A stretch of 64,000 nucleotides of DNA from Akkermansia muciniphila (lineage in GTDB: Bacteria > Verrucomicrobiota > Verrucomicrobiia > Limisphaerales > BJHT01), in assembly GCA_945861535.1 (NCBI GenBank), contig CAMAUZ010000004.1, positions 62,001 to 126,000 on the forward strand. The letters run 5' to 3'. Below the pieces are notes generated by a model that saw nothing but the letters and a program-made list of their open reading frames with translations, was not told the origin of the DNA and did no database searches. The translations under genes and the position numbers were made by a program. Of this stretch, positions 1 through 64,000 are shown in pieces. The first letter of the stretch is position 1; each line of letters opens with the position of its first letter.

Positions 1-1375
1 TGAGCCAGGGGCCAACCGTGTATTCCGCACCGTCCTCGGGCACGCCTACGCCGTCGCGCATGAGGGCGTGGAGTTTCATGAAGTGCTCGTGGGCGTCGGT
101 GTTGTCGCCGAAGCGGCCGGCCTTGGCGTTGAAGGGCACCTTCTTCCCGAGGCGGTAGGAGTTGTTCATGAGATGACCGAGGACGCAGCCGTAGTGGGCT
201 TCGTTGGCGTTGCCATTGGCCATCTCGGGCTTGCCCGCGCGGCAGGCGGCGATGAAAGCGCCCCAGTTGCCACCGGGAGTTACTTTGCCGGAGGGCACGG
301 AGACTTTCTCTCCTTTGTCACTGCCTTTGGGATAGTAGAGACCGCGCACGATCTTCCCGCCGTCCTCGAAGTAATACTCATTCTCCACTTGGTTCTGATA
401 ACCCTTGTAGTGGACGTTGCGCACGTTGAAGAACACCTGCTGGCCGTTCGCATACTCACCGATGCCGAACATCGTGTTGGGAGTCTCGCCCTGATCGTTC
501 CACTGAAAGCGTCCGCCAATGGCCATCGCGCGGACGGGATGAGTCAGCGCCGGGTCGAGCGCCCAGCGGGCCACGTCGAGCTGATGGGTGCCCTGGTTGT
601 TGAGGTCGCCGTTGCCGGTCTTCCAGAACCAGTGCCAGTTGTAATGCACGAGATTGGCGTGGAATTCCTTGAGCTGGGCGGGACCGCGCCAGAGGTCCCA
701 GTTGAGACCTTCCGGCGGCGCAGCGGGGGCCTTGAAGTCGATCCCTTTGCGGGGCTTGCAGCAGTAACCGTAGGAGACTTTGAGTTTGCCGAACTTGCCG
801 GACTGAATTGCGGCGTGCAACCCGGCCAGCCCGGCATCACTGCGCCGCTGGGTGCCATGCTGGATGACAACGCCGTATTTCTTCTGCGCCTCGACCACCA
901 CGCGTCCCTCGGCCACGTCGTGACTCATGGGTTTCTCGACATAGACATGCTTGCCGGCCTGCGCGGCCCAGATGGTCATCAGCGAATGCCAGTGATTCGG
1001 CGTGGCGATGGAGATGGCGTCGAGCGTGGGGTCTTCGAGCGCCTTGCGGACATCGGTGACGCCTTTGGTCGTGAGCTTGCCGGCCGCAGCAGGGTTCTTC
1101 GCCGCGGCCTTTTGCGCCTTCGCTTCGAGAGACTTTAATGCGCGATCCAGCACCCGCTGATCGGGGTCGATGAGATAGGCGATCTCGACATTGGGCTGCG
1201 ACAGCCAGCCGTCGATGTGCGACTGGCCGCGTCCGTTGCAACCGGCCACGGCGATGCGCAACCGGTCATTCGCGCCGATGACGCGGGCGGAGGACCGGGT
1301 ACCGCTAACCAGCGCGTAGGCGCCGGCCGCCAGCGCGGACTGTTTCAGGAAGGAACGGCGGGGGAGTGGATTCAT
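1..1375 (-). CDS. Gfo/Idh/MocA-family oxidoreductase, Tat-exported, 3' end outside window
   Basis: Read on the minus strand from ATG at 1375, the frame stays open to the window edge, giving 458 residues without a stop. The N-terminus (residues 1-30) has a twin-arginine signal, PRRSFLK followed by a hydrophobic Ala/Gly stretch, so export in folded form is expected. A Rossmann-type segment follows (LRIAVAGCNGRGQSH), and further on the family motif VYVEKPMSH, where the Lys of the EKP motif is the usual catalytic residue. The C-terminal part has the Trp-rich strands (NWDLWRGP, HYNWHWFW) typical of secreted planctomycete/verrucomicrobial members. These enzymes are NAD(P)-dependent sugar or inositol dehydrogenases; the substrate cannot be read from sequence. 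The C-terminus is missing only because the window starts here. Confidence 0.9.
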   Translation of the reverse strand, partial: MNPLPRRSFLKQSALAAGAYALVSGTRSSARVIGANDRLRIAVAGCNGRGQSHIDGWLSQPNVEIAYLIDPDQRVLDRALKSLEAKAQKAAAKNPAAAGKLTTKGVTDVRKALEDPTLDAISIATPNHWHSLMTIWAAQAGKHVYVEKPMSHDVAEGRVVVEAQKKYGVVIQHGTQRRSDAGLAGLHAAIQSGKFGKLKVSYGYCCKPRKGIDFKAPAAPPEGLNWDLWRGPAQLKEFHANLVHYNWHWFWKTGNGDLNNQGTHQLDVARWALDPALTHPVRAMAIGGRFQWNDQGETPNTMFGIGEYANGQQVFFNVRNVHYKGYQNQVENEYYFEDGGKIVRGLYYPKGSDKGEKVSVPSGKVTPGGNWGAFIAACRAGKPEMANGNANEAHYGCVLGHLMNNSYRLGKKVPFNAKAGRFGDNTDAHEHFMKLHALMRDGVGVPEDGAEYTVGPWL

Positions 1376-1407
1376 AGGTTGTGATGTAGGGGATGAAACG
1401 TGGGACT

Positions 1408-1620
1408 TCAGAGTGTGGTGGAGCGTTTTATGCGTTTGGCGTTCTTCGGAGTCTTGAGCAAACCGGCGGACTCCTCCAGCGCCTGATAGTCCGCCAGCGA
1501 CAGCAGGACGACCGCCGAAGCTCGGTTGCGCGTGATGATGGTGGGTGCGTGATCCTCGCAGACCTGCTTCATGGTCGAGGCGAGATTCTCTCGTGCGGCG
1601 GTGTAGGAAATGGCGTTCAT
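1408..1620 (-). CDS. YefM/Phd-family antitoxin-like protein, orphan
   Basis: A 70-residue protein beginning MNAISYTAARENLASTMKQV, the usual N-terminus of YefM/Phd antitoxins, which bind DNA through this part and neutralise a RelE/YoeB toxin with the C-terminus. The segment APTIITRNRASAVVLLSLADYQALEES also fits the family closely. I chose the internal ATG at 1620 because homology begins there; the frame is open further upstream, but that part looks non-coding. No toxin gene follows: only 32 bases separate its stop from the start of the oxidoreductase gene. It may be a solitary regulator or the remnant of a toxin-antitoxin pair. Confidence 0.8.
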   Translation of the reverse strand: MNAISYTAARENLASTMKQVCEDHAPTIITRNRASAVVLLSLADYQALEESAGLLKTPKNAKRIKRSTTL

Positions 1621-2191
1621 GGGCCGGACGGTAGGGGGTTCATATCGGGCGTCAAGCGGCTTGCTTTGGGAACTACGTGAGGTGCGCAGTTCGGTTTCAC
1701 GCACATCTGATTGGCACCCGGTCTTAGCCGAGAGTTGCTGGGGAGAAGACTCGGGCAGCCGTTTTGCGGCTTTGGTGGAGGTGCCAGCCACAGCAGCAAG
1801 ACCCGAAAACCGCTAAAGCAGTTGCGCTGATTCGCCTGCCCTGACACCCGGCTAAAGCCGGGTGCTAATGAGATGGGGAATCGGCTGCAAGAAACTGAGA
1901 TGCGCCCTTACTTGAGTCAGTAGCCTGCCGACCCAGGGCCTCAGCGCCCCGGCCGCCGAGGCTCACCGGTTGCAACAGTGATCCGATGGCCGGAGCGTTT
2001 CAGGGCACAACTTACCGGCAGGAGGTGTCGGTCCCATTCGCAGGCCGCCAGAGTCAAATGTAGCTTTCCCCCTATTCCCACTCTCAACTTGCCCGCCGCG
2101 TCTGAGCGGCCTCGGCTCCTCGCCGCGAATCGGTCAATCACGGTTAGCATCTGGGTTTCGCCTGAAGCTATCCTAGCTCGTCGGCGGTTTG
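1621..2191. other. Intergenic region without recognised gene
   Basis: About 570 bases between the antitoxin start and the 3' end of the SieB-like gene. Short ORFs here have no recognisable protein character. A small perfect hairpin lies at 1845-1864 (8-bp stem, TAAA loop). The string aaactgagatgcgccc near 1894 recurs near 5486, so it belongs to a dispersed repeat. Confidence 0.5.
1845..1864. repeat. Short perfect hairpin (REP-like)
   Basis: cacccggc, loop taaa, gccgggtg. There is no T run on either side, so it is more likely a short palindromic repeat than an intrinsic terminator. Confidence 0.5.
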
Positions 2192-2740
2192 TCAGTAGAG
2201 ACTGTCACGTTTATCCGTTCGATAGATGTCTGTCGTGCCGTTGAGAAGGTGGGGGTGTGCTAGGAGATACTCCCACGCGAAATCTGTGATATTGAGAGCA
2301 AATCCTTCAACAATGTCTCCGATTAATGCCGACTGGTAAATGATGCGAGCGGCTACAAGTCCTTGAACGACTCCGTCGTCGATTCTCAATACGTTCGTTT
2401 TTGTCTGCTTGGCAATATAGAAGCGCAGAATCTGTTTTTCGCCTTCGGTCAACGCGTTGAGTCGCTTCCGTCTGAGTTCCGATGCTTCTGCAACTGCCTT
2501 TCTTTCCCGGTGCCAAGCGATTACTGCTATGAACCTGTCCACTCCAAATAGTACAAACGACACAACGAGAACAAGGCCGATCCACGAACGATAGTTCCGA
2601 GCAAAGTTATCTACTCCGAGCTTACTCAGGTATTCTTCCCCGCCGAAAAGGAGAAAGGCTGCCACAATCCCGAGCGATACGAGGTAGCGTGGAGCGAGCT
2701 TCAAAGCCTCCAACAAAGTCTTGACGAGTTCTGCGGTCAT
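2192..2740 (-). CDS. SieB-like (superinfection exclusion protein B) membrane protein
   Basis: A 182-residue protein with two hydrophobic helices near residues 18-34 and 52-73 (VSLGIVAAFLLFG and IGLVLVVSFVLFG). A charged segment follows, then a cytoplasmic domain with EKQILRFYIAKQTKTNVLR and a repeated pattern of short hydrophobic stretches. This layout, including an RSWIGL-type sequence before the second helix, matches my memory of the SieB family, whose phage member blocks superinfection; many chromosomal members have no known role. The ATG at 2740 was chosen because an open extension to 2887 has no membrane-protein character. It stands alone between unrelated genes, so an immunity role is only a family-based guess. 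Confidence 0.65.
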   Translation of the reverse strand: MTAELVKTLLEALKLAPRYLVSLGIVAAFLLFGGEEYLSKLGVDNFARNYRSWIGLVLVVSFVLFGVDRFIAVIAWHRERKAVAEASELRRKRLNALTEGEKQILRFYIAKQTKTNVLRIDDGVVQGLVAARIIYQSALIGDIVEGFALNITDFAWEYLLAHPHLLNGTTDIYRTDKRDSLY

Positions 2741-2867
2741 GCAAAGACACCCAATGATTGGGTGAACGCTTGATGAGCGACGAGATTCAGAATGATCCTC
2801 GCCGCGGCACGCACGGAGAGAGAATCTTTTGGCAAAGAGGCTCGCTTGTCCGACGTTAGTGACTCGT

Positions 2868-3308
2868 TCACATCGGCCGCCCGCCATTTTCCCCGGCGAA
2901 CTTCTTCACCAAGATCAGGTGGTTCTGCTCGTCGCGGCGGTGGTACTCCATGTGGTCCACCATCTTCTTCACGAGGTGGATGCCGAGGCCGCCAATCTCG
3001 CGTTCCTCGATGGGGGCGGTGGTGTCGACGTCGGGATGGTCGAGCGGGTTGAAGGCGGGACCGTTGTCGATGAGCGTGACGGTGAGCTGACGGGCGACGA
3101 GGTCGAGGTGGACGGCGACGTGGGGATCGCCGGTTTTTGGTTCGGCGTATTTGATGACGTTGGTGACCATTTCCTCGAGGACGAGGTTGATCTGGCTGAT
3201 GAGCTTGGGGGCCTGGCCGTGGGTCTGGAGGAAGCCGGTGACGACTTCGTAGAGGCGCTCCAGTTCGGCGAAGTCGTAGCGGAGTTCAATCGAGCAGCGG
3301 GATTGCAT
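2868..3308 (-). CDS. RsbW-like anti-sigma factor / serine kinase (HATPase_c_2)
   Basis: A 146-residue single-domain GHKL ATPase. The N box is visible as NLVLEEMVTNVIKYA, the G1 region as LIDNGPAFNP, and a G2-like region as GGLGIHLVKKMVDHMEY. Proteins of this family bind a sigma factor or an anti-sigma antagonist (STAS protein) and phosphorylate the antagonist. The gene lies 2 bases downstream of the SpoIIE phosphatase gene on the same strand, so the two almost certainly form one transcript and a partner-switching module. No STAS antagonist gene and no sigma factor gene is visible in the window, so the partner must be encoded elsewhere. Confidence 0.88.
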   Translation of the reverse strand: MQSRCSIELRYDFAELERLYEVVTGFLQTHGQAPKLISQINLVLEEMVTNVIKYAEPKTGDPHVAVHLDLVARQLTVTLIDNGPAFNPLDHPDVDTTAPIEEREIGGLGIHLVKKMVDHMEYHRRDEQNHLILVKKFAGENGGRPM

Positions 3309-3310
3309 GG

Positions 3311-5287
3311 CTAGTGGGGGTGGAAGTCGATTTTGACGATGGAAAAATCATCCTCGAAGGCGGTTTTGCCGGAGACGCCGCGGACAAAGCGGACGGTGTG
3401 GTCGAGGTCGTGGTTGCCGTGGGTGGCGCTGGTGAGGTGGGTGATGAATTCGTCGAAGTGCAACATGCCGCCCTCGGCCTTGGTGACTTCGTAAGCGCCG
3501 TCGCTGAAGATGAAGAGGCGGCTGCCGGGGACGACGTCGCAGGCGCCGGCTTCGTAGGGGACGCCCTGGAGGCTGCCAATGACCATGCCTTTGGTGCGGA
3601 GGGTGGTGACGGGTTTGTCACCGCTGGCGGGGCGGGTGACGAGGACGGCGGGGGGATGTCCGCCGCTGGCGTAGGCGAGGCGGCGGGTGCGTTTGTTGTA
3701 AACGCCGTACCACATCGTGAAATACATGTTGTTGTGGTTCTCCATCGGGAAGCGCTCGTTGAGGGCGGCGAGGACTTCGGCGGGCTGGCGGAGGTCCACG
3801 CCGGGGAGCGAGCGGGAGCGGAGGACGTTCATCACGGAGATGGAGAGCAGCGCAGCGCCGACGCCGTGGCCGCAGACGTCGAGGAGGTACATCGCGAAGT
3901 GGTCTTCGTCGATCCAATCGTAGCCGAAGGCGTCGCCGCCGAGCTGCTGGGAAGGGATGAAGCGCCAGGTGGTGCGGATGTCGCCCTCGTGCGGCGCAGG
4001 GAGGAGGGAGCGGACGTAGTCGGAGGCCTCGGCGAGTTCGCCGTCCATGAGCTGGACGGCCTGGGCGAGTTCGGTGGTGCGGGCGGCGACGGTTTTTTCG
4101 AGGTTCTTATTCCACTCGGCGAGCTTGGTTTCGCGGGCGTGGATTTCGCGGGCCATGGTTTGGAAACTGGTGGCGAGGCGGCCGAGTTCGTCGGGTTTCT
4201 TGGCGATTTGATCAAGGGAGGCACTCTGGAATTTGCCGCTCTCCAAGTCGCCGGCGGCGGCGGTGAGTTGTTCGAGCGGCTGGGTGACGCGCCGGGCGAT
4301 GGCGGTGACGATGAGGATCATAAAGAGGACTTCGAGCGCGCCGAAGCCGAGGAGGCGTTTGGTGAGGGTGTGGACGGGGCCGATGATGGTGGACTCCGGG
4401 ATGTTCAGGACCACCTTCCAACCGGTGAGCTGCGAGGCGGCCCAATAGACGCGGCGCATGTCGCCGTCGATCTCAAGGCGCGCGTGGCCCTCGGTTTCGC
4501 CGGCGACGAATTTGCCGTCGGGCAGTTCCCGGACGTTCGTGCCCTCGGAATCGCGGCGCAGCATGTGGGCGGGGTCGGGGTGGGTGATGATCTTGCCGCG
4601 GCCGCTGACGAGGTAGGCGTATTCGGAATGCACGGTGCCGCGGGCGCGGCTGTCGCTGCCACGCAGGCGGATGTGGTCCACGAGATTTTGCAGCCGCCGC
4701 AGCGAGAGGTCCGCGCCGGCCACGCCGATCAATTCGCCCGCCGCGTCGATAGTGGGGGCGCTCAGGGTGAGCATCGTGATTTCGGAGCCGTCCTCGTCGA
4801 AGTAGGGGTCGGTGATGTGAACGCGGCGGAGGCGTTTGGAGGTTTGGTACCAGCCTTGTTTGGCGTCGTGATAGTCGTAGTTGAGCTTCACCGTGCGCGG
4901 CCAGGATTTGCGGTCCACCCAGGCCATGGCGTTGGTTTCCTTCCAGCCCTTGCGCTCGTAGGCAAAGTAGAGGCCGTAGAGTTCGTCTTCCGGGGTGTCC
5001 TTGAGCACTTGGGCGAGGTAGGGGACGAGGCCGGGGTCGGGTTCGTGGCCGAAGGCGGTCTGGCGGATGGCGAGGCTGCGGGTGGTCTGGCCGACCCGGT
5101 TGAGGAAGTCGTCGAGCTGCGAGACGGCGGCCTGGACCTGTTTGAGGGCCTCGCGGTTGGTCTGTTGGTTGAGGGAATCGCGGTTGCTCTCGTAGCTGAT
5201 CCAAGTGGTCAGAATGAGCACCAAGCAGGTGGCGGTGGCGATGTACACCTGCAACCGGCGCGAGATGGTCTTGGGAATCAGGGTCAT
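3311..5287 (-). CDS. Membrane Cache-HAMP-SpoIIE (PP2C-like) serine phosphatase
   Basis: A 658-residue receptor phosphatase. A first membrane helix lies near residues 13-31, an extracytoplasmic Cache-type sensor at about 35-300, a second helix near 311-331 and HAMP at about 332-390. A short coiled coil leads into a SpoIIE phosphatase domain from about 430 to the end. Metal-binding Asp residues are visible in GGDAFGYDW and LLDVCGHGVGAALLS, and a later one in FIFSDGAYE. Such proteins dephosphorylate a STAS anti-sigma antagonist in response to an external ligand. The adjacent RsbW-like gene downstream supports that role. A long open frame on the opposite strand is a GC-driven shadow. Confidence 0.92.
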   Translation of the reverse strand: MTLIPKTISRRLQVYIATATCLVLILTTWISYESNRDSLNQQTNREALKQVQAAVSQLDDFLNRVGQTTRSLAIRQTAFGHEPDPGLVPYLAQVLKDTPEDELYGLYFAYERKGWKETNAMAWVDRKSWPRTVKLNYDYHDAKQGWYQTSKRLRRVHITDPYFDEDGSEITMLTLSAPTIDAAGELIGVAGADLSLRRLQNLVDHIRLRGSDSRARGTVHSEYAYLVSGRGKIITHPDPAHMLRRDSEGTNVRELPDGKFVAGETEGHARLEIDGDMRRVYWAASQLTGWKVVLNIPESTIIGPVHTLTKRLLGFGALEVLFMILIVTAIARRVTQPLEQLTAAAGDLESGKFQSASLDQIAKKPDELGRLATSFQTMAREIHARETKLAEWNKNLEKTVAARTTELAQAVQLMDGELAEASDYVRSLLPAPHEGDIRTTWRFIPSQQLGGDAFGYDWIDEDHFAMYLLDVCGHGVGAALLSISVMNVLRSRSLPGVDLRQPAEVLAALNERFPMENHNNMYFTMWYGVYNKRTRRLAYASGGHPPAVLVTRPASGDKPVTTLRTKGMVIGSLQGVPYEAGACDVVPGSRLFIFSDGAYEVTKAEGGMLHFDEFITHLTSATHGNHDLDHTVRFVRGVSGKTAFEDDFSIVKIDFHPH

Positions 5288-5637
5288 GTTACTTGGTGCC
5301 CGGTCCGTAGTCGGTCGGCTCCCAAGTGCGCGCGAAGGTAGGTGCGCGGGGGGGAATGTAAAACCTCAAAATCAGGGCGAGGCGTGGAGGACACATCTCA
5401 GGTTCCAGCACCCGGGTGGCAAAATGGAGCCGTCCCGTCAACACGCGACGATCGCTCCGCAGTCGTCCGTCCGCCTTCCAAAAAACTGAGATGCGCCCTG
5501 ACGTTTCTTAGGGGGCGATTTGGCTTGCCTCCGGGCGGCTGAAAAATAAGCCTGCCTTTTGCCAACCATCAAATTACCACTGCCAAGCTTCAGCGTTGAT
5601 CGCTGAGTTTCCCAGCCGCGAAAATGAGTTGCCAAAC
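5288..5637. other. Intergenic region between divergent signalling operons
   Basis: 350 bases between the phosphatase gene (minus strand) and the chemosensory operon (plus strand). Promoters for both must lie here, but I cannot point to convincing -35/-10 boxes. The strings acacatctcaggttcc (about 5391) and aactgagatgcgccct (about 5486) are inverted partial copies of one another, and the second recurs near 1895. Confidence 0.45.
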
Positions 5638-6144
5638 ATGAAACCAACAGAACGCATCCTGACTTTTACCATCGAGGGAATGTCCTGTGCGTTACCGCTG
5701 GGGGCGGCCCGGGAAGTTTTGACAATGGCCGCCTTGTCGCGTCCGCCGGGCGCGCCAGCGATCGTGGAGGGATTCCTCGACCTGGGTGGCCAGGCGGTGC
5801 CCGTGCTGCGGCTGGATCGACTGCTGGGACTGCCGACGTGGTCGCCCGGCGTGAACGCGTTGCTGCTGTTGGCCGACTTGGGGGAACGGTTGGTCGCCTT
5901 CCCCGTGTCGAAGGTCGAAGACGTGGTTGCCACGGGGGCGGATTCCAAAATCCTGCCGATGGCCGAAACGGAGGCCTTCAACGGGTGTGTGCGCGGGTTG
6001 CTGCAGCAGGGCGGCCAAACCCATTACCTGCTCGATCCCGCGCGCCTGTTGCTCGTCGCTGAAGCACGCCGGGTCGCGGAATTCCGTGCATGGGAGCAGC
6101 AACGATTGTCCGCCCTCGGACCGGGGCAAACCGCCACCGGGTAG
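5638..6144 (+). CDS. CheW-like coupling protein (WspB position)
   Basis: A 168-residue CheW domain: RILTFTIEGMSCALPLGAAREVL at the start, FLDLGGQAVPVLRLDRLLGLP in the middle (the typical ...GQ..PV.DL... core), and LLDPARLLLVAE near the end. CheW proteins link chemoreceptors to the CheA kinase. First gene of a seven-gene plus-strand operon laid out like the Pseudomonas wsp operon, where this position is wspB. The ATG at 5638 is preferred over 5596 because the CheW fold begins immediately after it. Confidence 0.9.
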   Translation: MKPTERILTFTIEGMSCALPLGAAREVLTMAALSRPPGAPAIVEGFLDLGGQAVPVLRLDRLLGLPTWSPGVNALLLLADLGERLVAFPVSKVEDVVATGADSKILPMAETEAFNGCVRGLLQQGGQTHYLLDPARLLLVAEARRVAEFRAWEQQRLSALGPGQTATG

Positions 6145-6148
6145 CGCC

Positions 6149-7536
6149 ATGCCAAATGTGACCGCCAATCCGACTGTCGCCACCGACCCGGCGTTTGGAG
6201 TGCTGAAGGACCACATCATCCAAGCGACTGGGCTGGCCTACTATGCGGATAAGGAACTTCAGTTGGCCGCCAAGGTGCAGGCCCGGTTGGCGGCCGTGAA
6301 ACTCCCCGGCTGCCGGGACTATCTGGAGCTTTTGCGCCGGGGGCATGAAGGGGAAAATGAGCTAAACGAACTGGCGGCCGATCTCACCATCGGCGAGACT
6401 TTTTTTTCCGCCATCGCGAACAGTTCGACGCGCTGCGGGAAACCGTGCTGCCGGAACTCATCCGCAAGAATCAGGACTCCCGGCGGTTGCGCATCTGGCA
6501 TGCCGGTTGTTCCATCGGCGCTGAACCTTACTCGGTGGCCATCCTGCTGGAGCAAGATTTCGCTCGGGAGCTGGCGGGTTGGGAGGTTTCCATCATCGCG
6601 ACAGACATCAACCGGCGCTTCCTCGGCGCGGCGCGGGACGGCCGCTTCAACGACTGGGCCTTGCGCTCCTCCACCGAAGAATTCCGGCGCGCCTGCTTTG
6701 TGTCGGAAGGGCTGAACTGGACATTGCGGGAACCGTTTCGACGACGGGTTTCCTTCCAATACCACAACTTGGCGCGCCACGTTTTTCCCTCGCTGGCCAA
6801 CAACCTCGCCGCCTTCGACATCATCTTCTGCCGGAATGTGATGATGTATTTCGAGCGCGAGCGGATGCGGCATTTGGTCGGCTGCTTTCGCGAGAGTCTC
6901 GTGGAGGGCGGCTGGATGCTGGTCGGCCCCTCGGAGGCGGACATCGAGTTGTTTCGCGAGTTCCGCACGGTGAACGTCCCCGGCACGACGCTTTACCAGA
7001 AAACCCTTAATTCAGTGCCCCGATTCTCATGGTCGTTCCCCGCCGCCCCCAAAATGGAAGCTCCGCCAGTCTGGCAACCGGCCCCACTGGAAATCAACGT
7101 GCCGCTGCCGCCGTCAGCCGTGCTTGCCCCACCGGACGCCGACGACGAACTGGTCGCGGTGCGCACGCTCGCCGACCACGGCGAGTGGAAGGCGGCAATG
7201 TATCGGTGCCAGGCCCTCCTCAAGAGCGAACCGCTCCGGGCCGAAGCGCACTTCTTCCAAGCCCTGCTGCTCGAGAACATGGGTGAATTGACGGCTTCCG
7301 AGCAGGCGTTGCGCCGAGCCATTTATCTGGATCGCGATTACGCGCTGCCGCATTACCACTTGGGTTTGCTGCTGCGACGGCGTGGCGACAAAGCCGGGGC
7401 CAGAAGGGCTTTTCGCAACGTTTCCGGAATCCTGTCGGCAATGGATGAGCAAACGGTACTTGCGCTCGCGGAAGGCATGACCATCGGCGATCTAAAGGAG
7501 ATCGTCCCGTCGGAATTGGAAATGTTGCAGGAGTAA
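6149..7536 (+). CDS. CheR methyltransferase with C-terminal TPR (WspC-like), reading frame interrupted
   Basis: The N-terminal CheR part starts at ATG 6149 and reads well to LADLTIGETFF. It then runs out of homology at a run of eight T (6400-6407). The rest of the protein continues in the -1 frame as FRHREQFDALRETVLPEL, the SAM-binding loop HAGCSIGAEPYS, FDIIFCRNVMMYFE and a C-terminal TPR domain (EPLRAEAHFFQALLLENMGE, LPHYHLGLLLRRRGD). With the shift the product would be about 462 residues, a normal length for a CheR-TPR methyltransferase, which methylates receptor Glu residues. The zero-frame slip site is t ttt ttt. Causes could be a sequencing error in a homopolymer, slippage, or real inactivation; the intact downstream half argues against an old pseudogene. 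Confidence 0.85.
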
Positions 7537-7539
7537 CCC

Positions 7540-8187
7540 ATGTCAGCCCCCCCAAAAAACGCCGTCCGCGAGCGCCTCGACTGGCAGAAGGTTCGTCAGC
7601 GGCTCGACCAGAGCGAGCAGGCGCTCAAGGCCGACAACGTGCTCAGCCCCGAGCGCGCCGCGGTGGTTTTGCGGCGGCGGGCCGAGGCGCTGGCAAAACG
7701 CGGGCTGACAGCGCGGAGCACCGCGCGGTCGGAACCGTTGTTGGTGTTCACGCTCAATGCCGAGCGTTACGCGGTCACCGCCGAAGCGCTGGTGGAAATA
7801 TCCAAGCTGGAACAATGCACGCCGGTTCCTGGAGTGCCTGCGGCGGTGCTGGGTCTGATCAGTCACCGGGGCGAATTGCGCGCGATCATTGATCTGGCGG
7901 CGCTCCTGGGACTGAAGACGGAGGGCGACCGGCGGACGGGCTTCGTCTTGTTGCTGCGCCAGGCCGAATTCCAGACCGGCTTCCGCGTGGACGCCGTGGA
8001 GGAAATTTCCACTGTTGATACGGCGACCATTCAGACCGGGTTCTCCGGTGGCGACGCCGGAGCGGTGCGTTTTGCCAGTGGCGTCACCCGCGACGGACTC
8101 ACGCTGCTGGATGTCAAAGCGCTCTTGACGCACGAAACGCTTGGCCCGGCGAACCGTTCGTTGCTCCTTTCCCAAACCAAATCCTAA
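7540..8187 (+). CDS. CheW-like coupling protein (WspD position)
   Basis: A 215-residue protein with a charged helical N-terminus of about 65 residues and then one CheW domain (PLLVFTLNAERYAVTAEALVEI, VLGLISHRGELRAIIDLAALLG, DGLTLLDVKALL). The helical extension before the CheW domain is what WspD proteins show, compared with the plain CheW of WspB. It starts 3 bases after the cheR stop codon and is therefore translationally linked to it. Expected role: second adaptor between receptor and kinase. Confidence 0.9.
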   Translation: MSAPPKNAVRERLDWQKVRQRLDQSEQALKADNVLSPERAAVVLRRRAEALAKRGLTARSTARSEPLLVFTLNAERYAVTAEALVEISKLEQCTPVPGVPAAVLGLISHRGELRAIIDLAALLGLKTEGDRRTGFVLLLRQAEFQTGFRVDAVEEISTVDTATIQTGFSGGDAGAVRFASGVTRDGLTLLDVKALLTHETLGPANRSLLLSQTKS

Positions 8188-8206
8188 ACTCCAAACCTAT
8201 CCAGCC

Positions 8207-10231
8207 ATGCGCACTCAATTCGGCCTCGCAAAACAACTGGGACTTGGCTTCTCCGCCATCATCCTCCTGATGGCGGTCAGCGCGGTCCTTTCTTATCTCC
8301 GGCAGCGGGACATGAACCACACTGTCGCCGTGCTTCAGGAGGAGTATTTCCCCACCTCCACCGCGCTGGACGGGATGGTATCGTCGCTGCACCGGGCCTT
8401 GGCCGCGTTGCGGGGTTACCTGATCCTCGGGGCGGAAAAATCTGCCGCCGACCATTTCATCACGCTGCGCAAGGATGCCTGGATGGAGCTGGACCGCAGC
8501 AAGGGACAGCTCACCCTTTTTGCGAAAAAGTGGGACAACACGCGGGATTTGGGCAACCTCCAGATCGTCACCGACAACTTTGAGCCACTGCGTCAGGTGC
8601 AGCAACGTGTCGAAGACATTGCCCACACCGAACAGAACATTCCCGCCCTTCAACTCCTGACGACGGAGGCGGTGCCCCGGGCCGAAAAGATCGCCGCCGC
8701 CCTCACCGCGATCATGGATGCCGAGGCCGCGCAGGAAGGGACGGCTGAACGCAAGAAGCTGCTGAAAATCATGGCGGACACACGAGGATCCTTCGCCTTC
8801 GCCCTCGCCGATGAGCGCGCCTATCTGTTCACCGGGGATGAGGCCTTCCGGCGGTCCTTTGAAGAGGAATGGGCGAAATATGAGGCGGCCTTCAAACAGG
8901 CGGCGGGCCTCGTGGCGTTGCTCAACCCGAACCAACGCCTCGAGTGGGATAGTTTGGTTACCCTGCGCGGTGAATTCGCTCCGCTGATCAAAAAGATGTT
9001 TGATTTGCGCAAGTCCAAGGACTGGAACAAGGCCAACTACATCCTGGCCACCGAGGCCGCGCCGCGCGCGGAGAAAATGCTCGCCGCGGTGAAGGATCTC
9101 GACACCGCGCTCGACGAGCGTTTGCGCAAGGCCCGGACGGACGTGGAAACCGCCACCGCGCGCACCACCTGGACGCTGCTCGGCGTCACCGCGCTGGGCA
9201 TCATCTTGGGCGCGGGCATTGCCAGCGTCACCAGCCGACGCATCACCACCGCCATCAATGCCGTCGTGGAACGCGCCCGCAACATCGGCGCGGGTGATTT
9301 GAGAGGTCAGCCCATCCAACAGACGAGCAACGATGAAATCGGCGAGCTGGCTCAGGTGTTCAACGTGATGCAAGCCGGACTCCAGGAGCAAGTCCGCCAG
9401 ACCCGCTCCGGCGTCGAAAACCTCAACAGTGCCAGCGCGCAGATTCTGGCCTCCGCGCAGGAGCAGGCCTCCGCCACCAAGGAACAGGCCGCCACGGTAC
9501 AGGAAGTCACCAGCACCATGCAGGAACTCAGCAAGTCCGGCGCGGACATTTCCGACAAGGCCAAGAAAGTCGCCACCGCCGCCGAGGCTTCCTCCAGCGC
9601 CACCAAAGCGGGCATCAACGCCGTCGAGAAAACCACCCGCATCATGGATTTCATCCGCGAGCAGGTCGAGGAGGTCGCCGGAAAAATCGTGGCCCTGAGC
9701 GAGAAAACCCAGGCCGTCGGCGAGATCACCGCCGCCGTCAACGACGTGGCCGAGCAATCCAAACTGCTCGCCCTCAACGCCGCCATCGAGGCGGCAGCGG
9801 CCAACCAGGAAGGCAACCGCTTCTCCGTGGTGGCCGGGGAAATGAAAAACTTGGCCGATCAGGCGAAGGAATCCACCGCCCAGGTGCGCACCGTGCTGGC
9901 GGAGATTCAGAAAGGCATCAACACCTCGGTGATGCTGACCGAGGAAGCCGTCAAGCGGGTGGAAAGCGGCAAGCAACAGGCCGACATCATGCAGCAAACC
10001 ATCCGGCAACTGGCGCAGGCGACGGACGAAAGCGTGCAGGCGTTCCAGCAAATCATCGGCGGGACCAACCAGCAGCAAATCGGTTTTGATCAGGTCACCC
10101 AGGGCATGCAGGACATCCGGCAGGCGACCGAACAAACCGCGGCGTCCACGGCCCAACTGGAAGGCGCTGTCACCAACCTGACCGCCCTGAGCCGGCAGCT
10201 CACCGGGTTGATTGAAAAATACAAGGTCTAG
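8207..10231 (+). CDS. Methyl-accepting chemotaxis protein (WspA-like)
   Basis: A 674-residue receptor. Membrane helix 1 lies near residues 10-30 (LGLGFSAIILLMAVSAVL), followed by a mostly helical periplasmic sensor of about 290 residues, and helix 2 near 321-343. HAMP follows at about 344-400 and then the signalling hairpin. The hairpin tip (about 515-545) reads SKLLALNAAIEAA, then AANQEGNRFSVVA; the usual RAGE.GRGFAVVA is altered, with Asn-Gln in place of Ala-Gly. Methylation-region Gln/Glu pairs are present (EQASATKEQAATVQEV). No CheR-tethering pentapeptide is visible at the C-terminus, which ends LTGLIEKYKV. ATG 8207 was preferred to the upstream open frame because the first membrane helix starts right after it. 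Confidence 0.93.
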   Translation: MRTQFGLAKQLGLGFSAIILLMAVSAVLSYLRQRDMNHTVAVLQEEYFPTSTALDGMVSSLHRALAALRGYLILGAEKSAADHFITLRKDAWMELDRSKGQLTLFAKKWDNTRDLGNLQIVTDNFEPLRQVQQRVEDIAHTEQNIPALQLLTTEAVPRAEKIAAALTAIMDAEAAQEGTAERKKLLKIMADTRGSFAFALADERAYLFTGDEAFRRSFEEEWAKYEAAFKQAAGLVALLNPNQRLEWDSLVTLRGEFAPLIKKMFDLRKSKDWNKANYILATEAAPRAEKMLAAVKDLDTALDERLRKARTDVETATARTTWTLLGVTALGIILGAGIASVTSRRITTAINAVVERARNIGAGDLRGQPIQQTSNDEIGELAQVFNVMQAGLQEQVRQTRSGVENLNSASAQILASAQEQASATKEQAATVQEVTSTMQELSKSGADISDKAKKVATAAEASSSATKAGINAVEKTTRIMDFIREQVEEVAGKIVALSEKTQAVGEITAAVNDVAEQSKLLALNAAIEAAAANQEGNRFSVVAGEMKNLADQAKESTAQVRTVLAEIQKGINTSVMLTEEAVKRVESGKQQADIMQQTIRQLAQATDESVQAFQQIIGGTNQQQIGFDQVTQGMQDIRQATEQTAASTAQLEGAVTNLTALSRQLTGLIEKYKV

Positions 10232-10234
10232 CTC

Positions 10235-12856
10235 ATGGGCCTGAAAGAAAAACTGCTCCAGGCTTTTGCCGCCGAGCACCAGGAACTGCTTCAGCGCATT
10301 CGGGCCGCGCTGGACCGGCAGCTTTCCGGCGAATCGTCCTCCGCGCCACCGGAGTGGGCCGAGGCCTATCGCGCGGCGCACAGCTTGAAGGGTGCGGCGC
10401 GGGTCTGCGACCTGCCCGGCATCCAGCAGGTCGGCACCGTCTTGCAAACCATCTTCGGCCGGGTTCGCGACGGCGCGCTGACGCTCTCCGCCGAGCATGT
10501 CCGGGTGATCCGCGAGGCTGCGGACGGCGTCGAGCGGGCGGCCCAAGCGGGCGTCGCGGGCCAGCCGGTGCCGGACCTCAGCGCCCCGGCCGCCGCCTTG
10601 GAAAAAATTCTGGCGGCCGCCGGGACGGATTCGCCCAACGCGAAGAGCGAGCCGTCCAAACGTCCCGAACCCAAGTCACCGCGGGCGATGGGCGAGCGGT
10701 TGCTCGCCGCGTTCCAAGCCGAGCATCAGGAACATTTGGAATCCATCCGCGCCATCCTCGGCCGCCTGGAAGGTCAGGCCAATCCGGTCCTCGAGCCGGC
10801 GCAGATCAACGAAGTCTTTCGCGGGATGCACAGCATCAAGGGCGCGGCCCGGGTGAACGAACTGCACGCGGTCCAAAGCCTGGCCCACATTTTGGAAACG
10901 TTGTTTGCCAAGGTGCGCGACGGGGCGCTGGCGTTGACTCCCGGGACGCTCCACGAGATCCACCGCGGGCTGGACGCCCTCGAGGACGCCGCCGCGGCGG
11001 GGATTCAACGCCAGCCGGCTCCCGACATCTCGGCGGCTTTGAAAGCCATCGAATCGCTCGTGAGCGGTGACGCCACGACGGCGCCCGCTGTTCCGGTGCC
11101 CGCGTCCGCGCCCAAGCCGGAGCCTGCCGAAGTCGTTGGCGAAGCCGGGCAGACCGTTCGCATCAACGCCACGGCGCTGGACCGCATCCTGGACACGGCC
11201 GGCCAGTTGATGACCGAGTGTTTTCAACAGGCCGGATTGCGCCGCGATTTGAGCCAGGTGGCGCGCGCGACCGGCGAACTCCGCAAGGAATGGGAAACGG
11301 CCACGACCTCCGATCTGCAACCGCACGGCGCGAAGGCCGGCCCGGATGCGCACCGATTGCGGGAGCTGACGCGCCAGATGGCCTCCGTGCGGCGGCGGCA
11401 GTCCACCGGCAGTTGGACGCTCGAACGGCTGGCGCGCGAGCTGCACCAGAACGTGCGCCAGGCGCGATTCGTGCCCGCGGCCACGGTCTTCCAAGGTTTT
11501 CGGAAAATGGTGCGCGACCTCGCGGGTGATGAGGGCAAGGAGGTGGAGGCACAGGTGACGGGCTTGGAGGTGGAGGCGGATCGGCTCGTCCTCCAGGCGC
11601 TGAAGGACCCGGTGATGCACCTGTTGCGCAACGCTGTCAGTCACGGGGTCGAAAAACCGGAGTCGCGCCGCACGCACCACAAACCGGCGTCCGGCCGCGT
11701 GGCGCTGCGGGTCGCCTCGGATGGCAACCGCCTGTTGATCACGGTGGAGGATGACGGTGCAGGCATTGACCTCGGCCGGGTTACCGAGCTGGCGATCAAG
11801 CGCGGGATTATCACCGAAACGGAAGCGGCGGCCAGTTCCGCCCACGAGCTGACGCGGCTGATCCTGCGCGCAGATTTTTCAACCTCGCGGGTGATTACGG
11901 AAGTGTCCGGGCGCGGCATCGGATTGTCAGTGGTCAACACCACCGTGATGCGACTGGGAGGCGAGCTGGAGATCGAACCGCAGGCTGGCGGGGGGACGTG
12001 TTTCCGCGTCACCGTACCGCTGTCCCTGGCCACGCAACGCCTCGTCATGGCGCAGTGCCGGGGCCGCGAGTTCGGGCTGCCGTTCACCGCCGTGGAGTCC
12101 ATTCTGCGGGTCAAGTGGGCGGACGTGCGCTCCATCGAGGGTCATCCCCACCTGTTGCTGAAAGACGAAGCGGTGCCGTTGACCAGTCTTGAACAGGTGC
12201 TGCATTTCGATGACGCACAAATCCGGCTGGAGAACGGGCGCGCGCAAATCGTGGTGCTGCGCGGTGGCGGCAAGCGCCTGGCTCTCACCGTGGATGGTTT
12301 CGCCGGCACGCGCGACACCATCGTCAAGGACCTCCCGCCGCCCGTGGCCGTCAATCCGCAGCTCAGCGGGGCGATCATCACCGAGCAGGGCGGCGTGGCG
12401 CTGGTGTTGAATCCGGTTCAGCTCATCCAAGCCTTCGCTCCCTCCGGCGCCATCGTGGCGCGGACCGAGCAGGCCCGCACCGAGGAGGCGGCCCGGCACA
12501 CGGTGCTGGTGGTGGATGATTCTTTCACGACCCGCACGCTGGAGAAAAGCCTCCTCGAGGCGCACGGCTACCAAGTGCTCATCGCGGTGGACGGCGTGGA
12601 GGGGTTGGCCCGCCTGCGCGCGGAGAAAGTGGACCTGGCCATCATCGACGTCGAGATGCCGCGCATGGACGGCTTCACGATGCTCGAGGAAATCAAAAAG
12701 GATAACGTCCTCAAGTCCGTTCCGGTCATCATGGTTACTTCCCTCGAGAAGCGGACGGACATCGAACGGGGATTGAACCTCGGCGCGGAGGCCTACATCG
12801 TGAAGCGCAAGTTCGATCATCAGGAACTGCTGCGAACCATTGAACAGATTCTGTGA
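10235..12856 (+). CDS. Hybrid CheA kinase with two HPt domains and a C-terminal REC (WspE-like)
   Basis: An 873-residue protein. Two tandem HPt domains are present, with phospho-accepting His near residue 49 (AAHSLKGAAR) and near 199 (GMHSIKGAAR). A dimerisation segment follows (INATALDRILDTAGQLM), then the histidine-kinase ATPase (MHLLRNAVSHGVE, VEDDGAGIDL, SGRGIGLSVV) and a CheW-like regulatory domain. The C-terminal REC domain spans about 756-873 (VLVVDDS, acceptor Asp near 805 in IIDVEMP, conserved Lys in YIVKRKF). No separate P2 domain is obvious. WspE normally has one HPt domain, so the duplication is unusual. It starts 3 bases after the receptor gene stop codon. Confidence 0.93.
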   Translation: MGLKEKLLQAFAAEHQELLQRIRAALDRQLSGESSSAPPEWAEAYRAAHSLKGAARVCDLPGIQQVGTVLQTIFGRVRDGALTLSAEHVRVIREAADGVERAAQAGVAGQPVPDLSAPAAALEKILAAAGTDSPNAKSEPSKRPEPKSPRAMGERLLAAFQAEHQEHLESIRAILGRLEGQANPVLEPAQINEVFRGMHSIKGAARVNELHAVQSLAHILETLFAKVRDGALALTPGTLHEIHRGLDALEDAAAAGIQRQPAPDISAALKAIESLVSGDATTAPAVPVPASAPKPEPAEVVGEAGQTVRINATALDRILDTAGQLMTECFQQAGLRRDLSQVARATGELRKEWETATTSDLQPHGAKAGPDAHRLRELTRQMASVRRRQSTGSWTLERLARELHQNVRQARFVPAATVFQGFRKMVRDLAGDEGKEVEAQVTGLEVEADRLVLQALKDPVMHLLRNAVSHGVEKPESRRTHHKPASGRVALRVASDGNRLLITVEDDGAGIDLGRVTELAIKRGIITETEAAASSAHELTRLILRADFSTSRVITEVSGRGIGLSVVNTTVMRLGGELEIEPQAGGGTCFRVTVPLSLATQRLVMAQCRGREFGLPFTAVESILRVKWADVRSIEGHPHLLLKDEAVPLTSLEQVLHFDDAQIRLENGRAQIVVLRGGGKRLALTVDGFAGTRDTIVKDLPPPVAVNPQLSGAIITEQGGVALVLNPVQLIQAFAPSGAIVARTEQARTEEAARHTVLVVDDSFTTRTLEKSLLEAHGYQVLIAVDGVEGLARLRAEKVDLAIIDVEMPRMDGFTMLEEIKKDNVLKSVPVIMVTSLEKRTDIERGLNLGAEAYIVKRKFDHQELLRTIEQIL

Positions 12857-12868
12857 ACCTGCCACCCC

Positions 12869-14008
12869 ATGACTGATGCGACCAAGCTTATGCCGCTGAC
12901 CCAAGACGCGACCCGCCCGCCGGCGCTCGCCCGGAAACGGGTTTTGATCGTCGAGGACTCCGCCGTGATCCGGCAAATGCTGGAACACATCATCGGCAGC
13001 GATCCCCGGCTGGAGGTGGTCGCCTCGGTGGATTCGGGCGAAGCGGCGCTGCGCATCCTCAACCGCGTCTCGCCCGACGTCATCTCCATGGACATTCGCC
13101 TGCCGGGCATGAATGGATTTGAGACCACGCAGCGCATCATGGCCGAACGGCCCACGCCGGTCGTGGTCATCTCGGCCAGCGTCGAGGACGAGGATTTAAA
13201 AATCTCCATGAACGCGCTGCGCGCCGGGGCGCTCGCGGTCTTGGAAAAACCCACGGGCCTGGCCCATCAGGACTACGAAACCGTGGCCCAGAAAATCTGC
13301 ACGCAACTCTTCATCATGAGCCAGGTCCACGTGGTTCGGCAGCGATTTCCCCGCGCGGATCTCGGGACGCCCCGCCGCCTTTCCCCCAACGCCGAGCTGG
13401 TGCGGCCGGCGGCCCCCTCCGCCGCGCCAGGCAGCTACCGGATGGTCGGCCTTGCGGCCTCGACCGGCGGTCCCAATGCGGTCGTCAAGCTGCTGTGCGG
13501 CCTCGGCGCCGATTTCCCTCTGCCGGTGCTCTTGGTTCAGCACATTTCGGCCAGCTTTCTCAACGGCTTCGTGAACTGGCTGGGCGGAGTGACACCGCTC
13601 AAGGTGGTGCGGGCGGCCAACGGCGTCGTCCCCGCTCCCGGTCACGTTTACGTCGCCCCGGAGGACGTTCACCTGACGCTGCAACGCGGACGTTTGGTGC
13701 TCGTGGACAGCGCGCCGGTCAGTTCGCAAAAGCCGTCTGCCACCGTGCTCTTTGAATCGATGGCGGCCAGCCTGGGAGAGTCCGCCTTGGGCATCGTGCT
13801 CACCGGGATGGGAGATGACGGAGCCAAGGGATTGAAAGCAATGCGCGATGCGGGCGCCTACACGATCGGCGAAGACGAATCGACGGCGGTGGTGTTCGGC
13901 ATGCCGGCGGCGGCCTTTCAAATGGGTGGCCTGTGCCAGTTGCTGCCGCTGGATGAAATCCCCGAAAGAATGCTGGCCCTGACGGCGAAAAGAAACTCGA
14001 ACCCATGA
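12869..14008 (+). CDS. cheB: CheB methylesterase (WspF-like)
   Basis: A 379-residue protein with an N-terminal REC domain (VLIVEDS, acceptor Asp near residue 75 in [11 protein letters not shown], conserved Lys in LEKP) joined to a CheB methylesterase domain. The catalytic triad is visible: Ser in LAASTGGP (about 198), His in LVQHIS, and Asp in LTGMGDDGA. The enzyme removes methyl groups from the receptor for adaptation; in the Wsp system it resets signalling. Its stop overlaps the start of the next gene by 4 bases (ATGA), indicating translational coupling. Confidence 0.95.
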
Positions 14009-16113
14009 GTTCCCCGTCCATCACTCCCGCACCCAAACGCATCCTGCTCGTCGAGGATTCCCTCACGCAGGCCATGTTGTTGCAGGATATTTTGGAACAA
14101 GGCGGCTGGACCGTTGCCGTCGCCACCTCGGCGGAAGCGGCGATTGAACGCATCAATCAGGAATCTCCCGACCTCATCGTTGCCGACCTTTACCTGCCGG
14201 GAATGCGCGGTGACGAACTCTGCCGCCAGCTTCGGATGAACTTCAACACCCGGAGCATCCCGATTCTGATGCTCACGGCGGAGGAGGCCGGCAGCGCCGA
14301 AATCAAGGGGTTGGAAAGCGGCGCGGATGATTTTGTCCCCAAGTCAGTGGATCCGGAGATTCTGCTGCTGCGAGTGCGGATGCTGCTGACCAAATCGGAA
14401 GCCGCCTCGTCGGGCCTGGCCCAGCGGGAGTCACACTTCCACCGCGCACGGATCCTCACGATTGACGACAGCCCGACCTTTCTTGCGTTTTTGGAAGAGG
14501 AGTTGAGTCGCGAAGGCTACCAAGTCGAGCAGGCGCACGACGGGCGGGAGGGACTGGAGAAACTGAACACCGGCAATTACGACTGCGTGCTGGTGGACTT
14601 GGTCATGCCCGACATGGACGGCATCCGGGTCTGCCACGAGATCAATGAACTGCGCCACCGGTTGAGCAATCCCATCGTGGCGCTGATGCTCACGGCCCAC
14701 GAAAACAAGGAGGACCTCACGCGTGCGCTGGCGGCGGGGGCGGATGATTTCGTCGGCAAGTCCAGCGACGTGGCGGTGCTCAAGGGGCGCATCCGGGCCT
14801 TGCTGCGGAGGAAATTTTTCCAAGAGGAAAACCGCCGCATTCTTGAGGCGCTCAAGAACAAGGAATTGGAAGCCGTCAAGGCCCGTGCGGAGAAGGAGGT
14901 GGCCGAAGCCCGCGCCGCACTGGTGGGGGAACTCGAAATCGCCAAGGAACTGGCCGAGCACGCCAACCGCAGCAAAAGTGAATTCCTCGCCAACATGAGC
15001 CACGAGTTGCGCACGCCGCTCAACTCGGTGATCGGCTTCGGCAACATCCTGCTCAAAAACAAGGCGGGAAACCTCAGCGCGGAAGACCTCACCTTCATCG
15101 GGCGCATTCTCGCCAACGGCAAACATCTTCTCGGCCTCATCAACCAGTTGCTCGACCTCTCCAAGATCGAGGCTGGCAAGATGGAATTGGAGCTGACCTC
15201 GGTGGCTTTGGATCAATTGGTGCGCGAGACCCTGGCCACCCAGGAAAGCCTGTTGCGCGACCGCCCGGTGAAACTGCTGACCGACCTGCCCGAAGCCGTC
15301 GCCGTGCTGCAGGCCGACGCGGGCAAAATCAAACAAGTCCTCCTCAACCTCATCGGCAACGCCCTCAAGTTCACCGCCGAAGGCAGCATCACCGTACGCC
15401 TCGTGGTGGAGCCGGCCACGCGCCGGCCCCAGTGTCTGGAGGTGCAGGACACGGGCATCGGCATTCCCCGCCATCGCCAGGCCGCCATTTTCGAGGCGTT
15501 CCAACAGGCGGAGTCGGGCACTTCCCGGAAATATGGTGGCACCGGCTTGGGCCTCACCATCTCGCGCGCCTTCTGTCAGTTGATGGGGTTTCGGCTCGAG
15601 GTGCAGAGCGAGGAGGGCAAAGGCTCGACCTTCCGCGTAGTTCTGGCACCCGAAGCCAAACCCGCTGCGGGGCCAACGGAAGCGCCCTCGGCGTCGCCGC
15701 CCCACCCCGAACCACCGCTGGACCAGCCCGCGCGCCTCGTGCTGGTCGTGGACGACAATCCTGACTCGCACATCCTGCTGGGCAACTTAATCGAGGAATG
15801 CGGCTGCCGGGTCATCACCGCCGACTCGGGCGCGCTGGCGTTAACCCGGGCGCGCGAGTCCAAACCTGACCTGATTTTGCTGGACCTGATGATGCCAACC
15901 AAGAATGGCTGGGAGACGCTGCAGTCCCTCAAGGCCGACCCCGCAACCGCCGCCATTCCGGTCGTCATCGCCAGCATCGTCGCTCACGAATACCGCGGCA
16001 CGGTCCCGGGGGCGACGGATGTGTTGCAAAAACCCGTCTCGCGGGACGCTCTGCTACGCGTGATCCGCACCCATACGCGGCCCAAATTGCTGGTAGTCGC
16101 GGACTCGATATAG
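14005..16113 (+). CDS. Hybrid signalling protein REC-REC-histidine kinase-REC
   Basis: A 702-residue soluble protein. REC1 has an acceptor Asp near 61 ([11 protein letters not shown]) and REC2 near 198 ([11 protein letters not shown]). A charged coiled coil spans about 270-330, then HisKA with His near 333 ([11 protein letters not shown]), a HATPase domain ([26 protein letters not shown]), a Pro-rich linker and REC3 with Asp near 627 ([11 protein letters not shown]). It occupies the position where the wsp operon carries the diguanylate cyclase WspR, so the output here is further phosphorelay and not c-di-GMP synthesis by this protein. It ends [10 protein letters not shown] then stop, which looks like the first strand of a fourth REC domain; the remainder of that domain lies decayed downstream. 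Confidence 0.93.
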
Positions 16114-16413
16114 GACCGGCAATTATTCGTGGGCCGTATCGCATCCGAAGGCATTGAGTTTTACACGGGGGCAACGGACGCGAGGAGTTGGATCTGCTGA
16201 CCGAGTTCTCCTTGGACATCATCCTGCTCGACCTGCTCCCGCCGGAGCTGGATGGCTTGGCGTTTCCGGAGCAACTCCGCCAAGCCCTCCGGGCATGAAG
16301 GCTCCCAGGTGTTGACTGTGACGGCCAAGAAACTGCCGCCCGAAGATCTGCAACTGCTCCGTCCCCGGTCAGAAACCAGCTTCCGAAAAATCGGCAGTCT
16401 GGCGGCAGTTTGA
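16114..16413 (+). pseudogene. Decayed REC domain, former C-terminus of the hybrid kinase
   Basis: Directly after the hybrid kinase stop codon the DNA still encodes REC fragments in two frames. From 16203 (frame 0) it reads DIILLDLLPPELDGLAFPEQ, matching the phospho-acceptor region, and then hits a stop at 16296. From 16306 (the frame of the upstream gene) it reads QVLTVTAKKLPPEDLQLL and ends at TGA 16411, matching the region after strand 4 of receiver domains fused to hybrid kinases. The stop at 16111 and at least one net frame change have removed it from the protein. Confidence 0.75.
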
Positions 16414-16498
16414 AACTTCCTCTTCACCAAGCCGTGATCGCTGAACCCCGCAATCGTTCGCTGCCGGAGGCCACCTCCGGCCCCAGCCCGCAGAAGGA

Positions 16499-18136
16499 TC
16501 ATTTGGGCGGCGGCGGGCCGGGCTTGCCGGGCGGCGGCTGACGTTGCGGGGGCCCGCGGCGGATGATGGTTTCGGGGGCGTCCTGCTCGGGGACTTTGAG
16601 TTCGGTGCGGAGCTTGGTCAGGTCGGCGTGCAGTTGCTTTTGGAGGTCGGCGACGGCGGGCTGGCCGTAGAGGCTCTTCATTTCCTGCGGATCGGTTTTC
16701 AGGTCGAAGAGTTCCCAGTAGTTGAACTGCGGCTCGTAGAAGTGGACGAGTTTGTAGCGGTCGGTGATGAGGCCGTAGTGCTTGGCCACGTCGTGGGGGC
16801 CGGGATATTCGTAGTAGTGATAGTAGAAACTTTTGCGCCAGTCGGCGGGCGTCTGGCCGCGCAGGATGGGCACCATGCTGCGGCCGTGCATCTCGGCGGG
16901 AACGGGGAGGCCGGCGGCTTCGAGGAAGGTGGGGCCGAAGTCGATGTTCGCGACGATGTCCCGGTTGACGCCGCCGGGCTGGATGACGCCGGGCCAGCGG
17001 ATGAGGAGCGGTGTGCGGAGGGATTCCTCGAAAATCCAGCGTTTGTCGAACCAGCCGTGTTCGCCGAGGTAGAAGCCCTGGTCGGAGGAATAGACGACGA
17101 TGGTGCTGTCGGCGAGACCCTCGTCCTCGAGGAATTTCAGGAGGCGGCCGACGCTTTCATCGACCGACTTGATACAGCCGAGGTAGTCGTGGAGGTAGCG
17201 GTTGTATTTCCAGCGAACGAGCTCTTTGCCGGTAAGGGCGGCTTTGCGGAAGGCCTCGTTGCGCGGCTCGTAGTAGGCGTCCCAGACTTTGCGTTGTTCG
17301 GGGTTTAGTTGGGGCGGCGGGGTGAGCTTGAGGTCTTTCGGGGTCATCGTTTTCGCGATGGTCATGTCTTGGTCGCGCTCGGCGCGACCGCGGCCGGCAT
17401 AGTCATCGAAGAGCGTGGGCGGCTCGGGATATTTGCGATCCTGATCGTGACCGAGGTGTTTGAGGTTGGGCGCCCATTCGCGATGCGGGGCCTTGTGCTG
17501 GCACATCATGAGAAAGGGCTTGGATTTGTCGCGTTGCTTGAGCCAGTCGAGGGCGAAGTCGGTGGTGAGGTCGGTGACGTAGCCGGTGTGTTTCACGCGC
17601 TCGCCGTTGCGGATGAACACCGGGTTGTAGTAGTCACCCTGGCCGGGAAGTATCTGCCAGTGGTCGAAACCGGTGGGGTCGGTGACGAGGTGCCATTTGC
17701 CAATGATGGCGGTCTGGTAGCCGGCGGCGCGGAGGAGTTTCGGAAAGGTGGTTTGGGAGCCGTCGAAGCGGCTGTTGCTGTTGTTGTAGAAGCCGTTCGC
17801 GTGGCTGTATTTGCCGGTGAGAATGGCGGCGCGACTGGGGCCGCAGATGGAATTGTTCACGAGGCAACGATCGAAACGCACGCCCTCGCGACCGAGCCGG
17901 TCGAGGTTGGGCGTGGCGAGAAGTTTGCGTTCCTCCCCGTAGGCGCTGATGGCCTGGTAGGCGTGATCGTCGGAGAAAATGAAGAGGACGTTGGGCTGTT
18001 TCGGCGCGGCGACGGCGGTGTTGACGGTGGACGCGGCGGCGAAGCAGAGGAGCAGCGCGAGGGCGCGTGGGAGAGCGCCCAGGAGCGTGCGAGCGAGGAG
18101 GCGTGCGATGGTAGAAGAGAAAATGGGCGCGGACAT
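16499..18136 (-). CDS. Secreted sulfatase (S1 family, formylglycine type)
   Basis: A 545-residue enzyme with an N-terminal signal peptide (Arg/Leu-rich, cleavage probable after AVAA near residue 43). The first metal-binding Asp pair is in [10 protein letters not shown]. The formylglycine motif [11 protein letters not shown] follows, with Cys as the residue to be converted, so an anaerobic-type or FGE-type maturase must exist elsewhere. Further ligands are seen in TAIIGKWHL and [20 protein letters not shown]. The general pattern ([11 protein letters not shown] after GFDHWQILP) resembles N-acetylglucosamine-6-sulfatase-like members, but specificity is not certain. The C-terminus is a Pro-rich tail. 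It sits at one end of a glycan-degradation island. Confidence 0.93.
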
Positions 18137-18269
18137 CGCCGGAGGTTGTAACGAGGACGCGAGCGGGGAGTCGAGCGGCGAATTGCGGCGAGGGCCGAAG
18201 CGATGGGTTACGGGCGATCACCAGTGGTCGCGCTGGCGCGCAGTGAGCGCGGCACTGATGCCGCAGCAG

Positions 18270-18516
18270 CGCCGGGACTGTGCGGACCAGACGCAGGAGC
18301 CGGCGGTCGAACAGGCGTCGGGCTACTTTGTGCGCAATGTCAGCCGTATGAAGTATGGCACCTTTAGCGCGGCGGGCTGCTTCATCGGCTCCGGCGTGGT
18401 GGCGGCCGGTGTAAGCAATCCGGCATGTTCTGGTCCAAACCGGGGGCCGAAACCATCCTTGCGCTGCGGTGCATCCACAGCAGCCGCAGGCTCGACGAGT
18501 TCTGGAACCACGGCTA
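18270..18516 (+). pseudogene. Remnant of an ISKra4-like transposase C-terminus
   Basis: The translation shows ASGYFVRNVSRMKYGTF and then GCFIGSGVV in one frame. In another frame SGMFWSKPGAETILALRC is followed by DEFWNHG and a stop at 18514. These two blocks normally lie together in the C-terminal part of ISKra4-type DDE transposases (the ...GSG.VE..CK...R.K..GM.WS..GA... pattern). Here about a dozen residues between them are missing and the frame is shifted. No inverted ends could be matched. It marks an old insertion sequence between the sulfatase and the hydroxylase gene. Confidence 0.65.
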
Positions 18517-18624
18517 AACCTCCCCGCGGCCCGCAACAAAGGTCTCCCGCTGACAGCTTGCCGGAAGAATTCCATCTCACACCCCGCCCCGCTCTTTTCC
18601 TTCGCCCCGACTCGCAAACCTGAA

Positions 18625-19485
18625 ATGCTCGCCCGCACATCGCCCATGCTCGCCCCGCTCGAACCCGCCCACCGCACGGCCCTCTCGCTCGCCGTGCTCA
18701 TCACGCTGCTCGCGTGGGAAACCGCCGCACCCTTCTTCCCACTCTTCGCCCGCGCCCCGCGAGAACGCCTCCCGCACGGCGCGCGCAACATCTTCCTCGG
18801 CCTCCTCAATGCCCTGCTCACCGCCACCCTCTTCACCTTCGCCTGGCGTCTCGTCGCCGACTGGACCGCCGCCCATTCCTTCGGCCTCCTCCACTGGCTT
18901 TCGCTCGCGGACTGGCCCCGCCTCGCCGCCGCGATTCTCCTCTTCGATGCCTGGATGTACGCTTGGCACCGGCTCGCCCATCGCGTGCCCTTCCTCTGGA
19001 ATTTTCATCGCACCCACCACACCGACGCCCAGATGGATGTCACCACCGCCAACCGCTTCCACATTGGCGAAATCATCATCTCCTCGATCCTCCGTCTCCC
19101 CGTCATCGCGCTGCTCGGTCTCAGCCTCCCCGAACTCGCCCTCTACGAAACCCTCATGTTCACCACCGTCCAAATTCAGCACGCCAACATCAGCTTCGGC
19201 CCGCGCCTCGACCGCTGCCTGCGCATCCTCTTCGTCACCCCCTTCATCCACAAAGTCCACCACTCCCGCTGGCAGCCCGAGACCGATTCCAACTACAGCT
19301 CCTTCCTCTCCATCTGGGACCGCCTCTTCCGCACCCTCCGCCTCCGCGACGACCCGCACACCATCCAATTCGGCCTCGCCGACTTCGACGACCCGCGCCA
19401 CCACACCCTTCCCGGCCTCTTCGCCACCCCGCACGTCCGCCCCGCCAAAACCCCACCTGTAGGAGACGACGTAAGGAGACTCTGA
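18625..19485 (+). CDS. Sterol desaturase / fatty acid hydroxylase family membrane protein
   Basis: A 286-residue integral membrane protein with the eight-histidine di-iron signature: HRLAHR near residue 114, FHRTHH near 130 and HKVHH near 210. Hydrophobic helices occur near residues 18-35, 52-75 and 90-110. Members oxidise C-H bonds of lipids, sterols or carotenoids using O2. ATG 18625 (or 18646) is the likely start; the open frame further upstream overlaps the transposase remnant. Its stop codon lies inside the left target duplication of a MITE, so the last residues (KTPPVGDDVRRL) are encoded by repeat DNA and may not be original. Confidence 0.85.
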   Translation: MLARTSPMLAPLEPAHRTALSLAVLITLLAWETAAPFFPLFARAPRERLPHGARNIFLGLLNALLTATLFTFAWRLVADWTAAHSFGLLHWLSLADWPRLAAAILLFDAWMYAWHRLAHRVPFLWNFHRTHHTDAQMDVTTANRFHIGEIIISSILRLPVIALLGLSLPELALYETLMFTTVQIQHANISFGPRLDRCLRILFVTPFIHKVHHSRWQPETDSNYSSFLSIWDRLFRTLRLRDDPHTIQFGLADFDDPRHHTLPGLFATPHVRPAKTPPVGDDVRRL

Positions 19486-19704
19486 CCCGAATGGCCCTAA
19501 GATAAGGAAAAACCCCCGATTTGTTGGGCTTTTCACCGTGTTTTAGCCGCCCCTCCGCCTGCCCGTGAAACCACGCTTCGGAAAACCTCAATGAATTTCA
19601 ATCCACTGATAGAAGCGTTTTCGAGATTTTGCGGTATCGACACTGTGCAACCCTCTGTAACTGCGCGTTTTAGGTCTTATCTTAGGGCCATTCGACTCTG
19701 ACCC
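19478..19704. mobile_element. MITE with 18-bp inverted ends and 11-bp target duplication
   Basis: The element spans 19489-19693 (205 bp). It begins gaatggccctaagataag and ends with the exact reverse complement. It is flanked by direct copies of gactctgaccc at 19478-19488 and 19694-19704. It has no coding capacity of its own, so it would need a transposase in trans. It inserted at the very 3' end of the hydroxylase gene and left its stop codon intact. The rest of the gap up to 19817 holds nothing recognisable. Confidence 0.85.
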
Positions 19705-19817
19705 TTCCCCACCCCTCCGCGGTGTTCGCCCCGGTCCGCTTCCGTCAAAAACGCCGCAGCGATCAGAAACACGCAGAGAAAACACCGAGGAAAAAAACCG
19801 CCATCATTTTGCCCCCA

Positions 19818-21011
19818 TTATTCTGCCAGTTCCCGCGCGCAGAACCACAGCATCCGCGGCAGATGAAACGGCCCCTTCCACAACGTCCCCTTCGCCCGTG
19901 ACGCCACCTTGCCATCACGCCGCAAATACCCGAACCACTCGCCAAATTCTGGATCCGGAAAATGTTGGAAACTCCAGTCATGCACCAGCCGGTGCATCTC
20001 GGCGTAACGCGCCTCGCCCGTCAGCTTCCACGCCAGCAACGTCGCGATGATCGCCTCATTGTGCGGCCACCAGAACTTCATGTCCTGCCAATACTCCTGC
20101 ACCGGCAAGCCCTTCAAATCCGTGAAATAAAGCAGCCCGCCAACCTCGTTGTCCCACCCGCGCGCCCACATCCAGTCCAGAATCTGCGTCCCCACGCCGA
20201 TCAACCGCTGGTCCCCCCGCAGCCGCCCCTCGTGCATGAGAAACCACGCGCACTCCAGCGCATGACCCGGGTTCAACGTCCGCCCGTCAAAGTGATCGAT
20301 CACACTCCCGTCCGGCGCGACATTCTCCATGAGCGCCCGCTGCTCCGGCTTCAGAAAATCCCGCTCAATCTCCGCGATGCTGAAATCAATCCACTCCGTG
20401 CAACTCCGCCCGCTCACGCTCACATCGCCCAGATTCGCCCGCAGCTCCTGCGCCGTCGCGATGCCGATCATGTGCGGCCCGATCCCCTTCATCGGCCGCG
20501 TCGCCTCGAACTTCGGCGGCATCACTCCCGGCGTGAAACTGTGATGCAAATACGTCGCGAAACACCGCTGCGCCTCCTCCGCCGCCTGCTGCTCCCCCGT
20601 CGCCTGCGCGAACGCCGCGAACGCAATTGCCGCAAATGACTCACTGAACACATACCGCCGCATCCGCAGCGGACGCCCCTCCCGCGTCACCGTGAAATAC
20701 ATCTTCCCCGCCGGCGAAAAACAGTGCGCCCGCAAAAACTCCACACAACTCCGCGCCGCCCCGAGCCACTCGGACCGCCGCTCCATCGTGTTGTGCAACG
20801 TCGCGAACATCCACGCCGTCCGCCCCTGAAACCACACCGACTTGTCCGTATCCACCACCGTTCCGTCGCGATCCACCGCCGTCATAATTCCGCCATGCTC
20901 GCGATCCATCCCATGCTTCAACCAGAACGGCATGACATCGTCGAGCAACGCATTCCGATAAACCTCCGCGAGCGCGGCGCGACTGGCGGCAGTTTTGAGA
21001 TCAGTGGTCAT
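19818..21011 (-). CDS. AGE-family (N-acylglucosamine 2-epimerase-like) sugar isomerase
   Basis: A 397-residue (alpha/alpha)6-barrel protein without a signal peptide, therefore cytoplasmic. Typical AGE landmarks: KSVWFQGRTAWMF with the conserved Arg, ESFAAIAFAAF, TLNPGHALECAWFL with the catalytic His, KFWWPHNEAI with a second His, and WKGPFHLPRML near the C-terminus. The family converts N-acetylglucosamine to N-acetylmannosamine, or mannose/cellobiose analogues. With sialidase-like and acetylesterase genes nearby, an N-acetylhexosamine substrate is attractive but unproven. ATG 21011 is followed directly by a family-like N-terminus. Confidence 0.88.
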   Translation of the reverse strand: MTTDLKTAASRAALAEVYRNALLDDVMPFWLKHGMDREHGGIMTAVDRDGTVVDTDKSVWFQGRTAWMFATLHNTMERRSEWLGAARSCVEFLRAHCFSPAGKMYFTVTREGRPLRMRRYVFSESFAAIAFAAFAQATGEQQAAEEAQRCFATYLHHSFTPGVMPPKFEATRPMKGIGPHMIGIATAQELRANLGDVSVSGRSCTEWIDFSIAEIERDFLKPEQRALMENVAPDGSVIDHFDGRTLNPGHALECAWFLMHEGRLRGDQRLIGVGTQILDWMWARGWDNEVGGLLYFTDLKGLPVQEYWQDMKFWWPHNEAIIATLLAWKLTGEARYAEMHRLVHDWSFQHFPDPEFGEWFGYLRRDGKVASRAKGTLWKGPFHLPRMLWFCARELAE

Positions 21012-21023
21012 AGTTTGGTTGGG

Positions 21024-21220
21024 AAAGTAATTAGTGATTAGTAATTAGTAGGGAGCGGGTAACTGCGGGCATTCGGTATTCCGCTGGTCTTGTTCACACG
21101 GGGCTTCGTCTAACACATCGCCTCTGGGAAAAGTAATTAGTGATTAGTAGGGACGAACAACCCGAAGCGTTCTGCTTTCCACTAATTACTAATCACCAAT
21201 TACTAATTACTTTTCCCACC
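21024..21220. repeat. AT-rich inverted repeat (TAATTAGTGATTAG type)
   Basis: The motif gggaaagtaattagtgatta appears near 21025, again with one extra A near 21127, and inverted near 21180-21217. The last copy contains the stop codon of the esterase gene (GAAAAGTAA). The right part can fold into a long AT-rich hairpin between the two genes and could act in transcript processing or termination. Confidence 0.65.
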
Positions 21221-22103
21221 CCCGCTTCGCCAGCACCTCCGCAAACCGCCGCCCCACCTCCAACGTCCCCGCCGCCGTGAAATGCGTGCGACCCGGCAGC
21301 AGCGTCTCCGCGCCCGCCGTATCGACATAGACACACAACTTGTCCTTCGCCGCCAGCGCCTGCTGCGCGGCGATCACCTTCGGCATGAACGGATTCTTGT
21401 CGTTCCCGAACCGCGTGTTCACCGCGATCAAGGCCACCAACTCGGGTGCATCAAGGTCCTTCCGCAACGCCGCCAGCATTGCGCCGAGATTCCTTTCGTA
21501 ATTCGCCGCGTCCGCCGCGTTCGCGTCGCTCTCGCCCTGCACCCACAGCAGCGCCCGCAGCCGCAGCGTGATCCCCTTGTCCTTCGCCGCCGCCATCGCC
21601 GCCTTCGTCTCGCCCACCAGCGCGCGATAACACGCCCCGGCCGGACCCGCGTCCGCCGGATTCCAATCCGTCCGCATCCCCGTGCCGCTGAACGCCGCCT
21701 TCACGATCGCCAGCGGCTTGCCGCCCTTGGCCCGCCACTCGCGCGCGAAGCCCATCTCCGGCCCGAACCCGCCCTCGGGCTTGGCGAAATTCCCATACTG
21801 CCGCCCCGACCGCGCGGCGGTGGCCTCCAGCTTCGACATCGGCGTCCCCTTCGGCTGCGGCTGCAGATGCGTCCACTTCCGCCCGCTCGTGACATCAAAG
21901 TCATCCGGCGGCGGATCACCCACCCGCCACCAGAACATCACCTCCTTGTCCCCCGCATCCGCCGGCAACTCGTTCGCGTAGGCATCGTAACCCACCGCAT
22001 TCGATTGCCCCGCCACCAGCACCAGCTCGCGCTGCTCGTCGGCACTGAGCGAGGCGAGCGAGACCAGCAACAGCACGGTGAAAAGGGGGAATTGGGTTTT
22101 CAT
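21207..22103 (-). CDS. Secreted SASA-type carbohydrate/sialate acetylesterase
   Basis: A 298-residue protein with a Sec signal peptide (residues 1-21, MKTQFPLFTVLLLVSLASLS). The nucleophile block is LVLVAGQSNAVGY, with Ser in GQSN. A GTGMRTDW segment and LLWVQGESDAN follow, and GRTHFTAAG near residue 283 carries the catalytic His. This order matches the SASA/CE6 class of acetyl esterases that deacetylate sialic acid or xylan. ATG 22103 is chosen because the signal peptide begins there. It lies next to the AGE-family gene in the same orientation. Confidence 0.88.
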   Translation of the reverse strand: MKTQFPLFTVLLLVSLASLSADEQRELVLVAGQSNAVGYDAYANELPADAGDKEVMFWWRVGDPPPDDFDVTSGRKWTHLQPQPKGTPMSKLEATAARSGRQYGNFAKPEGGFGPEMGFAREWRAKGGKPLAIVKAAFSGTGMRTDWNPADAGPAGACYRALVGETKAAMAAAKDKGITLRLRALLWVQGESDANAADAANYERNLGAMLAALRKDLDAPELVALIAVNTRFGNDKNPFMPKVIAAQQALAAKDKLCVYVDTAGAETLLPGRTHFTAAGTLEVGRRFAEVLAKRGWEK

Positions 22104-22182
22104 GAAAGTAAAAAATGGTGCCGCGACAGAAGATGGGAAAGCCCCCGCACGGGCAAGCGATTTCCCCCCGAGCCTCCGCACT

Positions 22183-22362
22183 TTGTAGGAGTCGAGGTAA
22201 CGAGACTCTAACCTCCTTCCGCGAGAGGCCCGCTCAACTACTCGCCGAGCCGCGTCTTGCAACCAAGTTCCGGTGCCACACGCCTCGTCCAAATCGGCCC
22301 CCGAGACTCAGTCCGCTGCTCGCGTAGAAAAGGTCAGAGTCTCGTTACCTCGACTCCTACAA
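22183..22362. repeat. 180-bp inverted-repeat element (GTAGGAGTCGAGGTAACG type)
   Basis: Left arm at 22183-22214, starting ttgtaggagtcgaggtaacg, and right arm at 22331-22362 in the opposite direction; over 30 bp they differ at one or two positions. A single diverged arm (tgtaggagacgacgtaagga) occurs at 19459-19478, next to the MITE. It fills most of the gap between the esterase and the next gene. Confidence 0.8.
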
Positions 22363-22395
22363 ACACACGTCCGCACGGCCCCACCTTGTCACTGC

Positions 22396-23025
22396 CTACG
22401 GAACGAGCCGGACGGTCAGTCCAGCGACGGGCTTGCCGTCCGCTCCGGCGAAGCGCAGACAGCCCTGCCAGTTGTTGTTCTCGTTGATGACTTTGAAAAC
22501 CACGACGTTGACACCGGCCTTGAGAGTGAGATTGGCAGCCTTGTCCGTGTCGGGATCGAGCGTGCGGGTGTCGGTGAATTTCACGACCTCCTTGCCGTTG
22601 AGATAGACCTTGCCCTGGTCGTTGCTGCCCATGAACAACTGCGCGCCGGTCACTTCCTTCGCGGCGACGACATAGGCGACGGCATAGGCGGCGACGTTTT
22701 CATTCACCGCGCCGAGGACTTCATTGATGTCGAAGAAATAGTCCTTGGCCTTGATCGCGCGCCACTTGAGCGCCTTGCCGCCGACGGTGACAGAATCTCC
22801 GGCCTTGGGTTTGAGAGCGCCCTCGTCGGGCACCTGTTGTTTGTCGATTTCCTCGGCTCCGGCATTTTCCGAGCCGAGCGCGATGGGGGCGAGCAGGAGC
22901 CAGTCGCGAATGAAACCTTTGTCATCCGGCTTGAGCGGTGCATCGGCGGCCACCGCAATGAGCGCGGTGGACAAAATGGCGGCGACGGTGAGGTGGGAGA
23001 GGAGTTGGGCGAATGGGATTTTCAT
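22396..23025 (-). CDS. Secreted protein, carbohydrate-binding-like beta-sandwich
   Basis: A 209-residue protein with a signal peptide (residues 1-27, cleavage near AVAADA). The body contains FIRDWLLLAPI, KWRAIKAKDYFFDINEVLG, VAAYAVAYV, GSNDQGKVYLNGKEV and LKAGVNVVVFKVINENNNWQ. This pattern (ability to hold GSND..KVYLNG and G.N...FKV..E...W) is common in small secreted verrucomicrobial and planctomycete proteins with a galactose-binding-like or PA14-like sandwich. No enzyme motif is seen. Probable role: ligand binding at the cell surface or periplasm. Confidence 0.75.
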   Translation of the reverse strand: MKIPFAQLLSHLTVAAILSTALIAVAADAPLKPDDKGFIRDWLLLAPIALGSENAGAEEIDKQQVPDEGALKPKAGDSVTVGGKALKWRAIKAKDYFFDINEVLGAVNENVAAYAVAYVVAAKEVTGAQLFMGSNDQGKVYLNGKEVVKFTDTRTLDPDTDKAANLTLKAGVNVVVFKVINENNNWQGCLRFAGADGKPVAGLTVRLVP

Positions 23026-23138
23026 GGTGCGAGAGTAAGAAGCCGGCGGTGGCAGGTCAATCGGGGAGCGGGCAGAAATTTAGATGATGTCCCAAAACAG
23101 CTTCGGCCCCGCCATCTGCCGCCGCACTCCACAGCGCG

Positions 23139-23414
23139 CTACGTGGCTGTGTGCGCACCGGAGAGATAGCGGCGGGCCTTGGCCTGCAGCAGCGCGACAA
23201 AATCGCCGACCTCGACGCAAAGCTGATACTCGGCGCGCTCCTCCGGCGAGAGGGTACCGGAGTTGCATTTGTCGGCGAGTTCCTCGACCCGGCGGCGCGA
23301 GGAATCATCGGCACGCAAGGCCAGAATCTCGTGAGCGGATGCGGTCGTCAGGCAGCGGCCCAACGGTTCCATCAACCCGCCCAACAGCGCAGTCGCGGTT
23401 CCTTTGGTATTCAT
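23139..23414 (-). CDS. Small conserved protein of unknown function
   Basis: A 91-residue protein starting at ATG 23414. The C-terminal half (VEELADKCNSGTLSPEERAE, then QLCVEVGDFVALLQAKARRYL) resembles small helical proteins that recur in Verrucomicrobiota and Planctomycetota genomes. It has no signal peptide or membrane helix. The function is unknown, and the neighbours do not reveal it. Confidence 0.65.
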   Translation of the reverse strand: MNTKGTATALLGGLMEPLGRCLTTASAHEILALRADDSSRRRVEELADKCNSGTLSPEERAEYQLCVEVGDFVALLQAKARRYLSGAHTAT

Positions 23415-23480
23415 GGCCGGACACTAACAACGGCACGGAAGCAGCCGCAAACGGGGATTTGGGAGGCTGGTAGCCGACCA

Positions 23481-25658
23481 TCAGGGACGATTCGCCCGCG
23501 CCTTCAGTTCCCGCTGCAACGTCGCGACAACGGCGTCTTTCAGCAGCGCGGTGCCGGCGGCCTGCCAGTGGAATTGGTCGCCGCGTGCGAGGTCGAGACG
23601 CGACGAAAGCACCGCGTAGAGGTCGTTCACCGGCACTTTCGCATCAGCCATGACTTTTGCGGCCATGCGATTGTGCTCAATGATAACGGAGTTGATCTCG
23701 GCATCGAGTTCACCGGGTTTGCCCTTCGCGGTCACGGGCGTGCTGCTCGCCCAAATGAAGGTGGCAGTCGGTGCCTTCGCGCGAATCGTCTCGACGAGCT
23801 TACGCGTGAGCGGCTCGAACTGGCCGTCGGGGATGCGGCCCTTCTGCCAGCCGTGCAGACCCATGTTGACGTGGACGATGTCGTAAGGGCCGCGGGCGAG
23901 CACTTCGGCGAGCATCTCGTGCAGGCGGTAGGAGGACTGCGCCAACGGGTTCACCCACGCGTCCACGTAAGCCTGGCCGTCGAGCGCCTTCACGGTGCCG
24001 GCGAGGTAGCCGTTGAGAATCGAGTCACCCATGAGCAACACGCGAGGGCGCTTCGGGTCAGTGCGGGTGGCCTGATCCAAGCGCCAGCCCTGACCGTCCG
24101 CGTGCAGGCGCGGGTCGAACTCGGTGGCGGCGGAGGATTTGACCGGGGGCTTGGGGGCGGCGGGCGTTGGCTTCGGCGGTGCCGGCGGGCTGGTGACGGG
24201 TTTGAAGTTCACTGCTTTAAGGGTCTCCCCCGGCATTTGCCGCGTGCGGATGGAAAGTTGCACCCAGGCCAGTTCGTCTGAGCCGGTGATGGCGACGCGG
24301 TTGTTGGCCACCGTGGCGGCGACGGGATGAGTGAAGGTGGGGCTGTCGTTGGTGCGCCCCTTGGTGCGGAGGGTGACGCTGCGGTCCGTGTCTTCCGGGC
24401 CGCCGGGCTTCCACTGGGCGGAGAGCTGGTAGGTGACGCCGTTTTCGAGGGGCATCCATTCGCCATCCCAGTCCTTCGGTCCCTTGGCACTGACGGGGCG
24501 GCCCGGACGCCAAACTTGTGTCCAGCCGTCGGCTTGCTGCGAAGTGACCCAGCGCAATTGGAAGCCGGGATTCCGCACGAGATTCCCGCCGCCGGCCGTC
24601 AGCAGGTCCGTCGTCCCCAGTTTCGTGGTGACGTTTGCCGACAGGTTCACCGGCTGCGCTGCGGTCACCCAGCCGGGGGCGGTGATGACGGCCTCGTATT
24701 TTCCCGCTGGCAGGTGGTGAAACGCGAACGCGCCATCGGGGTCCGTGAGCGTGGAGAATTTGGTGCCGAGCAGAACGACCTTGGCCGGCACGCGAGCCAG
24801 CGACGCGGACTGGAGCTTGGGCGGAATGACGACGCCCGTGAGGGAAGCCTGGTGCGCCTGGGTCTGGGCCAGCGTGCCCAGCGTGTGCAGGAGGTCGGCG
24901 ACGACCCGCGCGGTTTCCAGCGCGCATTCCAAGACGATGGGCTCGACGGGCGGCCGGCGGTCCGCCATCACGTCGGCGCGACAGCGGAGGGCGCGTTCCT
25001 TGGAATACTCGATGAGCCCGTCCATGCGCTGGAGCAAGCCGGCTTCCCCGGTGCTGTCGTTGGTGCCGAGCAGGCGCGGCTGGTAACCGGGCAGCAGAAT
25101 GAGTTTGGCATCCAGCCAGTTTTCCATCTTGGAATGCACCGGCCCCAGAATCCCCAGCGCGTGGGGCGGCGACCCGGTGTCGGTGACGAAATGCAGCAAG
25201 GAGCCAATCCAGCGGGCAGCTTCACGCGGGGACTCCGTGCGCAGCGCCTGCAGCGCCCGATGAAAGTGCGGCGCGTAGGTGCGCTTCACTTCGGGACAAA
25301 TGTGGGAGGAGTGGTTGGTCACCGTCGGGAAGAGCAGGTAGTCGTCCGTGTAAAACACCTCGGTGCGACCCACCTGAAGTTGTCCGCGCCAGTCGGCCAT
25401 CCAGACATATTTCACGAGGAAAGGGGCGTTGGTCCCCAGCCCGATTTTCAACGGGTCGCCCGGACTCAACGTCGAGAGCGCGGCCTGCACAATTTCGCCG
25501 TGGGGTCCCCACGCATCCGCGGTGGAAACGCCTGCTGTTCCCAGTGCCAACAACAGGTGAAGCAGCCGCACGCGTGACCAGAGCCAGCCAGTCCGGACGG
25601 GCGAGCGGCGCGCATGGCTGGGGTCGTGCGGGTCTCGGAGCCAGGGGGAGTTTGGCAT
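23481..25658 (-). CDS. Exported fusion: phospholipase C/P1-nuclease-like + Ig/carboxypeptidase-regulatory + SGNH hydrolase
   Basis: A 725-residue protein with a long basic N-terminus and a hydrophobic signal helix (LLHLLLALGTAGVSTADA, about 32-49). The mature part begins AWGPHGEIVQ; an N-terminal Trp-Gly with His, and later GSLLHFVTDTGSPPHALG, are what zinc-dependent phospholipase C/P1 nuclease-like folds show. Residues about 265-360 look like a carboxypeptidase-regulatory domain (PDGAFAFHHLPAGKYEAVI) and about 360-490 like a carbohydrate-binding sandwich. After a Pro-rich linker comes an SGNH domain from about 540 (VLLMGDSILNGY, HVNMGLHGW, RGDQFHWQAAG). I do not know a described protein with this order. 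Ester or phosphoester bonds of exported polymers are the likely targets. Confidence 0.75.
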   Translation of the reverse strand: MPNSPWLRDPHDPSHARRSPVRTGWLWSRVRLLHLLLALGTAGVSTADAWGPHGEIVQAALSTLSPGDPLKIGLGTNAPFLVKYVWMADWRGQLQVGRTEVFYTDDYLLFPTVTNHSSHICPEVKRTYAPHFHRALQALRTESPREAARWIGSLLHFVTDTGSPPHALGILGPVHSKMENWLDAKLILLPGYQPRLLGTNDSTGEAGLLQRMDGLIEYSKERALRCRADVMADRRPPVEPIVLECALETARVVADLLHTLGTLAQTQAHQASLTGVVIPPKLQSASLARVPAKVVLLGTKFSTLTDPDGAFAFHHLPAGKYEAVITAPGWVTAAQPVNLSANVTTKLGTTDLLTAGGGNLVRNPGFQLRWVTSQQADGWTQVWRPGRPVSAKGPKDWDGEWMPLENGVTYQLSAQWKPGGPEDTDRSVTLRTKGRTNDSPTFTHPVAATVANNRVAITGSDELAWVQLSIRTRQMPGETLKAVNFKPVTSPPAPPKPTPAAPKPPVKSSAATEFDPRLHADGQGWRLDQATRTDPKRPRVLLMGDSILNGYLAGTVKALDGQAYVDAWVNPLAQSSYRLHEMLAEVLARGPYDIVHVNMGLHGWQKGRIPDGQFEPLTRKLVETIRAKAPTATFIWASSTPVTAKGKPGELDAEINSVIIEHNRMAAKVMADAKVPVNDLYAVLSSRLDLARGDQFHWQAAGTALLKDAVVATLQRELKARANRP

Positions 25659-25685
25659 AGGTGGCGGTGGGTTGGCTTTGAGCAG

Positions 25686-26465
25686 CTACTTCGCTCGCGC
25701 ATCCAGCTCGGCGAGCTTGAGGCGGACGCTCACGATGTAAGGCGCTTCGTTCGCAGTCCAGTGGCCGTAGGTGGTCGTGACGATGGTGGCGTCGGGCAGC
25801 ACCTCGACGCCGGGATACGCGCAGTCCGCGCCCTTGGTGTTGTCCATGAGGCGGACGTGGTATTGGCCGGGCTTGCCGGCGGCAAGGTCGTCGTAGCGGC
25901 CCACCCACGCGACCCAATCGCCGGCGAAGGGCGTCGTCTTGCCGCGCGGCGCAACGCTGCGGAAGGAGACGAAAAGCCGGCCGTCGGGCAGATACTTGCC
26001 CGTGTGGCGGTCGCCGTTGAGCGAGTCGGGCAGCTCGCGCGGGGCGGTCCAGGTCGTGCCTTCGTCGCGGCTGAAGATGATGTGCGAGTTCTTGGTGCGG
26101 GAGTTTTCGCGGAGCAGCACGGCGATTTCCTTGCCATCGGGCGAGCGGATGAAACCGGGTTCGCACAGGTGAACCTTCGTATCGTGCTGCACCGCTTCGG
26201 GCGCGCTCCACGTCAGGCCGCCGTCGGTGCTGCGTTTGTAAACGATGGCACCCCGGCCGTGGCCCTTGGGATACACCGTCAGGATCGTCTTGCCGTCCTC
26301 GAGCAGCACGGTGGTCGGGTGCCCGAGATACTGCCCGGCCTCGCGGTCCACGATAATCTGCCGCTGCTGCTCGGCGGCGAGGTCGATGGTGGGAACGGGG
26401 AATGGCGCGGCGGGAGCTTGGCCGCAAAGAACGCAAAGGAACGCAAAGAGTGGGATTCGTTTCAT
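25686..26465 (-). CDS. Secreted sialidase-like six-bladed propeller protein
   Basis: A 259-residue protein with a signal peptide (MKRIPLFAFLCVLCGQAPA). Two Asp boxes are visible (STDGGLTWSAPE and SRDEGTTWTAPRE), and the catalytic-type segment LGHPTTVLLEDGKTILTVYP begins the propeller. It is shorter than classical sialidases (usually 350 or more residues), so it may be a minimal member or a non-sialidase of the same fold. Its stop lies 27 bases before the start of the SGNH fusion gene, so they are probably co-transcribed. Confidence 0.8.
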   Translation of the reverse strand: MKRIPLFAFLCVLCGQAPAAPFPVPTIDLAAEQQRQIIVDREAGQYLGHPTTVLLEDGKTILTVYPKGHGRGAIVYKRSTDGGLTWSAPEAVQHDTKVHLCEPGFIRSPDGKEIAVLLRENSRTKNSHIIFSRDEGTTWTAPRELPDSLNGDRHTGKYLPDGRLFVSFRSVAPRGKTTPFAGDWVAWVGRYDDLAAGKPGQYHVRLMDNTKGADCAYPGVEVLPDATIVTTTYGHWTANEAPYIVSVRLKLAELDARAK

Positions 26466-26552
26466 AAGTGTGTGGCGCGGTTGTCTGGGCCTGAATTAAC
26501 CGCAGCTAGAGTTGGAACCGCCGCGAAGACCGCAAAGCCACAATGGACACCG

Positions 26553-26703
26553 GGCGGCGAAGCCGCAACCCAAGCGGGGCGCGGCTGTGTCCGCCGAGGA
26601 CCAGCCGCAGCGGCCCCGAATCCTCGCAGGCCCCGTTGAAATCCGAACCGTCCATTGCGGTCAACCTGCTGCGGCTGGTGCTCCGCGCACACAGCCGCGC
26701 TCC
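26553..26703. repeat. Palindromic repeat family A, copy 1
   Basis: About 150 bp beginning gggcggcgaagccgcaaccc and ending near cagccgcgctcc. Its two ends are inverted partial copies of each other (cggctgtgtccgccgaggac versus the opposite-strand ctgcggctggtgctccg region). A close copy lies at 30978-31128. Non-coding; the ORFs within it are shadows. Confidence 0.8.
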
Positions 26704-26787
26704 AAAATCCAGGCGACCCGCGAGGATCTTTCCGCTGTGCCAGTAGTCCTCAGTCCGGCGGAGAATGTTCGCCGACGCCTGGCGCTT

Positions 26788-27103
26788 CGTCCCGGAGGGA
26801 CACCGCAGGAAATTAGCCGGGGGCAAGCCCGCCCCAGCGGGCGCGGCCCCCGGTTGCCGCGCTGCCTCGATCCATGCCCCAGCGGGGCATCGAAGAAATT
26901 CTTTGGGCGTCGCCCGCACCGCAATCTCTCCGCCATTACTCGTCGCCTCGGGCCGGTTGGGCCATCGGACATCGGCCGACATTCCGGGCCATTTCTTCGA
27001 TGCCCCGCTGGGGCACGAACCCATTTGGCACGGTTTCCGGGGGCGACACCCGCTGGCGCGGACTTGCCCCCGGCTAATCTCCTCCGGCGTCCCTCAGGGA
27101 CGG
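26788..27103. repeat. Large imperfect palindrome (REP-like), about 115-bp arms
   Basis: The left arm (26788-26901) runs from cgtcccggagggacaccgc to catcgaagaaattc. The right arm (about 26990-27103) is its reverse complement with roughly 15 percent differences. Both contain gccccagcggggc and the string aattagccgggggcaagcc. Together with the neighbouring repeat it fills the 716-base gap between the propeller protein and the second sulfatase; I see no gene there. Confidence 0.8.
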
Positions 27104-27181
27104 GAAGCAGGCGGCTGTGCGACGATTTGTCCGTCGTATCGCTGTTCTTCATCAGGGTCGTCCCCGCTGAATAGTTCCGCC

Positions 27182-28645
27182 TCATCGCCGCAGCTTCCTG
27201 TCGTGCAACGCCTCGCCGGTGGGCGGGAAGATCGGCAGTTGCAAACCGCCGGACGCGCCGAGTTCCTCGAAGAGCTGCGCGCGCAGCTTTTCGGCCTGCG
27301 CGACGAAGGCCGGGACGTGAATCAAGTTGTGCCTCTCGTGCGGGTCGGTCTGCAAATCGTGGAGGCTGTCGCGGTCCCAGAGGCCCTGGTAGGCGATGTA
27401 TTTCCAGCGGTCCGTGCGGAGGGCGAAGGTCGTGGGCGTGGCCGGGAAATTCCATTCCCAGTAATACTCATAGAGAATGTGGTCGCGCCACGGCGTCGCG
27501 CGGCCTTGCAGCAGCGGCCAGAAGGAGCGGCCGTCCATGCGCGGTGCGTTGGCTGGCGCGGTGGCACCGGCGGCGGCCAGCAACGACGGGGCGAGGTCGA
27601 TGTTTTGCACCATCTGCGTGACCACCGTGCCGGGCTGGATTGCGCCCGGCGCCCACGCCAGCAGGGGCACGCGGATGCTCGTCTCGAAGGCGTCGCGCTT
27701 GTCGTAGAAGCCGTGTTCGCCGAGCGCGAAGCCGTTGTCGCCCATGTAAACCACCAGCGTGTTTTCGCGCTGCCCGGCGGCCTCGATGGCCTTCAGCACG
27801 CGCCCGACATTCTCATCCACGGAATGCACGGCCTCGGCGTAGCGGCGGTAGAGATTCTCGAACGACGGCACCGGGTCGTGGTCGAAGCGCCCCGTTTCCA
27901 TGTGGTCCACGCCGTGGATGCCGTAGCGGCGCTCGCGGACCCAGCGCGGTTGCGTGGCGTAGTTGGCCTCCGTGTTGGCCATCGTCGGCGGGTAAGGCAC
28001 GGGGAATTTGTCGTAGCGGCCCTTGTGGCGGGGGGCCGGCTCGAAGGGATAGTGCGGGGCCTTGAACGAGAGGTAGAGGAAGCACGGCTGCTCGCGCTTC
28101 TGCGCCAACCACTCGAGCGCGAGGTCGGTGAGCACGTCGGAGTTGTACCCGGGAAACGTGCGGCGCGTGCCGTTGATGTTGAGGGTCGGGTCGAAGTAAT
28201 CGCCCTGCCCGCGAAACGCCGCCCAGTGGTCGAAGCCCGGCCGGGGCGCGTCGCTGTCGTGGCCCATGTGCCATTTGCCGAAGAACGCAGTCTGATAACC
28301 CGCCGCGCGCAGATACTCGGGGAAAAAACGGATGCCCGCCGGCTCGGGTCGCTGGTTATCCACCACGCGATGGTGGTGCATGTATTGGCCGGTGAGGATC
28401 GAGGCGCGGCTGGGCGAGCAGAGCGACGTGCTGACGAAGGCATTGCGCAGGTGCGCGCCTTCCTTGGCCAAGCGGGCAAGATTGGGCGTCTCCAAAAACT
28501 TCGGGGCCTCGGGCATGAAGCTGAGGAAGTCCCAGCGATGATCGTCGCTGAGGATGAAGATGATGTTGCGCGGTGGCGCGGCAGCGTTGGCAGCGACCGT
28601 CGCAGCGGAGCAGAACAGCAGGAGCGAGAGGAGAAAGCGGCACAT
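27182..28645 (-). CDS. Secreted sulfatase (S1 family), second copy
   Basis: A 487-residue enzyme with a signal peptide (MCRFLLSLLLFCSAATVAANA). Metal-binding Asp residues are in IFILSDDHRW. The formylglycine motif is SLCSPSRASILTG. Downstream motifs FFGKWHMG, LSFKAPHYPFEP and YMGDNGFALGEHGFYDKRDAFE are intact. Its sequence is clearly different from the first sulfatase, so it is probably a separate specificity class and not a recent duplicate. The start codon is 10 bases after the stop of the sialidase-SGNH gene, implying co-transcription. Confidence 0.93.
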   Translation of the reverse strand: MCRFLLSLLLFCSAATVAANAAAPPRNIIFILSDDHRWDFLSFMPEAPKFLETPNLARLAKEGAHLRNAFVSTSLCSPSRASILTGQYMHHHRVVDNQRPEPAGIRFFPEYLRAAGYQTAFFGKWHMGHDSDAPRPGFDHWAAFRGQGDYFDPTLNINGTRRTFPGYNSDVLTDLALEWLAQKREQPCFLYLSFKAPHYPFEPAPRHKGRYDKFPVPYPPTMANTEANYATQPRWVRERRYGIHGVDHMETGRFDHDPVPSFENLYRRYAEAVHSVDENVGRVLKAIEAAGQRENTLVVYMGDNGFALGEHGFYDKRDAFETSIRVPLLAWAPGAIQPGTVVTQMVQNIDLAPSLLAAAGATAPANAPRMDGRSFWPLLQGRATPWRDHILYEYYWEWNFPATPTTFALRTDRWKYIAYQGLWDRDSLHDLQTDPHERHNLIHVPAFVAQAEKLRAQLFEELGASGGLQLPIFPPTGEALHDRKLRR

Positions 28646-28655
28646 GGTCGGGAGG

Positions 28656-30959
28656 CTATTTGTTGTCGAGCAGTTGCTGAAGCTTGGGCCGCAGCGCCGC
28701 AGCCCAACGCTCGTAGCCGGCGGCGCTGAGATGCAGCAGGTCAGGCGCGATGGCGCGGGTGAGCGTGCCGTCGGGCTGGAGGAAGGCGGCGTTGAGATTC
28801 AGAAAGTGAACGCGTTTCCCGTCGGCGAGCGCGGGCAGCAGCGCGTTCACGGCCTCGCACTTGCGGCGCATCTCGCCGGCCGCGTCGGCGTCGCTCGGGA
28901 AAATCGCGAGGAGCAGCACCTGGGTCTGCGGACATTTCACCGCGAGCTTGTCGAGCACCGCGCGGATGCCCGCGGCGATCTGCGCCGGCGTGAAGTCGCC
29001 GTGCCGCGCGTTGTTGGTGCCGATGTGGAGGACGCAGACACGCGGCTTCAGGCCGTCGAACTCGCCGTGGTCCAGCCGCCACAGAACGTGCTGCGTGGAG
29101 TCGCCGCCGAAGCCGTAGTTCGCCGCGCGGAGCGGTGCGAAATGCCGCCGCCACACCTCCGCGCCGGTCGTCTCCCAGTTCTGCGTGATTGAATCGCCGA
29201 GGAAGACAACCTCCACGCCCGCTTTGGTTTCAGCGACCTTCGCGGCGTGGCGCGCCGGCCACCAGCCGAACTTGCCGGTCGTCTCGAAGCGCCCCTCCGG
29301 CAGTGCGGCGAGGTTCGCGCCCTCGACGGCGAAGCGCGCAAAGATCAAGCCGCCCGCGCCTTCATAGAGCATCGCTATGCGCCCGTCGCGCATGACGGTC
29401 ATGCACGAATACATGGCCCCGCCCGGGTCCACCACGCGCCCGTCGCTCCACGTTTTGCCGTCATCTTTGCTGGTGCGCACGGTAAGCGTCCGGCGCGATT
29501 TCACGTTGGCGGGATTGCTGAAGAGCAGCGTGCCGTTGGGATGCCGCAGCAGGCTCGCCTGACAGGTCGGGTCCGGCAGCGCGCGCCACGGCTCGCTCCA
29601 CTGCTTCCCGTCAAACTTCGCCCACAGCCGCTGCCCGCTGCGGGATTCGTCGCGCATCGTGATGAGCACGCCGCCATCGGAAAGCTCCGCCACCTGCGAC
29701 TCGCTCGTGGGGCCGACACACGGCGGCGACATCTTCCACGACTGGCCGTGGTCGCGGCTGGAAATGAAACACGAGTGCGGCGTGCCCTTCGCCTCGCGGA
29801 ACTGCGCGGGCAGCACCAGCGTGCCGTCGCGGAGCTGGATGCCGCGGCCCGGCCCGTTGAAACACAAGCGCCACTCCGGCCGCTTGACCTGCGAAGTAAT
29901 GCTGACCGGCGGCGACCACGTCACGCCGTCGTCGTCGCTGCGCGTGATGACGAACTGCCCCGTCTCCTCCGGTGTCAGGCCCGGCCCCGAGCCGTTCCAC
30001 GCGCGGTTCCCTTTCGACCACAACGCCGCGACGAAGATGCTGCCCGTCTCGCGATCCACCAGCACGGTCGGATCGCCCACCCCGCTGCCGTCGTAGTGCA
30101 ACACCCGCTGCGTCGCGCTCCACGTCTCGCCATCGTCGGTGCTGCGCGTGAGGCCGACATCGATGTTGCCCGGCAGGTCACCGCCGTTGTTGTGCCGCAG
30201 GTCGAACACCGCCAGCAGCGTGCCGTTCGTCGAGGTCGCCAGGCCGGGGATGCGATAGGTGTTCACGCCGTCCTCGCCGCTCCGGCGCAGGAATTTGGTC
30301 GTCAGTCCGGCGAAGGGTGCGGACGGCTGCGCCTGCTCCGCATCGGGCAAATCCACCGGCTCGCCCCACTTCTGCTTCAATCGCGCGGCCTGCGTCGCGA
30401 ACTCCGTCTCGCTGAGCGCCGACGCAAAAACCAGCACCTCGGCCACGTCGCACTTCAGCCCGTTCTTCGTCGCCACGTCCGCGCCGAGAATGAACCCGCC
30501 GAGGCTGCCGGTCGTGCGTTCGAATCGCAGCACCTGCCAGCCCCGGTCATCGCCCTGCACCCGGATCGCATCCGCGCCCGAGCGCGTCGAGCCGTCGCAC
30601 AACACGCCGTCAGCGCCGCGCGGAATGCGGGCGAACACGATCACCGTGCGCGCGCCCTCGAGACGTCCCCACGTCTGCGCCGGTTGCCAGACCGCCGAGC
30701 TGCCATCGAAACGCACGACCTCCGACACGCCCGTTGGGGTCTTCACTTTCCACACGCGCGGCGCACCGAAAATGTGGGTGAGCGGCCTCGTCTTGCCCGC
30801 ATCTTCCCAACTCGTGACCACGCCACTGCTCGACTGCAAACCGGCATCAGCGCGATACCAAGCGTACGGCTCGGCGGCGACGAGCGGGGCGCAAAAAGCT
30901 AAGAAGAAAACCACGAGTCTGAGGAGCGTCGTCGCAATCGCAAATGCCGAGATGCCCAC
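28656..30959 (-). CDS. Secreted laminin G-like + sialidase + SGNH acetylhydrolase fusion
   Basis: About 767 residues from the GTG at 30959, chosen because a signal peptide begins there (AIATTLLRLVVFFLAFCAP); the frame stays open to 31412 through repeat DNA. Residues 30-210 look like a ConA/laminin G-like binding domain. A sialidase propeller follows with the conserved YRIPGL and four Asp boxes (STDDGETW, SDDDGVTW, SRDHGQSW, SKDDGKTW). The C-terminal 220 residues form a PAF-acetylhydrolase-type SGNH domain: VVFLGDSITQNW, NYGFGGDST, LHIGTNNARHG and DLLHLSAAGY. Binding, glycosidase and O-deacetylase activities in one chain would suit O-acetylated sialoglycans. No close match is known to me, so the substrate is inference. 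Confidence 0.88.
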   Translation of the reverse strand: MGISAFAIATTLLRLVVFFLAFCAPLVAAEPYAWYRADAGLQSSSGVVTSWEDAGKTRPLTHIFGAPRVWKVKTPTGVSEVVRFDGSSAVWQPAQTWGRLEGARTVIVFARIPRGADGVLCDGSTRSGADAIRVQGDDRGWQVLRFERTTGSLGGFILGADVATKNGLKCDVAEVLVFASALSETEFATQAARLKQKWGEPVDLPDAEQAQPSAPFAGLTTKFLRRSGEDGVNTYRIPGLATSTNGTLLAVFDLRHNNGGDLPGNIDVGLTRSTDDGETWSATQRVLHYDGSGVGDPTVLVDRETGSIFVAALWSKGNRAWNGSGPGLTPEETGQFVITRSDDDGVTWSPPVSITSQVKRPEWRLCFNGPGRGIQLRDGTLVLPAQFREAKGTPHSCFISSRDHGQSWKMSPPCVGPTSESQVAELSDGGVLITMRDESRSGQRLWAKFDGKQWSEPWRALPDPTCQASLLRHPNGTLLFSNPANVKSRRTLTVRTSKDDGKTWSDGRVVDPGGAMYSCMTVMRDGRIAMLYEGAGGLIFARFAVEGANLAALPEGRFETTGKFGWWPARHAAKVAETKAGVEVVFLGDSITQNWETTGAEVWRRHFAPLRAANYGFGGDSTQHVLWRLDHGEFDGLKPRVCVLHIGTNNARHGDFTPAQIAAGIRAVLDKLAVKCPQTQVLLLAIFPSDADAAGEMRRKCEAVNALLPALADGKRVHFLNLNAAFLQPDGTLTRAIAPDLLHLSAAGYERWAAALRPKLQQLLDNK

Positions 30960-31412
30960 AGAGACGCGATGAACACAGGGCGGCGAAGCCGCAACCGAAG
31001 GAGCGCGGCTGTGTCCGCCGAGGACCAGCCGCAGCGGCCCCGAAACCGCGCAGGCACCCGTTGGAATTAGAGGCATCCCCTGCGGCCACCCTGCTGCGGC
31101 TGGTGCTCCGCGCACACAGCCGCGCTCCGTCTCCCTCGCCCCGTGAGGCACGAACGGGGAGAGGGCCGGGGAGAGGGGTGCTTCACCAATCCGAGCAGCC
31201 CCAGCCGTGCGGAGCGCCTCCTCTCCCCTGCCCTCTCCTCCGTTCCGAACGGAGGAGAGGGAGACGGAGACTCCGGTGCGATCTGCACGAACGTTCGCAA
31301 AGTTTGATCTTCGGAACAGCGCACCGTCATCGGGTGCGAACGGCCTGAGCGGGCGGGACGCCCGCGCTCCGACGGCATGGTTCCAGAGCAGAGTTTTCAG
31401 CTTCATTTTCAT
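30960..31412. other. Intergenic, repeat-filled leader of the sialidase fusion gene
   Basis: An open frame upstream of the sialidase gene continues to 31412, but its translation is repeat-derived (GPLRLVLGGHSRAP, SPALSPFVPHGAR) and not protein-like. The segment holds copy 2 of repeat family A, a half copy of the cacagagacacgatgaacac repeat at 30957-30977, and common agaggagggcagggg-type strings at 31190-31260. The real promoter must lie here or upstream of 31412. Confidence 0.6.
30978..31128. repeat. Palindromic repeat family A, copy 2
   Basis: Begins gggcggcgaagccgcaaccg and ends at cagccgcgctcc, like copy 1. The outer about 70 bases match closely, while the centre differs. It sits within 20 bases of the proposed GTG start of the sialidase fusion. 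Confidence 0.8.
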
Positions 31413-32669
31413 TCAGTCCCGCGCGTCACCGAGCTTGGGTTTGATCAACAGCACCAGCACCACCGACAGCATCGCCGTGCTGGCGAAGACGCCGAAGATG
31501 AGGTTGAGCGGCACGTGCCGGTCGCGCAGCGCACCGAAGGCCACGTCGGCAAAGCCGCCGCAACTGATGCTCACAAGATTCATCACGCCATAGCCGGTAG
31601 CGCGCAGTTCGGGGCGCACAATTTGCGAGAGGATGGGCATGTTGTTGCAATCGAACGCGCCCCAGCCGAGGCCGAACAGCACGAGGAAAAACACCGCCAC
31701 CGCGAGCGTGCCGGCGTTGCCCACACCGAACAACGCCGGGATCAGCAGGCTCATCCCGAGCGCGCTCGTGTAGATGCGCCCGCGCAAATGACGCCGCATC
31801 CACCCGTCCGCGAGCCAGCCGCCGAGGATCGCGCCGACCAACGCCGCGATGTTCACGAAGAGCGTCGCCGACACGCCTGCCCTGCCCTGGCCGATGCCGA
31901 ACTGCTGCTTGAGAATGGCGGGCATCCAATCTTTCACCACCCAGCCGGCCATCGCGGGCAACGTGAAATAAAGCACGAGCAGGAGGAACGAGCGATTGGT
32001 GAGCAGTTCGCGAAACGCGGTCCGCGGCGCGGTCCGCGGCACGGTCGCGGCGTCGGCGCGCGCGGGGGCGTTGCGCAATAGGAACAGCAGCGGGACCGCG
32101 TAGATCACGCCCGTCAGGCCCGCCGCCGAAAACGCCCAGCGCCAGCCGAGCGACGGGTTGTCCGCCGCGTAGCCGCTGAAACCGCCGATCATGATGCCGA
32201 CGTAGATGGCCATCTGGTGAATGCCCACGGCGCGCGAGCGGGTTTGGTCGGTGTGATAATTGGCGATCAACGCCAGCGCCGCCGGGATGTAGCACGCCTC
32301 GCTGATGCCCATGAGGGCGCGCGTGACGAGCAGTTGATCAAACGTGTGAACGTGCCCCGTCGCCCACGTCACCGCCGACCAGACCAGCAGGCTCCCGCCG
32401 ATCACGAACCGCGCGCCGAAGCGGTCCGCGAGGAAGCCGCCGACCGGACTGAGAATGGCATACACCCACTTGAACACCGCGGGCAGCAGGCCCCAGTTCG
32501 CCTCCGAGCCGATCGTGGGAACATCTGCCATCAGCGAAAATTTCATCGCCGCGAGGAGTTGGCGGTCGAGGTAATTGAGCAGCGCCACCGGCCAGAGCAG
32601 GGCGACGAGGAACCAGGCGTAACGGGCGAGGGAAGCGTTGCTGGCGGCGGTGCTGGTCGCGGTGTTCAT
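31413..32669 (-). CDS. MFS transporter, ACS/hexuronate-sialate-like
   Basis: A 418-residue protein with 12 predicted membrane helices. The MFS signatures DRFGARFVIGG (loop 2-3) and ADGWMRRHLRGR (loop 8-9) are visible, with NYLDRQ in helix 1 as in the anion:cation symporter group that carries hexuronates, galactonate and sialate. ATG 32669 is the likely start; the frame also opens at 32696. It is the last member of the island on the minus strand and may import sugar acids released outside by the exported enzymes. Substrate is inferred from context only. Confidence 0.88.
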   Translation of the reverse strand: MNTATSTAASNASLARYAWFLVALLWPVALLNYLDRQLLAAMKFSLMADVPTIGSEANWGLLPAVFKWVYAILSPVGGFLADRFGARFVIGGSLLVWSAVTWATGHVHTFDQLLVTRALMGISEACYIPAALALIANYHTDQTRSRAVGIHQMAIYVGIMIGGFSGYAADNPSLGWRWAFSAAGLTGVIYAVPLLFLLRNAPARADAATVPRTAPRTAFRELLTNRSFLLLVLYFTLPAMAGWVVKDWMPAILKQQFGIGQGRAGVSATLFVNIAALVGAILGGWLADGWMRRHLRGRIYTSALGMSLLIPALFGVGNAGTLAVAVFFLVLFGLGWGAFDCNNMPILSQIVRPELRATGYGVMNLVSISCGGFADVAFGALRDRHVPLNLIFGVFASTAMLSVVLVLLIKPKLGDARD

Positions 32670-33147
32670 CAATTCGGGTCCGCGCGAGTCGAACACCGCC
32701 GCGCGCGTTTGTCCCGTGCGAAAATGGCGCAGGCGCGGCGTGCGGCGCGGTAGGGCCGGGCTGCCGCCCGGCCGTGGCCTTTTTCGTGGTAGGGCCGCGT
32801 TGCGCGCGGCCCTGCAATCTTCCCGTTCTTGCGTGAGGGGATTGGCGAGAACGTCGGTTGCAGGCGGGCGCGGCGGTGGGAGGAAAGGTTTCGGACACGC
32901 GCGACGCGTCCCTACCAGAAATCGTTCGCGCTCCTGGAATCATCCCTTCCGCGGGTGCGAAACCGGCCTCCAATCGCCCAAGAGAGCCAACGGACTACAG
33001 AGGAACGACCGGACTGGCACCGGGCCGGACCGTAGTGACCGGCACTTTTTTTCGCGCCGAAGAGAAAGTGCTTGCCCGAGGCTGGGGGGGGGGGGGTATC
33101 ACTTGGCGAATCCAATCACCCGAGAACCCAATCACCCAAGGATTCAC
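32670..33147. other. Divergent intergenic region with repeats and G13 tract
   Basis: 478 bases. It contains two GC-rich hairpins typical of the dispersed repeats (gtagggccgggctgcc near 32750 and gtagggccgcgttgcgcgc near 32791), an acgcgtccctacc half-palindrome near 32904, and a run of 13 G at 33084-33096. An open frame enters from upstream and runs into the next gene, but its translation is not protein-like. Confidence 0.6.
33084..33096 (+). repeat. Poly-G tract (G13)
   Basis: Thirteen consecutive G, 51 bases before the ATG of the secreted protein gene. Such runs change length easily and could alter promoter spacing or an upstream frame. No other homopolymer of this length was noticed in the window. 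Confidence 0.8.
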
Positions 33148-35415
33148 ATGCACCCAAAACCCGCCTGCCTCCGCCTCAGTTCCCGCTTCGGATTCCGGTC
33201 CGGCCTGTGCGCCGCGCTCCTGCTTTTCGCCAGCACAATGGCGTCCCGCGCGCAACCCTTGCTCGCACCGGAATTGCAGTTCACCCTTTCCTCCAGCATC
33301 GCCGCCGTAGGTCAGGATTGGGCCATCTACGCGGATGCGCGGATCATCAATCCCCGGTTCTGGAATTTTATGGAACCGGTGGTGCTCTCCATCTCCTCGC
33401 CGCTGGTCTCGCCGACCGCCTACGGGCCGCTGTGGTTTGGATGGGGGAGTCACTTGGTTACCGCCAATCCCCACGGCGACACCCCCGGAGTTTACGATGT
33501 CGTGGCACGGGCGAGCACCGCAGACTGGGTCGCGGCCCTGTACCCCGGCTGGCCGGGGCCGGCACACCCGCTCGACGGTGTGCTCGACCCCGCCGACCGC
33601 ATGGAAACCTCCATCACCCGGCAGGTCACCCTCGTCGCGCTCAACGGAGTCACCGCTGCTGTGACCACTGGAAATTCATCCTCCGCCTACCACGTCGCCG
33701 AGGGTGACACCGTCACCTTCACCGCCACCATGACTCCGGTAAATGCGTTCGATCTGGTCTGGTGGGAATGGTTTCCAGGCGGCTGGCCACCCACCGGCCA
33801 GACCTACACCAAGGTGATGACCCGCTGGCCATCACCCCTCGTACCCGTGGTTGAAGTCACCGCCACCTGCGGCAATAGTGTCGTCACCGTGCCCATCACC
33901 GTTTATCAAATCACCGGCGTGTCTGCCTCCGGACCCCTCGTGGCCGCAGGGGATCCCCTTACCTTCACGGCCACAATTGACCCTCCCGGCGGCAGCCCGC
34001 CGCCGATTGAGTGGTTTGTGAACGGGGTTTGGCAGGGCATTACGGCCACGGGGGCCACCTTCAGCACCACCAGTTTGCCCCCCGGCTACTATAGCGTTTC
34101 CGCAAAAATGGGTGGCACCGAGCAGTACGCCGGGGCGACCGTGGTGGGCATTGGCAGTGTTTCGATGAGCGGACCGGACTACAACGGAACGGTCCCGGCG
34201 GGCGAGGTCCGCTACATCTATCAGAACGACAGCTACACCTTCACCGCCACCGCCGCGCCCGAGGGCGCCGACTGGCCGTTGAATCAGCCGCAGTGGACGG
34301 TCAACGGGGGCACCACGACGGGCACCAACGCTCCAGGAACCTTTGGCACCCTTTCGACCTCCATCAGCAATTTCAAGACAGCCGTGGCCAGTTGCGGAAC
34401 CTCCGGTGCAACGATCAATGCGGTCGTGTATAAGTGTGACCTTACGATGGTTCCCGACGATAATTTCGAGGGGCGCTCACAGTCGGAATTCGGGATCGGT
34501 GAGATAATTTACGTCACCAATTCCATAACTCCGTCGGATTTGTCGATGTCCGCCGCCGGTTTGAGCTGGGGCACGAACCTCCCTTCTGAATCTGTCTTTG
34601 AAGATCTGACTCCTCCGCCCACTCCGTTGGGCTTCGCGGCGTTGGCAAGCGTATCTGCATCGGCGGCCATAACACCGGTAGGAATATCAGCATATAAGTT
34701 TATCGGGTATGAGCCGGCGGCTAGTTTCCAGCTCTGGATTCGGTTGCCGAGAGAGGATGTCGCGTCCCTTACGCCGTTGCTCGCAGCGGCACCAACTCCG
34801 GTCGGTGGCGCGCTCATTCCGCCCGTCACCGCAAAGTATTTGAAAATGACAGCGTCGGTTGAATCTCCCATTCCTTGGCCGGCATTTATTCCTGGAGTTG
34901 TCGGCATGGTTCGAGTTGGTCCCCAACCAACCCACATCCAATTCACCATGTCGTCAGCTCAGGGCCTAAATGTGTGGATCAGGCCCGAGAACGTTTCCTG
35001 GAAAGAAATTCAGTACCGCGAAGGCCGATCCGATATCTGGCGCAGTGGAGATTTTTTGAGTCCTCCATCTCCAATTCAAAGAGTCGGTGGCGTCCATGTG
35101 GCATGGTCGGCTCAGAATGTTCTACCGGGAACTCACTTAAAGGGTTGCAGGGTTGATTTTCCTGATTGCGTCGCGGTGTTTATGTCGGCGCTCCCCACGA
35201 TGGTCGGGACAGACGAAACCGACATTCCCATGGAATGGTGTTGGAAGACGCCACCAGGCGGACTTCCTCCGGTCTGGAAGACCTTCGGGGCAGATCCTGC
35301 GGCAAGCACAGTACGATCGACTAAGCGTGTCACCCCGGTTGGGTTGATTGAATTTGGGAAGCAAACCCTTGGCTGGAAGTCTGATTACAACGACCCGGAC
35401 AATTTCAATCCATGA
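33148..35415 (+). CDS. Exported multi-domain protein with Ig-like repeats, function unknown
   Basis: A 755-residue protein with a signal peptide (basic N-terminus, then GLCAALLLFASTMASRAQ). The first about 430 residues contain at least three beta-rich repeats with YHVAEGDTVTFTATMTP, LVAAGDPLTFTATIDPPG and YIYQNDSYTFTATAAPEG, which look like PKD/Ig-like modules. The remaining about 325 residues (from GEIIYVTNSITPSDLSMSA) match nothing I recognise. That half is visibly richer in A and T than the first half and than the rest of the window. Its stop overlaps the next gene by 4 bases (ATGA). ATG 33148 is preferred because the signal peptide follows it. Confidence 0.8.
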   Translation: MHPKPACLRLSSRFGFRSGLCAALLLFASTMASRAQPLLAPELQFTLSSSIAAVGQDWAIYADARIINPRFWNFMEPVVLSISSPLVSPTAYGPLWFGWGSHLVTANPHGDTPGVYDVVARASTADWVAALYPGWPGPAHPLDGVLDPADRMETSITRQVTLVALNGVTAAVTTGNSSSAYHVAEGDTVTFTATMTPVNAFDLVWWEWFPGGWPPTGQTYTKVMTRWPSPLVPVVEVTATCGNSVVTVPITVYQITGVSASGPLVAAGDPLTFTATIDPPGGSPPPIEWFVNGVWQGITATGATFSTTSLPPGYYSVSAKMGGTEQYAGATVVGIGSVSMSGPDYNGTVPAGEVRYIYQNDSYTFTATAAPEGADWPLNQPQWTVNGGTTTGTNAPGTFGTLSTSISNFKTAVASCGTSGATINAVVYKCDLTMVPDDNFEGRSQSEFGIGEIIYVTNSITPSDLSMSAAGLSWGTNLPSESVFEDLTPPPTPLGFAALASVSASAAITPVGISAYKFIGYEPAASFQLWIRLPREDVASLTPLLAAAPTPVGGALIPPVTAKYLKMTASVESPIPWPAFIPGVVGMVRVGPQPTHIQFTMSSAQGLNVWIRPENVSWKEIQYREGRSDIWRSGDFLSPPSPIQRVGGVHVAWSAQNVLPGTHLKGCRVDFPDCVAVFMSALPTMVGTDETDIPMEWCWKTPPGGLPPVWKTFGADPAASTVRSTKRVTPVGLIEFGKQTLGWKSDYNDPDNFNP

Positions 35416-36590
35416 ATCCGATCACCACAGCTATTGTCGCTGCATTACTACTGGAGTGCGGCGACTTTACTGCCCAGCTTTTGGGAGCAGTGTGGCTCAA
35501 CGCAAATTCCAATAACGTAGTTGATCTCTCAAAAACGGATCGGAGGCTAACGGAGTTCGTTAGAAGGCATCAGGCACTTGAAAGTAGCTATGACAACGCA
35601 TTAGGTCGAATTAATGCAATCGGCAAGGCCGGGGATTTGCAGGAAATGATCGGACTCGCCCGGGAAATCGAGCGGGATTGGGGGAGCCTCCAATCAGATT
35701 ATTCCGCTCCGTTATTTGGAGCGACTGCCGCAGGCCTTGTACAACGTTTTCGCTCCACCCCTGAGGCGGTAAGCCTTGCTATTCGGCTTGGCGATGCCGC
35801 ACTGGACCGAATTGGGGGACCCGGGTTACCCAGCTTCCAAAATTATGCTCTGGGCGGTCTCACCGGGGGACCGAACTCGGATCCGTTGGATCCGACAAAG
35901 GCTGCGAGCCTTCTCGACCGAGTGCGGATACTTGATGCTGAACTCTTCCTGTTTCAGATGGCAACGACCTATGTCTCTGTTCCGCTGGCTGACCAACTAA
36001 AGCCTTTCGAGAATCGGGTCTCGCGAAATGCCTTAAATTTTACCCCGCACCTAGATGGCGAACAGCTTCAGCTGGTGGTCAATGGAATTGAAAATGAGTA
36101 CAGATATGAGGATTTGAAGTATCAGTATAAATTTCTTACCGAGACAAATTCCGTGTACGGAGCACCGCGACTCGAGCTTTATCCCCGCCAGATCGGGCGC
36201 TTCGTGAGAGCGCGATTTGATCGAAGCGTTGAAGATTTGAAGCAGGTCCGCCGCAGCCTTCAATCGCGAATTACGGACCCGCTTCTCCGGGAAAAGCTCA
36301 TGACTGCGATCTACGGTAGCGAAAATCCTTTCTTGGCACTTCCCGAGGATTCAGTTGGTGCGGGTGGCGGCCCAAGTTTGGAAGCCCTGACGCGAAAGTC
36401 GGCGGCGGCCGGTCACGGTCCCCAGGCGAGTGGCGGCTCTCATGGCACGTCAGCTTCTGCGTCCGACACAGCCACCAGCGGGGCAGCACCGAGCACTTCC
36501 CCGCGCAGTCTTCCCTACCTCCCGCTGGCCGGCGTCCTCGCGGCCGGCGTGGTCCTCTGGTGGTTCCTCTCCCGTTCCCGCCCCAGTTAG
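35412..36590 (+). CDS. Helical protein with C-terminal membrane anchor, function unknown
   Basis: A 392-residue protein. A weakly hydrophobic N-terminus (TTAIVAALLLECGDFTAQLLGAVWL) is followed by a charged, mainly helical body to about residue 310. A Gly/Ser/Ala-rich linker (GSHGTSASASDTATSG) precedes a C-terminal hydrophobic helix (LPLAGVLAAGVVLWWFLSRS) ending in a short basic tail. The tail resembles surface-anchoring signals, but no LPXTG or PEP motif is present. Codon and base use up to about 36350 is AT-rich like the 3' half of the previous gene. The ATGA overlap indicates co-expression. No family recognised. Confidence 0.75.
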   Translation: MNPITTAIVAALLLECGDFTAQLLGAVWLNANSNNVVDLSKTDRRLTEFVRRHQALESSYDNALGRINAIGKAGDLQEMIGLAREIERDWGSLQSDYSAPLFGATAAGLVQRFRSTPEAVSLAIRLGDAALDRIGGPGLPSFQNYALGGLTGGPNSDPLDPTKAASLLDRVRILDAELFLFQMATTYVSVPLADQLKPFENRVSRNALNFTPHLDGEQLQLVVNGIENEYRYEDLKYQYKFLTETNSVYGAPRLELYPRQIGRFVRARFDRSVEDLKQVRRSLQSRITDPLLREKLMTAIYGSENPFLALPEDSVGAGGGPSLEALTRKSAAAGHGPQASGGSHGTSASASDTATSGAAPSTSPRSLPYLPLAGVLAAGVVLWWFLSRSRPS

Positions 36591-36732
36591 CACGGCCTTG
36601 GGGTGCGTGGCGGTTTCTGGCCAGGGAGCCGGAAAACTGGCGGTGGTCTTCCCGCATCCCCGCCCGCTCCGGCACGGGGAAAATCCCTCGAATGCAGAGT
36701 TCACACCGGAAACTCGTGAGCCTTCTGCAATG

Positions 36733-36811
36733 GGTAGGGCGCGTCTGTCCCCAGCGCGCCGTGGGGCGTGCGCACGGTGCGGCGGCGCGCTGGGGACAGA
36801 CGCGCCCTACC
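36733..36811. repeat. Perfect palindrome, family B copy 1
   Basis: The 28-bp arms start ggtagggcgcgtctgtcccc and are exact reverse complements, with a 23-bp centre. Related copies lie at 55647-55715 and, less complete, at 54023-54103. Confidence 0.85.
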
Positions 36812-36853
36812 GATACGCTGGCGAGGGGCGTTCACCGGGCTTGTGCAGATGCG

Positions 36854-37165
36854 GGCGTGTTCGGGGGGAGGTGACGGACGCGCGCAACGCGTCCCTACCA
36901 AATCACGGTAGGGCCGGGTTGCGCCCGGCCCTGACCTTTTCCCGATTGGCGTGTGGGGGATTTCGGCGACGTCATTTGGTGCGGGCGCGTTCGGGGGGAA
37001 AGGCGACGGACGCGCGCAACGCGTCCCTACCAAATGAGGGTAGGGCCGGGTTGCGCCCGGCCCTGACCTTTTCCCAGTTGGCGCGTGGGGGATTTCGGCG
37101 ACGTCATTTGGTGCGAGCGCGTTTGGGGGAGAGGTCACGGACGCGCGCAACGCGTCCCTACCACG
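36854..37165. repeat. 131-bp tandem repeat, about 2.4 copies
   Basis: Each unit contains ggacgcgcgcaacgcgtccc (starts at 36876, 37008 and 37139), then a gtagggccgggttgcgcccg hairpin, ttttccc and ggcgacgtcatttggtgcg. Units 1 and 2 differ at only a few positions; the third is partial. Confidence 0.85.
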
Positions 37166-37212
37166 CTCGCGTTGGATATTCGATCCGCCTCCTCACGTCG
37201 GCGGCTACGGGG

Positions 37213-38133
37213 TTACAAGTCGAGGGGGCCGGTGATTTTGTCGCCGTCCATGGTGTAGATGCCGACGAGGTAGCCGTTCTCGCGGACTTCGCCGACGTGG
37301 AGGCGGCCGTACATGGTCACGGCCTGGTCCATGATGGGCTTCACGCCTTTGCCGGTCATTTTCACGCTCACCCATTCGTTGATCTTGGGGACGGAACCGT
37401 AGCAGCACATGGACTGGTCGCGCATGATGAGGAGCTCGGTGATGAGGCCGTTCTCGACCTTGAGCGGGAGCATGAAGCCCTTGAGCGAGACGAATTTTTT
37501 GTCGAGCGCGAGGACGGCGGGCGGGATTTGCTCGGGTGGTTTGGGGATGACGGCGGCGACAGTTTTGTTCGTGCCCGTCGGGGTTTCGTCGGGGACATCG
37601 AAGTTGAAGGAGGAGAGTTTCTCGAAGCCGACGACGAGGTAATCGCCGGGTTTGTCATGGCCCTTGGCGGCCGCAGGCGTGGCGGGGGGCGCGGCCGGAG
37701 TTGCGGTCGAAGTCGCGGCAGCGACGGCCGGGGTCGGAGCTGTCGGAGAGAGGACCGTCGTGGAAACGGGAGCGGGCGCGGGGGCTGACGGCGGTGTGGC
37801 CGGGGGCGTGGCGGGCGGCGGGCTTGGAGTCGCGACCTTGGCGACGGCGACGGTGGCGGGGGCCGGAGCGGTGAGAACGGGCGTCGGCGCGGAAGCGGCG
37901 GGCGCGGGGACGGGCGCGGGCGCCGCGGCGACCGGGGCCGCGGCGGGCGCGGGCGGGGTTTGCGCCGCAACCTTGGCGGGTGCCACGACGGGCGCGGAGA
38001 TGGCTTCGCCGCGGATTTCGGTCGGCGGCGTGGCGGTGGTCTCGGCGGCTTTCTGACAGCCGACGAGCAGCGCGGTGGCGATGGCGCAGATCGTGAGAGT
38101 CGCGAGAAAGTTTGCTGACGCAGTCGTTTTCAT
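37213..38133 (-). CDS. DUF3299 lipoprotein
   Basis: A 306-residue lipoprotein: signal sequence with lipobox LLVGC (Cys near residue 26), about 130 residues of Ala/Pro-rich linker, and a DUF3299 domain at about 205-300 (VSLKGFMLPLKVENGLITEL, MRDQSMCCYGSVPKINEWV, VTMYGRLHVGE). The Cys pair in SMCCYG is a conserved feature of the family. In Proteobacteria DUF3299 proteins accompany an ABC transporter for zinc. Here it lies 398 bases downstream of such a cluster on the same strand. ATG 38133 was chosen because the lipoprotein signal begins there. Confidence 0.88.
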   Translation of the reverse strand: MKTTASANFLATLTICAIATALLVGCQKAAETTATPPTEIRGEAISAPVVAPAKVAAQTPPAPAAAPVAAAPAPVPAPAASAPTPVLTAPAPATVAVAKVATPSPPPATPPATPPSAPAPAPVSTTVLSPTAPTPAVAAATSTATPAAPPATPAAAKGHDKPGDYLVVGFEKLSSFNFDVPDETPTGTNKTVAAVIPKPPEQIPPAVLALDKKFVSLKGFMLPLKVENGLITELLIMRDQSMCCYGSVPKINEWVSVKMTGKGVKPIMDQAVTMYGRLHVGEVRENGYLVGIYTMDGDKITGPLDL

Positions 38134-38274
38134 AATTCGTTTTCTCTTTGGCCGTGGTGGCTCAGCTACCGGCGAGACGCGGAGGCAAACCCAATCTATC
38201 ACTGGCGATCGACCGCCAGCCGGCGGATGCCGCCCACTTCTCAGCCGTAACTATTCAGTCGGACCGATTTTTTG

Positions 38275-38401
38275 ACCACAGAGACACGATGAACACAGAG
38301 AAAACCAAGGCCCGGATGGTCGCTCGTCGGTCACTGATTGGACACTTTTTGGAGCCGACGCCGGCCGTCGTTTTTCTCTGTGTTCATCGTGTCTCTGTGG
38401 T
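38275..38401. repeat. 30-bp perfect inverted repeat (CACAGAGACACGATGAACAC type)
   Basis: Arms at 38275-38304 and 38372-38401 are exact reverse complements, beginning accacagagacacgatgaac. A half copy occurs at about 30957-30977. The centre (about 67 bp) is unique. A separate GC-rich hairpin cluster (gccggctgccagccggc) follows at 38451-38520; together they fill the 398-base gap between the two lipoprotein genes. Confidence 0.85.
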
Positions 38402-38531
38402 CTCAATTCCCGTTTCAACCGAATAGAAACGGGTTGGCACCCAAGCCCGCCCGCTGCCCTGCCGGCTGCCAGCCGGCGATACAGCAGACTGACAGTCTGC
38501 GGTACGGCCGGGCAGCGGCGGCCAACACTCT

Positions 38532-38993
38532 TCAATGCTTCCCCGGGAAGTCAAAGGCGACGCCGTCGTATTTCGTTCCGCGCACAGCCAGGGACCGGAT
38601 GGTGCCTTTGAAAGTCTTGGCGGTTTTCAGCCAGTCGGCCTGGGCTTCGTATTGCGCCGTGTCGCCGACTTTCTCGCCGGTGGCGGCGTTGGCGACGGCC
38701 TTGAAAAGGAGCGGCTGCGGCTGGCCGGCGACTTCGGCGGCGACCTCGAAGGATTCAACCGGCAGGCGCACGAAGCCGTGGAGATGCCCCCCCAGCATGT
38801 AGGCGGTGAGTTTGCCGGCCGCGGCATCGAGGACAAATTCCACGTTGATGGTTTCGTGATCGAGCGCCACGACGGTGCCGCCGTGCGGGGCGTCGTGATG
38901 ATGGCCGTGGGCGGCGGGCTTCTCTTCTTTTTCACCGCAGCCGGTCCAGAGGGTGAGGGTGAGGACGTTCAGGAGGACGAGGATTTTTTTCAT
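38532..38993 (-). CDS. His-rich lipoprotein, probable metal-binding component
   Basis: A 153-residue lipoprotein (lipobox near LTLWTGCGEK). Right after the Cys is a His cluster, AHGHHHDAPHGG, which should bind zinc or another divalent metal. The remainder is a beta-rich domain (TVVALDHETINVEFVLDAAA, GKLTAYMLGGHLHGFVRLP). Its start is 6 bases after the permease stop, so it belongs to the ABC operon. It takes the place held by the His-rich DUF2796 protein in Zrg-type loci. Confidence 0.85.
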   Translation of the reverse strand: MKKILVLLNVLTLTLWTGCGEKEEKPAAHGHHHDAPHGGTVVALDHETINVEFVLDAAAGKLTAYMLGGHLHGFVRLPVESFEVAAEVAGQPQPLLFKAVANAATGEKVGDTAQYEAQADWLKTAKTFKGTIRSLAVRGTKYDGVAFDFPGKH

Positions 38994-38999
38994 GAGCGG

Positions 39000-40208
39000 T
39001 CAGGATTGCGGAACCAGGTTTTCAGCGACATCGGTGCGATAGGCTTTCACGGCCGGCACCACGCCGGCGAGCGCACCCAGCGCGATGATCGCCACGGGCG
39101 CGAGCACCATCACGGGATGCCACGCGAACGGGTCGAGCACCACGCCGGTTTGCGCGCGCATAATGGCGGCGACGGCGTTCATGACCAGCGCATAAACCAC
39201 GAAGCCCGCCAGCACGCCGAGCGCGGAAATCGCCGCGGCCTCGAGCACGATGGCGCTGAAGATCAGGTCACGACGCGCCCCCAGCGCCCGCAGGATCGCG
39301 ATCTCGCGCCGGCGTTCGTTCATCGAGTTGTAGATGCTCGCGAGGATCGAACTGGTCGCCACGAGCGCGACGAGATAGGCGACCAGCGTGAGCACGCGGT
39401 CGAACCAGCCGATCTTGTCGAAGAGCTGCGTCATCACGCGGCCGACGGGCCAGGCGAAGGTGAGGCGGGTGCCCTGTTTGTTGTACATCAGATCCATGCG
39501 GAAGCCCGCGGCGGCCGCGCCAGCTTTGAGTTTCACGAGCACGCCGCTGACATCGGCGGCGGCCTTGGGATCGTGGCCGCTCATTTTTTGCAGACCTTCG
39601 AGGGGGATCCACACCACGCGGTCGGCGGGGGTGTTCGAGGGTTCGAGCACGCCAACCACGACGTAGGTTTCGGCGTGCTCGCTCTTCTCGTCGTAGATCA
39701 GGCCGTGATACGGATGAAATTTGTCGCCGGGTTTCAAGCCGAGTTTGTCAGCGGCGAAACTGCCCACGACGGCCTCGCGCAGCGTCGGCTCAAAGGCGCG
39801 GCCGGCGCGGAAGGAATAGTGGCGGCCCGGCCGGTATTCGACCGCGGTGAACAGTTCGGGGAGCGTGCCGGCGAGGCGGTAGCCGCGGTAGTTGTCGCCG
39901 ACGGCGATGGGCAGGGCGAACTCGACGTTGGGGTTCTGTTTGATGTCGAGGTAGTCGTTCCACGGCAGGTTGCCCGGCGATTCCTCGAGGTGGAACAGCG
40001 TGTTCAGCACGAGCTGGAGCTTCGAGCCGCGCGCGCCGAGCACGCCATCGAAGCCGCCGGTCATGCCGGTGAAGGTGGCGTGCGACTGGTCTTTCACGAC
40101 CCAGACGGCCAGCAACAGTCCGCACGCCAGCGCGATGGATGCGGCGGTGACCGTGGTCGAGAGCGCGTGCTGGCGCAGGCTGCGGCGGACGATGAGGCCG
40201 AGGGTCAC
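39000..40208 (-). CDS. FtsX/MacB-like ABC permease
   Basis: A 402-residue protein with one N-terminal helix (ALSTTVTAASIALACGLLLAVWVV), a periplasmic MacB-type domain of about 220 residues and three C-terminal helices. The FtsX core motif is visible (ASIYNSMNERRREIAILRALGARRDLIFSAI). It overlaps the ATPase gene by 4 bases. Such permeases act as transporters or mechanotransmitters; the associated metal-binding lipoprotein favours uptake of zinc. The encoded sequence has no obvious defect. Confidence 0.9.
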   Translation of the reverse strand: MTLGLIVRRSLRQHALSTTVTAASIALACGLLLAVWVVKDQSHATFTGMTGGFDGVLGARGSKLQLVLNTLFHLEESPGNLPWNDYLDIKQNPNVEFALPIAVGDNYRGYRLAGTLPELFTAVEYRPGRHYSFRAGRAFEPTLREAVVGSFAADKLGLKPGDKFHPYHGLIYDEKSEHAETYVVVGVLEPSNTPADRVVWIPLEGLQKMSGHDPKAAADVSGVLVKLKAGAAAAGFRMDLMYNKQGTRLTFAWPVGRVMTQLFDKIGWFDRVLTLVAYLVALVATSSILASIYNSMNERRREIAILRALGARRDLIFSAIVLEAAAISALGVLAGFVVYALVMNAVAAIMRAQTGVVLDPFAWHPVMVLAPVAIIALGALAGVVPAVKAYRTDVAENLVPQS

Positions 40209-40906
40209 GGGCGCACCTCCGTCGGTGCACCCGCAGCGCCGGCGGCGGCGCGGTTGAGCTGGCGCAGGTCGGCGACGTGCTCAAACTTTTCGAGGACGTC
40301 GCGGTCGTGGCTCACGAGGAGGAGGGCCGCGCCGTTTTCGCGGCAGCCGTCGCGGATGAGCGCGAGGGCTTCGCGGGCATTGGCGGAATCGAGGTTGCCG
40401 GTGGGTTCATCGGCGAGCACGAGCTGGGGGCGGTTGGCCAGCGCGCGGGCGACCGCGACACGCTGTTGCTGGCCGGTGGAGAGCTGGCGCGGGTAATGTT
40501 CCAGCCGTTGTTCGAGGCCGACGCGCTTCAGCAGGGCCGTGGCGAACGCGCGATCCGCGCCGGGGCCGAAGGACATGCCGAGCAGCACATTTTCCAAACA
40601 GGTGTAGCCCTGGAGCAGATTGAAGGTCTGGAAAATGTAGCCGATGGACGTCGCGCGCAGGCGGTCGCGCTGCGGCTCGGGCAGCGCCGACATCTCGCGT
40701 CCGCCGATGCGGATGCAGCCGGAGTCGGGCTTGAGGATGCCGGCGATGAGATGAAGAAAGGTCGTCTTCCCCGAGCCGCTCTCGCCGCTGAGGGCCACCT
40801 GCGCGCGCTCGTCGAGCGTGAACGCGGGCACGTCGATCACGCGCTGTCGCGCGCCGTCGGGGGCGACGAAGGATTTTTGAAGCTGTGAAATTTCCAGCAG
40901 TGGCAT
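40205..40906 (-). CDS. ABC transporter ATPase (LolD/MacB-type)
   Basis: A 233-residue ATPase. Walker A is GESGSGKTT, the signature is LSTGQQQRVAVARALA, Walker B is LVLADEPTGNLD and the switch His is in LLVSHDRD. These match the MacB/LolD/FtsE class paired with FtsX permeases. ATG 40906 was chosen from alignment to the family start; the frame is open to 41272 only because of repeat DNA. First gene of a three-gene operon with the permease and His-rich lipoprotein. Confidence 0.93.
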   Translation of the reverse strand: MPLLEISQLQKSFVAPDGARQRVIDVPAFTLDERAQVALSGESGSGKTTFLHLIAGILKPDSGCIRIGGREMSALPEPQRDRLRATSIGYIFQTFNLLQGYTCLENVLLGMSFGPGADRAFATALLKRVGLEQRLEHYPRQLSTGQQQRVAVARALANRPQLVLADEPTGNLDSANAREALALIRDGCRENGAALLLVSHDRDVLEKFEHVADLRQLNRAAAGAAGAPTEVRP

Positions 40907-41280
40907 GGTCGGAGGCGGAGGGTTCGCCCGGACGGCGCGGGTGTCAATGGCGGGGTTTGGGAGTGGCGGGATCCGGGCGCTGTGGGGCAGGCATCCTTGC
41001 CTGCCGGTTCGGGCGGCATCCTGCCGCCCGTTTCCAACTTCGGGCGGTGGGTTGGTCACCGCGTGGGAACACGGGGCAGGGATGCCCCGCGAACCGGCAG
41101 GCAGGGATGCCTGCCCCATGCGCGCCGCGGCGCGGCGTTTACGCCGCTGCGGTGGGGAGCGGGAGCGGGTGGGCGAACATCCCGTTACAGCCGCGCCTTG
41201 AAGCGGCGTGAAGGCCGCGCTCCCCGCCGGGCACGCGACCATTCGCCGGGCACGCGACCATTCGCCGGTCACCGCGGCAT
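40907..41280. other. Intergenic region with palindrome and 19-bp tandem repeat
   Basis: A palindrome with arms around 40978-41010 and 41088-41121 (ggggcaggcatccttgcctg type). Then a 19-bp tandem repeat, cgccgggcacgcgaccatt, at 41226-41263 (two perfect copies) with a diverged third copy to 41280. The array ends exactly at the stop codon of the neighbouring kinase gene. No gene visible. Confidence 0.7.
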
Positions 41281-43125
41281 TCAGCCGGCGACCGTGCCCG
41301 CCGCCGGCTCAGCGCCATGCAGCACCGCGTGGACGGTGCGGATCAGGTCATCCGCGCTGAAGGGCTTGCAGAGGGCGGCTTGCACGTCGAGTTCCTGCAA
41401 CTCAGCAGTATCGGGCCGGTTGTCCAAGCCCGACCCGCTGACCACCACGATCTTGAGCTGCGGGGCGAGGACGCGCATGGCGCGGATGGTCGCCTCGCCA
41501 TCCATGATGGGCATCGACATGTCCGTGATGAGCAGTTTCAGCGCGTCCAGGTGCTGGGCGCAGACGCCCATGGCTTGCGCGCCGTTCGTGGCGGTCACGA
41601 TGACGTAGCCGAAGGCCTGCAAGGTTTCCGCCACAATGCTGAGGACGGCGGCTTCGTCGTCCACGATGAGGATGAGTTCCCCATTGCCCATCGGCAGCGC
41701 GGGTGCCGCGGCGGCGACCACGTCCGCCGCGCTCGTTTCCTGAGCCGGGAGATAGACATGGAACGTGCTGCCCTGGCCCAGCTCACTGTTCAAGGTGAGG
41801 AAGCCCCCGTGCTCTTTGGCGATGTTCTGGACGGTGGAAAGGCCGAGGCCGGTGCCCTTGCCCGGCTCCTTGGTGGTGAAGAACGCCTCGAAGACGTGGG
41901 CGCGCACCGCGGGGGACATGCCGGTGCCGGTGTCCTGCACGGTCAGGACCACGTACGCGCCGGGCTTCGCGTCCGGGGACAGCCCGGTCTCCTTGTCATG
42001 CAAGCGGACATTGCCGGCGCCCAGCGTGAGCGTGCCGCCCGCCGGCATGGCGTCGCGGGCATTGACGCAGAGGTTCAGGAGGATTTGGTGCAGTTGCGTG
42101 GGATTGCCCAGCAGCGTCCAGGTGCCCGGCGCGATGGCCGTGCGAATTTGAATCGTTTTGGGAAAGGTGTGCCGGGTCAGCTCAATCATCTCGTCGATCA
42201 AATGCTTGGGCTGGACGACGCCTTGCAAGCCCTCGCGGCCGCGGGCGAAGGTGACGATTTGCTTGACCATGTCCGCGCCGCGTTGGGCGGAAGCGGAAAT
42301 GGTGTCGAGGATGCGATCCGCCTCGGGATCGGGGGCCTTGCTGATCATCTTCAGGATTTCGACGCTCATGAGGATGGGCGTGAGGGCGTTGTTCAAATCG
42401 TGGGCGATGCCGCCGGCCAGCGCGCCGATGCTCTCCATGCGCTGGCTGCGGAGGAACTGCACCTCCAACTGCTTGCGCTCGGTCTCTGCGCGCTGGAGAT
42501 CCACCAGGGCTTGTTCCGCCTGCTCGCGGCTGCGTACGGCGTCCTCCATCATGTTCAGCGCGGCGGTTTGCGACTCCTCCAGTTCCTGGGTCCGGTGTTT
42601 GACCGCCGCTTCCAAGTTGCCAAGGGTGAGCTTGGATTCCTGCCGCAGCCGCCATTTCTCGGTCAACGCCTTGGCCAGTTGCAGCACCTCGATGGAGTCG
42701 AAGGGCTTCTTCAGGATGAGCAGTCGGTCCAGCGGCTGTAATTCCTCCAGCACCTCCTCCCACGAACAGTCCGCGAAGGCGGTGCAAATCACGATTTGCA
42801 GTTCCGGGTTGGCCTGCCAGAGGCGCTTCGTCGTTTCCACCCCGTCCCAGCCCGGGGGCATGCGCATGTCCACGAATGCCATGGCATAGGGCCGGCCTTC
42901 CGCCAATGACCGTTCCACCATCCGCAAGCCCTCCTCCCCTTGGGACGCAGCATCAATCTCGAACGCCACCGCCTGCTCGGTGCCAAGGAACTTGGCCTCC
43001 GCCGCCGCCAGGGCTGCGTCGTCGCCCTCCGGTGCGCCGAGTATCTTGCGATAGTCGGCGTGGATGGCCTGGTTGTCGTCCACGACGAGGATGCGCCGGT
43101 TGGGTGTCACAAGGGTGGGGTTCAT
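41281..43125 (-). CDS. Hybrid REC-histidine kinase-REC protein
   Basis: A 614-residue soluble protein. The N-terminal REC (ILVVDDNQAIH, acceptor in AFVDMRMPPGWDG, Lys in ILKKPFD) has an insertion of about 20 residues after the first helix. A coiled coil leads to HisKA (SIGALAGGIAHDLNNALTPI), a HATPase domain (NLCVNARDAMP, DTGTGMSP, GTGLGLSTV) and a C-terminal REC (LILIVDDEAAV, ITDMSMPIMDG, LCKPF). The HisKA type (GGIAHDLNN) is that of NtrB-like kinases. Start ATG at 43125 overlaps the upstream kinase stop by 4 bases (ATGA), so the two kinases are produced together. Confidence 0.92.
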   Translation of the reverse strand: MNPTLVTPNRRILVVDDNQAIHADYRKILGAPEGDDAALAAAEAKFLGTEQAVAFEIDAASQGEEGLRMVERSLAEGRPYAMAFVDMRMPPGWDGVETTKRLWQANPELQIVICTAFADCSWEEVLEELQPLDRLLILKKPFDSIEVLQLAKALTEKWRLRQESKLTLGNLEAAVKHRTQELEESQTAALNMMEDAVRSREQAEQALVDLQRAETERKQLEVQFLRSQRMESIGALAGGIAHDLNNALTPILMSVEILKMISKAPDPEADRILDTISASAQRGADMVKQIVTFARGREGLQGVVQPKHLIDEMIELTRHTFPKTIQIRTAIAPGTWTLLGNPTQLHQILLNLCVNARDAMPAGGTLTLGAGNVRLHDKETGLSPDAKPGAYVVLTVQDTGTGMSPAVRAHVFEAFFTTKEPGKGTGLGLSTVQNIAKEHGGFLTLNSELGQGSTFHVYLPAQETSAADVVAAAAPALPMGNGELILIVDDEAAVLSIVAETLQAFGYVIVTATNGAQAMGVCAQHLDALKLLITDMSMPIMDGEATIRAMRVLAPQLKIVVVSGSGLDNRPDTAELQELDVQAALCKPFSADDLIRTVHAVLHGAEPAAGTVAG

Positions 43126-44729
43126 CGTAGTTCTTTCTTGTTTTGCAACGGCAGCTCCAAGGTGAAGACCGCGCCGTGGCCTAGGCCATCGCTGTGGACC
43201 GTCAGCCGGCCGCCCAGTTCCTTCGCCGCCAGCGCGCCGCTGTGCAGGCCGAAGCCGTGGCCGTCTTTTTTGGTGGTGAAGCCGTGCTGGAAAATCCGAC
43301 CCAGGTTTTCCGGCGCAATGCCGACCCCGTTGTCGATGACGGCGATCCGCACGCCCTCGGTCTCGTGCAAGGTCGCGCGCACGATCAGCCGCTTTTCGCC
43401 CGCCACCTTGCCCAGCGCGTGTTTGGCGTTGTTCACCAGGTTCACCAGAATCTGCAGCACCTTGTGCCGGTCCGTCAGCAGCGGCGGCAGCGGGGGCAGT
43501 TCCTTGATCAACTCGACTCCGTGACGGCCAAAACCAGCGGCGTTGATACTGAGGGCTTCCACAACCAGCTCCGTCACGGAGAGCGTCTCCATGACCCCGG
43601 ACCCGCGCGCGTGGCGCTGCTGCGTCGCCACGATCTCCTTGATGTGCTCGATGTTCTTCCGAAGCATCTCCAGCTCCTGCAAAATGCCCGGCTGCGGCTC
43701 GGCCAGATGCTCGATTAGCTTGAGCAGGTAGCCCGGCAGCTCCTTGCCGCGCGGATCGTGGGCGAGGAACGCGGGCAGATCGTGGGCGTGCTCGCGGAGC
43801 AGCGTGGCCACGGCCTTCAGGCCGCCGGCCTTGGACTGCCGAACCTTCCCGGCCACGACCTCCGCCGAGACGCTGACGCTGTTGAGCACGTTGCCGACGT
43901 TGTGCAGCACGCTGGTGGCGACCTCGGCCATGCCGGCCTGACGGGAGACTTCCACCAGCTCGCGGTGCGCTTGGACCAGATCGCGGGTCCGTTCCCGCAC
44001 CTGCGTCTCGACTCCGGCGTAAGCCCGGCGTAGATCGTCCTGCACGCGCTCCCGCTCGGACAGGTAGCGACGCCCGGCCCGCAGCACGGCGATCCACGAC
44101 ACCAGCAGCACCGAAAGTCCCAAGAAACCCGCGGCGACGATTGAGAACATCACGCGTTGCTCCCGGACCAGCCGCTCCTGTGCCTGCGCGGTGAATGCGG
44201 CGATGATGCGATTCAGACCGCCGCTGTAAGCCTTCTTGAACTGGTCATACTCCGCCGAGTCCAGCACCGCGGCGGCGGCTTTCAGTTGGCCCTCCCGCGC
44301 CAGCCCGAACGCCCGGTGCTCCAGGGCCACGAGCGCGGCGTTCGCGCTGTCCGTGTCCGTGATCGCGCGCTCGATGAGGGGATCCTGCGCCAGTTGCCGG
44401 GCCTCCTTGATCGCCGCTTCCAGCTTCGGGTCGGCCTCGCGGTAGCGCTGCTCCCACTTCGGGTCGCCCGTGGCGGCGGCCTGCCGGGCGGACATGGTCA
44501 GCACTTCGTCCAGATGCGTGATGACTCCGCTCAACTGCTGGAGCCGGAACTCCTGCGTCAGCAGGCCGCGGAAATGCCGAAACGACTGCCAGTCATTCCA
44601 GCTCGAGATGAGTAGGAAAACCGCAGTGAACCCGATCGCGACGGTGAGCCGCTTGGTGGGGAAATCGCTAGTGGCCGCCGGTTGGCTGGCATCCGGGTCT
44701 CCCGTTCCGTTGGCGGCGGGCGTGCTCAT
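43122..44729 (-). CDS. Membrane histidine kinase
   Basis: A 535-residue kinase with membrane helices near residues 30-46 and 192-215 enclosing a helical periplasmic domain. A coiled coil is followed by the His box EVATSVLHNVGNVLNSV, the variant seen in kinases of the ...LHNVGN.LNS... group. The HATPase domain has NLVNNAKHALG, VIDNGVGIAPENLG and GHGFGLHSGAL. It precedes and overlaps the REC-HK-REC gene, suggesting a phosphorelay in which this protein senses and the partner relays. Confidence 0.9.
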   Translation of the reverse strand: MSTPAANGTGDPDASQPAATSDFPTKRLTVAIGFTAVFLLISSWNDWQSFRHFRGLLTQEFRLQQLSGVITHLDEVLTMSARQAAATGDPKWEQRYREADPKLEAAIKEARQLAQDPLIERAITDTDSANAALVALEHRAFGLAREGQLKAAAAVLDSAEYDQFKKAYSGGLNRIIAAFTAQAQERLVREQRVMFSIVAAGFLGLSVLLVSWIAVLRAGRRYLSERERVQDDLRRAYAGVETQVRERTRDLVQAHRELVEVSRQAGMAEVATSVLHNVGNVLNSVSVSAEVVAGKVRQSKAGGLKAVATLLREHAHDLPAFLAHDPRGKELPGYLLKLIEHLAEPQPGILQELEMLRKNIEHIKEIVATQQRHARGSGVMETLSVTELVVEALSINAAGFGRHGVELIKELPPLPPLLTDRHKVLQILVNLVNNAKHALGKVAGEKRLIVRATLHETEGVRIAVIDNGVGIAPENLGRIFQHGFTTKKDGHGFGLHSGALAAKELGGRLTVHSDGLGHGAVFTLELPLQNKKELR

Positions 44730-44799
44730 GCTGGCTCCGTAGGCGTCGCGCCGCGCGCGGCGGCGCGGGACGGTGAGTGGTCGTGATGGATCCTGGCCT

Positions 44800-45387
44800 T
44801 CATAATGGGCTCGCCGGGTTGGCTGTCGTCCCCTTTGCCGTCAGGAAGGACAAGTCATGCCGAGGGGGTAGCCCGGCCAGCCGGGCCAGTTCATTGACCT
44901 CCTGCTTCAGTTCGATCATTTGCAGCTCGCGCCCGACGGTCAGGCGGTGAAAGCGCTCGAGGTCCTCCATTCGCCGGCGGAGCGCCTCGTCCGTCGCGCG
45001 GCGCTCAGCCCGCAGCCGCTTCTCGTTCAACGCATGCCCGACGGTCGGGCCGAGCCGGGCGAGCCGGTCCTTGAGCAGGTAATCCGCGGCGCCATGGCGC
45101 ATCGCGGCCACGGCGGTCTCCTCGCCAATCGTGCCGGAGACGATGATGAAGGGGATGTCCAGGCCGCGCGATTGGAGCAAGGCCAGCGCCTCCATCGAGT
45201 CCCAGCCGGGCAGGCCGAAGTCCGCGAGGATGACATCCCAGTGGGATTCGAGCGCGGTCGTGAAGTCCGCCTCGGCCTCCACGCGTCGCCACTCGGGCTC
45301 GTAGCCGGCGCGGCGCAGCTCGCGGAGGTTCAGCTCCGCATCGGTGGCGCTGTCCTCGAGGACCAGCACTCTGATTCTATTGTTCAT
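44800..45387 (-). CDS. Response regulator with C-terminal coiled coil
   Basis: A 195-residue protein: REC domain (VLVLEDSATDAEL, acceptor in ILADFGLPGWD, Lys in YLLKDR) and a C-terminal helix ending QMIELKQEVNELARLAGLPPR. The last segment resembles linkers that precede histidine kinase domains, so this may be a former kinase fragment or a true adaptor. ATG 45387 was chosen by the REC start. It is 19 bases downstream of the Rcp1-like gene, on the same strand. Confidence 0.85.
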   Translation of the reverse strand: MNNRIRVLVLEDSATDAELNLRELRRAGYEPEWRRVEAEADFTTALESHWDVILADFGLPGWDSMEALALLQSRGLDIPFIIVSGTIGEETAVAAMRHGAADYLLKDRLARLGPTVGHALNEKRLRAERRATDEALRRRMEDLERFHRLTVGRELQMIELKQEVNELARLAGLPPRHDLSFLTAKGTTANPASPL

Positions 45388-45406
45388 AAAACTGCTTTTG
45401 GTCGGG

Positions 45407-45850
45407 TCACTTGGGCTCGTGGTTGACGAGCAGCCAGTAATGACCCAGCTCCGCCACGGCGGCGGAGAAACTCTCAAAATCCATCGGCTTCACCACGTAG
45501 CTGTTCACACCCAGCTTGTAGCTCTCCAGCACGTCCCGTTCTTCACGGGAGGAGGTCATTATCACCACGGGAATGAGCCGCGTGCGCTCGTCGGCACGGA
45601 TGGCGCGCAACACTTCCAGGCCGTCCACCTTGGGCAACTTCAAGTCCAGCACCACGAACTTGGGGCGGGCGCTGACATCGCGGTCGGCGTGGGAGCCGGT
45701 GCCAAAAATCCAGTCCAACGCCTCCTGCCCGTCCTTCACGTGGACGACCTGGTTGGCGAGGTTGCGCTTGCGTAGCGTGCGCAAGGTCATCTCGGCATCG
45801 CGGGGGTTGTCCTCGACGAGGAGGACTTCGACTGCAGTGGGTGGGTTCAT
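45407..45850 (-). CDS. Rcp1-like single-domain response regulator
   Basis: A 147-residue REC domain without an output domain ([14 protein letters not shown], acceptor in [13 protein letters not shown], Lys in VVKPMDFE). The pattern [11 protein letters not shown]...[10 protein letters not shown]...G matches the Rcp1 group, which takes phosphate from phytochrome-like Cph1-type kinases. The PAS kinase located across the toxin-antitoxin pair has a Cph1-type His box and is a reasonable partner. Confidence 0.9.
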
Positions 45851-45892
45851 TTCAAGTTTCCTTTCAAAGGGGCGGGGCGGTAGTGTGGGGTC

Positions 45893-46132
45893 ATGAGCTA
45901 TCAAACGATGGAAGTGGAACTGAACCGGGGTCGCATCCGCGCCTGCGGCTCGGAGACGCTGCCCGAGCAAGCCCGCGGGCTGTTGACCATTCTCACCGCC
46001 GCACCGGAACCGGCCGGTCCAGCCGCCAACGTGACGCTGGCCGACTTGGTGGCCGACCTGGCCGGGATCGGGCACGGGAACCACGCTGACCTGTCCACCA
46101 ACAAGGCGCATCTGGCGGACTTTGGCCGATGA
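45893..46132 (+). CDS. VapB-like antitoxin (probable)
   Basis: A 79-residue protein beginning [20 protein letters not shown], which resembles small antitoxins that precede PIN-domain toxins. It overlaps the PIN gene by 4 bases (ATGA at 46129), as antitoxin-toxin pairs usually do. No clear DNA-binding motif can be assigned by eye. It is the only plus-strand unit in this signalling cluster. Confidence 0.75.
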
Positions 46133-46548
46133 AGGCCCGGTTCATCCTGGACACCGGCCCATTGGTGGCGTGGCTCTGCCCCGGAGACGAACACCACGGC
46201 TGGGCGCGGGCCGCCTTTGCCCAACTGCCAGCGGGTGGCGCAGTATGCGAAGCGGTCCTGGCCGAAGCCTGTCATCTGGCCGCCAAGGATGGGATTGCCC
46301 CCAGCCGGGTGATTGAGTTCGTGGAGCGGGGCCGCCTGACGTTGGTTCCGCTGGCTGGCGAGTTGTCCCTCGTCCGGGCACTGCTGGACCAATACGCGGA
46401 TGCACCCATGGATTTTGCCGATGCCTGCGTGGTGCGCTTGGCGGAACTCCACCCGGACGCCACCGTTTGCACCACGGACCGGGACTTCCAGTTTTACCGG
46501 CGCAACGGCCGGGAGCCGATTCCCCTGCTCGCCCCGTTTGGCGGCTGA
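46129..46548 (+). CDS. VapC-like PIN-domain toxin
   Basis: A 139-residue PIN domain. The four acidic residues that bind Mg2+ are visible: Asp in [11 protein letters not shown], Glu in [10 protein letters not shown], Asp in [13 protein letters not shown], and Asp in [10 protein letters not shown]. VapC toxins are site-specific RNases that cut tRNA or rRNA. Upstream and overlapping lies the likely antitoxin. The pair splits the minus-strand kinase/regulator cluster. Confidence 0.9.
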
Positions 46549-46604
46549 CACCGAGCAGACCCTCCGGCTGACAGATTCGTCGCTGAGTTGTTTCCTCGCT
46601 GCGC

Positions 46605-48641
46605 TCATGCGGCACCTTTCCCCTCGGGCAGCGTGAAATAAAACGTCGCCCCCACGCCGGGCTGGCCCTCGGCCCAGATTTTGCCGCCGTGGCGGTGGAT
46701 GATGCGCTGCACCAGCGCCAGCCCGACGCCCGTGCCCTCGAACTCCGCCTCCGTATGCAGCCGCTGGAAGACGCCAAAGAGCTTGTGGCTGAAGCGCGGG
46801 TCAAAGCCGACGCCGTTGTCCTTCACGTAATAGACCACCTCACTGCCGCTGCCTGTGCTGCCGACTTCGACGACCGGGTCCGGCTGGCGGCGGCTGAACT
46901 TCACGGCGTTGCTGAGGAGATTGGTGAAGACCTGCCGCAGCATGGCGAGGTCGCCCTGTGCCGGCGGCAGCGGGTGGAGGACAAACCGGGGCGGAGCCGC
47001 CAAAGCTGCCGCCGCTGCGCCCTCGAACACGGCCCGCGCCAGTCCCTCCAGGTCCACCGCCGAGCGCTCCATCTTCTGCCGGCCCATGCGTGAGAACGCC
47101 AGCAGGTCGTCAATCAGCTCGCCCATGCGCCGCGCCTCGCTGCTCACCACGCCCAGCAGGCGGTTGCCCTCCGCGTCGAGCTGGCCGGCGCAGTCCTCCT
47201 GCAGCATCCGCACGTAGCCATCCACGCCGCGCAAGGGGGCGCGCAGGTCGTGCGACACGGAGTAGGAGAAGGCTTCCAACTCCTTGTTGGCGGCTTCCAA
47301 CTGGGCGGTGCGGTCGGCCACGCGCTCTTCGAGGTGGGCATTGAGCCGGGTCACGGAATCCTGCGCGACCTTCAGGTCATGGATGTCGGTGCAGGTGCCG
47401 AACCACTTGAGGACGGTGCCGTCGGCCGCGCGCACGGGCACGCCGCGGATCAGCCACCATTGATAAACTCCATCCGCCCGGCGCAGGCGGCACTCGATCG
47501 AGTAAGTGCCGATCGTCGCCGTCGCGTGCTGCCAGGCGTCCCACGCCCGCTGCTGGTCGTCCGGATGGAACGGCTTGTTCCACCCGTGCCCGAGGCTCTC
47601 CTCCAGAGTGAGCCCCGTGTAGTCCATCCAGTGCTCGTTGAGATAGGTGGTCCAGCCATCGGGCCGCGTGATCCAGACGATCTGCGGCATGGCCTCGGCC
47701 AGCAGGCGGAATTCCGCCTCGCTCGCTCGCAACTGCTCCCCCGCCAGTTGGCGCTCGCCTTGGATTTCTCTCAGCTTGGCCTGCGTTTCCGCCAACCAGC
47801 CCAGCACACTGTCTTGCAGGTCCGCTTTCACCTGGCTTCCAGCCGCGAAATCTCCACTGCCCATCCGGGCGATCTCGGCGTGAACCTCGTCCAGTGAACC
47901 GCCCAGCGTGCCACGCAAGGCTGCGTAGGTGCGCCACAGCATGAACAGCAGCCCCAGGCCGGTCGCGATGAACAAATACCGCAGAGCCGTGGCGTGAAGT
48001 TCGGCGCTCTGGATTGCCGCCAGCGTGCGCTGGTCCACCAGCGCCATGAAGCCGTCAATCGGCTGCATGGCCGAAATCTTGGCCCGGTGATACTGGTCGT
48101 CATACAGCATGCGGAGCGCCCGGCGCCGGTTGGCCTCCGCCTCCGGCCCGGTGGCCTCGGCCAGTTTCATCGCCTCGAGCTCCGGCTGTGTCAGCGCATC
48201 GGAATTCGCCTTGGCCACCGCCAGCTTTTGGAACTCCTCTTCGGTGAACCCCGCTTCGCGCATCAACTCCACCAGCGGGACCGACTGCGAGCTTTCGGGC
48301 CGCGGGGCCAGTCCGCCCGGCAGCATCAGAATCCAGTAAGGCCGCCAATAATTCTCCGGCCGGGGTTTCTTCCCGTCCCGGATGGCCAGGATGTCCTGGA
48401 AGTGCTGCTTGTAAGCGGGCTCGCCGGTCGCGACATAAGTCCGGACCAGCCGCGTGAGGTCGTCGCCGGACTGGCGCAACTCATCCGCCAGCAGAAAGGA
48501 GCGGTGCCGCGACTCGTAGGCGCGCTCCACCGCCTCGCGCGAAGCGACGTAGCGGGCAAAGACCACGGCCAGCAGCACGACGAGGACGACCGAGACGAGC
48601 AGGTTGCGGGAGAACTGGGCTGGCTGGCGATTGGCAGTCAT
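46605..48641 (-). CDS. Membrane PAS histidine kinase, Cph1-like
   Basis: A 678-residue kinase: membrane helix near residues 12-31, helical periplasmic domain, second helix near 220-240, and a PAS domain at about 310-430 (AMPQIVWITRPDGWTTYLNE). The His box is SVSHDLRAPLRGVDGY near residue 455, followed by a HATPase with NLLSNAVKFSRR, VKDNGVGFDP and GTGVGLALV. The SHDLRAPLR type kinase is usual for bacteriophytochrome-like proteins that work with Rcp1-type regulators. ATG 48641 overlaps the preceding double REC gene by 4 bases, which fixes the start. Confidence 0.92.
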   Translation of the reverse strand: MTANRQPAQFSRNLLVSVVLVVLLAVVFARYVASREAVERAYESRHRSFLLADELRQSGDDLTRLVRTYVATGEPAYKQHFQDILAIRDGKKPRPENYWRPYWILMLPGGLAPRPESSQSVPLVELMREAGFTEEEFQKLAVAKANSDALTQPELEAMKLAEATGPEAEANRRRALRMLYDDQYHRAKISAMQPIDGFMALVDQRTLAAIQSAELHATALRYLFIATGLGLLFMLWRTYAALRGTLGGSLDEVHAEIARMGSGDFAAGSQVKADLQDSVLGWLAETQAKLREIQGERQLAGEQLRASEAEFRLLAEAMPQIVWITRPDGWTTYLNEHWMDYTGLTLEESLGHGWNKPFHPDDQQRAWDAWQHATATIGTYSIECRLRRADGVYQWWLIRGVPVRAADGTVLKWFGTCTDIHDLKVAQDSVTRLNAHLEERVADRTAQLEAANKELEAFSYSVSHDLRAPLRGVDGYVRMLQEDCAGQLDAEGNRLLGVVSSEARRMGELIDDLLAFSRMGRQKMERSAVDLEGLARAVFEGAAAAALAAPPRFVLHPLPPAQGDLAMLRQVFTNLLSNAVKFSRRQPDPVVEVGSTGSGSEVVYYVKDNGVGFDPRFSHKLFGVFQRLHTEAEFEGTGVGLALVQRIIHRHGGKIWAEGQPGVGATFYFTLPEGKGAA

Positions 48642-49483
48642 GCGCACACCCCTCTCCCCTCGGGTGGCGCGGCGGGTGCCAGCCCTTGGTCCGGTCGTGC
48701 AAGCTGCTGCCGCAGCGCTGCCAGCACCTCCGGCACGAGCTCGAACTCCCGGGACTTGTCGAAAAAATGGTCCGCGCCCAACTCGAGGCAGGCCTCGCGG
48801 AAATCCGTCGTGACCATGCTGGTCAGCACGGCCACCACGCAGGCGGGGCGGAGAGACTTCATGGCCTGCAGTGCCTTGAAACCGTTCCCATTCTCCATGT
48901 TCATGTCCATCACCACCGCGTCCGGCAGATGCTGGTGGAACAGTGCGAGCGCGCCGGCAGCCGTGTCGGCCTCGCCGACGATTTCCACCGAACCGGATTC
49001 CTCGATGAGGCTGTGGACGCGCTGGCGCACGACCGCCGAGGCATCGACGAGCAGCACCCGCACCGCGCGGGGCACCCCTGTGAACGTGTCGCCGGCCCGA
49101 CCCGCCGCGGCCAGCGCCGCGATGGTTTCGCAGACCCGGTTAAACTCGGTGGCTTTGTCGAAAAAATGCAGTGCGCCCTGGGCTAGGCAGGACGCCTTCA
49201 CGTAGTCGTGGGTGAAGATGGACAGGAAGAGGACCACCGGCGGCGGGGTGCAGCGGGTCGCGCAGGCCAGCACGTCCAATCCGCTGCCGTCGGGCAACGC
49301 GAAATCCAGCACCACCACGTCCGGCCGGAGCACGGCCAGCGCGTGAATGGCCGCAGTCACGTCGCCCGCTTCGCCGACGACATGGACGCCCGCACAATCC
49401 GCCAGCGCCGCGCGCAATGCCGCGCGCGTGGACGCCGCGTCGTCCACGAGCAGCACCGACAGGCTGGGGTTTCCACGATTCAC
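48638..49483 (-). CDS. Tandem double-REC protein without output domain
   Basis: A 281-residue protein if started at the GTG at 49483 (an open extension to another GTG at 49546 looks non-coding). Two REC domains: LSVLLVDDAASTR with acceptor in VVLDFALPDG, and VRVLLVDASAVVRQ with acceptor in VVMDMNMENG. The second lacks the first of the usual acidic pair (DA instead of DD). The first has FDKATEF and the second FDKSREF at the Lys position. It is translationally coupled to the kinase downstream, so it may be an intermediate in its phosphorelay. Confidence 0.85.
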   Translation of the reverse strand: MNRGNPSLSVLLVDDAASTRAALRAALADCAGVHVVGEAGDVTAAIHALAVLRPDVVVLDFALPDGSGLDVLACATRCTPPPVVLFLSIFTHDYVKASCLAQGALHFFDKATEFNRVCETIAALAAAGRAGDTFTGVPRAVRVLLVDASAVVRQRVHSLIEESGSVEIVGEADTAAGALALFHQHLPDAVVMDMNMENGNGFKALQAMKSLRPACVVAVLTSMVTTDFREACLELGADHFFDKSREFELVPEVLAALRQQLARPDQGLAPAAPPEGRGVCA

Positions 49484-49894
49484 GCCCCCAACGTAGGCAC
49501 GCGCGCCGAGAGCCGGCAGTCGCTGAAATCCTCTTTCGCGTGTCACTGCGCCAGCGACAGCGTGTCATTGCCCGTCCTACAAGCCGGGACGCAAACCGCA
49601 CAGCCGCCACGGTGACAAGGCGGAGACCGGAAACAGCGAGTCGGTCCGCGTCGGCGGGGGGACAGCGGCGCTGAAGCCGCCGCAGTCCAGACGCTGCGCG
49701 TTGCCCCTGGCCGTGGATGAGTCGCGCCAGCGTCTTGGAGTGCGGCAGTCCCCTGCCGCTTTCGGACGCGCCACGGCCAACGAAAAGCGCCAGAGGACTG
49801 GCGCACTCCAAAACCTCGCGGCCCAGCGGGAGGTTCATGAGCAAGCCGCCCAGTCCGCCTCCTCACGTCAGCGGCTACGCTTGCGCCGCCACGC
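49484..49894. other. Intergenic region with palindromic repeat
   Basis: About 411 bases. A palindrome with arms tggagtgcggcagtcccctg and a compensated inverse copy spans 49736-49810, and cgcctcctcacgtcagcggc lies at 49858-49880. The region also shows a long open frame by chance. No gene or promoter can be assigned. Confidence 0.55.
49736..49810. repeat. Palindromic repeat family C, copy 1
   Basis: Arms of about 27 bp (tggagtgcggcag...) with four compensated or single mismatches around ttcggacgcgccacggcca. The central string ttcggacgcgcca also occurs in the hairpin at 53729-53820. Confidence 0.75.
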
Positions 49895-50524
49895 TCACTC
49901 CACCAAGCCGTGCTGGAGGGCGTAGCGGGTCAACTCCACGTTGCCGGCGAGGCCGAGCTTCTTGAGCAGGCGCATGCGGTGCGTGCTCACGGTGTTGACG
50001 CTGAGGGAAAGCTCGGCGGCGATTTCCTTCACCGTGCGCGCCGTGGCGAGGAGCCGTAGAATCTGGAACTCCCGCGGGGAAAGCTGGTCGTGGGTGGGCC
50101 TCGTCGCACCGGCATTCAGCTCCGCGGCGAGCGCCTCGCCGAGTTCAGCGGTGATGTAGCGGCCGCCGGCGAGGACCTTGCGCACGGCGGCGACGAGCTG
50201 CTCCGGCGCGCCGTCTTTGGCGAGGTAGCCCGCAGCCCCGGCCTTCACGGCGCGGATGGCGAATTCCGCCTGCGGATACGCGCTCAAGATGAGCACCGCC
50301 AGCGCGGGGCGAGCCGCCTTCAGCTCGGGCAGCACGTCCAGGCCGCTGCGCCCGGGCATGTTGATGTCCAGCAGCACGACGTCCCAATTCTCCCGCCGCA
50401 CCCGCGCGAGCACCTCCTCGGCGGTGGCCACCTCGGCGATGGTGATGCTGCCCAGCTCCTCGACGAGAATGTCCCGCAAGCCGCGGCGAATCAGCGCGTG
50501 GTCGTCGGCGATGAGAATCTTCAT
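49895..50524 (-). CDS. NarL/LuxR-family response regulator
   Basis: A 209-residue regulator: REC domain (ILIADDHALIRRGLRD, acceptor in VVLLDINMPGRSG, Lys in YLAKDGA) and a C-terminal LuxR-type helix-turn-helix (LSPREFQILRLLATARTVKE, NTVSTHRMRLLKKLG). It is a DNA-binding transcription factor. ATG 50524 was chosen; a TTG three codons upstream is the only alternative. It follows the PAS kinase by 11 bases and so forms a cognate pair. Confidence 0.93.
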   Translation of the reverse strand: MKILIADDHALIRRGLRDILVEELGSITIAEVATAEEVLARVRRENWDVVLLDINMPGRSGLDVLPELKAARPALAVLILSAYPQAEFAIRAVKAGAAGYLAKDGAPEQLVAAVRKVLAGGRYITAELGEALAAELNAGATRPTHDQLSPREFQILRLLATARTVKEIAAELSLSVNTVSTHRMRLLKKLGLAGNVELTRYALQHGLVE

Positions 50525-50535
50525 GGCTGGCAAGG

Positions 50536-52920
50536 CTAGAGCGGTTTTGGCGGGAGCGCCAAGCTCACGGTCACCGTGGTGCCCTCGCCCGGCGGCCCGT
50601 GGAGCCGCAGCTCGCCGCCGGCCATCAAGGCCCGCTCGTGCATGCCCAGCACGCCGAGCGAGCCGGCCTTCTGCGTCCCCGCCGCCGGCAGGCCGCGGCC
50701 GTTGTCACTCACGGTGAGCACCAACTGCCCGTCCTCGATGGCGAGGCGCACGCGGACCTGCGTGGCCCCGGCGTGCCGCGCGATGTTCGTCAGCGCCTCC
50801 TCGAAGATGCGGAAGACCGCCGCCGCGCGGTCGGGCTCCAGCGCCGGCAAACCGTCCGCCAGGGTGAGCACGCAGGGAATGCCGGTGTGCTGCTGGAACT
50901 CCCGCGCCGTGCAATCCAGCGCGGCCGCCAGTCCGAGCTGGTCCAGCACGGTCGGCAGCAGCTCCAGGGCGATTTTCTTCACCGCGTCCACGGTGGACTG
51001 GCTCAACTGCCGGGCGGCCGCGAGCCGCGTCGCCAGCGCCTCGCGCAGCGCCTCCTCGCGCACGGAGGCCACGGGCTTCTCCAGCCCGCGCAGCTCCAGC
51101 TTGAGGCCGGTGAGCAGGTGGCCGAGCACGTCGTGAATCTCCCGCGAGATGCGCAGGCTCTCCGCCTCGCGCGCGCCTTGCAGCCGCGCCAGCAGGGCGC
51201 GCAACTGCTCGCGCGACTCGGCCAGTTCTTGCTCCGCCTGCCGGCGTTCGGTCACATCGCTCGCCGCGCCGAACCATTCCGCGATTTCACCCTTCGCATC
51301 CAGCAGCGGGACCGCGCGGGAGAACGTCCAGCCCAGCGTGCCGTCCACGCGCCGGACGCGATGTTCCAATTCGAAGACGCCCTTGGTGCGAATGGCTTCC
51401 TGAATCGCGGCCATGACGTGCGGCTGGTCGTCCGGGTGAATGTATCCCTCAAACCAAGTCTCGCTGGGCTGGAGCGTGTCCACGATGAACCCCCGGCCTT
51501 CGAGCTGGCGCATCACGCGCCAGTCCGGGCTCATGCGATACATCACATCCGAACTGGCCGTCACGAACGCACGGAAGCGCCCTTCACTCCCGCGCAGCGC
51601 CGCCGCCGCCTGCTTGCGCTCGGTGTTGTCGCGGATGTTGCACTGGATGACCTTGTGGCCGTTCACGCGATAGACGTTGCTGATGAACTCCACTTCGATG
51701 CGCCGTCCGTCGTGGGTCTCTAGCGCCATGTCCTCGTAACGGATGTATTCCTTTGCCTGCAATTCCGCGAAGTTGGCCTCGTTGGCGATGATGTCCTTGA
51801 AGAACCCCAGCTCCCAGACCTTCTTGCCGAGGAAACCCGCGTGCGAGAATCCCAGCAGCTCGACCAGGAAGGGATTTACATCCACGATCATCCCCGTGTC
51901 GGCATCGAGAATCAAAATGCCGTCCTTGGCCGCCTCGAACAGGCGGCGGTAGCGCAGCTCCGAGGCGAGCAGCGCCACCTCCGCCCGCTTGCGCTCGGTG
52001 ATGTCCACCGAAAGCCCGATGACGCCCACCACCCGTCCGGCCTCGTCGCGCAGGGGCATCTTGTCCGTTTGCAGCCAGCGGTCGCCGGTGGCGGTGTGCA
52101 GTTGTTCCTCCCGGTGCCGAACGGAAAGCCCGCTGCTCATGACTCGCTCGTCATCTGCGCGGTAGAGTTCGGCAAAGCGCGAGCCAAGCTCGGCGTCGGT
52201 CTTGCCGAGGAACGCTTCGACCGGCAGGCCAACCGCCTGGGCGAGGCACTGGTTGACCTGGAGGAAGCGGCCCTCCCGGTCCTTGTAGAAAATCAGCGCC
52301 GGCACGGAGTCGAGCACGAGCTGTAGCTCGGCGCGCTGTTGCTTCAACGCCGCCTCCGCCTCGTGTCGCTCGGTGATGTCCACCAGCATGACGCGGCAGC
52401 GCTGGCCGTCCGGGGTGCGGGTGGCTTTGAGGCGGACGACGCGGCCCGTCGCCAAGAGCAGCTCGGCCGTCTGCTTGTCCTCGGAGGCAAAGGTCCGCGT
52501 GAGCAGGGCGGCAAAGGCGGGCCGGTCAGCCTCGGCCACGAACAGCCCGAAGCGCCGCCCCACGAGCCGCCCGCGCTCCAAGCCCAGCAGTGTCGCGCCC
52601 GCGAAATTCGCCAGCTCGATGGTGCCATCCGAGGCCAGCGTGAGATAGCCCGCCGGCGCGAAGTCGTAGAGGTCGGTGTAGCGCTCGACGCTGGCGCTGA
52701 GTTCCGCCTTGGCAGCGCGCAACTCCTCGTTCTGCATCTCCAGCTCGATCTGGTGGACTTCCAACTCGTGCTGGAGCCGGCGCAGGTCAGCCTCACTCTG
52801 CGGGGCGCGGGGCGTGGGCCGCGCTTCCAGCCGTGCCTCCGCCGCACGGCGAAGGGCGGCGGGGGCAGCCGCAGCCGGCGGGTTCAGATGCTTGCCGACG
52901 GGCTTGGTCCTTGGGCTCAC
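50536..52920 (-). CDS. Multi-PAS histidine kinase (HisKA_3, NarX-type)
   Basis: About 794 residues from GTG 52920 (the frame is open to 53166, but that part contains repeat strings such as GEGWGEGE). No membrane helix, so a soluble sensor. Four PAS domains can be read: DFAPAGYLTLASDGTIELAN, LVLDSVPALIFYKDREGRFL, LFEAAKDGILILDADTGMIV and FVTASSDVMYRMSPDWRV. They are followed by a HisKA_3 dimerisation box (LRISREIHDVLGHLLTGLK) and a HATPase (EEALTNIARHAGA, SDNGRGLP, GSLGVLGMHERAL). This is the kinase type that pairs with NarL regulators, and the NarL gene follows immediately. Redox or small-ligand sensing is typical. Confidence 0.92.
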   Translation of the reverse strand: MSPRTKPVGKHLNPPAAAAPAALRRAAEARLEARPTPRAPQSEADLRRLQHELEVHQIELEMQNEELRAAKAELSASVERYTDLYDFAPAGYLTLASDGTIELANFAGATLLGLERGRLVGRRFGLFVAEADRPAFAALLTRTFASEDKQTAELLLATGRVVRLKATRTPDGQRCRVMLVDITERHEAEAALKQQRAELQLVLDSVPALIFYKDREGRFLQVNQCLAQAVGLPVEAFLGKTDAELGSRFAELYRADDERVMSSGLSVRHREEQLHTATGDRWLQTDKMPLRDEAGRVVGVIGLSVDITERKRAEVALLASELRYRRLFEAAKDGILILDADTGMIVDVNPFLVELLGFSHAGFLGKKVWELGFFKDIIANEANFAELQAKEYIRYEDMALETHDGRRIEVEFISNVYRVNGHKVIQCNIRDNTERKQAAAALRGSEGRFRAFVTASSDVMYRMSPDWRVMRQLEGRGFIVDTLQPSETWFEGYIHPDDQPHVMAAIQEAIRTKGVFELEHRVRRVDGTLGWTFSRAVPLLDAKGEIAEWFGAASDVTERRQAEQELAESREQLRALLARLQGAREAESLRISREIHDVLGHLLTGLKLELRGLEKPVASVREEALREALATRLAAARQLSQSTVDAVKKIALELLPTVLDQLGLAAALDCTAREFQQHTGIPCVLTLADGLPALEPDRAAAVFRIFEEALTNIARHAGATQVRVRLAIEDGQLVLTVSDNGRGLPAAGTQKAGSLGVLGMHERALMAGGELRLHGPPGEGTTVTVSLALPPKPL

Positions 52921-53280
52921 CAGCCGAACGTAAGAGCAATCCCACCCGCGGGCGAGTGAATTCCCGCCGGCCCCGGCTGCGGGGCGCAGTTCAGTTCCTT
53001 GCACGGCCAAGGGGATGGTGAATTTGTAGCCGACGAGCCTCCACACGCTTTCACCCTCACCCCAGCCCTCGCCCGCTGGGAGTTGGAGAATGGCAGCCCG
53101 CACACCCACGGTAGCCTCGCCCATCTCGACCCCCTTGGGCTGAAGATCGCTGCCCCGTTGCGGCAAACCGATGGCGTGTTGAGGGGGGCTAACTGTCTCT
53201 TTTTGACCACTTTCTGCCTGAGTTCCCTCCCCAATCGGCCGAAAACATCTAACATCCTACTGGCAGGCCACTTCAACCTC

Positions 53281-53574
53281 ATAGAAGTGCTCCCCCAAGC
53301 CATAGAAGTGCCTCCCCAGGCCATAGAAGTGCGTCCCCAAACCATCGGAATGCCCTACCAAGCCATAGAAGGGCCTCTCAAAACCGTCGGAATGGCTCCC
53401 CAAAGCATCGCAGTCCCGTCCCAAGCCATAGAAATGCCAAGCTAAGGCGTCGGAGTGGGCTGCCAGGCCATCGGAATGCCGGTTTAGCCGGTCGGCGTGG
53501 CATCCCATGGCGCAGGGATGGTTCCCCAAGCCGTCGGACCGGTTCCATCAGGCATGGAACTGCCAGCCCAGCCC
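53281..53574. repeat. 21-bp minisatellite, about 14 diverged units
   Basis: Units of 21 bp such as atagaagtgcctccccagg plus cc. The first three are close; later ones vary at several positions but keep the spacing (starts at 53281, 53302, 53323, and so on). Period 21 means that any frame across it encodes seven-residue repeats; in one minus-strand frame these read HFYGLGR/HSDGLGT, but the ORF begins and ends without clear gene signals. Confidence 0.8.
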
Positions 53575-53728
53575 AGCCGGTCGGAGTCTGTTCCCAAGTG
53601 GCGGTCCCGCAGGGACCTTTGAAAATAGCCCAGCACTTCAGTGCTGGGTCGGCGATGGGGGGAAAAAAAGTCCCGAAGGGACGGCCGACGGGTGTGACTG
53701 AAAGTGGGTGAGCGGGGGGCGGGGATTT

Positions 53729-53820
53729 TGGAGTGCGGTGGTAAGTCAGACGCGACACCGCTTTCGGACGCGCCAGGCCATAAGAAAGCGGTGTCGCGTC
53801 TGACTTGCCACCGCACTCCA
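53729..53820. repeat. Near-perfect hairpin, 37-bp arms
   Basis: Arms tggagtgcggtggtaagtca... and the reverse complement at 53784-53820 differ at one position. The centre contains ggacgcgccaggcca, as in the related element at 49736-49810. No T run follows, so it is a repeat element and not an intrinsic terminator. Confidence 0.85.
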
Positions 53821-54353
53821 CATCGCCCTCGTCGGTGATCGGCTTCCAGCCGTCGCGACCCTCACCCACTTTCAATCGCACCCACGGCCGACCCAGCTTG
53901 CCGCTGACTCGGTCGTCCCTGCGGGACTGGGGGGTGGCATCGCCCCGTACCCGGCACTCAAGTGCCGGGCTATTCGCAATCGTCCCTCCGGGACGGCCCA
54001 GAAACTGAGCTGCGCGCGCGGTGGTAGGGCGTGGTGTCCTCACCGCGCCGCCGGACCACCCACCCGCCCCACCGGCGCGCTGGGGACAGACGCGCCCTGC
54101 CACCGCAGCCGTCCGCAAATCGCAGACGCGGCCTCGGTCCTCCCCTCTCCCAGCGGGAGAGAGGGTAAGGGTGAGGGAGAACGGCCCGAAGTACTCAGCA
54201 GCAACCTATCCACCGAAACCTCGCCGCCGTTCTCCCTCACCCCCGCCCGCGGCGACGGAGAAACGGTAGCGAAATGAAACCGCCCCAAACCCCAGCGAAC
54301 GGATACCACCGGCACACCGGCCTGCCCCTTCAACCGTCGCGCACCCACCCCGG

Positions 54354-55550
54354 TTAACGCCCCCGACTGCTCGGCGCGGGTTTGCCGTCGGCCATCACAC
54401 CGATGACCAACGGCTGCTGCACGCCCTCCAGTTCCGCGAAGTTGTGCAGTTTTTCGAGCAATGCCGGCGTGACGACGGTGCTGCGGGGAACGATGAGCAT
54501 CCCGCCCGTCGTCCTGATGTCCTCCACCAGCAGTTGGCCGGAAACCAGGTCCCGCAGCGGGATCTCGGTCCGGACGGCGACGGCTGCAAGGGCCGTTTCG
54601 CTGACGGGCGCGGGGAAGCACTGGCTCACGCCCGCCAGCAACTCGGGGTCATACACTCCGGTCGCGGCGCGCATTTTTTCCAACGCCTTGGGCCGGGCCA
54701 GCCCGCGGGCCTCGAGTTCGATCAAGTCTTTGATGATCCGCAGCACCCGCGCGCCGTGCGGAATCGCGGCGCCCTTGCACGGGTCCACCGGGAAACCAGT
54801 GCCGTCGAAATTCTTGTTCTGATAAAGAATGGTTTCGGCGACGCCCTCGAGCCGCGGGATTTTCGCCAGCAGATTGGCACCGGTCCGGGGGACGCGGTCG
54901 AGCATGTCGCGTTCGTTGGTCGTGAGGACGAACTGGTTTTGCATCCGGTCGATCACCCGCGGTGGCAAGGTGACGAGGCCGATCGGGAAGAGCAGGGCCG
55001 CCAACTCCAAATCCCACGTCTGGGTGATGCCCAGCGGCTGCGCCAGTTGCCGGACGCATGCGCGCATTCTCTGCCCCAGTCCGAACGCCGTCGGGTCCAG
55101 CAGCGCCAGGATGTCGGTGAGGACGGCGACGCTACCGTTGAGAGTGCGCTCCAGCACGTCGCGCTCGGCCACAATTAACTCGTGCTGTTTCATGCCGGCC
55201 TGGCACATGGCGAGCAAGGTCGCGGCCGACGCGGGCTTGGGGAGAAAGCGGAAGACGTGCCCGCGATTCACGGCGTCCGCGGCGGTCGATTGATCGGCAT
55301 TGCCCGTGATCATGATGCGCACGGTGTCCGGCCAGGCGCGTTCGACCTCCTGCAGCAGCTCCAACCCGCTCATGCCGGGCATGTCCATGTCGGAAAGGAC
55401 GACGGCGCAGGGGCCGAATTCCTGAAGGTGTCGGAGTGCGGTCGCGCCATCGGGCGCGGTCTCGACCTGGAAGTGTCCTTTCAGTATGCGCGCCGTGAGC
55501 GCGAGGATGCTGGGCTGGTCATCCACACAAAGCACGGTCTTGCGATACAT
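54354..55550 (-). CDS. Response regulator with degenerate HD-GYP-like domain
   Basis: A 398-residue protein. The REC domain (TVLCVDDQPSIL, acceptor in VVLSDMDMPGMSG, Lys in FLPKPAS) is followed by an HD-GYP-like helical domain. The metal-binding HD is replaced (LAALLFPIGLV in place of LLHDIGK), and the HHE motif is replaced by YQNK just before FDGTGFP. The usual GYP signature is present in weakened form (GFP). It therefore probably cannot hydrolyse c-di-GMP and may act by binding partners or nucleotide. Start ATG 55550; an ATG at 55580 is possible. Confidence 0.88.
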   Translation of the reverse strand: MYRKTVLCVDDQPSILALTARILKGHFQVETAPDGATALRHLQEFGPCAVVLSDMDMPGMSGLELLQEVERAWPDTVRIMITGNADQSTAADAVNRGHVFRFLPKPASAATLLAMCQAGMKQHELIVAERDVLERTLNGSVAVLTDILALLDPTAFGLGQRMRACVRQLAQPLGITQTWDLELAALLFPIGLVTLPPRVIDRMQNQFVLTTNERDMLDRVPRTGANLLAKIPRLEGVAETILYQNKNFDGTGFPVDPCKGAAIPHGARVLRIIKDLIELEARGLARPKALEKMRAATGVYDPELLAGVSQCFPAPVSETALAAVAVRTEIPLRDLVSGQLLVEDIRTTGGMLIVPRSTVVTPALLEKLHNFAELEGVQQPLVIGVMADGKPAPSSRGR

Positions 55551-56055
55551 GGGCAGCAGGATGCGGGCGGTGGCGGACATTCTCAAGGCGCATCGCGGGA
55601 GGGCATCGCGGGAGGGTGTGAATAAAGCGGGTGAGGCAAGTGTGCTGGTAGGGCGCGTCTGTCCTCCGCGCGTCGTTGCATCACGACGGCGCGCTGAGGA
55701 CAGACGCGCCGTACCTTGGCGTTGGTGGCAGCAGCATCCCCGCCCTGCACGCTCACCCACTTTTAATCACACACCATCGCGGAAGCGGTCGCCGAGGCAC
55801 GGTCGGCGGCGGGCACAGCGGACGCGGCGCTGCACTCAGGCCGCGCTCCTGTCGCCCTCCTTGAACCGTTACGGATAAGTGTGGATGCCGTGCGAGATAC
55901 GGGCCAGAAAGCCACGCACCACCGCGCGTCACACCGCGTCGCGGGAGGGCGAAACGGCCGCCCGATTCCGCATTTTTTCCACCAGCGGACACGAAAGGTT
56001 TTCGGGCGGCAAAACTAGTTGATTGCCCCTGTTTTTTACTTTAGTAACCCAGCCT
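55551..56055. other. Divergent intergenic region
   Basis: 505 bases between the RpfG-like gene and the TolA-like gene. It holds the family B palindrome at 55647-55715. The 60 bases before 56056 are AT-rich (ttgattgcccctgttttttactttag) compared with the surroundings and probably contain the promoter of the TolA-like gene, but no clear -35/-10 pair can be defended. Confidence 0.55.
55647..55715. repeat. Palindrome family B, copy 2
   Basis: Arms ggtagggcgcgtctgtcctc and gaggacagacgcgccgtacc, separated by a short centre. They differ from copy 1 mainly at one base of the arms and in the centre. Confidence 0.8.
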
Positions 56056-59000
56056 ATGAATTTTCCGAAGACCCTGACATGCGCACTGGCATTGAGCGCT
56101 TATCTGAAGGTCACCCATCCTACCCGCGCCGCTGAACAACCCACCACGCCGCCGCGCGTCCCCCCCATCGTCACCGAACCCGGCGCCAAACCCGACTCCC
56201 CCGAGAAGGCGCGGCAGATCTCCGAGGAGGTCGCGCGCCTGCGGGATGAAGCCAAAAAACGCGACGCACGCGAAGCCGCCGACCGCGCCAAACGCGAGGC
56301 CGACGAGGCCGCCCGCCGCCTCAAAGCAGCCGCCGAGGCCGAGCGACTCACCGCCGAGGAAATCGCCCGGCGCACCCTCAAGGAATCCGAGGAACGCGCC
56401 AAGGCAGAGGCCGAAACCGCCGCCCGCGAACGAGCCCGGGTAAAGGCCGAGGCGGAATTCAAACGGCGGCAGGACGAGCGCCAGCGCGCCGCGGAAAAGG
56501 CCGAGGCTGAGCTGCGGGCCCGCGAAGAGATGGCGGCCAAAAAACTCGCCGAAGACGAGGCCAAACGCATTCAGTCCGAGGTCGAAGCCAAGGCCCGCCT
56601 CGAAGCCAAATCCGCCGAAGAAGCCGCCAAACGCCTCAAGAAAGAAGAGGCCGTCGCCAAGGCGCTGCAAGAGGAGAACCAGAGAAAACTCGCCCAAGCC
56701 GCCGCCCAGAAAGCCCGGGACGAAGAAACCCAGGCCTTCAAAGCCTCCGCCGAAGCCAGCCGCCTCGCTGAAATCCGCCGCGCCAAAGAAGCCGCCGAAA
56801 AAGCCGCCCAAGCCGTCCCCAAAGCCGTCGTCCCCGCGCCGCTCCCGACCCCGGTCGTGACCGTCAAGCCCACCCCCGCGGTACCGTCACTTCCCAAGGC
56901 CGAGGAACTCGCCCGGCAGCAGGCCGAGGCTGAAGCTGCGGCCCAGTTGCGCGCGCAAGCCGCGCAGAAAGCTCTGCAAGAAGCCGCCAACCGCGAAGCC
57001 GCCGCCGAACTCGCCAGGGAGGCTGCCCGCGCCGCGCAAGCTGCCAAACCCGTCGTCCCGGCACCGCTGCCGCTCCCGCCCCCGCCGATCGTCCGCACCG
57101 CGCCACCTGTGCCCGGCGTCGCGCCCAAGCCCGCTGCTCTCTCCAAGGCCGAGGAACTCGCCCGGCAGCAGGCCGAGGCTGAAGCTGCGGCCCAGTTGCG
57201 CGCGCAAGCCGCGCAGAAAGCTCTGCAAGAAGCCGCCAACCGCGAAGCCGCCGCCGAACTCGCCAAGGAGGCTGCCCGCGCCGCGCAAGCTGCCAAACCC
57301 GTCGTCCCGGCACCGCTGCCGCTCCCGCCCCCGCCGATCGTCCGCACCGCGCCGCCCGTGCCCGGCGTCGCGCCCAAGCCCGCTGCTCTGTCCAAGGCCG
57401 AAGAACTCGCCCGGCAGCAGGCCGAGGCTGAAGCTGCGGCCCAGTTGCGTCAGGAGGCCGCCCAAAAAACCATCCAAGCCGCCGCCGACGCCGAGGCCGC
57501 CCAGTTTGCCAAAGCCCAAGAACTGGCCCGCCTGAAAACTCAGGCCGCCGAACAACGCGCCACCGAAGCCAAAGCCGCCGAAGCCCGCCGGCTGGCCGAT
57601 GCCGCCGCCGCACTGAAAGCCAAAGACGAGGAGCTGGCCCGCAAGCAGACCGAAGCGGCCGCCGCCGGGCAGTTGCGCGCCCTAGCTGCTCAGAAAGCCA
57701 TCCAGGCCGCCGCCGAAGCCGAAGCCGCCCATCTCGCCAAGGCGCAGGAACTGGCCCGCAAAGAAGCCGAAGCCGAAGCCGCGCTGCGTGCCAAAACCGA
57801 AGAATTGGCGCGCGAGAAAACACTCGCCGCCGAGAAGATGGCCGCCCAGACCAAAGCGGAAGCCAGCCGCAAGCTGGCGCTCGCGGAAGCTGCCGCCGCC
57901 CACAAGCTCGCCGAGGCCGCCAGCCTGAAGGCCGCGGCCGAGGCCGAAGCCATTCGCAAATCCGAACTGGACCGCCAGAAGCAAGCTGAAGTTCGCGCCA
58001 AGCTCGAGGCGGAAATGGAGCGCGAAGCCCGCGTCGCGCAACTGGCCGCCGAACGCAAGGCCGCGGCCGATGCCGAGAAAAAGGCCCGCGCCGAAGAACT
58101 CGCCAGCAAGAAAGCGCACGAACAGGAAGAACAACGCAGCCGCGCAGCCGCCAAGGCGCAGGCAGAAGCCGCCGAACGCGAATCGGCCCTCGCCAAAAAA
58201 GAAGCTGCCAGCCGCATCCGCGCCGCCTTGGATGACTCCCGTCGCAAGGCCGAAACTGAGGCCAACACCAAACCGGCTCCGCAGACAACCGCCATCGAAG
58301 CCGTCCGCACCGCGCCCGCTACGACCAAGCCCAACGTCGCCGCCGAACCCGTCGTGACCTCCGCGAACGCGTCCGCCGCCTCGCTCGCCAAGCTCGAAGA
58401 ACAAGCCCGACGCGAATCCTTGGCCGCCGAAAAACTCGCCCGCGAACAAGCTGAGAATGCCGACCGTGAGCGCCGCCGTGCCGATGCCAAAGCGGTCGAA
58501 GACGCCGTCCGCAAATCCAAAGCGGAAGCCGAAGCCGCGCGCGCTACCGCCCGCCTCGAAGCCCAACGCCAGACTCAACAGATCAAAGCCGCTCCCATCA
58601 CTCCCGCCCCCATCCTCGGCATCGCCCGTCCGTCCGCCCCGAGCGTCCCTACCCCGCAACCGACCGGGCCAGTCAAATCCCGCCAGGAGCAGTTGCTCGA
58701 AATTCTGCAGCTCTACAAAGCCGACAAGATTTCGCCGCGGGAATACCACGAGCGCCGGGCGCGCATCATGGCTCAGACCGCCTCCGCCTCGGCCGCCGGG
58801 ATCCAACCCACGTCGCCGAGCGCGGTGACGTCGGCGCCGAGGCCGGTGGTCGTCACGCCTCCGGCTCCCGCCCCAACGCCGACGCGCGCTCCGGTCGTGA
58901 CCGCGCCCGCCGTCACACCGCCGCCCGCCAGCCCAGCCTTGACCCCGCCCCCAGCCGCGCCGCCCCCGGCCAGTCCCACTGTGCCGCCGGCCAACCCCGT

Positions 59001-59394
59001 TGCCGCACCGGCCGCGCCCGCGCCCGCTGCGCCCGCCGAGAAACCGGCGACGCCGGAACCGGCACCCGCCAATCCGGCCGCAACGCCACCGGCCACGCCT
59101 GCCTCTGCGCCCGCCACGCCCCCGGCTGCTCCGGCAAATCCGGCCGCACCCGATCCCGCGCCCGCCAAGCCCGCAGTCCCACCCGCGAATCCCGCCGCGA
59201 CGCCTCCGGCCAATCCCGCTCCCGCGCCCGTAAATCCGGCCACGCCCGATCCGGCTCCCGCCAATCCTGCGACCCCTCCTGCCAATCCTGCGACCCCTCC
59301 TGCCAATCCCGCGGCACCGCCCGCCAATCCCGCTGCGCCTCCTGCAAATCCGGCGGCACCGCCCGCCAATCCGGCAACGCCGCCGAAGAATTGA
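56056..59394 (+). CDS. TolA-like giant coiled-coil protein with SHOCT-like segment and Pro-rich tail
   Basis: A 1112-residue exported protein. A short hydrophobic N-terminus (LTCALALSAYLKVTHPTRAA) may serve as a signal peptide. Residues about 45-820 are an Ala/Glu/Lys/Arg-rich coiled coil like TolA domain II. A near-identical block of 83 residues is repeated at DNA positions 56896-57144 and 57145-57393, with a partial third copy. At about 876-906 lies a SHOCT-like motif (QEQLLEILQLYKADKISPRE). The last about 190 residues are Pro/Ala repeats (PANPAAPP). TolA-like proteins span the periplasm; SHOCT segments mediate oligomerisation. The exact role is unknown. ATG 56056 is preferred over 56023. 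Confidence 0.85.
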   Translation: MNFPKTLTCALALSAYLKVTHPTRAAEQPTTPPRVPPIVTEPGAKPDSPEKARQISEEVARLRDEAKKRDAREAADRAKREADEAARRLKAAAEAERLTAEEIARRTLKESEERAKAEAETAARERARVKAEAEFKRRQDERQRAAEKAEAELRAREEMAAKKLAEDEAKRIQSEVEAKARLEAKSAEEAAKRLKKEEAVAKALQEENQRKLAQAAAQKARDEETQAFKASAEASRLAEIRRAKEAAEKAAQAVPKAVVPAPLPTPVVTVKPTPAVPSLPKAEELARQQAEAEAAAQLRAQAAQKALQEAANREAAAELAREAARAAQAAKPVVPAPLPLPPPPIVRTAPPVPGVAPKPAALSKAEELARQQAEAEAAAQLRAQAAQKALQEAANREAAAELAKEAARAAQAAKPVVPAPLPLPPPPIVRTAPPVPGVAPKPAALSKAEELARQQAEAEAAAQLRQEAAQKTIQAAADAEAAQFAKAQELARLKTQAAEQRATEAKAAEARRLADAAAALKAKDEELARKQTEAAAAGQLRALAAQKAIQAAAEAEAAHLAKAQELARKEAEAEAALRAKTEELAREKTLAAEKMAAQTKAEASRKLALAEAAAAHKLAEAASLKAAAEAEAIRKSELDRQKQAEVRAKLEAEMEREARVAQLAAERKAAADAEKKARAEELASKKAHEQEEQRSRAAAKAQAEAAERESALAKKEAASRIRAALDDSRRKAETEANTKPAPQTTAIEAVRTAPATTKPNVAAEPVVTSANASAASLAKLEEQARRESLAAEKLAREQAENADRERRRADAKAVEDAVRKSKAEAEAARATARLEAQRQTQQIKAAPITPAPILGIARPSAPSVPTPQPTGPVKSRQEQLLEILQLYKADKISPREYHERRARIMAQTASASAAGIQPTSPSAVTSAPRPVVVTPPAPAPTPTRAPVVTAPAVTPPPASPALTPPPAAPPPASPTVPPANPVAAPAAPAPAAPAEKPATPEPAPANPAATPPATPASAPATPPAAPANPAAPDPAPAKPAVPPANPAATPPANPAPAPVNPATPDPAPANPATPPANPATPPANPAAPPANPAAPPANPAAPPANPATPPKN
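56896..57450 (+). repeat. 249-bp intragenic tandem repeat
   Basis: Two units (56896-57144 and 57145-57393) are nearly identical at the DNA level, including synonymous sites, with a third partial unit to about 57450. Such recent duplication in frame (249 is divisible by 3) changes the length of the coiled coil by 83 residues per unit. Confidence 0.9.
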
Positions 59395-59413
59395 GCTTCT
59401 CCGAAGCAACACG

Positions 59414-59446
59414 CGCCGCCAGTTCACGCGAACTGGCGGCGTTTTT
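59414..59446 (+). terminator. Intrinsic terminator after the TolA-like gene
   Basis: Perfect 12-bp stem (cgccgccagttc, loop acgc, inverse arm) at 59414-59441 followed by TTTTT. It lies 20 bases after the stop codon. Confidence 0.9.
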
Positions 59447-59615
59447 ATTGCCCGAGTTCCACTTTCAGCAATTCGCCGACGCGTCCATTTCCGCTCGCCG
59501 AAAAACAGCCGCGTCGTCCGGAACACCGGCACCGACTGCTGCAGCACCGGCGTCCGTGATGAATTCCCATGCTGATATTCTTGGTTTCAGAGCGGCGCTT
59601 GGGTATTGATCGGCG

Positions 59616-59873
59616 ATGACCGATACCGAAAACCAATTGCTCGCGGCCCTGCTCGAACTGGAGGCCACCATTCAGCGCATGGCCACCGCCAACCCCAAGC
59701 CGAGCCTGCTCCCGTTGTTCACCCGCATTGATGAACTGACCCGGCAGTTGCCACCGGGCGCCGCGCCGGACCTGCTGCACTACCTTTACAAAAAGAGCTA
59801 TCAGAAGGCGCGCCTTTGGCTCCAAGGCCGCGAGGCGGAGAACCAGGCCGGCAACTGCGGACACACCCCCTGA
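59616..59873 (+). CDS. Small conserved protein upstream of mnmE
   Basis: An 85-residue protein, mostly helical (NQLLAALLELEATIQRMATA, RIDELTRQLPPGAAPDLLHY), ending with a Lys/Arg-rich helix (YKKSYQKARLWLQGREAENQ). The gene lies 22 bases before mnmE on the same strand and probably shares its transcript. No family name is known to me. Confidence 0.75.
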   Translation: MTDTENQLLAALLELEATIQRMATANPKPSLLPLFTRIDELTRQLPPGAAPDLLHYLYKKSYQKARLWLQGREAENQAGNCGHTP

Positions 59874-59895
59874 CCTCAGGCCTTCGCGTTGCACC

Positions 59896-61266
59896 ATGCT
59901 CACCGACACCATCGCGGCGATCGCCACACCTCTCGGCGAGGGCGGGCTGGCGGTCATCCGAATCTCGGGCGCGGCGGCACTCGCAGTGGCGGATCGCAGC
60001 TTCGTCCCACAGGGCCGCACGGCAGTGAAGCCGTCGGCCGCCGCGACGCACACATTGCACTACGGCCATGTGGTCCGGGGCGGCTGCGTGGTGGATGAAG
60101 TGATGGCGGCGGTGATGCGCGCGCCGCGCACCTTCACGCGTGAGCATGTGGTCGAACTGTCCTGCCACGGCGGCCTGCTCGCGGCCAAGAGCGTGCTCGA
60201 TACGGTGCTCGAAAATGGCGCGCGCCTGGCCGAGCCGGGGGAGTTCACCAAGCGCGCGTTCCTAAGCGGCCGCATCGATCTCGCCCAAGCCGAGGCGGTG
60301 GCGGATTTGATTCATGCCCGCACCGATCTGGCGCTTGCGGCGGCGAACGAGCAGCTCGCGGGAAAGCTCTCGCAACGCATCAACCAGCTGCGGGACGAGC
60401 TGCTGCGGACGCTCGCGCACATCGAGGCGCACCTGGATTTTCCCGACGAAGATATTTCCCCGGACACCCGCGAAACGCTGCTCGGTCGGCTGGATCGCGC
60501 GCAGCGTTTCATGGAGGAATTGCTCCACACTGCGGACGAAGGGCAACTGCTCCGGCGCGGCATCCGGGCCGCCATCGTGGGCCGGCCCAACGTCGGCAAG
60601 TCGAGCCTCCTAAACCAGCTCCTCGGCCGCGACCGCGCCATCGTCTCGGCGATTGCCGGCACCACCCGCGACACCATCGAGGAGACCGCGAACATCCGCG
60701 GGATCCCCGTCATTTTCATCGACACCGCGGGCCTGCGGGAGTCCGGCGACCAATTGGAAATCGAAGGCATGCGCCGCAGCCGCCTCGCGCTCGCCCGCGC
60801 CGAGTTGATTCTCCACGTCGTCGATCACTCGGAGGCGCTCACGCGCGAGGACGAACTTTATCTCGCAGATTTCGCAACGAAGAAGCGCCTCATCGTGTGC
60901 AACAAAGCCGACCTGCCCGGACGACTGGTCCTGCCGCCCGACGCCGCGGAATCCGTGGTACGGGTCAGTTGCGCCACGGGCAATGGCCTCGATAACCTCA
61001 AGGACGCGATCAAGCAGCTCGTGTGGGCGGGCGAAATCCGCGCCGAGATGCTCGAGGTCATGATCAACTCACGGCATCAAGGCGCGTTGCGGCGCGCGCA
61101 CGAAGCGAACGGGCGGACCGTCGCAGCGCTGCGAGGGAATCTCACTCTGGAGCTGGCCGCGATGGATTTGCGCATCGCCGTAAATGCGGTCGGCGAGGTG
61201 GTCGGGAAGACGTCGACTGAGGACTTGCTGGATTCGATCTTCAGCCAGTTCTGCATCGGGAAGTGA
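59896..61266 (+). CDS. mnmE: MnmE tRNA modification GTPase
   Basis: A 456-residue protein of normal length. The N-terminal domain begins DTIAAIATPLGEGGLAVIRI and includes FLSGRIDLAQAEAVADLI. The G domain has GRPNVGKSSLLNQLLG (P-loop near residue 232), IAGTTRDTIEE (switch), FIDTAGLRES and NKAD. It ends with the conserved CIGK. With MnmG it forms the cmnm5 group at U34 of certain tRNAs; the C-terminal Cys is catalytically important. All conserved parts are intact. Confidence 0.97.
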   Translation: MLTDTIAAIATPLGEGGLAVIRISGAAALAVADRSFVPQGRTAVKPSAAATHTLHYGHVVRGGCVVDEVMAAVMRAPRTFTREHVVELSCHGGLLAAKSVLDTVLENGARLAEPGEFTKRAFLSGRIDLAQAEAVADLIHARTDLALAAANEQLAGKLSQRINQLRDELLRTLAHIEAHLDFPDEDISPDTRETLLGRLDRAQRFMEELLHTADEGQLLRRGIRAAIVGRPNVGKSSLLNQLLGRDRAIVSAIAGTTRDTIEETANIRGIPVIFIDTAGLRESGDQLEIEGMRRSRLALARAELILHVVDHSEALTREDELYLADFATKKRLIVCNKADLPGRLVLPPDAAESVVRVSCATGNGLDNLKDAIKQLVWAGEIRAEMLEVMINSRHQGALRRAHEANGRTVAALRGNLTLELAAMDLRIAVNAVGEVVGKTSTEDLLDSIFSQFCIGK

Positions 61267-61301
61267 CGCGACCACTTGAAGATGCTAAGACTCTTCCGCC
61301 C

Positions 61302-62159
61302 ATGAATCCGTATCCCAATTTTGTCGCCGAATACGCCCGCCTCGCGCGCGCGGGAAAAGACTATCCGCTCGGGGGGTTCCCGCCCTGCGCGCGGCCCGAA
61401 ATCGCACCGGACGCACCGAACGTTTTGATATTTTCACCGCACCCGGACGATGAGGTGATCATCGGCGGACTGGCCTTGCGATTGTTACGCGAAGCCCGGT
61501 GGCGGGTCAGCAACGTCGCCGTCACCCTCGGCAGCAAACGGGAGCGGCAGGGCGAGCGGCTCGCGGAACTGCGGGCGTGCTGTGAGTGCATCGGCTTCGA
61601 ACTGGTGCAGACCGCGCCGAATGGTTTGGAGAAAGTCAACCCACGGACCCGGACGGAAGAACCGGAACATTGGACCCGTTCTGTGCAAGTCATCGCGGAG
61701 CTTTTACTGCGGCACCAACCCCGGGTCATTTTCTTCCCGCACGAACTCGACTGGAACGGGACCCACATCGGCACTCACTTCCTGGTGCTTGATGCTCTGA
61801 AAACTCTGCCAGCCTCCTTCGCGTGTCACGTCGTCGAAACTGAGTTCTGGGGACAAATGCCCACGCCGAACCTCAACGTCGAAATTACCCCGAAAGATCT
61901 CGCCGATCTTGTCACCGCCCTGACCTATCACGTGGGTGAAGTGAAGCGCAATCCCTACCACCTGTCTTTGCCCGCCTGGATGCAGGACAACGTGCGCCGC
62001 GGCGGCGAATTGGTCGGCGGACAGGGCGCGGCGGCCCCGGATTTCACCTTTGCCACGCTCTACCGAGTAAGTCGCTGGAGTAGCGGCCGACTACAGCCGC
62101 AAACTGGTGCCCGCCCGATCCTCGCGAGCACAGACTCTCCCGCTCAGTTATTCGCCTGA
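61302..62159 (+). CDS. PIG-L family deacetylase (LmbE-like)
   Basis: A 285-residue protein with the zinc motif FSPHPDDEVIIGGLAL near residue 52 and a distant HELDWNGTHIGTH that supplies the third ligand. No signal peptide is seen, so it is cytoplasmic. The family deacetylates N-acetylglucosaminyl compounds. Start ATG 61302 is favoured over a GTG at 61263. It is 35 bases after mnmE and could share its transcript. Confidence 0.92.
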   Translation: MNPYPNFVAEYARLARAGKDYPLGGFPPCARPEIAPDAPNVLIFSPHPDDEVIIGGLALRLLREARWRVSNVAVTLGSKRERQGERLAELRACCECIGFELVQTAPNGLEKVNPRTRTEEPEHWTRSVQVIAELLLRHQPRVIFFPHELDWNGTHIGTHFLVLDALKTLPASFACHVVETEFWGQMPTPNLNVEITPKDLADLVTALTYHVGEVKRNPYHLSLPAWMQDNVRRGGELVGGQGAAAPDFTFATLYRVSRWSSGRLQPQTGARPILASTDSPAQLFA

Positions 62160-62188
62160 TACCGCACCCAAGCAGGGACGGAATAGGC

Positions 62189-62221
62189 AAAAAAACCGCT
62201 GACTCCCTGCGGAGTCAGCGG
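62189..62221 (-). terminator. Intrinsic terminator of the DUF1553 gene
   Basis: On the minus strand a perfect 11-bp stem (ccgctgactcc, loop gcag, inverse) is followed by seven T. It lies 42 bases after the stop of the minus-strand gene. On the plus strand the stem is not followed by T, so it does not serve the deacetylase gene in that simple way. Confidence 0.88.
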
Positions 62222-62263
62222 CGTGAAGAGAGAGTGTGGGTGAATCTGTTAGTTTGCGGGCAA

Positions 62264-64000
62264 TCAGTCCACAAACATCAGCTCATTGGACAACAGGAGC
62301 ACCTGGCAAAAACGCTCCCAAGTCTCCAGCGGCTTCTGGCGGCTGGCACGCGCACCCATTTCAAACTCAGCGCCTGCTTTCCATTCCCGGGCTTCGTCAC
62401 CCGAGACCATGTCACCAGCACCCATTGTCTTGGCCATCGTCGCTCCCGCCGGCCTGACCGGTGCCGGACCCGCAACCCGAAGAGTCGGCGACCAGGTGAA
62501 TTGGTCGGACCGGGGATTGGTGTTGCAGGTGACAATGAAGTCAATCGTGTCACCCCGTTTCAGCTCCACTTTCGGAATGTTGGTATCAACCTTCTTGGAG
62601 TAAACCGTCCAACGGCCCAACTCACCGGCGCGACTGCTCACAATAAACGCCTGCACGCCATCACCTTCCTTGGAAATGTGGGTTAGAGCCGCTTCGATGG
62701 TCAGAGTGGCATCCTTGGGCGCCGTGAAGCGCCGGATCACCGCCAACTGTTTGATGTTACCCGGATGGCCGCCCTTGCCGTCCAGACTCAGCATCCCATA
62801 ACGCGAGTCGGGCAGCAACGGGCCACCCTGCCAAGCCTTGCCCGTATAGTGCGGCAGCGGATAGAAGCGTTGCACCGCCTTATATTTTTCGTCGTAGTTA
62901 CCGTAACCGTATTTCCAGATAGGTTCGCGGGCATCGGACTTGATGCCCGACGCGGCTTCGAGGAAGCGGGTCGCCAATTTTACCTCAATCGGATCGGGCA
63001 GGCGCTGGAAAGCAGCCTGGTAGATCGCCTCGATGCGGCGCCCGTCGTCGACTTCATTCTTGAAGTCGGTGCGATGAACCAAGCCGCGCGCCAGATCGGC
63101 CACGAAGGGACTGTTCATCATAAACAGCGCCTGCTGCGGAACGGTCGAGTTGAAGCGTTCCCCCACGGTTGCCTCGGGATTGGCGAAATCGAAAGTGCGG
63201 AAAATCGTCGCCAGATTCCGGCGATCAATGAAACCGTACATCGTGCGCCGATAACTGAACGGCTCCTGGGTCAGGCTCACCGACTGCCCACCCATCGTCA
63301 GGTCCATCTTGCCACTGATCGTCAGCAGGTTGTCGCGAAACGCCTCGAAATCCAGCCGACGGCGATTCATGCGGTGGAACAACAGGTTGTTGGGATCAAC
63401 CGCCGAGAACTGCGGCACGTCATCGCTCGACTGCTGATAGGTGTTGGAGAGCATGATCATGCGGTTGAGCTTCTTGATGGACCAGTTGTTCTCCATGAAA
63501 TAGGAGGCCAGCCAGTCCAACAGTTCCGGATGGGACGGGTCTTGGGCCCGCATGCCGAAGTCGCTAATGGTCCGGACTATGGCTCCCCCGAAATGCTGGT
63601 ACCAGACGCGATTCACAAACACCCGGGCGGTCAACGGATTGTCTTTGCTGGCGATAGATCTCGCCAACTCCAGCCGGCCGCTACCCTTTTCAAATGGACG
63701 CCGATTCGGACCGGAGAGAATTTCCAAGAACTGTCGCGGCACTTCCGCACCACGGTTGTTCGGGCTTCCCTTGATCAGGATCGTGGCATTCCTCGGAGTC
63801 TTCTGGTCCATCAACGCCATGGCGCGCTTGGGTGATCCGGGATGGCTGACCTGCAGATTGACGATCTTGTCCAGATACGGACCTTCCTGATTGCGGATAC
63901 GGTTGTTGTTGAGACCCGCGAGCTGATCGTAGTTGAGCTTCAAGGGGGAATCATTGCCATAGAGAACCTTGCGCAATTCCTCTTGGGCCGGATCAGCCAA
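62264..64000 (-). CDS. DUF1553-type protein (planctomycete/verrucomicrobial), 5' end outside window
   Basis: 578 residues of a larger protein are visible; the 5' part lies beyond the window. The family pattern is clear: RLELARSIASKDNPLTARVF, NRVWYQHFGGAIVRT, DFGMRAQDPSHPELLDWLA, LNRMIMLSNTYQQSS, NRRRLDFEAFRDNLLTISG, and ending LLLSNELMFVD. Such proteins usually have an N-terminal cytochrome c and DUF1549 domain and work on exported polysaccharides, often with a DUF1501 sulfatase-like partner. About 200 residues before the C-terminus an extra beta-rich segment (TLTIEAALTHISKEGDGVQA) is inserted in the common scheme. Confidence 0.92.
   Translation of the reverse strand: MADPAQEELRKVLYGNDSPLKLNYDQLAGLNNNRIRNQEGPYLDKIVNLQVSHPGSPKRAMALMDQKTPRNATILIKGSPNNRGAEVPRQFLEILSGPNRRPFEKGSGRLELARSIASKDNPLTARVFVNRVWYQHFGGAIVRTISDFGMRAQDPSHPELLDWLASYFMENNWSIKKLNRMIMLSNTYQQSSDDVPQFSAVDPNNLLFHRMNRRRLDFEAFRDNLLTISGKMDLTMGGQSVSLTQEPFSYRRTMYGFIDRRNLATIFRTFDFANPEATVGERFNSTVPQQALFMMNSPFVADLARGLVHRTDFKNEVDDGRRIEAIYQAAFQRLPDPIEVKLATRFLEAASGIKSDAREPIWKYGYGNYDEKYKAVQRFYPLPHYTGKAWQGGPLLPDSRYGMLSLDGKGGHPGNIKQLAVIRRFTAPKDATLTIEAALTHISKEGDGVQAFIVSSRAGELGRWTVYSKKVDTNIPKVELKRGDTIDFIVTCNTNPRSDQFTWSPTLRVAGPAPVRPAGATMAKTMGAGDMVSGDEAREWKAGAEFEMGARASRQKPLETWERFCQVLLLSNELMFVD

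Follow-up and report, generated by a model that had tools for sequence, protein, structure and literature searches.

We propose that two overlapping genes in the window, the 64,000-nucleotide stretch of DNA analysed here (C4:62001-126000 of the 7.9-Mb Verrucomicrobiota genome G000), encode an exported, matched pair of proteins with an exchangeable recognition cassette. In this reading, to which we assign a probability of about 0.5, an Ig-like stalk carries a C-terminal tip, an anchored cognate partner is encoded directly behind it, and the pair most likely serves recognition or conflict. The cassette crosses the gene boundary, covering the end of gene 1 and the start of gene 2, and such a block would be a natural record that the two proteins must match. 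A widespread exported pair that so far carries no name would thereby gain a testable function, namely specific binding together with a surface role in recognition or conflict.

The gene pair and its divergent middle

The start codon of gene 2 overlaps the stop codon of gene 1 (Table 1). Export signals were read from hydropathy, without a dedicated signal-peptide predictor. The product of gene 2 begins with an N-terminal signal, continues through a helical body and a linker rich in Ser, Ala and Gly, and ends in a hydrophobic anchor, whose transmembrane segment is encoded at about 36513-36572. The initial annotation had described an overlapping two-gene secreted pair of no recognised family, and this description holds: the open reading frames, the ATGA overlap, the signals and the anchor are all seen, and the profile and PDB searches that it had called for gave no named match for the C-terminal half of gene 1 or for gene 2, with nothing above threshold in Pfam, NCBIfam, PHROGs, PADLOC or the PDB. 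Profile searches of the PDB returned chance-level matches or none. The characterization of gene 1 as an Ig-like secreted protein was borne out in part. Its N-terminal hydrophobic signal is clear, but the Ig-like character is sub-threshold only (Pfam Big_3_5, 22 bits vs a cut-off of 35.5, residues 259-331). AlphaFold2 models calculated from two-row alignments were unusable, with a mean pLDDT of 29 for the C-terminal half of gene 1 and 44 for gene 2.

Table 1. Coordinates of the gene pair, its parts and the flanking repeats (positions in the window)
Feature	Position	Strand	Basis
Dispersed palindromic intergenic repeats, left flank	32754..32917	.	
Gene 1, secreted Ig-like protein, 755 aa	33148..35415	+	ORF, ATG; G037 ortholog 63% identical
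Gene 1 N-terminal export signal, about residues 1-36	33148..33255	+	Hydropathy 2.55 over 10 residues, end ASRAQ
Gene 1 front half, Ig-like, native-like composition, kept between species	33256..34404	+	Amino acid identity, third positions, GC3
Putative exchanged cassette (gene 1 C-terminal half and gene 2 body)	34400..36350	.	DNA alignment gap, third positions, GC3
Unnamed C-terminal domain core, gene 1 residues 596-748	34933..35391	+	Leave-out HMMs, hhalign, sole own-genome match
ATGA overlap of gene 1 and gene 2	35412..35415	+	Sequence; same junction type in G037, TAV5, G125
Gene 2, secreted helical partner with C-terminal anchor, 392 aa	35412..36590	+	ORF; G037 ortholog 36%
Gene 2 tail, Ser/Ala/Gly-rich linker and membrane anchor, outside the cassette	36366..36587	+	74% identical to G037, GC3 0.73
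Dispersed repeats, right flank, 132-bp tandem units	36860..37163	.	

In a search of 293 genomes of the order, the only match to gene 2 outside G000 was in G037, the one other genome of the family in the comparison, and a peptide-pattern search of genome contigs likewise returned only this genome (BJHT01000015.1, Verrucomicrobiota bacterium LBMAG_Verrucomicrobia_hypo.bin2). The comparison presented here is therefore between G000 and G037, two members of the same genus and the only two genomes that carry the exact locus. The locus is syntenic in both, with a sialidase/SGNH-like gene and an MFS gene on one side and a 329-aa, a 153-aa and a permease gene on the other. DNA identity amounts to 83.5% up to position 34539 and to 85% from position 36367, and no alignment is obtained between 34540 and 36366. 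At the protein level, amino acid identity per 30-codon block is 77-97% in the front half of gene 1 after the signal region, decreases to 67% and 60% in the blocks at 34405-34584, and is 20-45% in the rest of the gene. The blocks of gene 2 before the tail are 13-47% identical, and those of the tail 57-89%.

Codon third positions are informative in this respect. At residues that are identical in the two genomes, the third position is also identical in 268 of 341 cases in the front half and in 42 of 52 in the gene 2 tail, vs 53 of 164 in the cassette (Fisher p of 1e-23 and 8e-10); the neighbouring genes give 0.77-0.88. Selection on the protein could not randomise third positions only inside, and the two genomes therefore carry alleles of very different age in the middle part, as expected of a replaced block. 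The cassette across the end of gene 1 and the start of gene 2 thus appears to have been exchanged as a single unit. This is inferred from one comparison, because only these two genomes carry the exact locus, and it is in these two that an exchangeable C-terminal part beside a matched gene is found.

The base composition changes along the pair. GC drops from 62-70% in the surroundings to 52-58% in the stretch from about 34.25 to 36.5 kb. GC3 is 0.78 for residues 1-419 of gene 1 and 0.56 for residues 420-755, and in gene 2 it is 0.52 for residues 1-318 and 0.73 for the tail, with values of 0.80-0.88 in the neighbouring genes. The low-GC stretch begins within gene 1 and stops within gene 2, because it is there that the GC3 steps fall, and the cassette borders match both steps (0.78 to 0.56 and 0.52 to 0.73). 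The cassette allele of G037 is likewise low (GC3 0.53), and GC3 lies below that of the neighbours at 19 of 21 other family loci. The AT-richer stretch from about 34.4 to 36.35 kb that had been reported earlier corresponds to the exchanged cassette, and GC and codon use are indeed non-uniform. The broader claim of a pair of foreign composition needs to be narrowed: the internal cassette is foreign by GC and GC3, but the front half of gene 1 and the anchor of gene 2 resemble the flanking genes in composition and divergence.

Repeats flank the pair on both sides, and the initial annotation considered that they isolate it. Within the 64-kb window they do occur only beside the pair (7 matches vs 0.12 expected), but they are dispersed genome repeats, with 66 copies in G000 and 63 in G037. 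These copy numbers in two congeners led us to reject the repeats as ends of a mobile unit. We also rejected the anchor tail as a shared sorting signal, as neither G000 nor G037 holds a convincing second copy.

Two other histories of the locus were considered. The pair may have been inherited vertically without any exchange, its middle evolving very fast under diversifying selection. The residual similarity that runs through the whole cassette, at 13-47% amino acid identity per block, would suit such a history, but at conserved residues it is only within the cassette that third positions are randomised, and the border of divergence matches the GC3 shift. Protein-level selection leaves both observations unexplained, and we regard this history as very improbable. 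The other possibility, implied by the initial annotation, is that the entire pair arrived recently as foreign DNA carried between the repeats. Part of the pair is of low GC and repeats lie on both sides; however, the pair is syntenic in G037, its front half and tail are near the background in divergence and composition, and the repeats are dispersed in 66 copies, which makes an insertion of this kind highly unlikely.

Relatives of the tip domain and its partner genes

With a profile built from two rows of the gene 1 C-terminal half, weak matches were obtained in G453 and G363, and each proved to be the end of a secreted protein with a secreted helical gene behind it. A profile made from better-kept members identified the domain in 18 of 387 genomes of Verrucomicrobiota and, later, in 13 of 320 genomes of the order. 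By tblastn, the domain was also located on the Opitutaceae TAV5 plasmid CP007054.1, the only plasmid on which the plasmid search found it. Viral contigs and phage records contained no relatives, and a phage tail-fibre PHROG weakly matches 1 of 12 members (E 0.002). At least 30 relatives of the domain were collected, none of which is named. Whether the pair occurs together in other genomes had been raised in the initial annotation, and it does so in G037 and at further loci.

Leave-out HMMs, from which the own genus was excluded, score the window protein at 12.8 bits vs 6.2 for the best shuffle and, when enriched to 34 relatives, at 26.9 bits vs 5.3. An hhalign comparison of the domain with its relatives gives 96.2% at an E value of 2.5e-9, and a search of the own genome returns a single match, which is the gene 1 locus itself (E 0.024). 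No second copy or standalone tip cassette was found in the own genome or in the window. In an alignment that included the window protein, the invariant positions (GxGE, P, PxxV-aromatic, E, D, IP, K) are kept, the corresponding residues being G449, E452, P549, P613, V616, W618, E625, D673, P694 and K738. Few of the invariant positions are polar, namely an E and a nearly invariant D. Judged by these profiles, the C-terminal domain of gene 1 is homologous to many unnamed proteins across the phylum. Big_3_5, PKD and SlpA_N are found at sub-threshold level in the Ig part of gene 1 or in relatives, and none of them covers the C-terminal domain.

Some relatives are partial. Short secreted-looking proteins at L109:1476-2066 and L110:6285-6647 contain the last third of the domain only and are possibly standalone tips. 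At L022 (G174 C196), a gene at 584-1837 (-) is related to the Ig part of gene 1 (40% over residues 160-343); its frame enters a transposase gene on the opposite strand, and it looks interrupted by an insertion sequence.

The domain is usually followed by a closely spaced gene. A gene starts within about -48 to +14 bases of the gene 1 stop at 18 of 21 loci, with one additional fusion, and in a second locus set the partner lies within 26 bases at 9 of 13, again with one additional fusion. In the window, a secreted gene begins directly at the stop of the domain gene, and ATGA overlaps are present in the window, in G037, TAV5 and G125, and at L102. The partner proteins that were examined begin with a segment that is hydrophobic and signal-like. 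Outside the genus, the closest full counterpart occurs in G125 (L111), where an Ig protein with the domain is joined through ATGA to a partner with linker and anchor. On the TAV5 plasmid (L023), genes 14473-15720 and 15717-16421 show the same domain, ATGA overlap and secreted helical partner; this pair differs from that of the window in its shorter Ig part, its unanchored partner and an RHS-like gene upstream.

The partners are of several types. A helical type occurs in TAV5, G363, G453 and G278, another helical kind in g120, a species-rich genus with 3-Mb genomes, and RCC1 propellers form a third type. In g120, the partner is present in tandem copies that are 90% identical (L065, L068). Several copies in this genus are alike rather than hypervariable. 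The partner types found elsewhere have no detectable similarity to one another, and "gene 2" therefore denotes a position, not a single family. Against a five-partner profile, gene 2 of G037 reaches 15.2 bits (best shuffle 3.0), and P0002, the gene 2 product of the window, does not score alone. The pair alignment of gene 2 matches a seven-member partner set at 91.8% (E 7e-7) and the five-member set at 3.8%. Homology of the window gene 2 to the helical partners is thus likely, though not proven. Fusions of domain and partner occur in G440 (L059:6399-8303), where the gene 2 part scores 24.0 bits vs 7.4 for the best shuffle, and at L105:7754-9448, where the domain is joined to an RCC1 propeller.

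Several further arrangements were noted at these loci. RCC1 beta-propeller proteins lie directly after the domain, or are fused to it, in several genomes of the order (L100, L102, L104, L105 and L109). At L020 (G453), the neighbouring Ig proteins at 12399-14819 and 7874-9943 (-) share their front and differ at their ends; one ends in this domain and the other in a transglutaminase-like part, and each has its own downstream secreted genes. The RHS-like gene on the TAV5 plasmid, at L023 12723-14483 directly upstream of the pair, combines DUF6531 and an RHS repeat at sub-threshold level, and a second RHS-like gene lies on the other strand at 20379-21881. The GC of this stretch is about 40%, vs mostly 50-70% in the surrounding plasmid.

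Possible roles of the pair

We propose that gene 1 forms an Ig-like stalk bearing the unnamed, phylum-wide C-terminal domain, and that gene 2, translated via the ATGA overlap, provides a cognate partner placed in the envelope by its tail anchor. Recombination in the conserved flanks, i.e., the front half of gene 1 and the tail of gene 2, would replace domain and partner together and keep their match. The cell would thereby gain a new matched tip and partner and retain the stalk and the anchor. The pair would act in specific recognition or inter-bacterial conflict at the surface, in an organisation resembling that of Sec-exported polymorphic systems. The exchange as a block and the occasional fusion would both arise because the gene 1 tip and the gene 2 product bind each other, and the fusions are suggestive of this binding. 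Gene 1 would presumably reach the surface. A role in recognition or conflict there is consistent with the patchy occurrence, the variation, the composition and the location on a mobilizable plasmid.

The searches revealed neither a toxin nor an adhesion domain in the pair. An adhesin or substrate-binding complex, in which gene 2 supplies a dedicated chaperone or assembly partner to hold the domain at the surface or while it is exported, and in which variability is driven by changing ligands or phage pressure, would account for the export of both proteins, the anchor of gene 2, the Ig-like repeats, the RCC1 partners and the fusions. It leaves the tandem partner copies and the unrelated partner types unexplained, and a carbohydrate-binding or adhesin domain is missing among the matches; we consider this explanation rather unlikely. 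A true polymorphic toxin, in which the C-terminal domain of gene 1 is an envelope toxin and gene 2 a periplasmic, anchored immunity protein, is unlikely as well. The constant front, variable tip and adjacent partner would fit a toxin, and the 90% identical partner copies at L065 and L068 are reminiscent of immunity arrays. Transglutaminase, bacterial Ig and RHS domains co-occur in polymorphic toxins (PMC3482391). On the TAV5 plasmid an RHS-like gene immediately precedes the pair, and in G453 a sister Ig protein has a different, transglutaminase-like tip and other downstream genes. Conversely, Pfam, NCBIfam, PHROGs, PADLOC and the PDB return no toxin domain; toxin tips are usually mutually unrelated, but this domain forms a single family, in which few polar residues are invariant; and the own genome is without a standalone tip cassette. 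We therefore treat toxin-immunity as a rival and not as the leading claim, because no toxin domain was detected.

The organisation itself has precedents. Sec-exported polymorphic toxins (PMC3482391) share with the pair the export signal, the constant front, the exchangeable C-terminal part and the adjacent partner, and the likeness extends in the relatives to partner duplications and to the RHS neighbour on the TAV5 plasmid. The pair in the window is unlike them in having no toxin domain, an exported partner, a tip of one family and no standalone cassettes. In the VARTIG loci of Thermococcales (PMC8416519), a large Ig protein with a hypervariable C-terminal region that undergoes interspecies recombination is followed by downstream matched membrane genes; no toxin was identified, and the organisation was likened to polymorphic toxin systems. 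The likeness to our pair is one of organisation, taken from that description: an Ig protein, an exchanged C-terminal part, a matched downstream gene and no toxin. VARTIG is archaeal, its variable part is an Ig domain, and its gene arrays are larger, whereas the pair in the window is bacterial and consists of two genes, with the cassette running into the second. The proteins would represent undescribed families in a known kind of organisation. A more speculative and rather doubtful extension is that the pair is a phylum-wide bacterial counterpart of VARTIG, a system of self/non-self surface recognition in Verrucomicrobiota in which the Ig-protein tip and its envelope partner are swapped between species in a single cassette across the gene overlap and so stay matched. 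If the proposed reading of the pair is right, modules of hypervariable Ig proteins, to date described as peculiar to a single archaeal order, would extend to a bacterial phylum that is common in lakes, soils and guts.

A neighbouring length difference

One further difference between the two genomes lies outside the pair. About 474 bases at window positions 30918-31391, in the 5' end of the sialidase/SGNH-like gene (28656-31412, -), are absent in G037. These bases sit between the first codons and the signal-peptide core and resemble dispersed repeat sequence read in frame. The start assigned to this 918-aa protein may be wrong, or its signal peptide may be disrupted.
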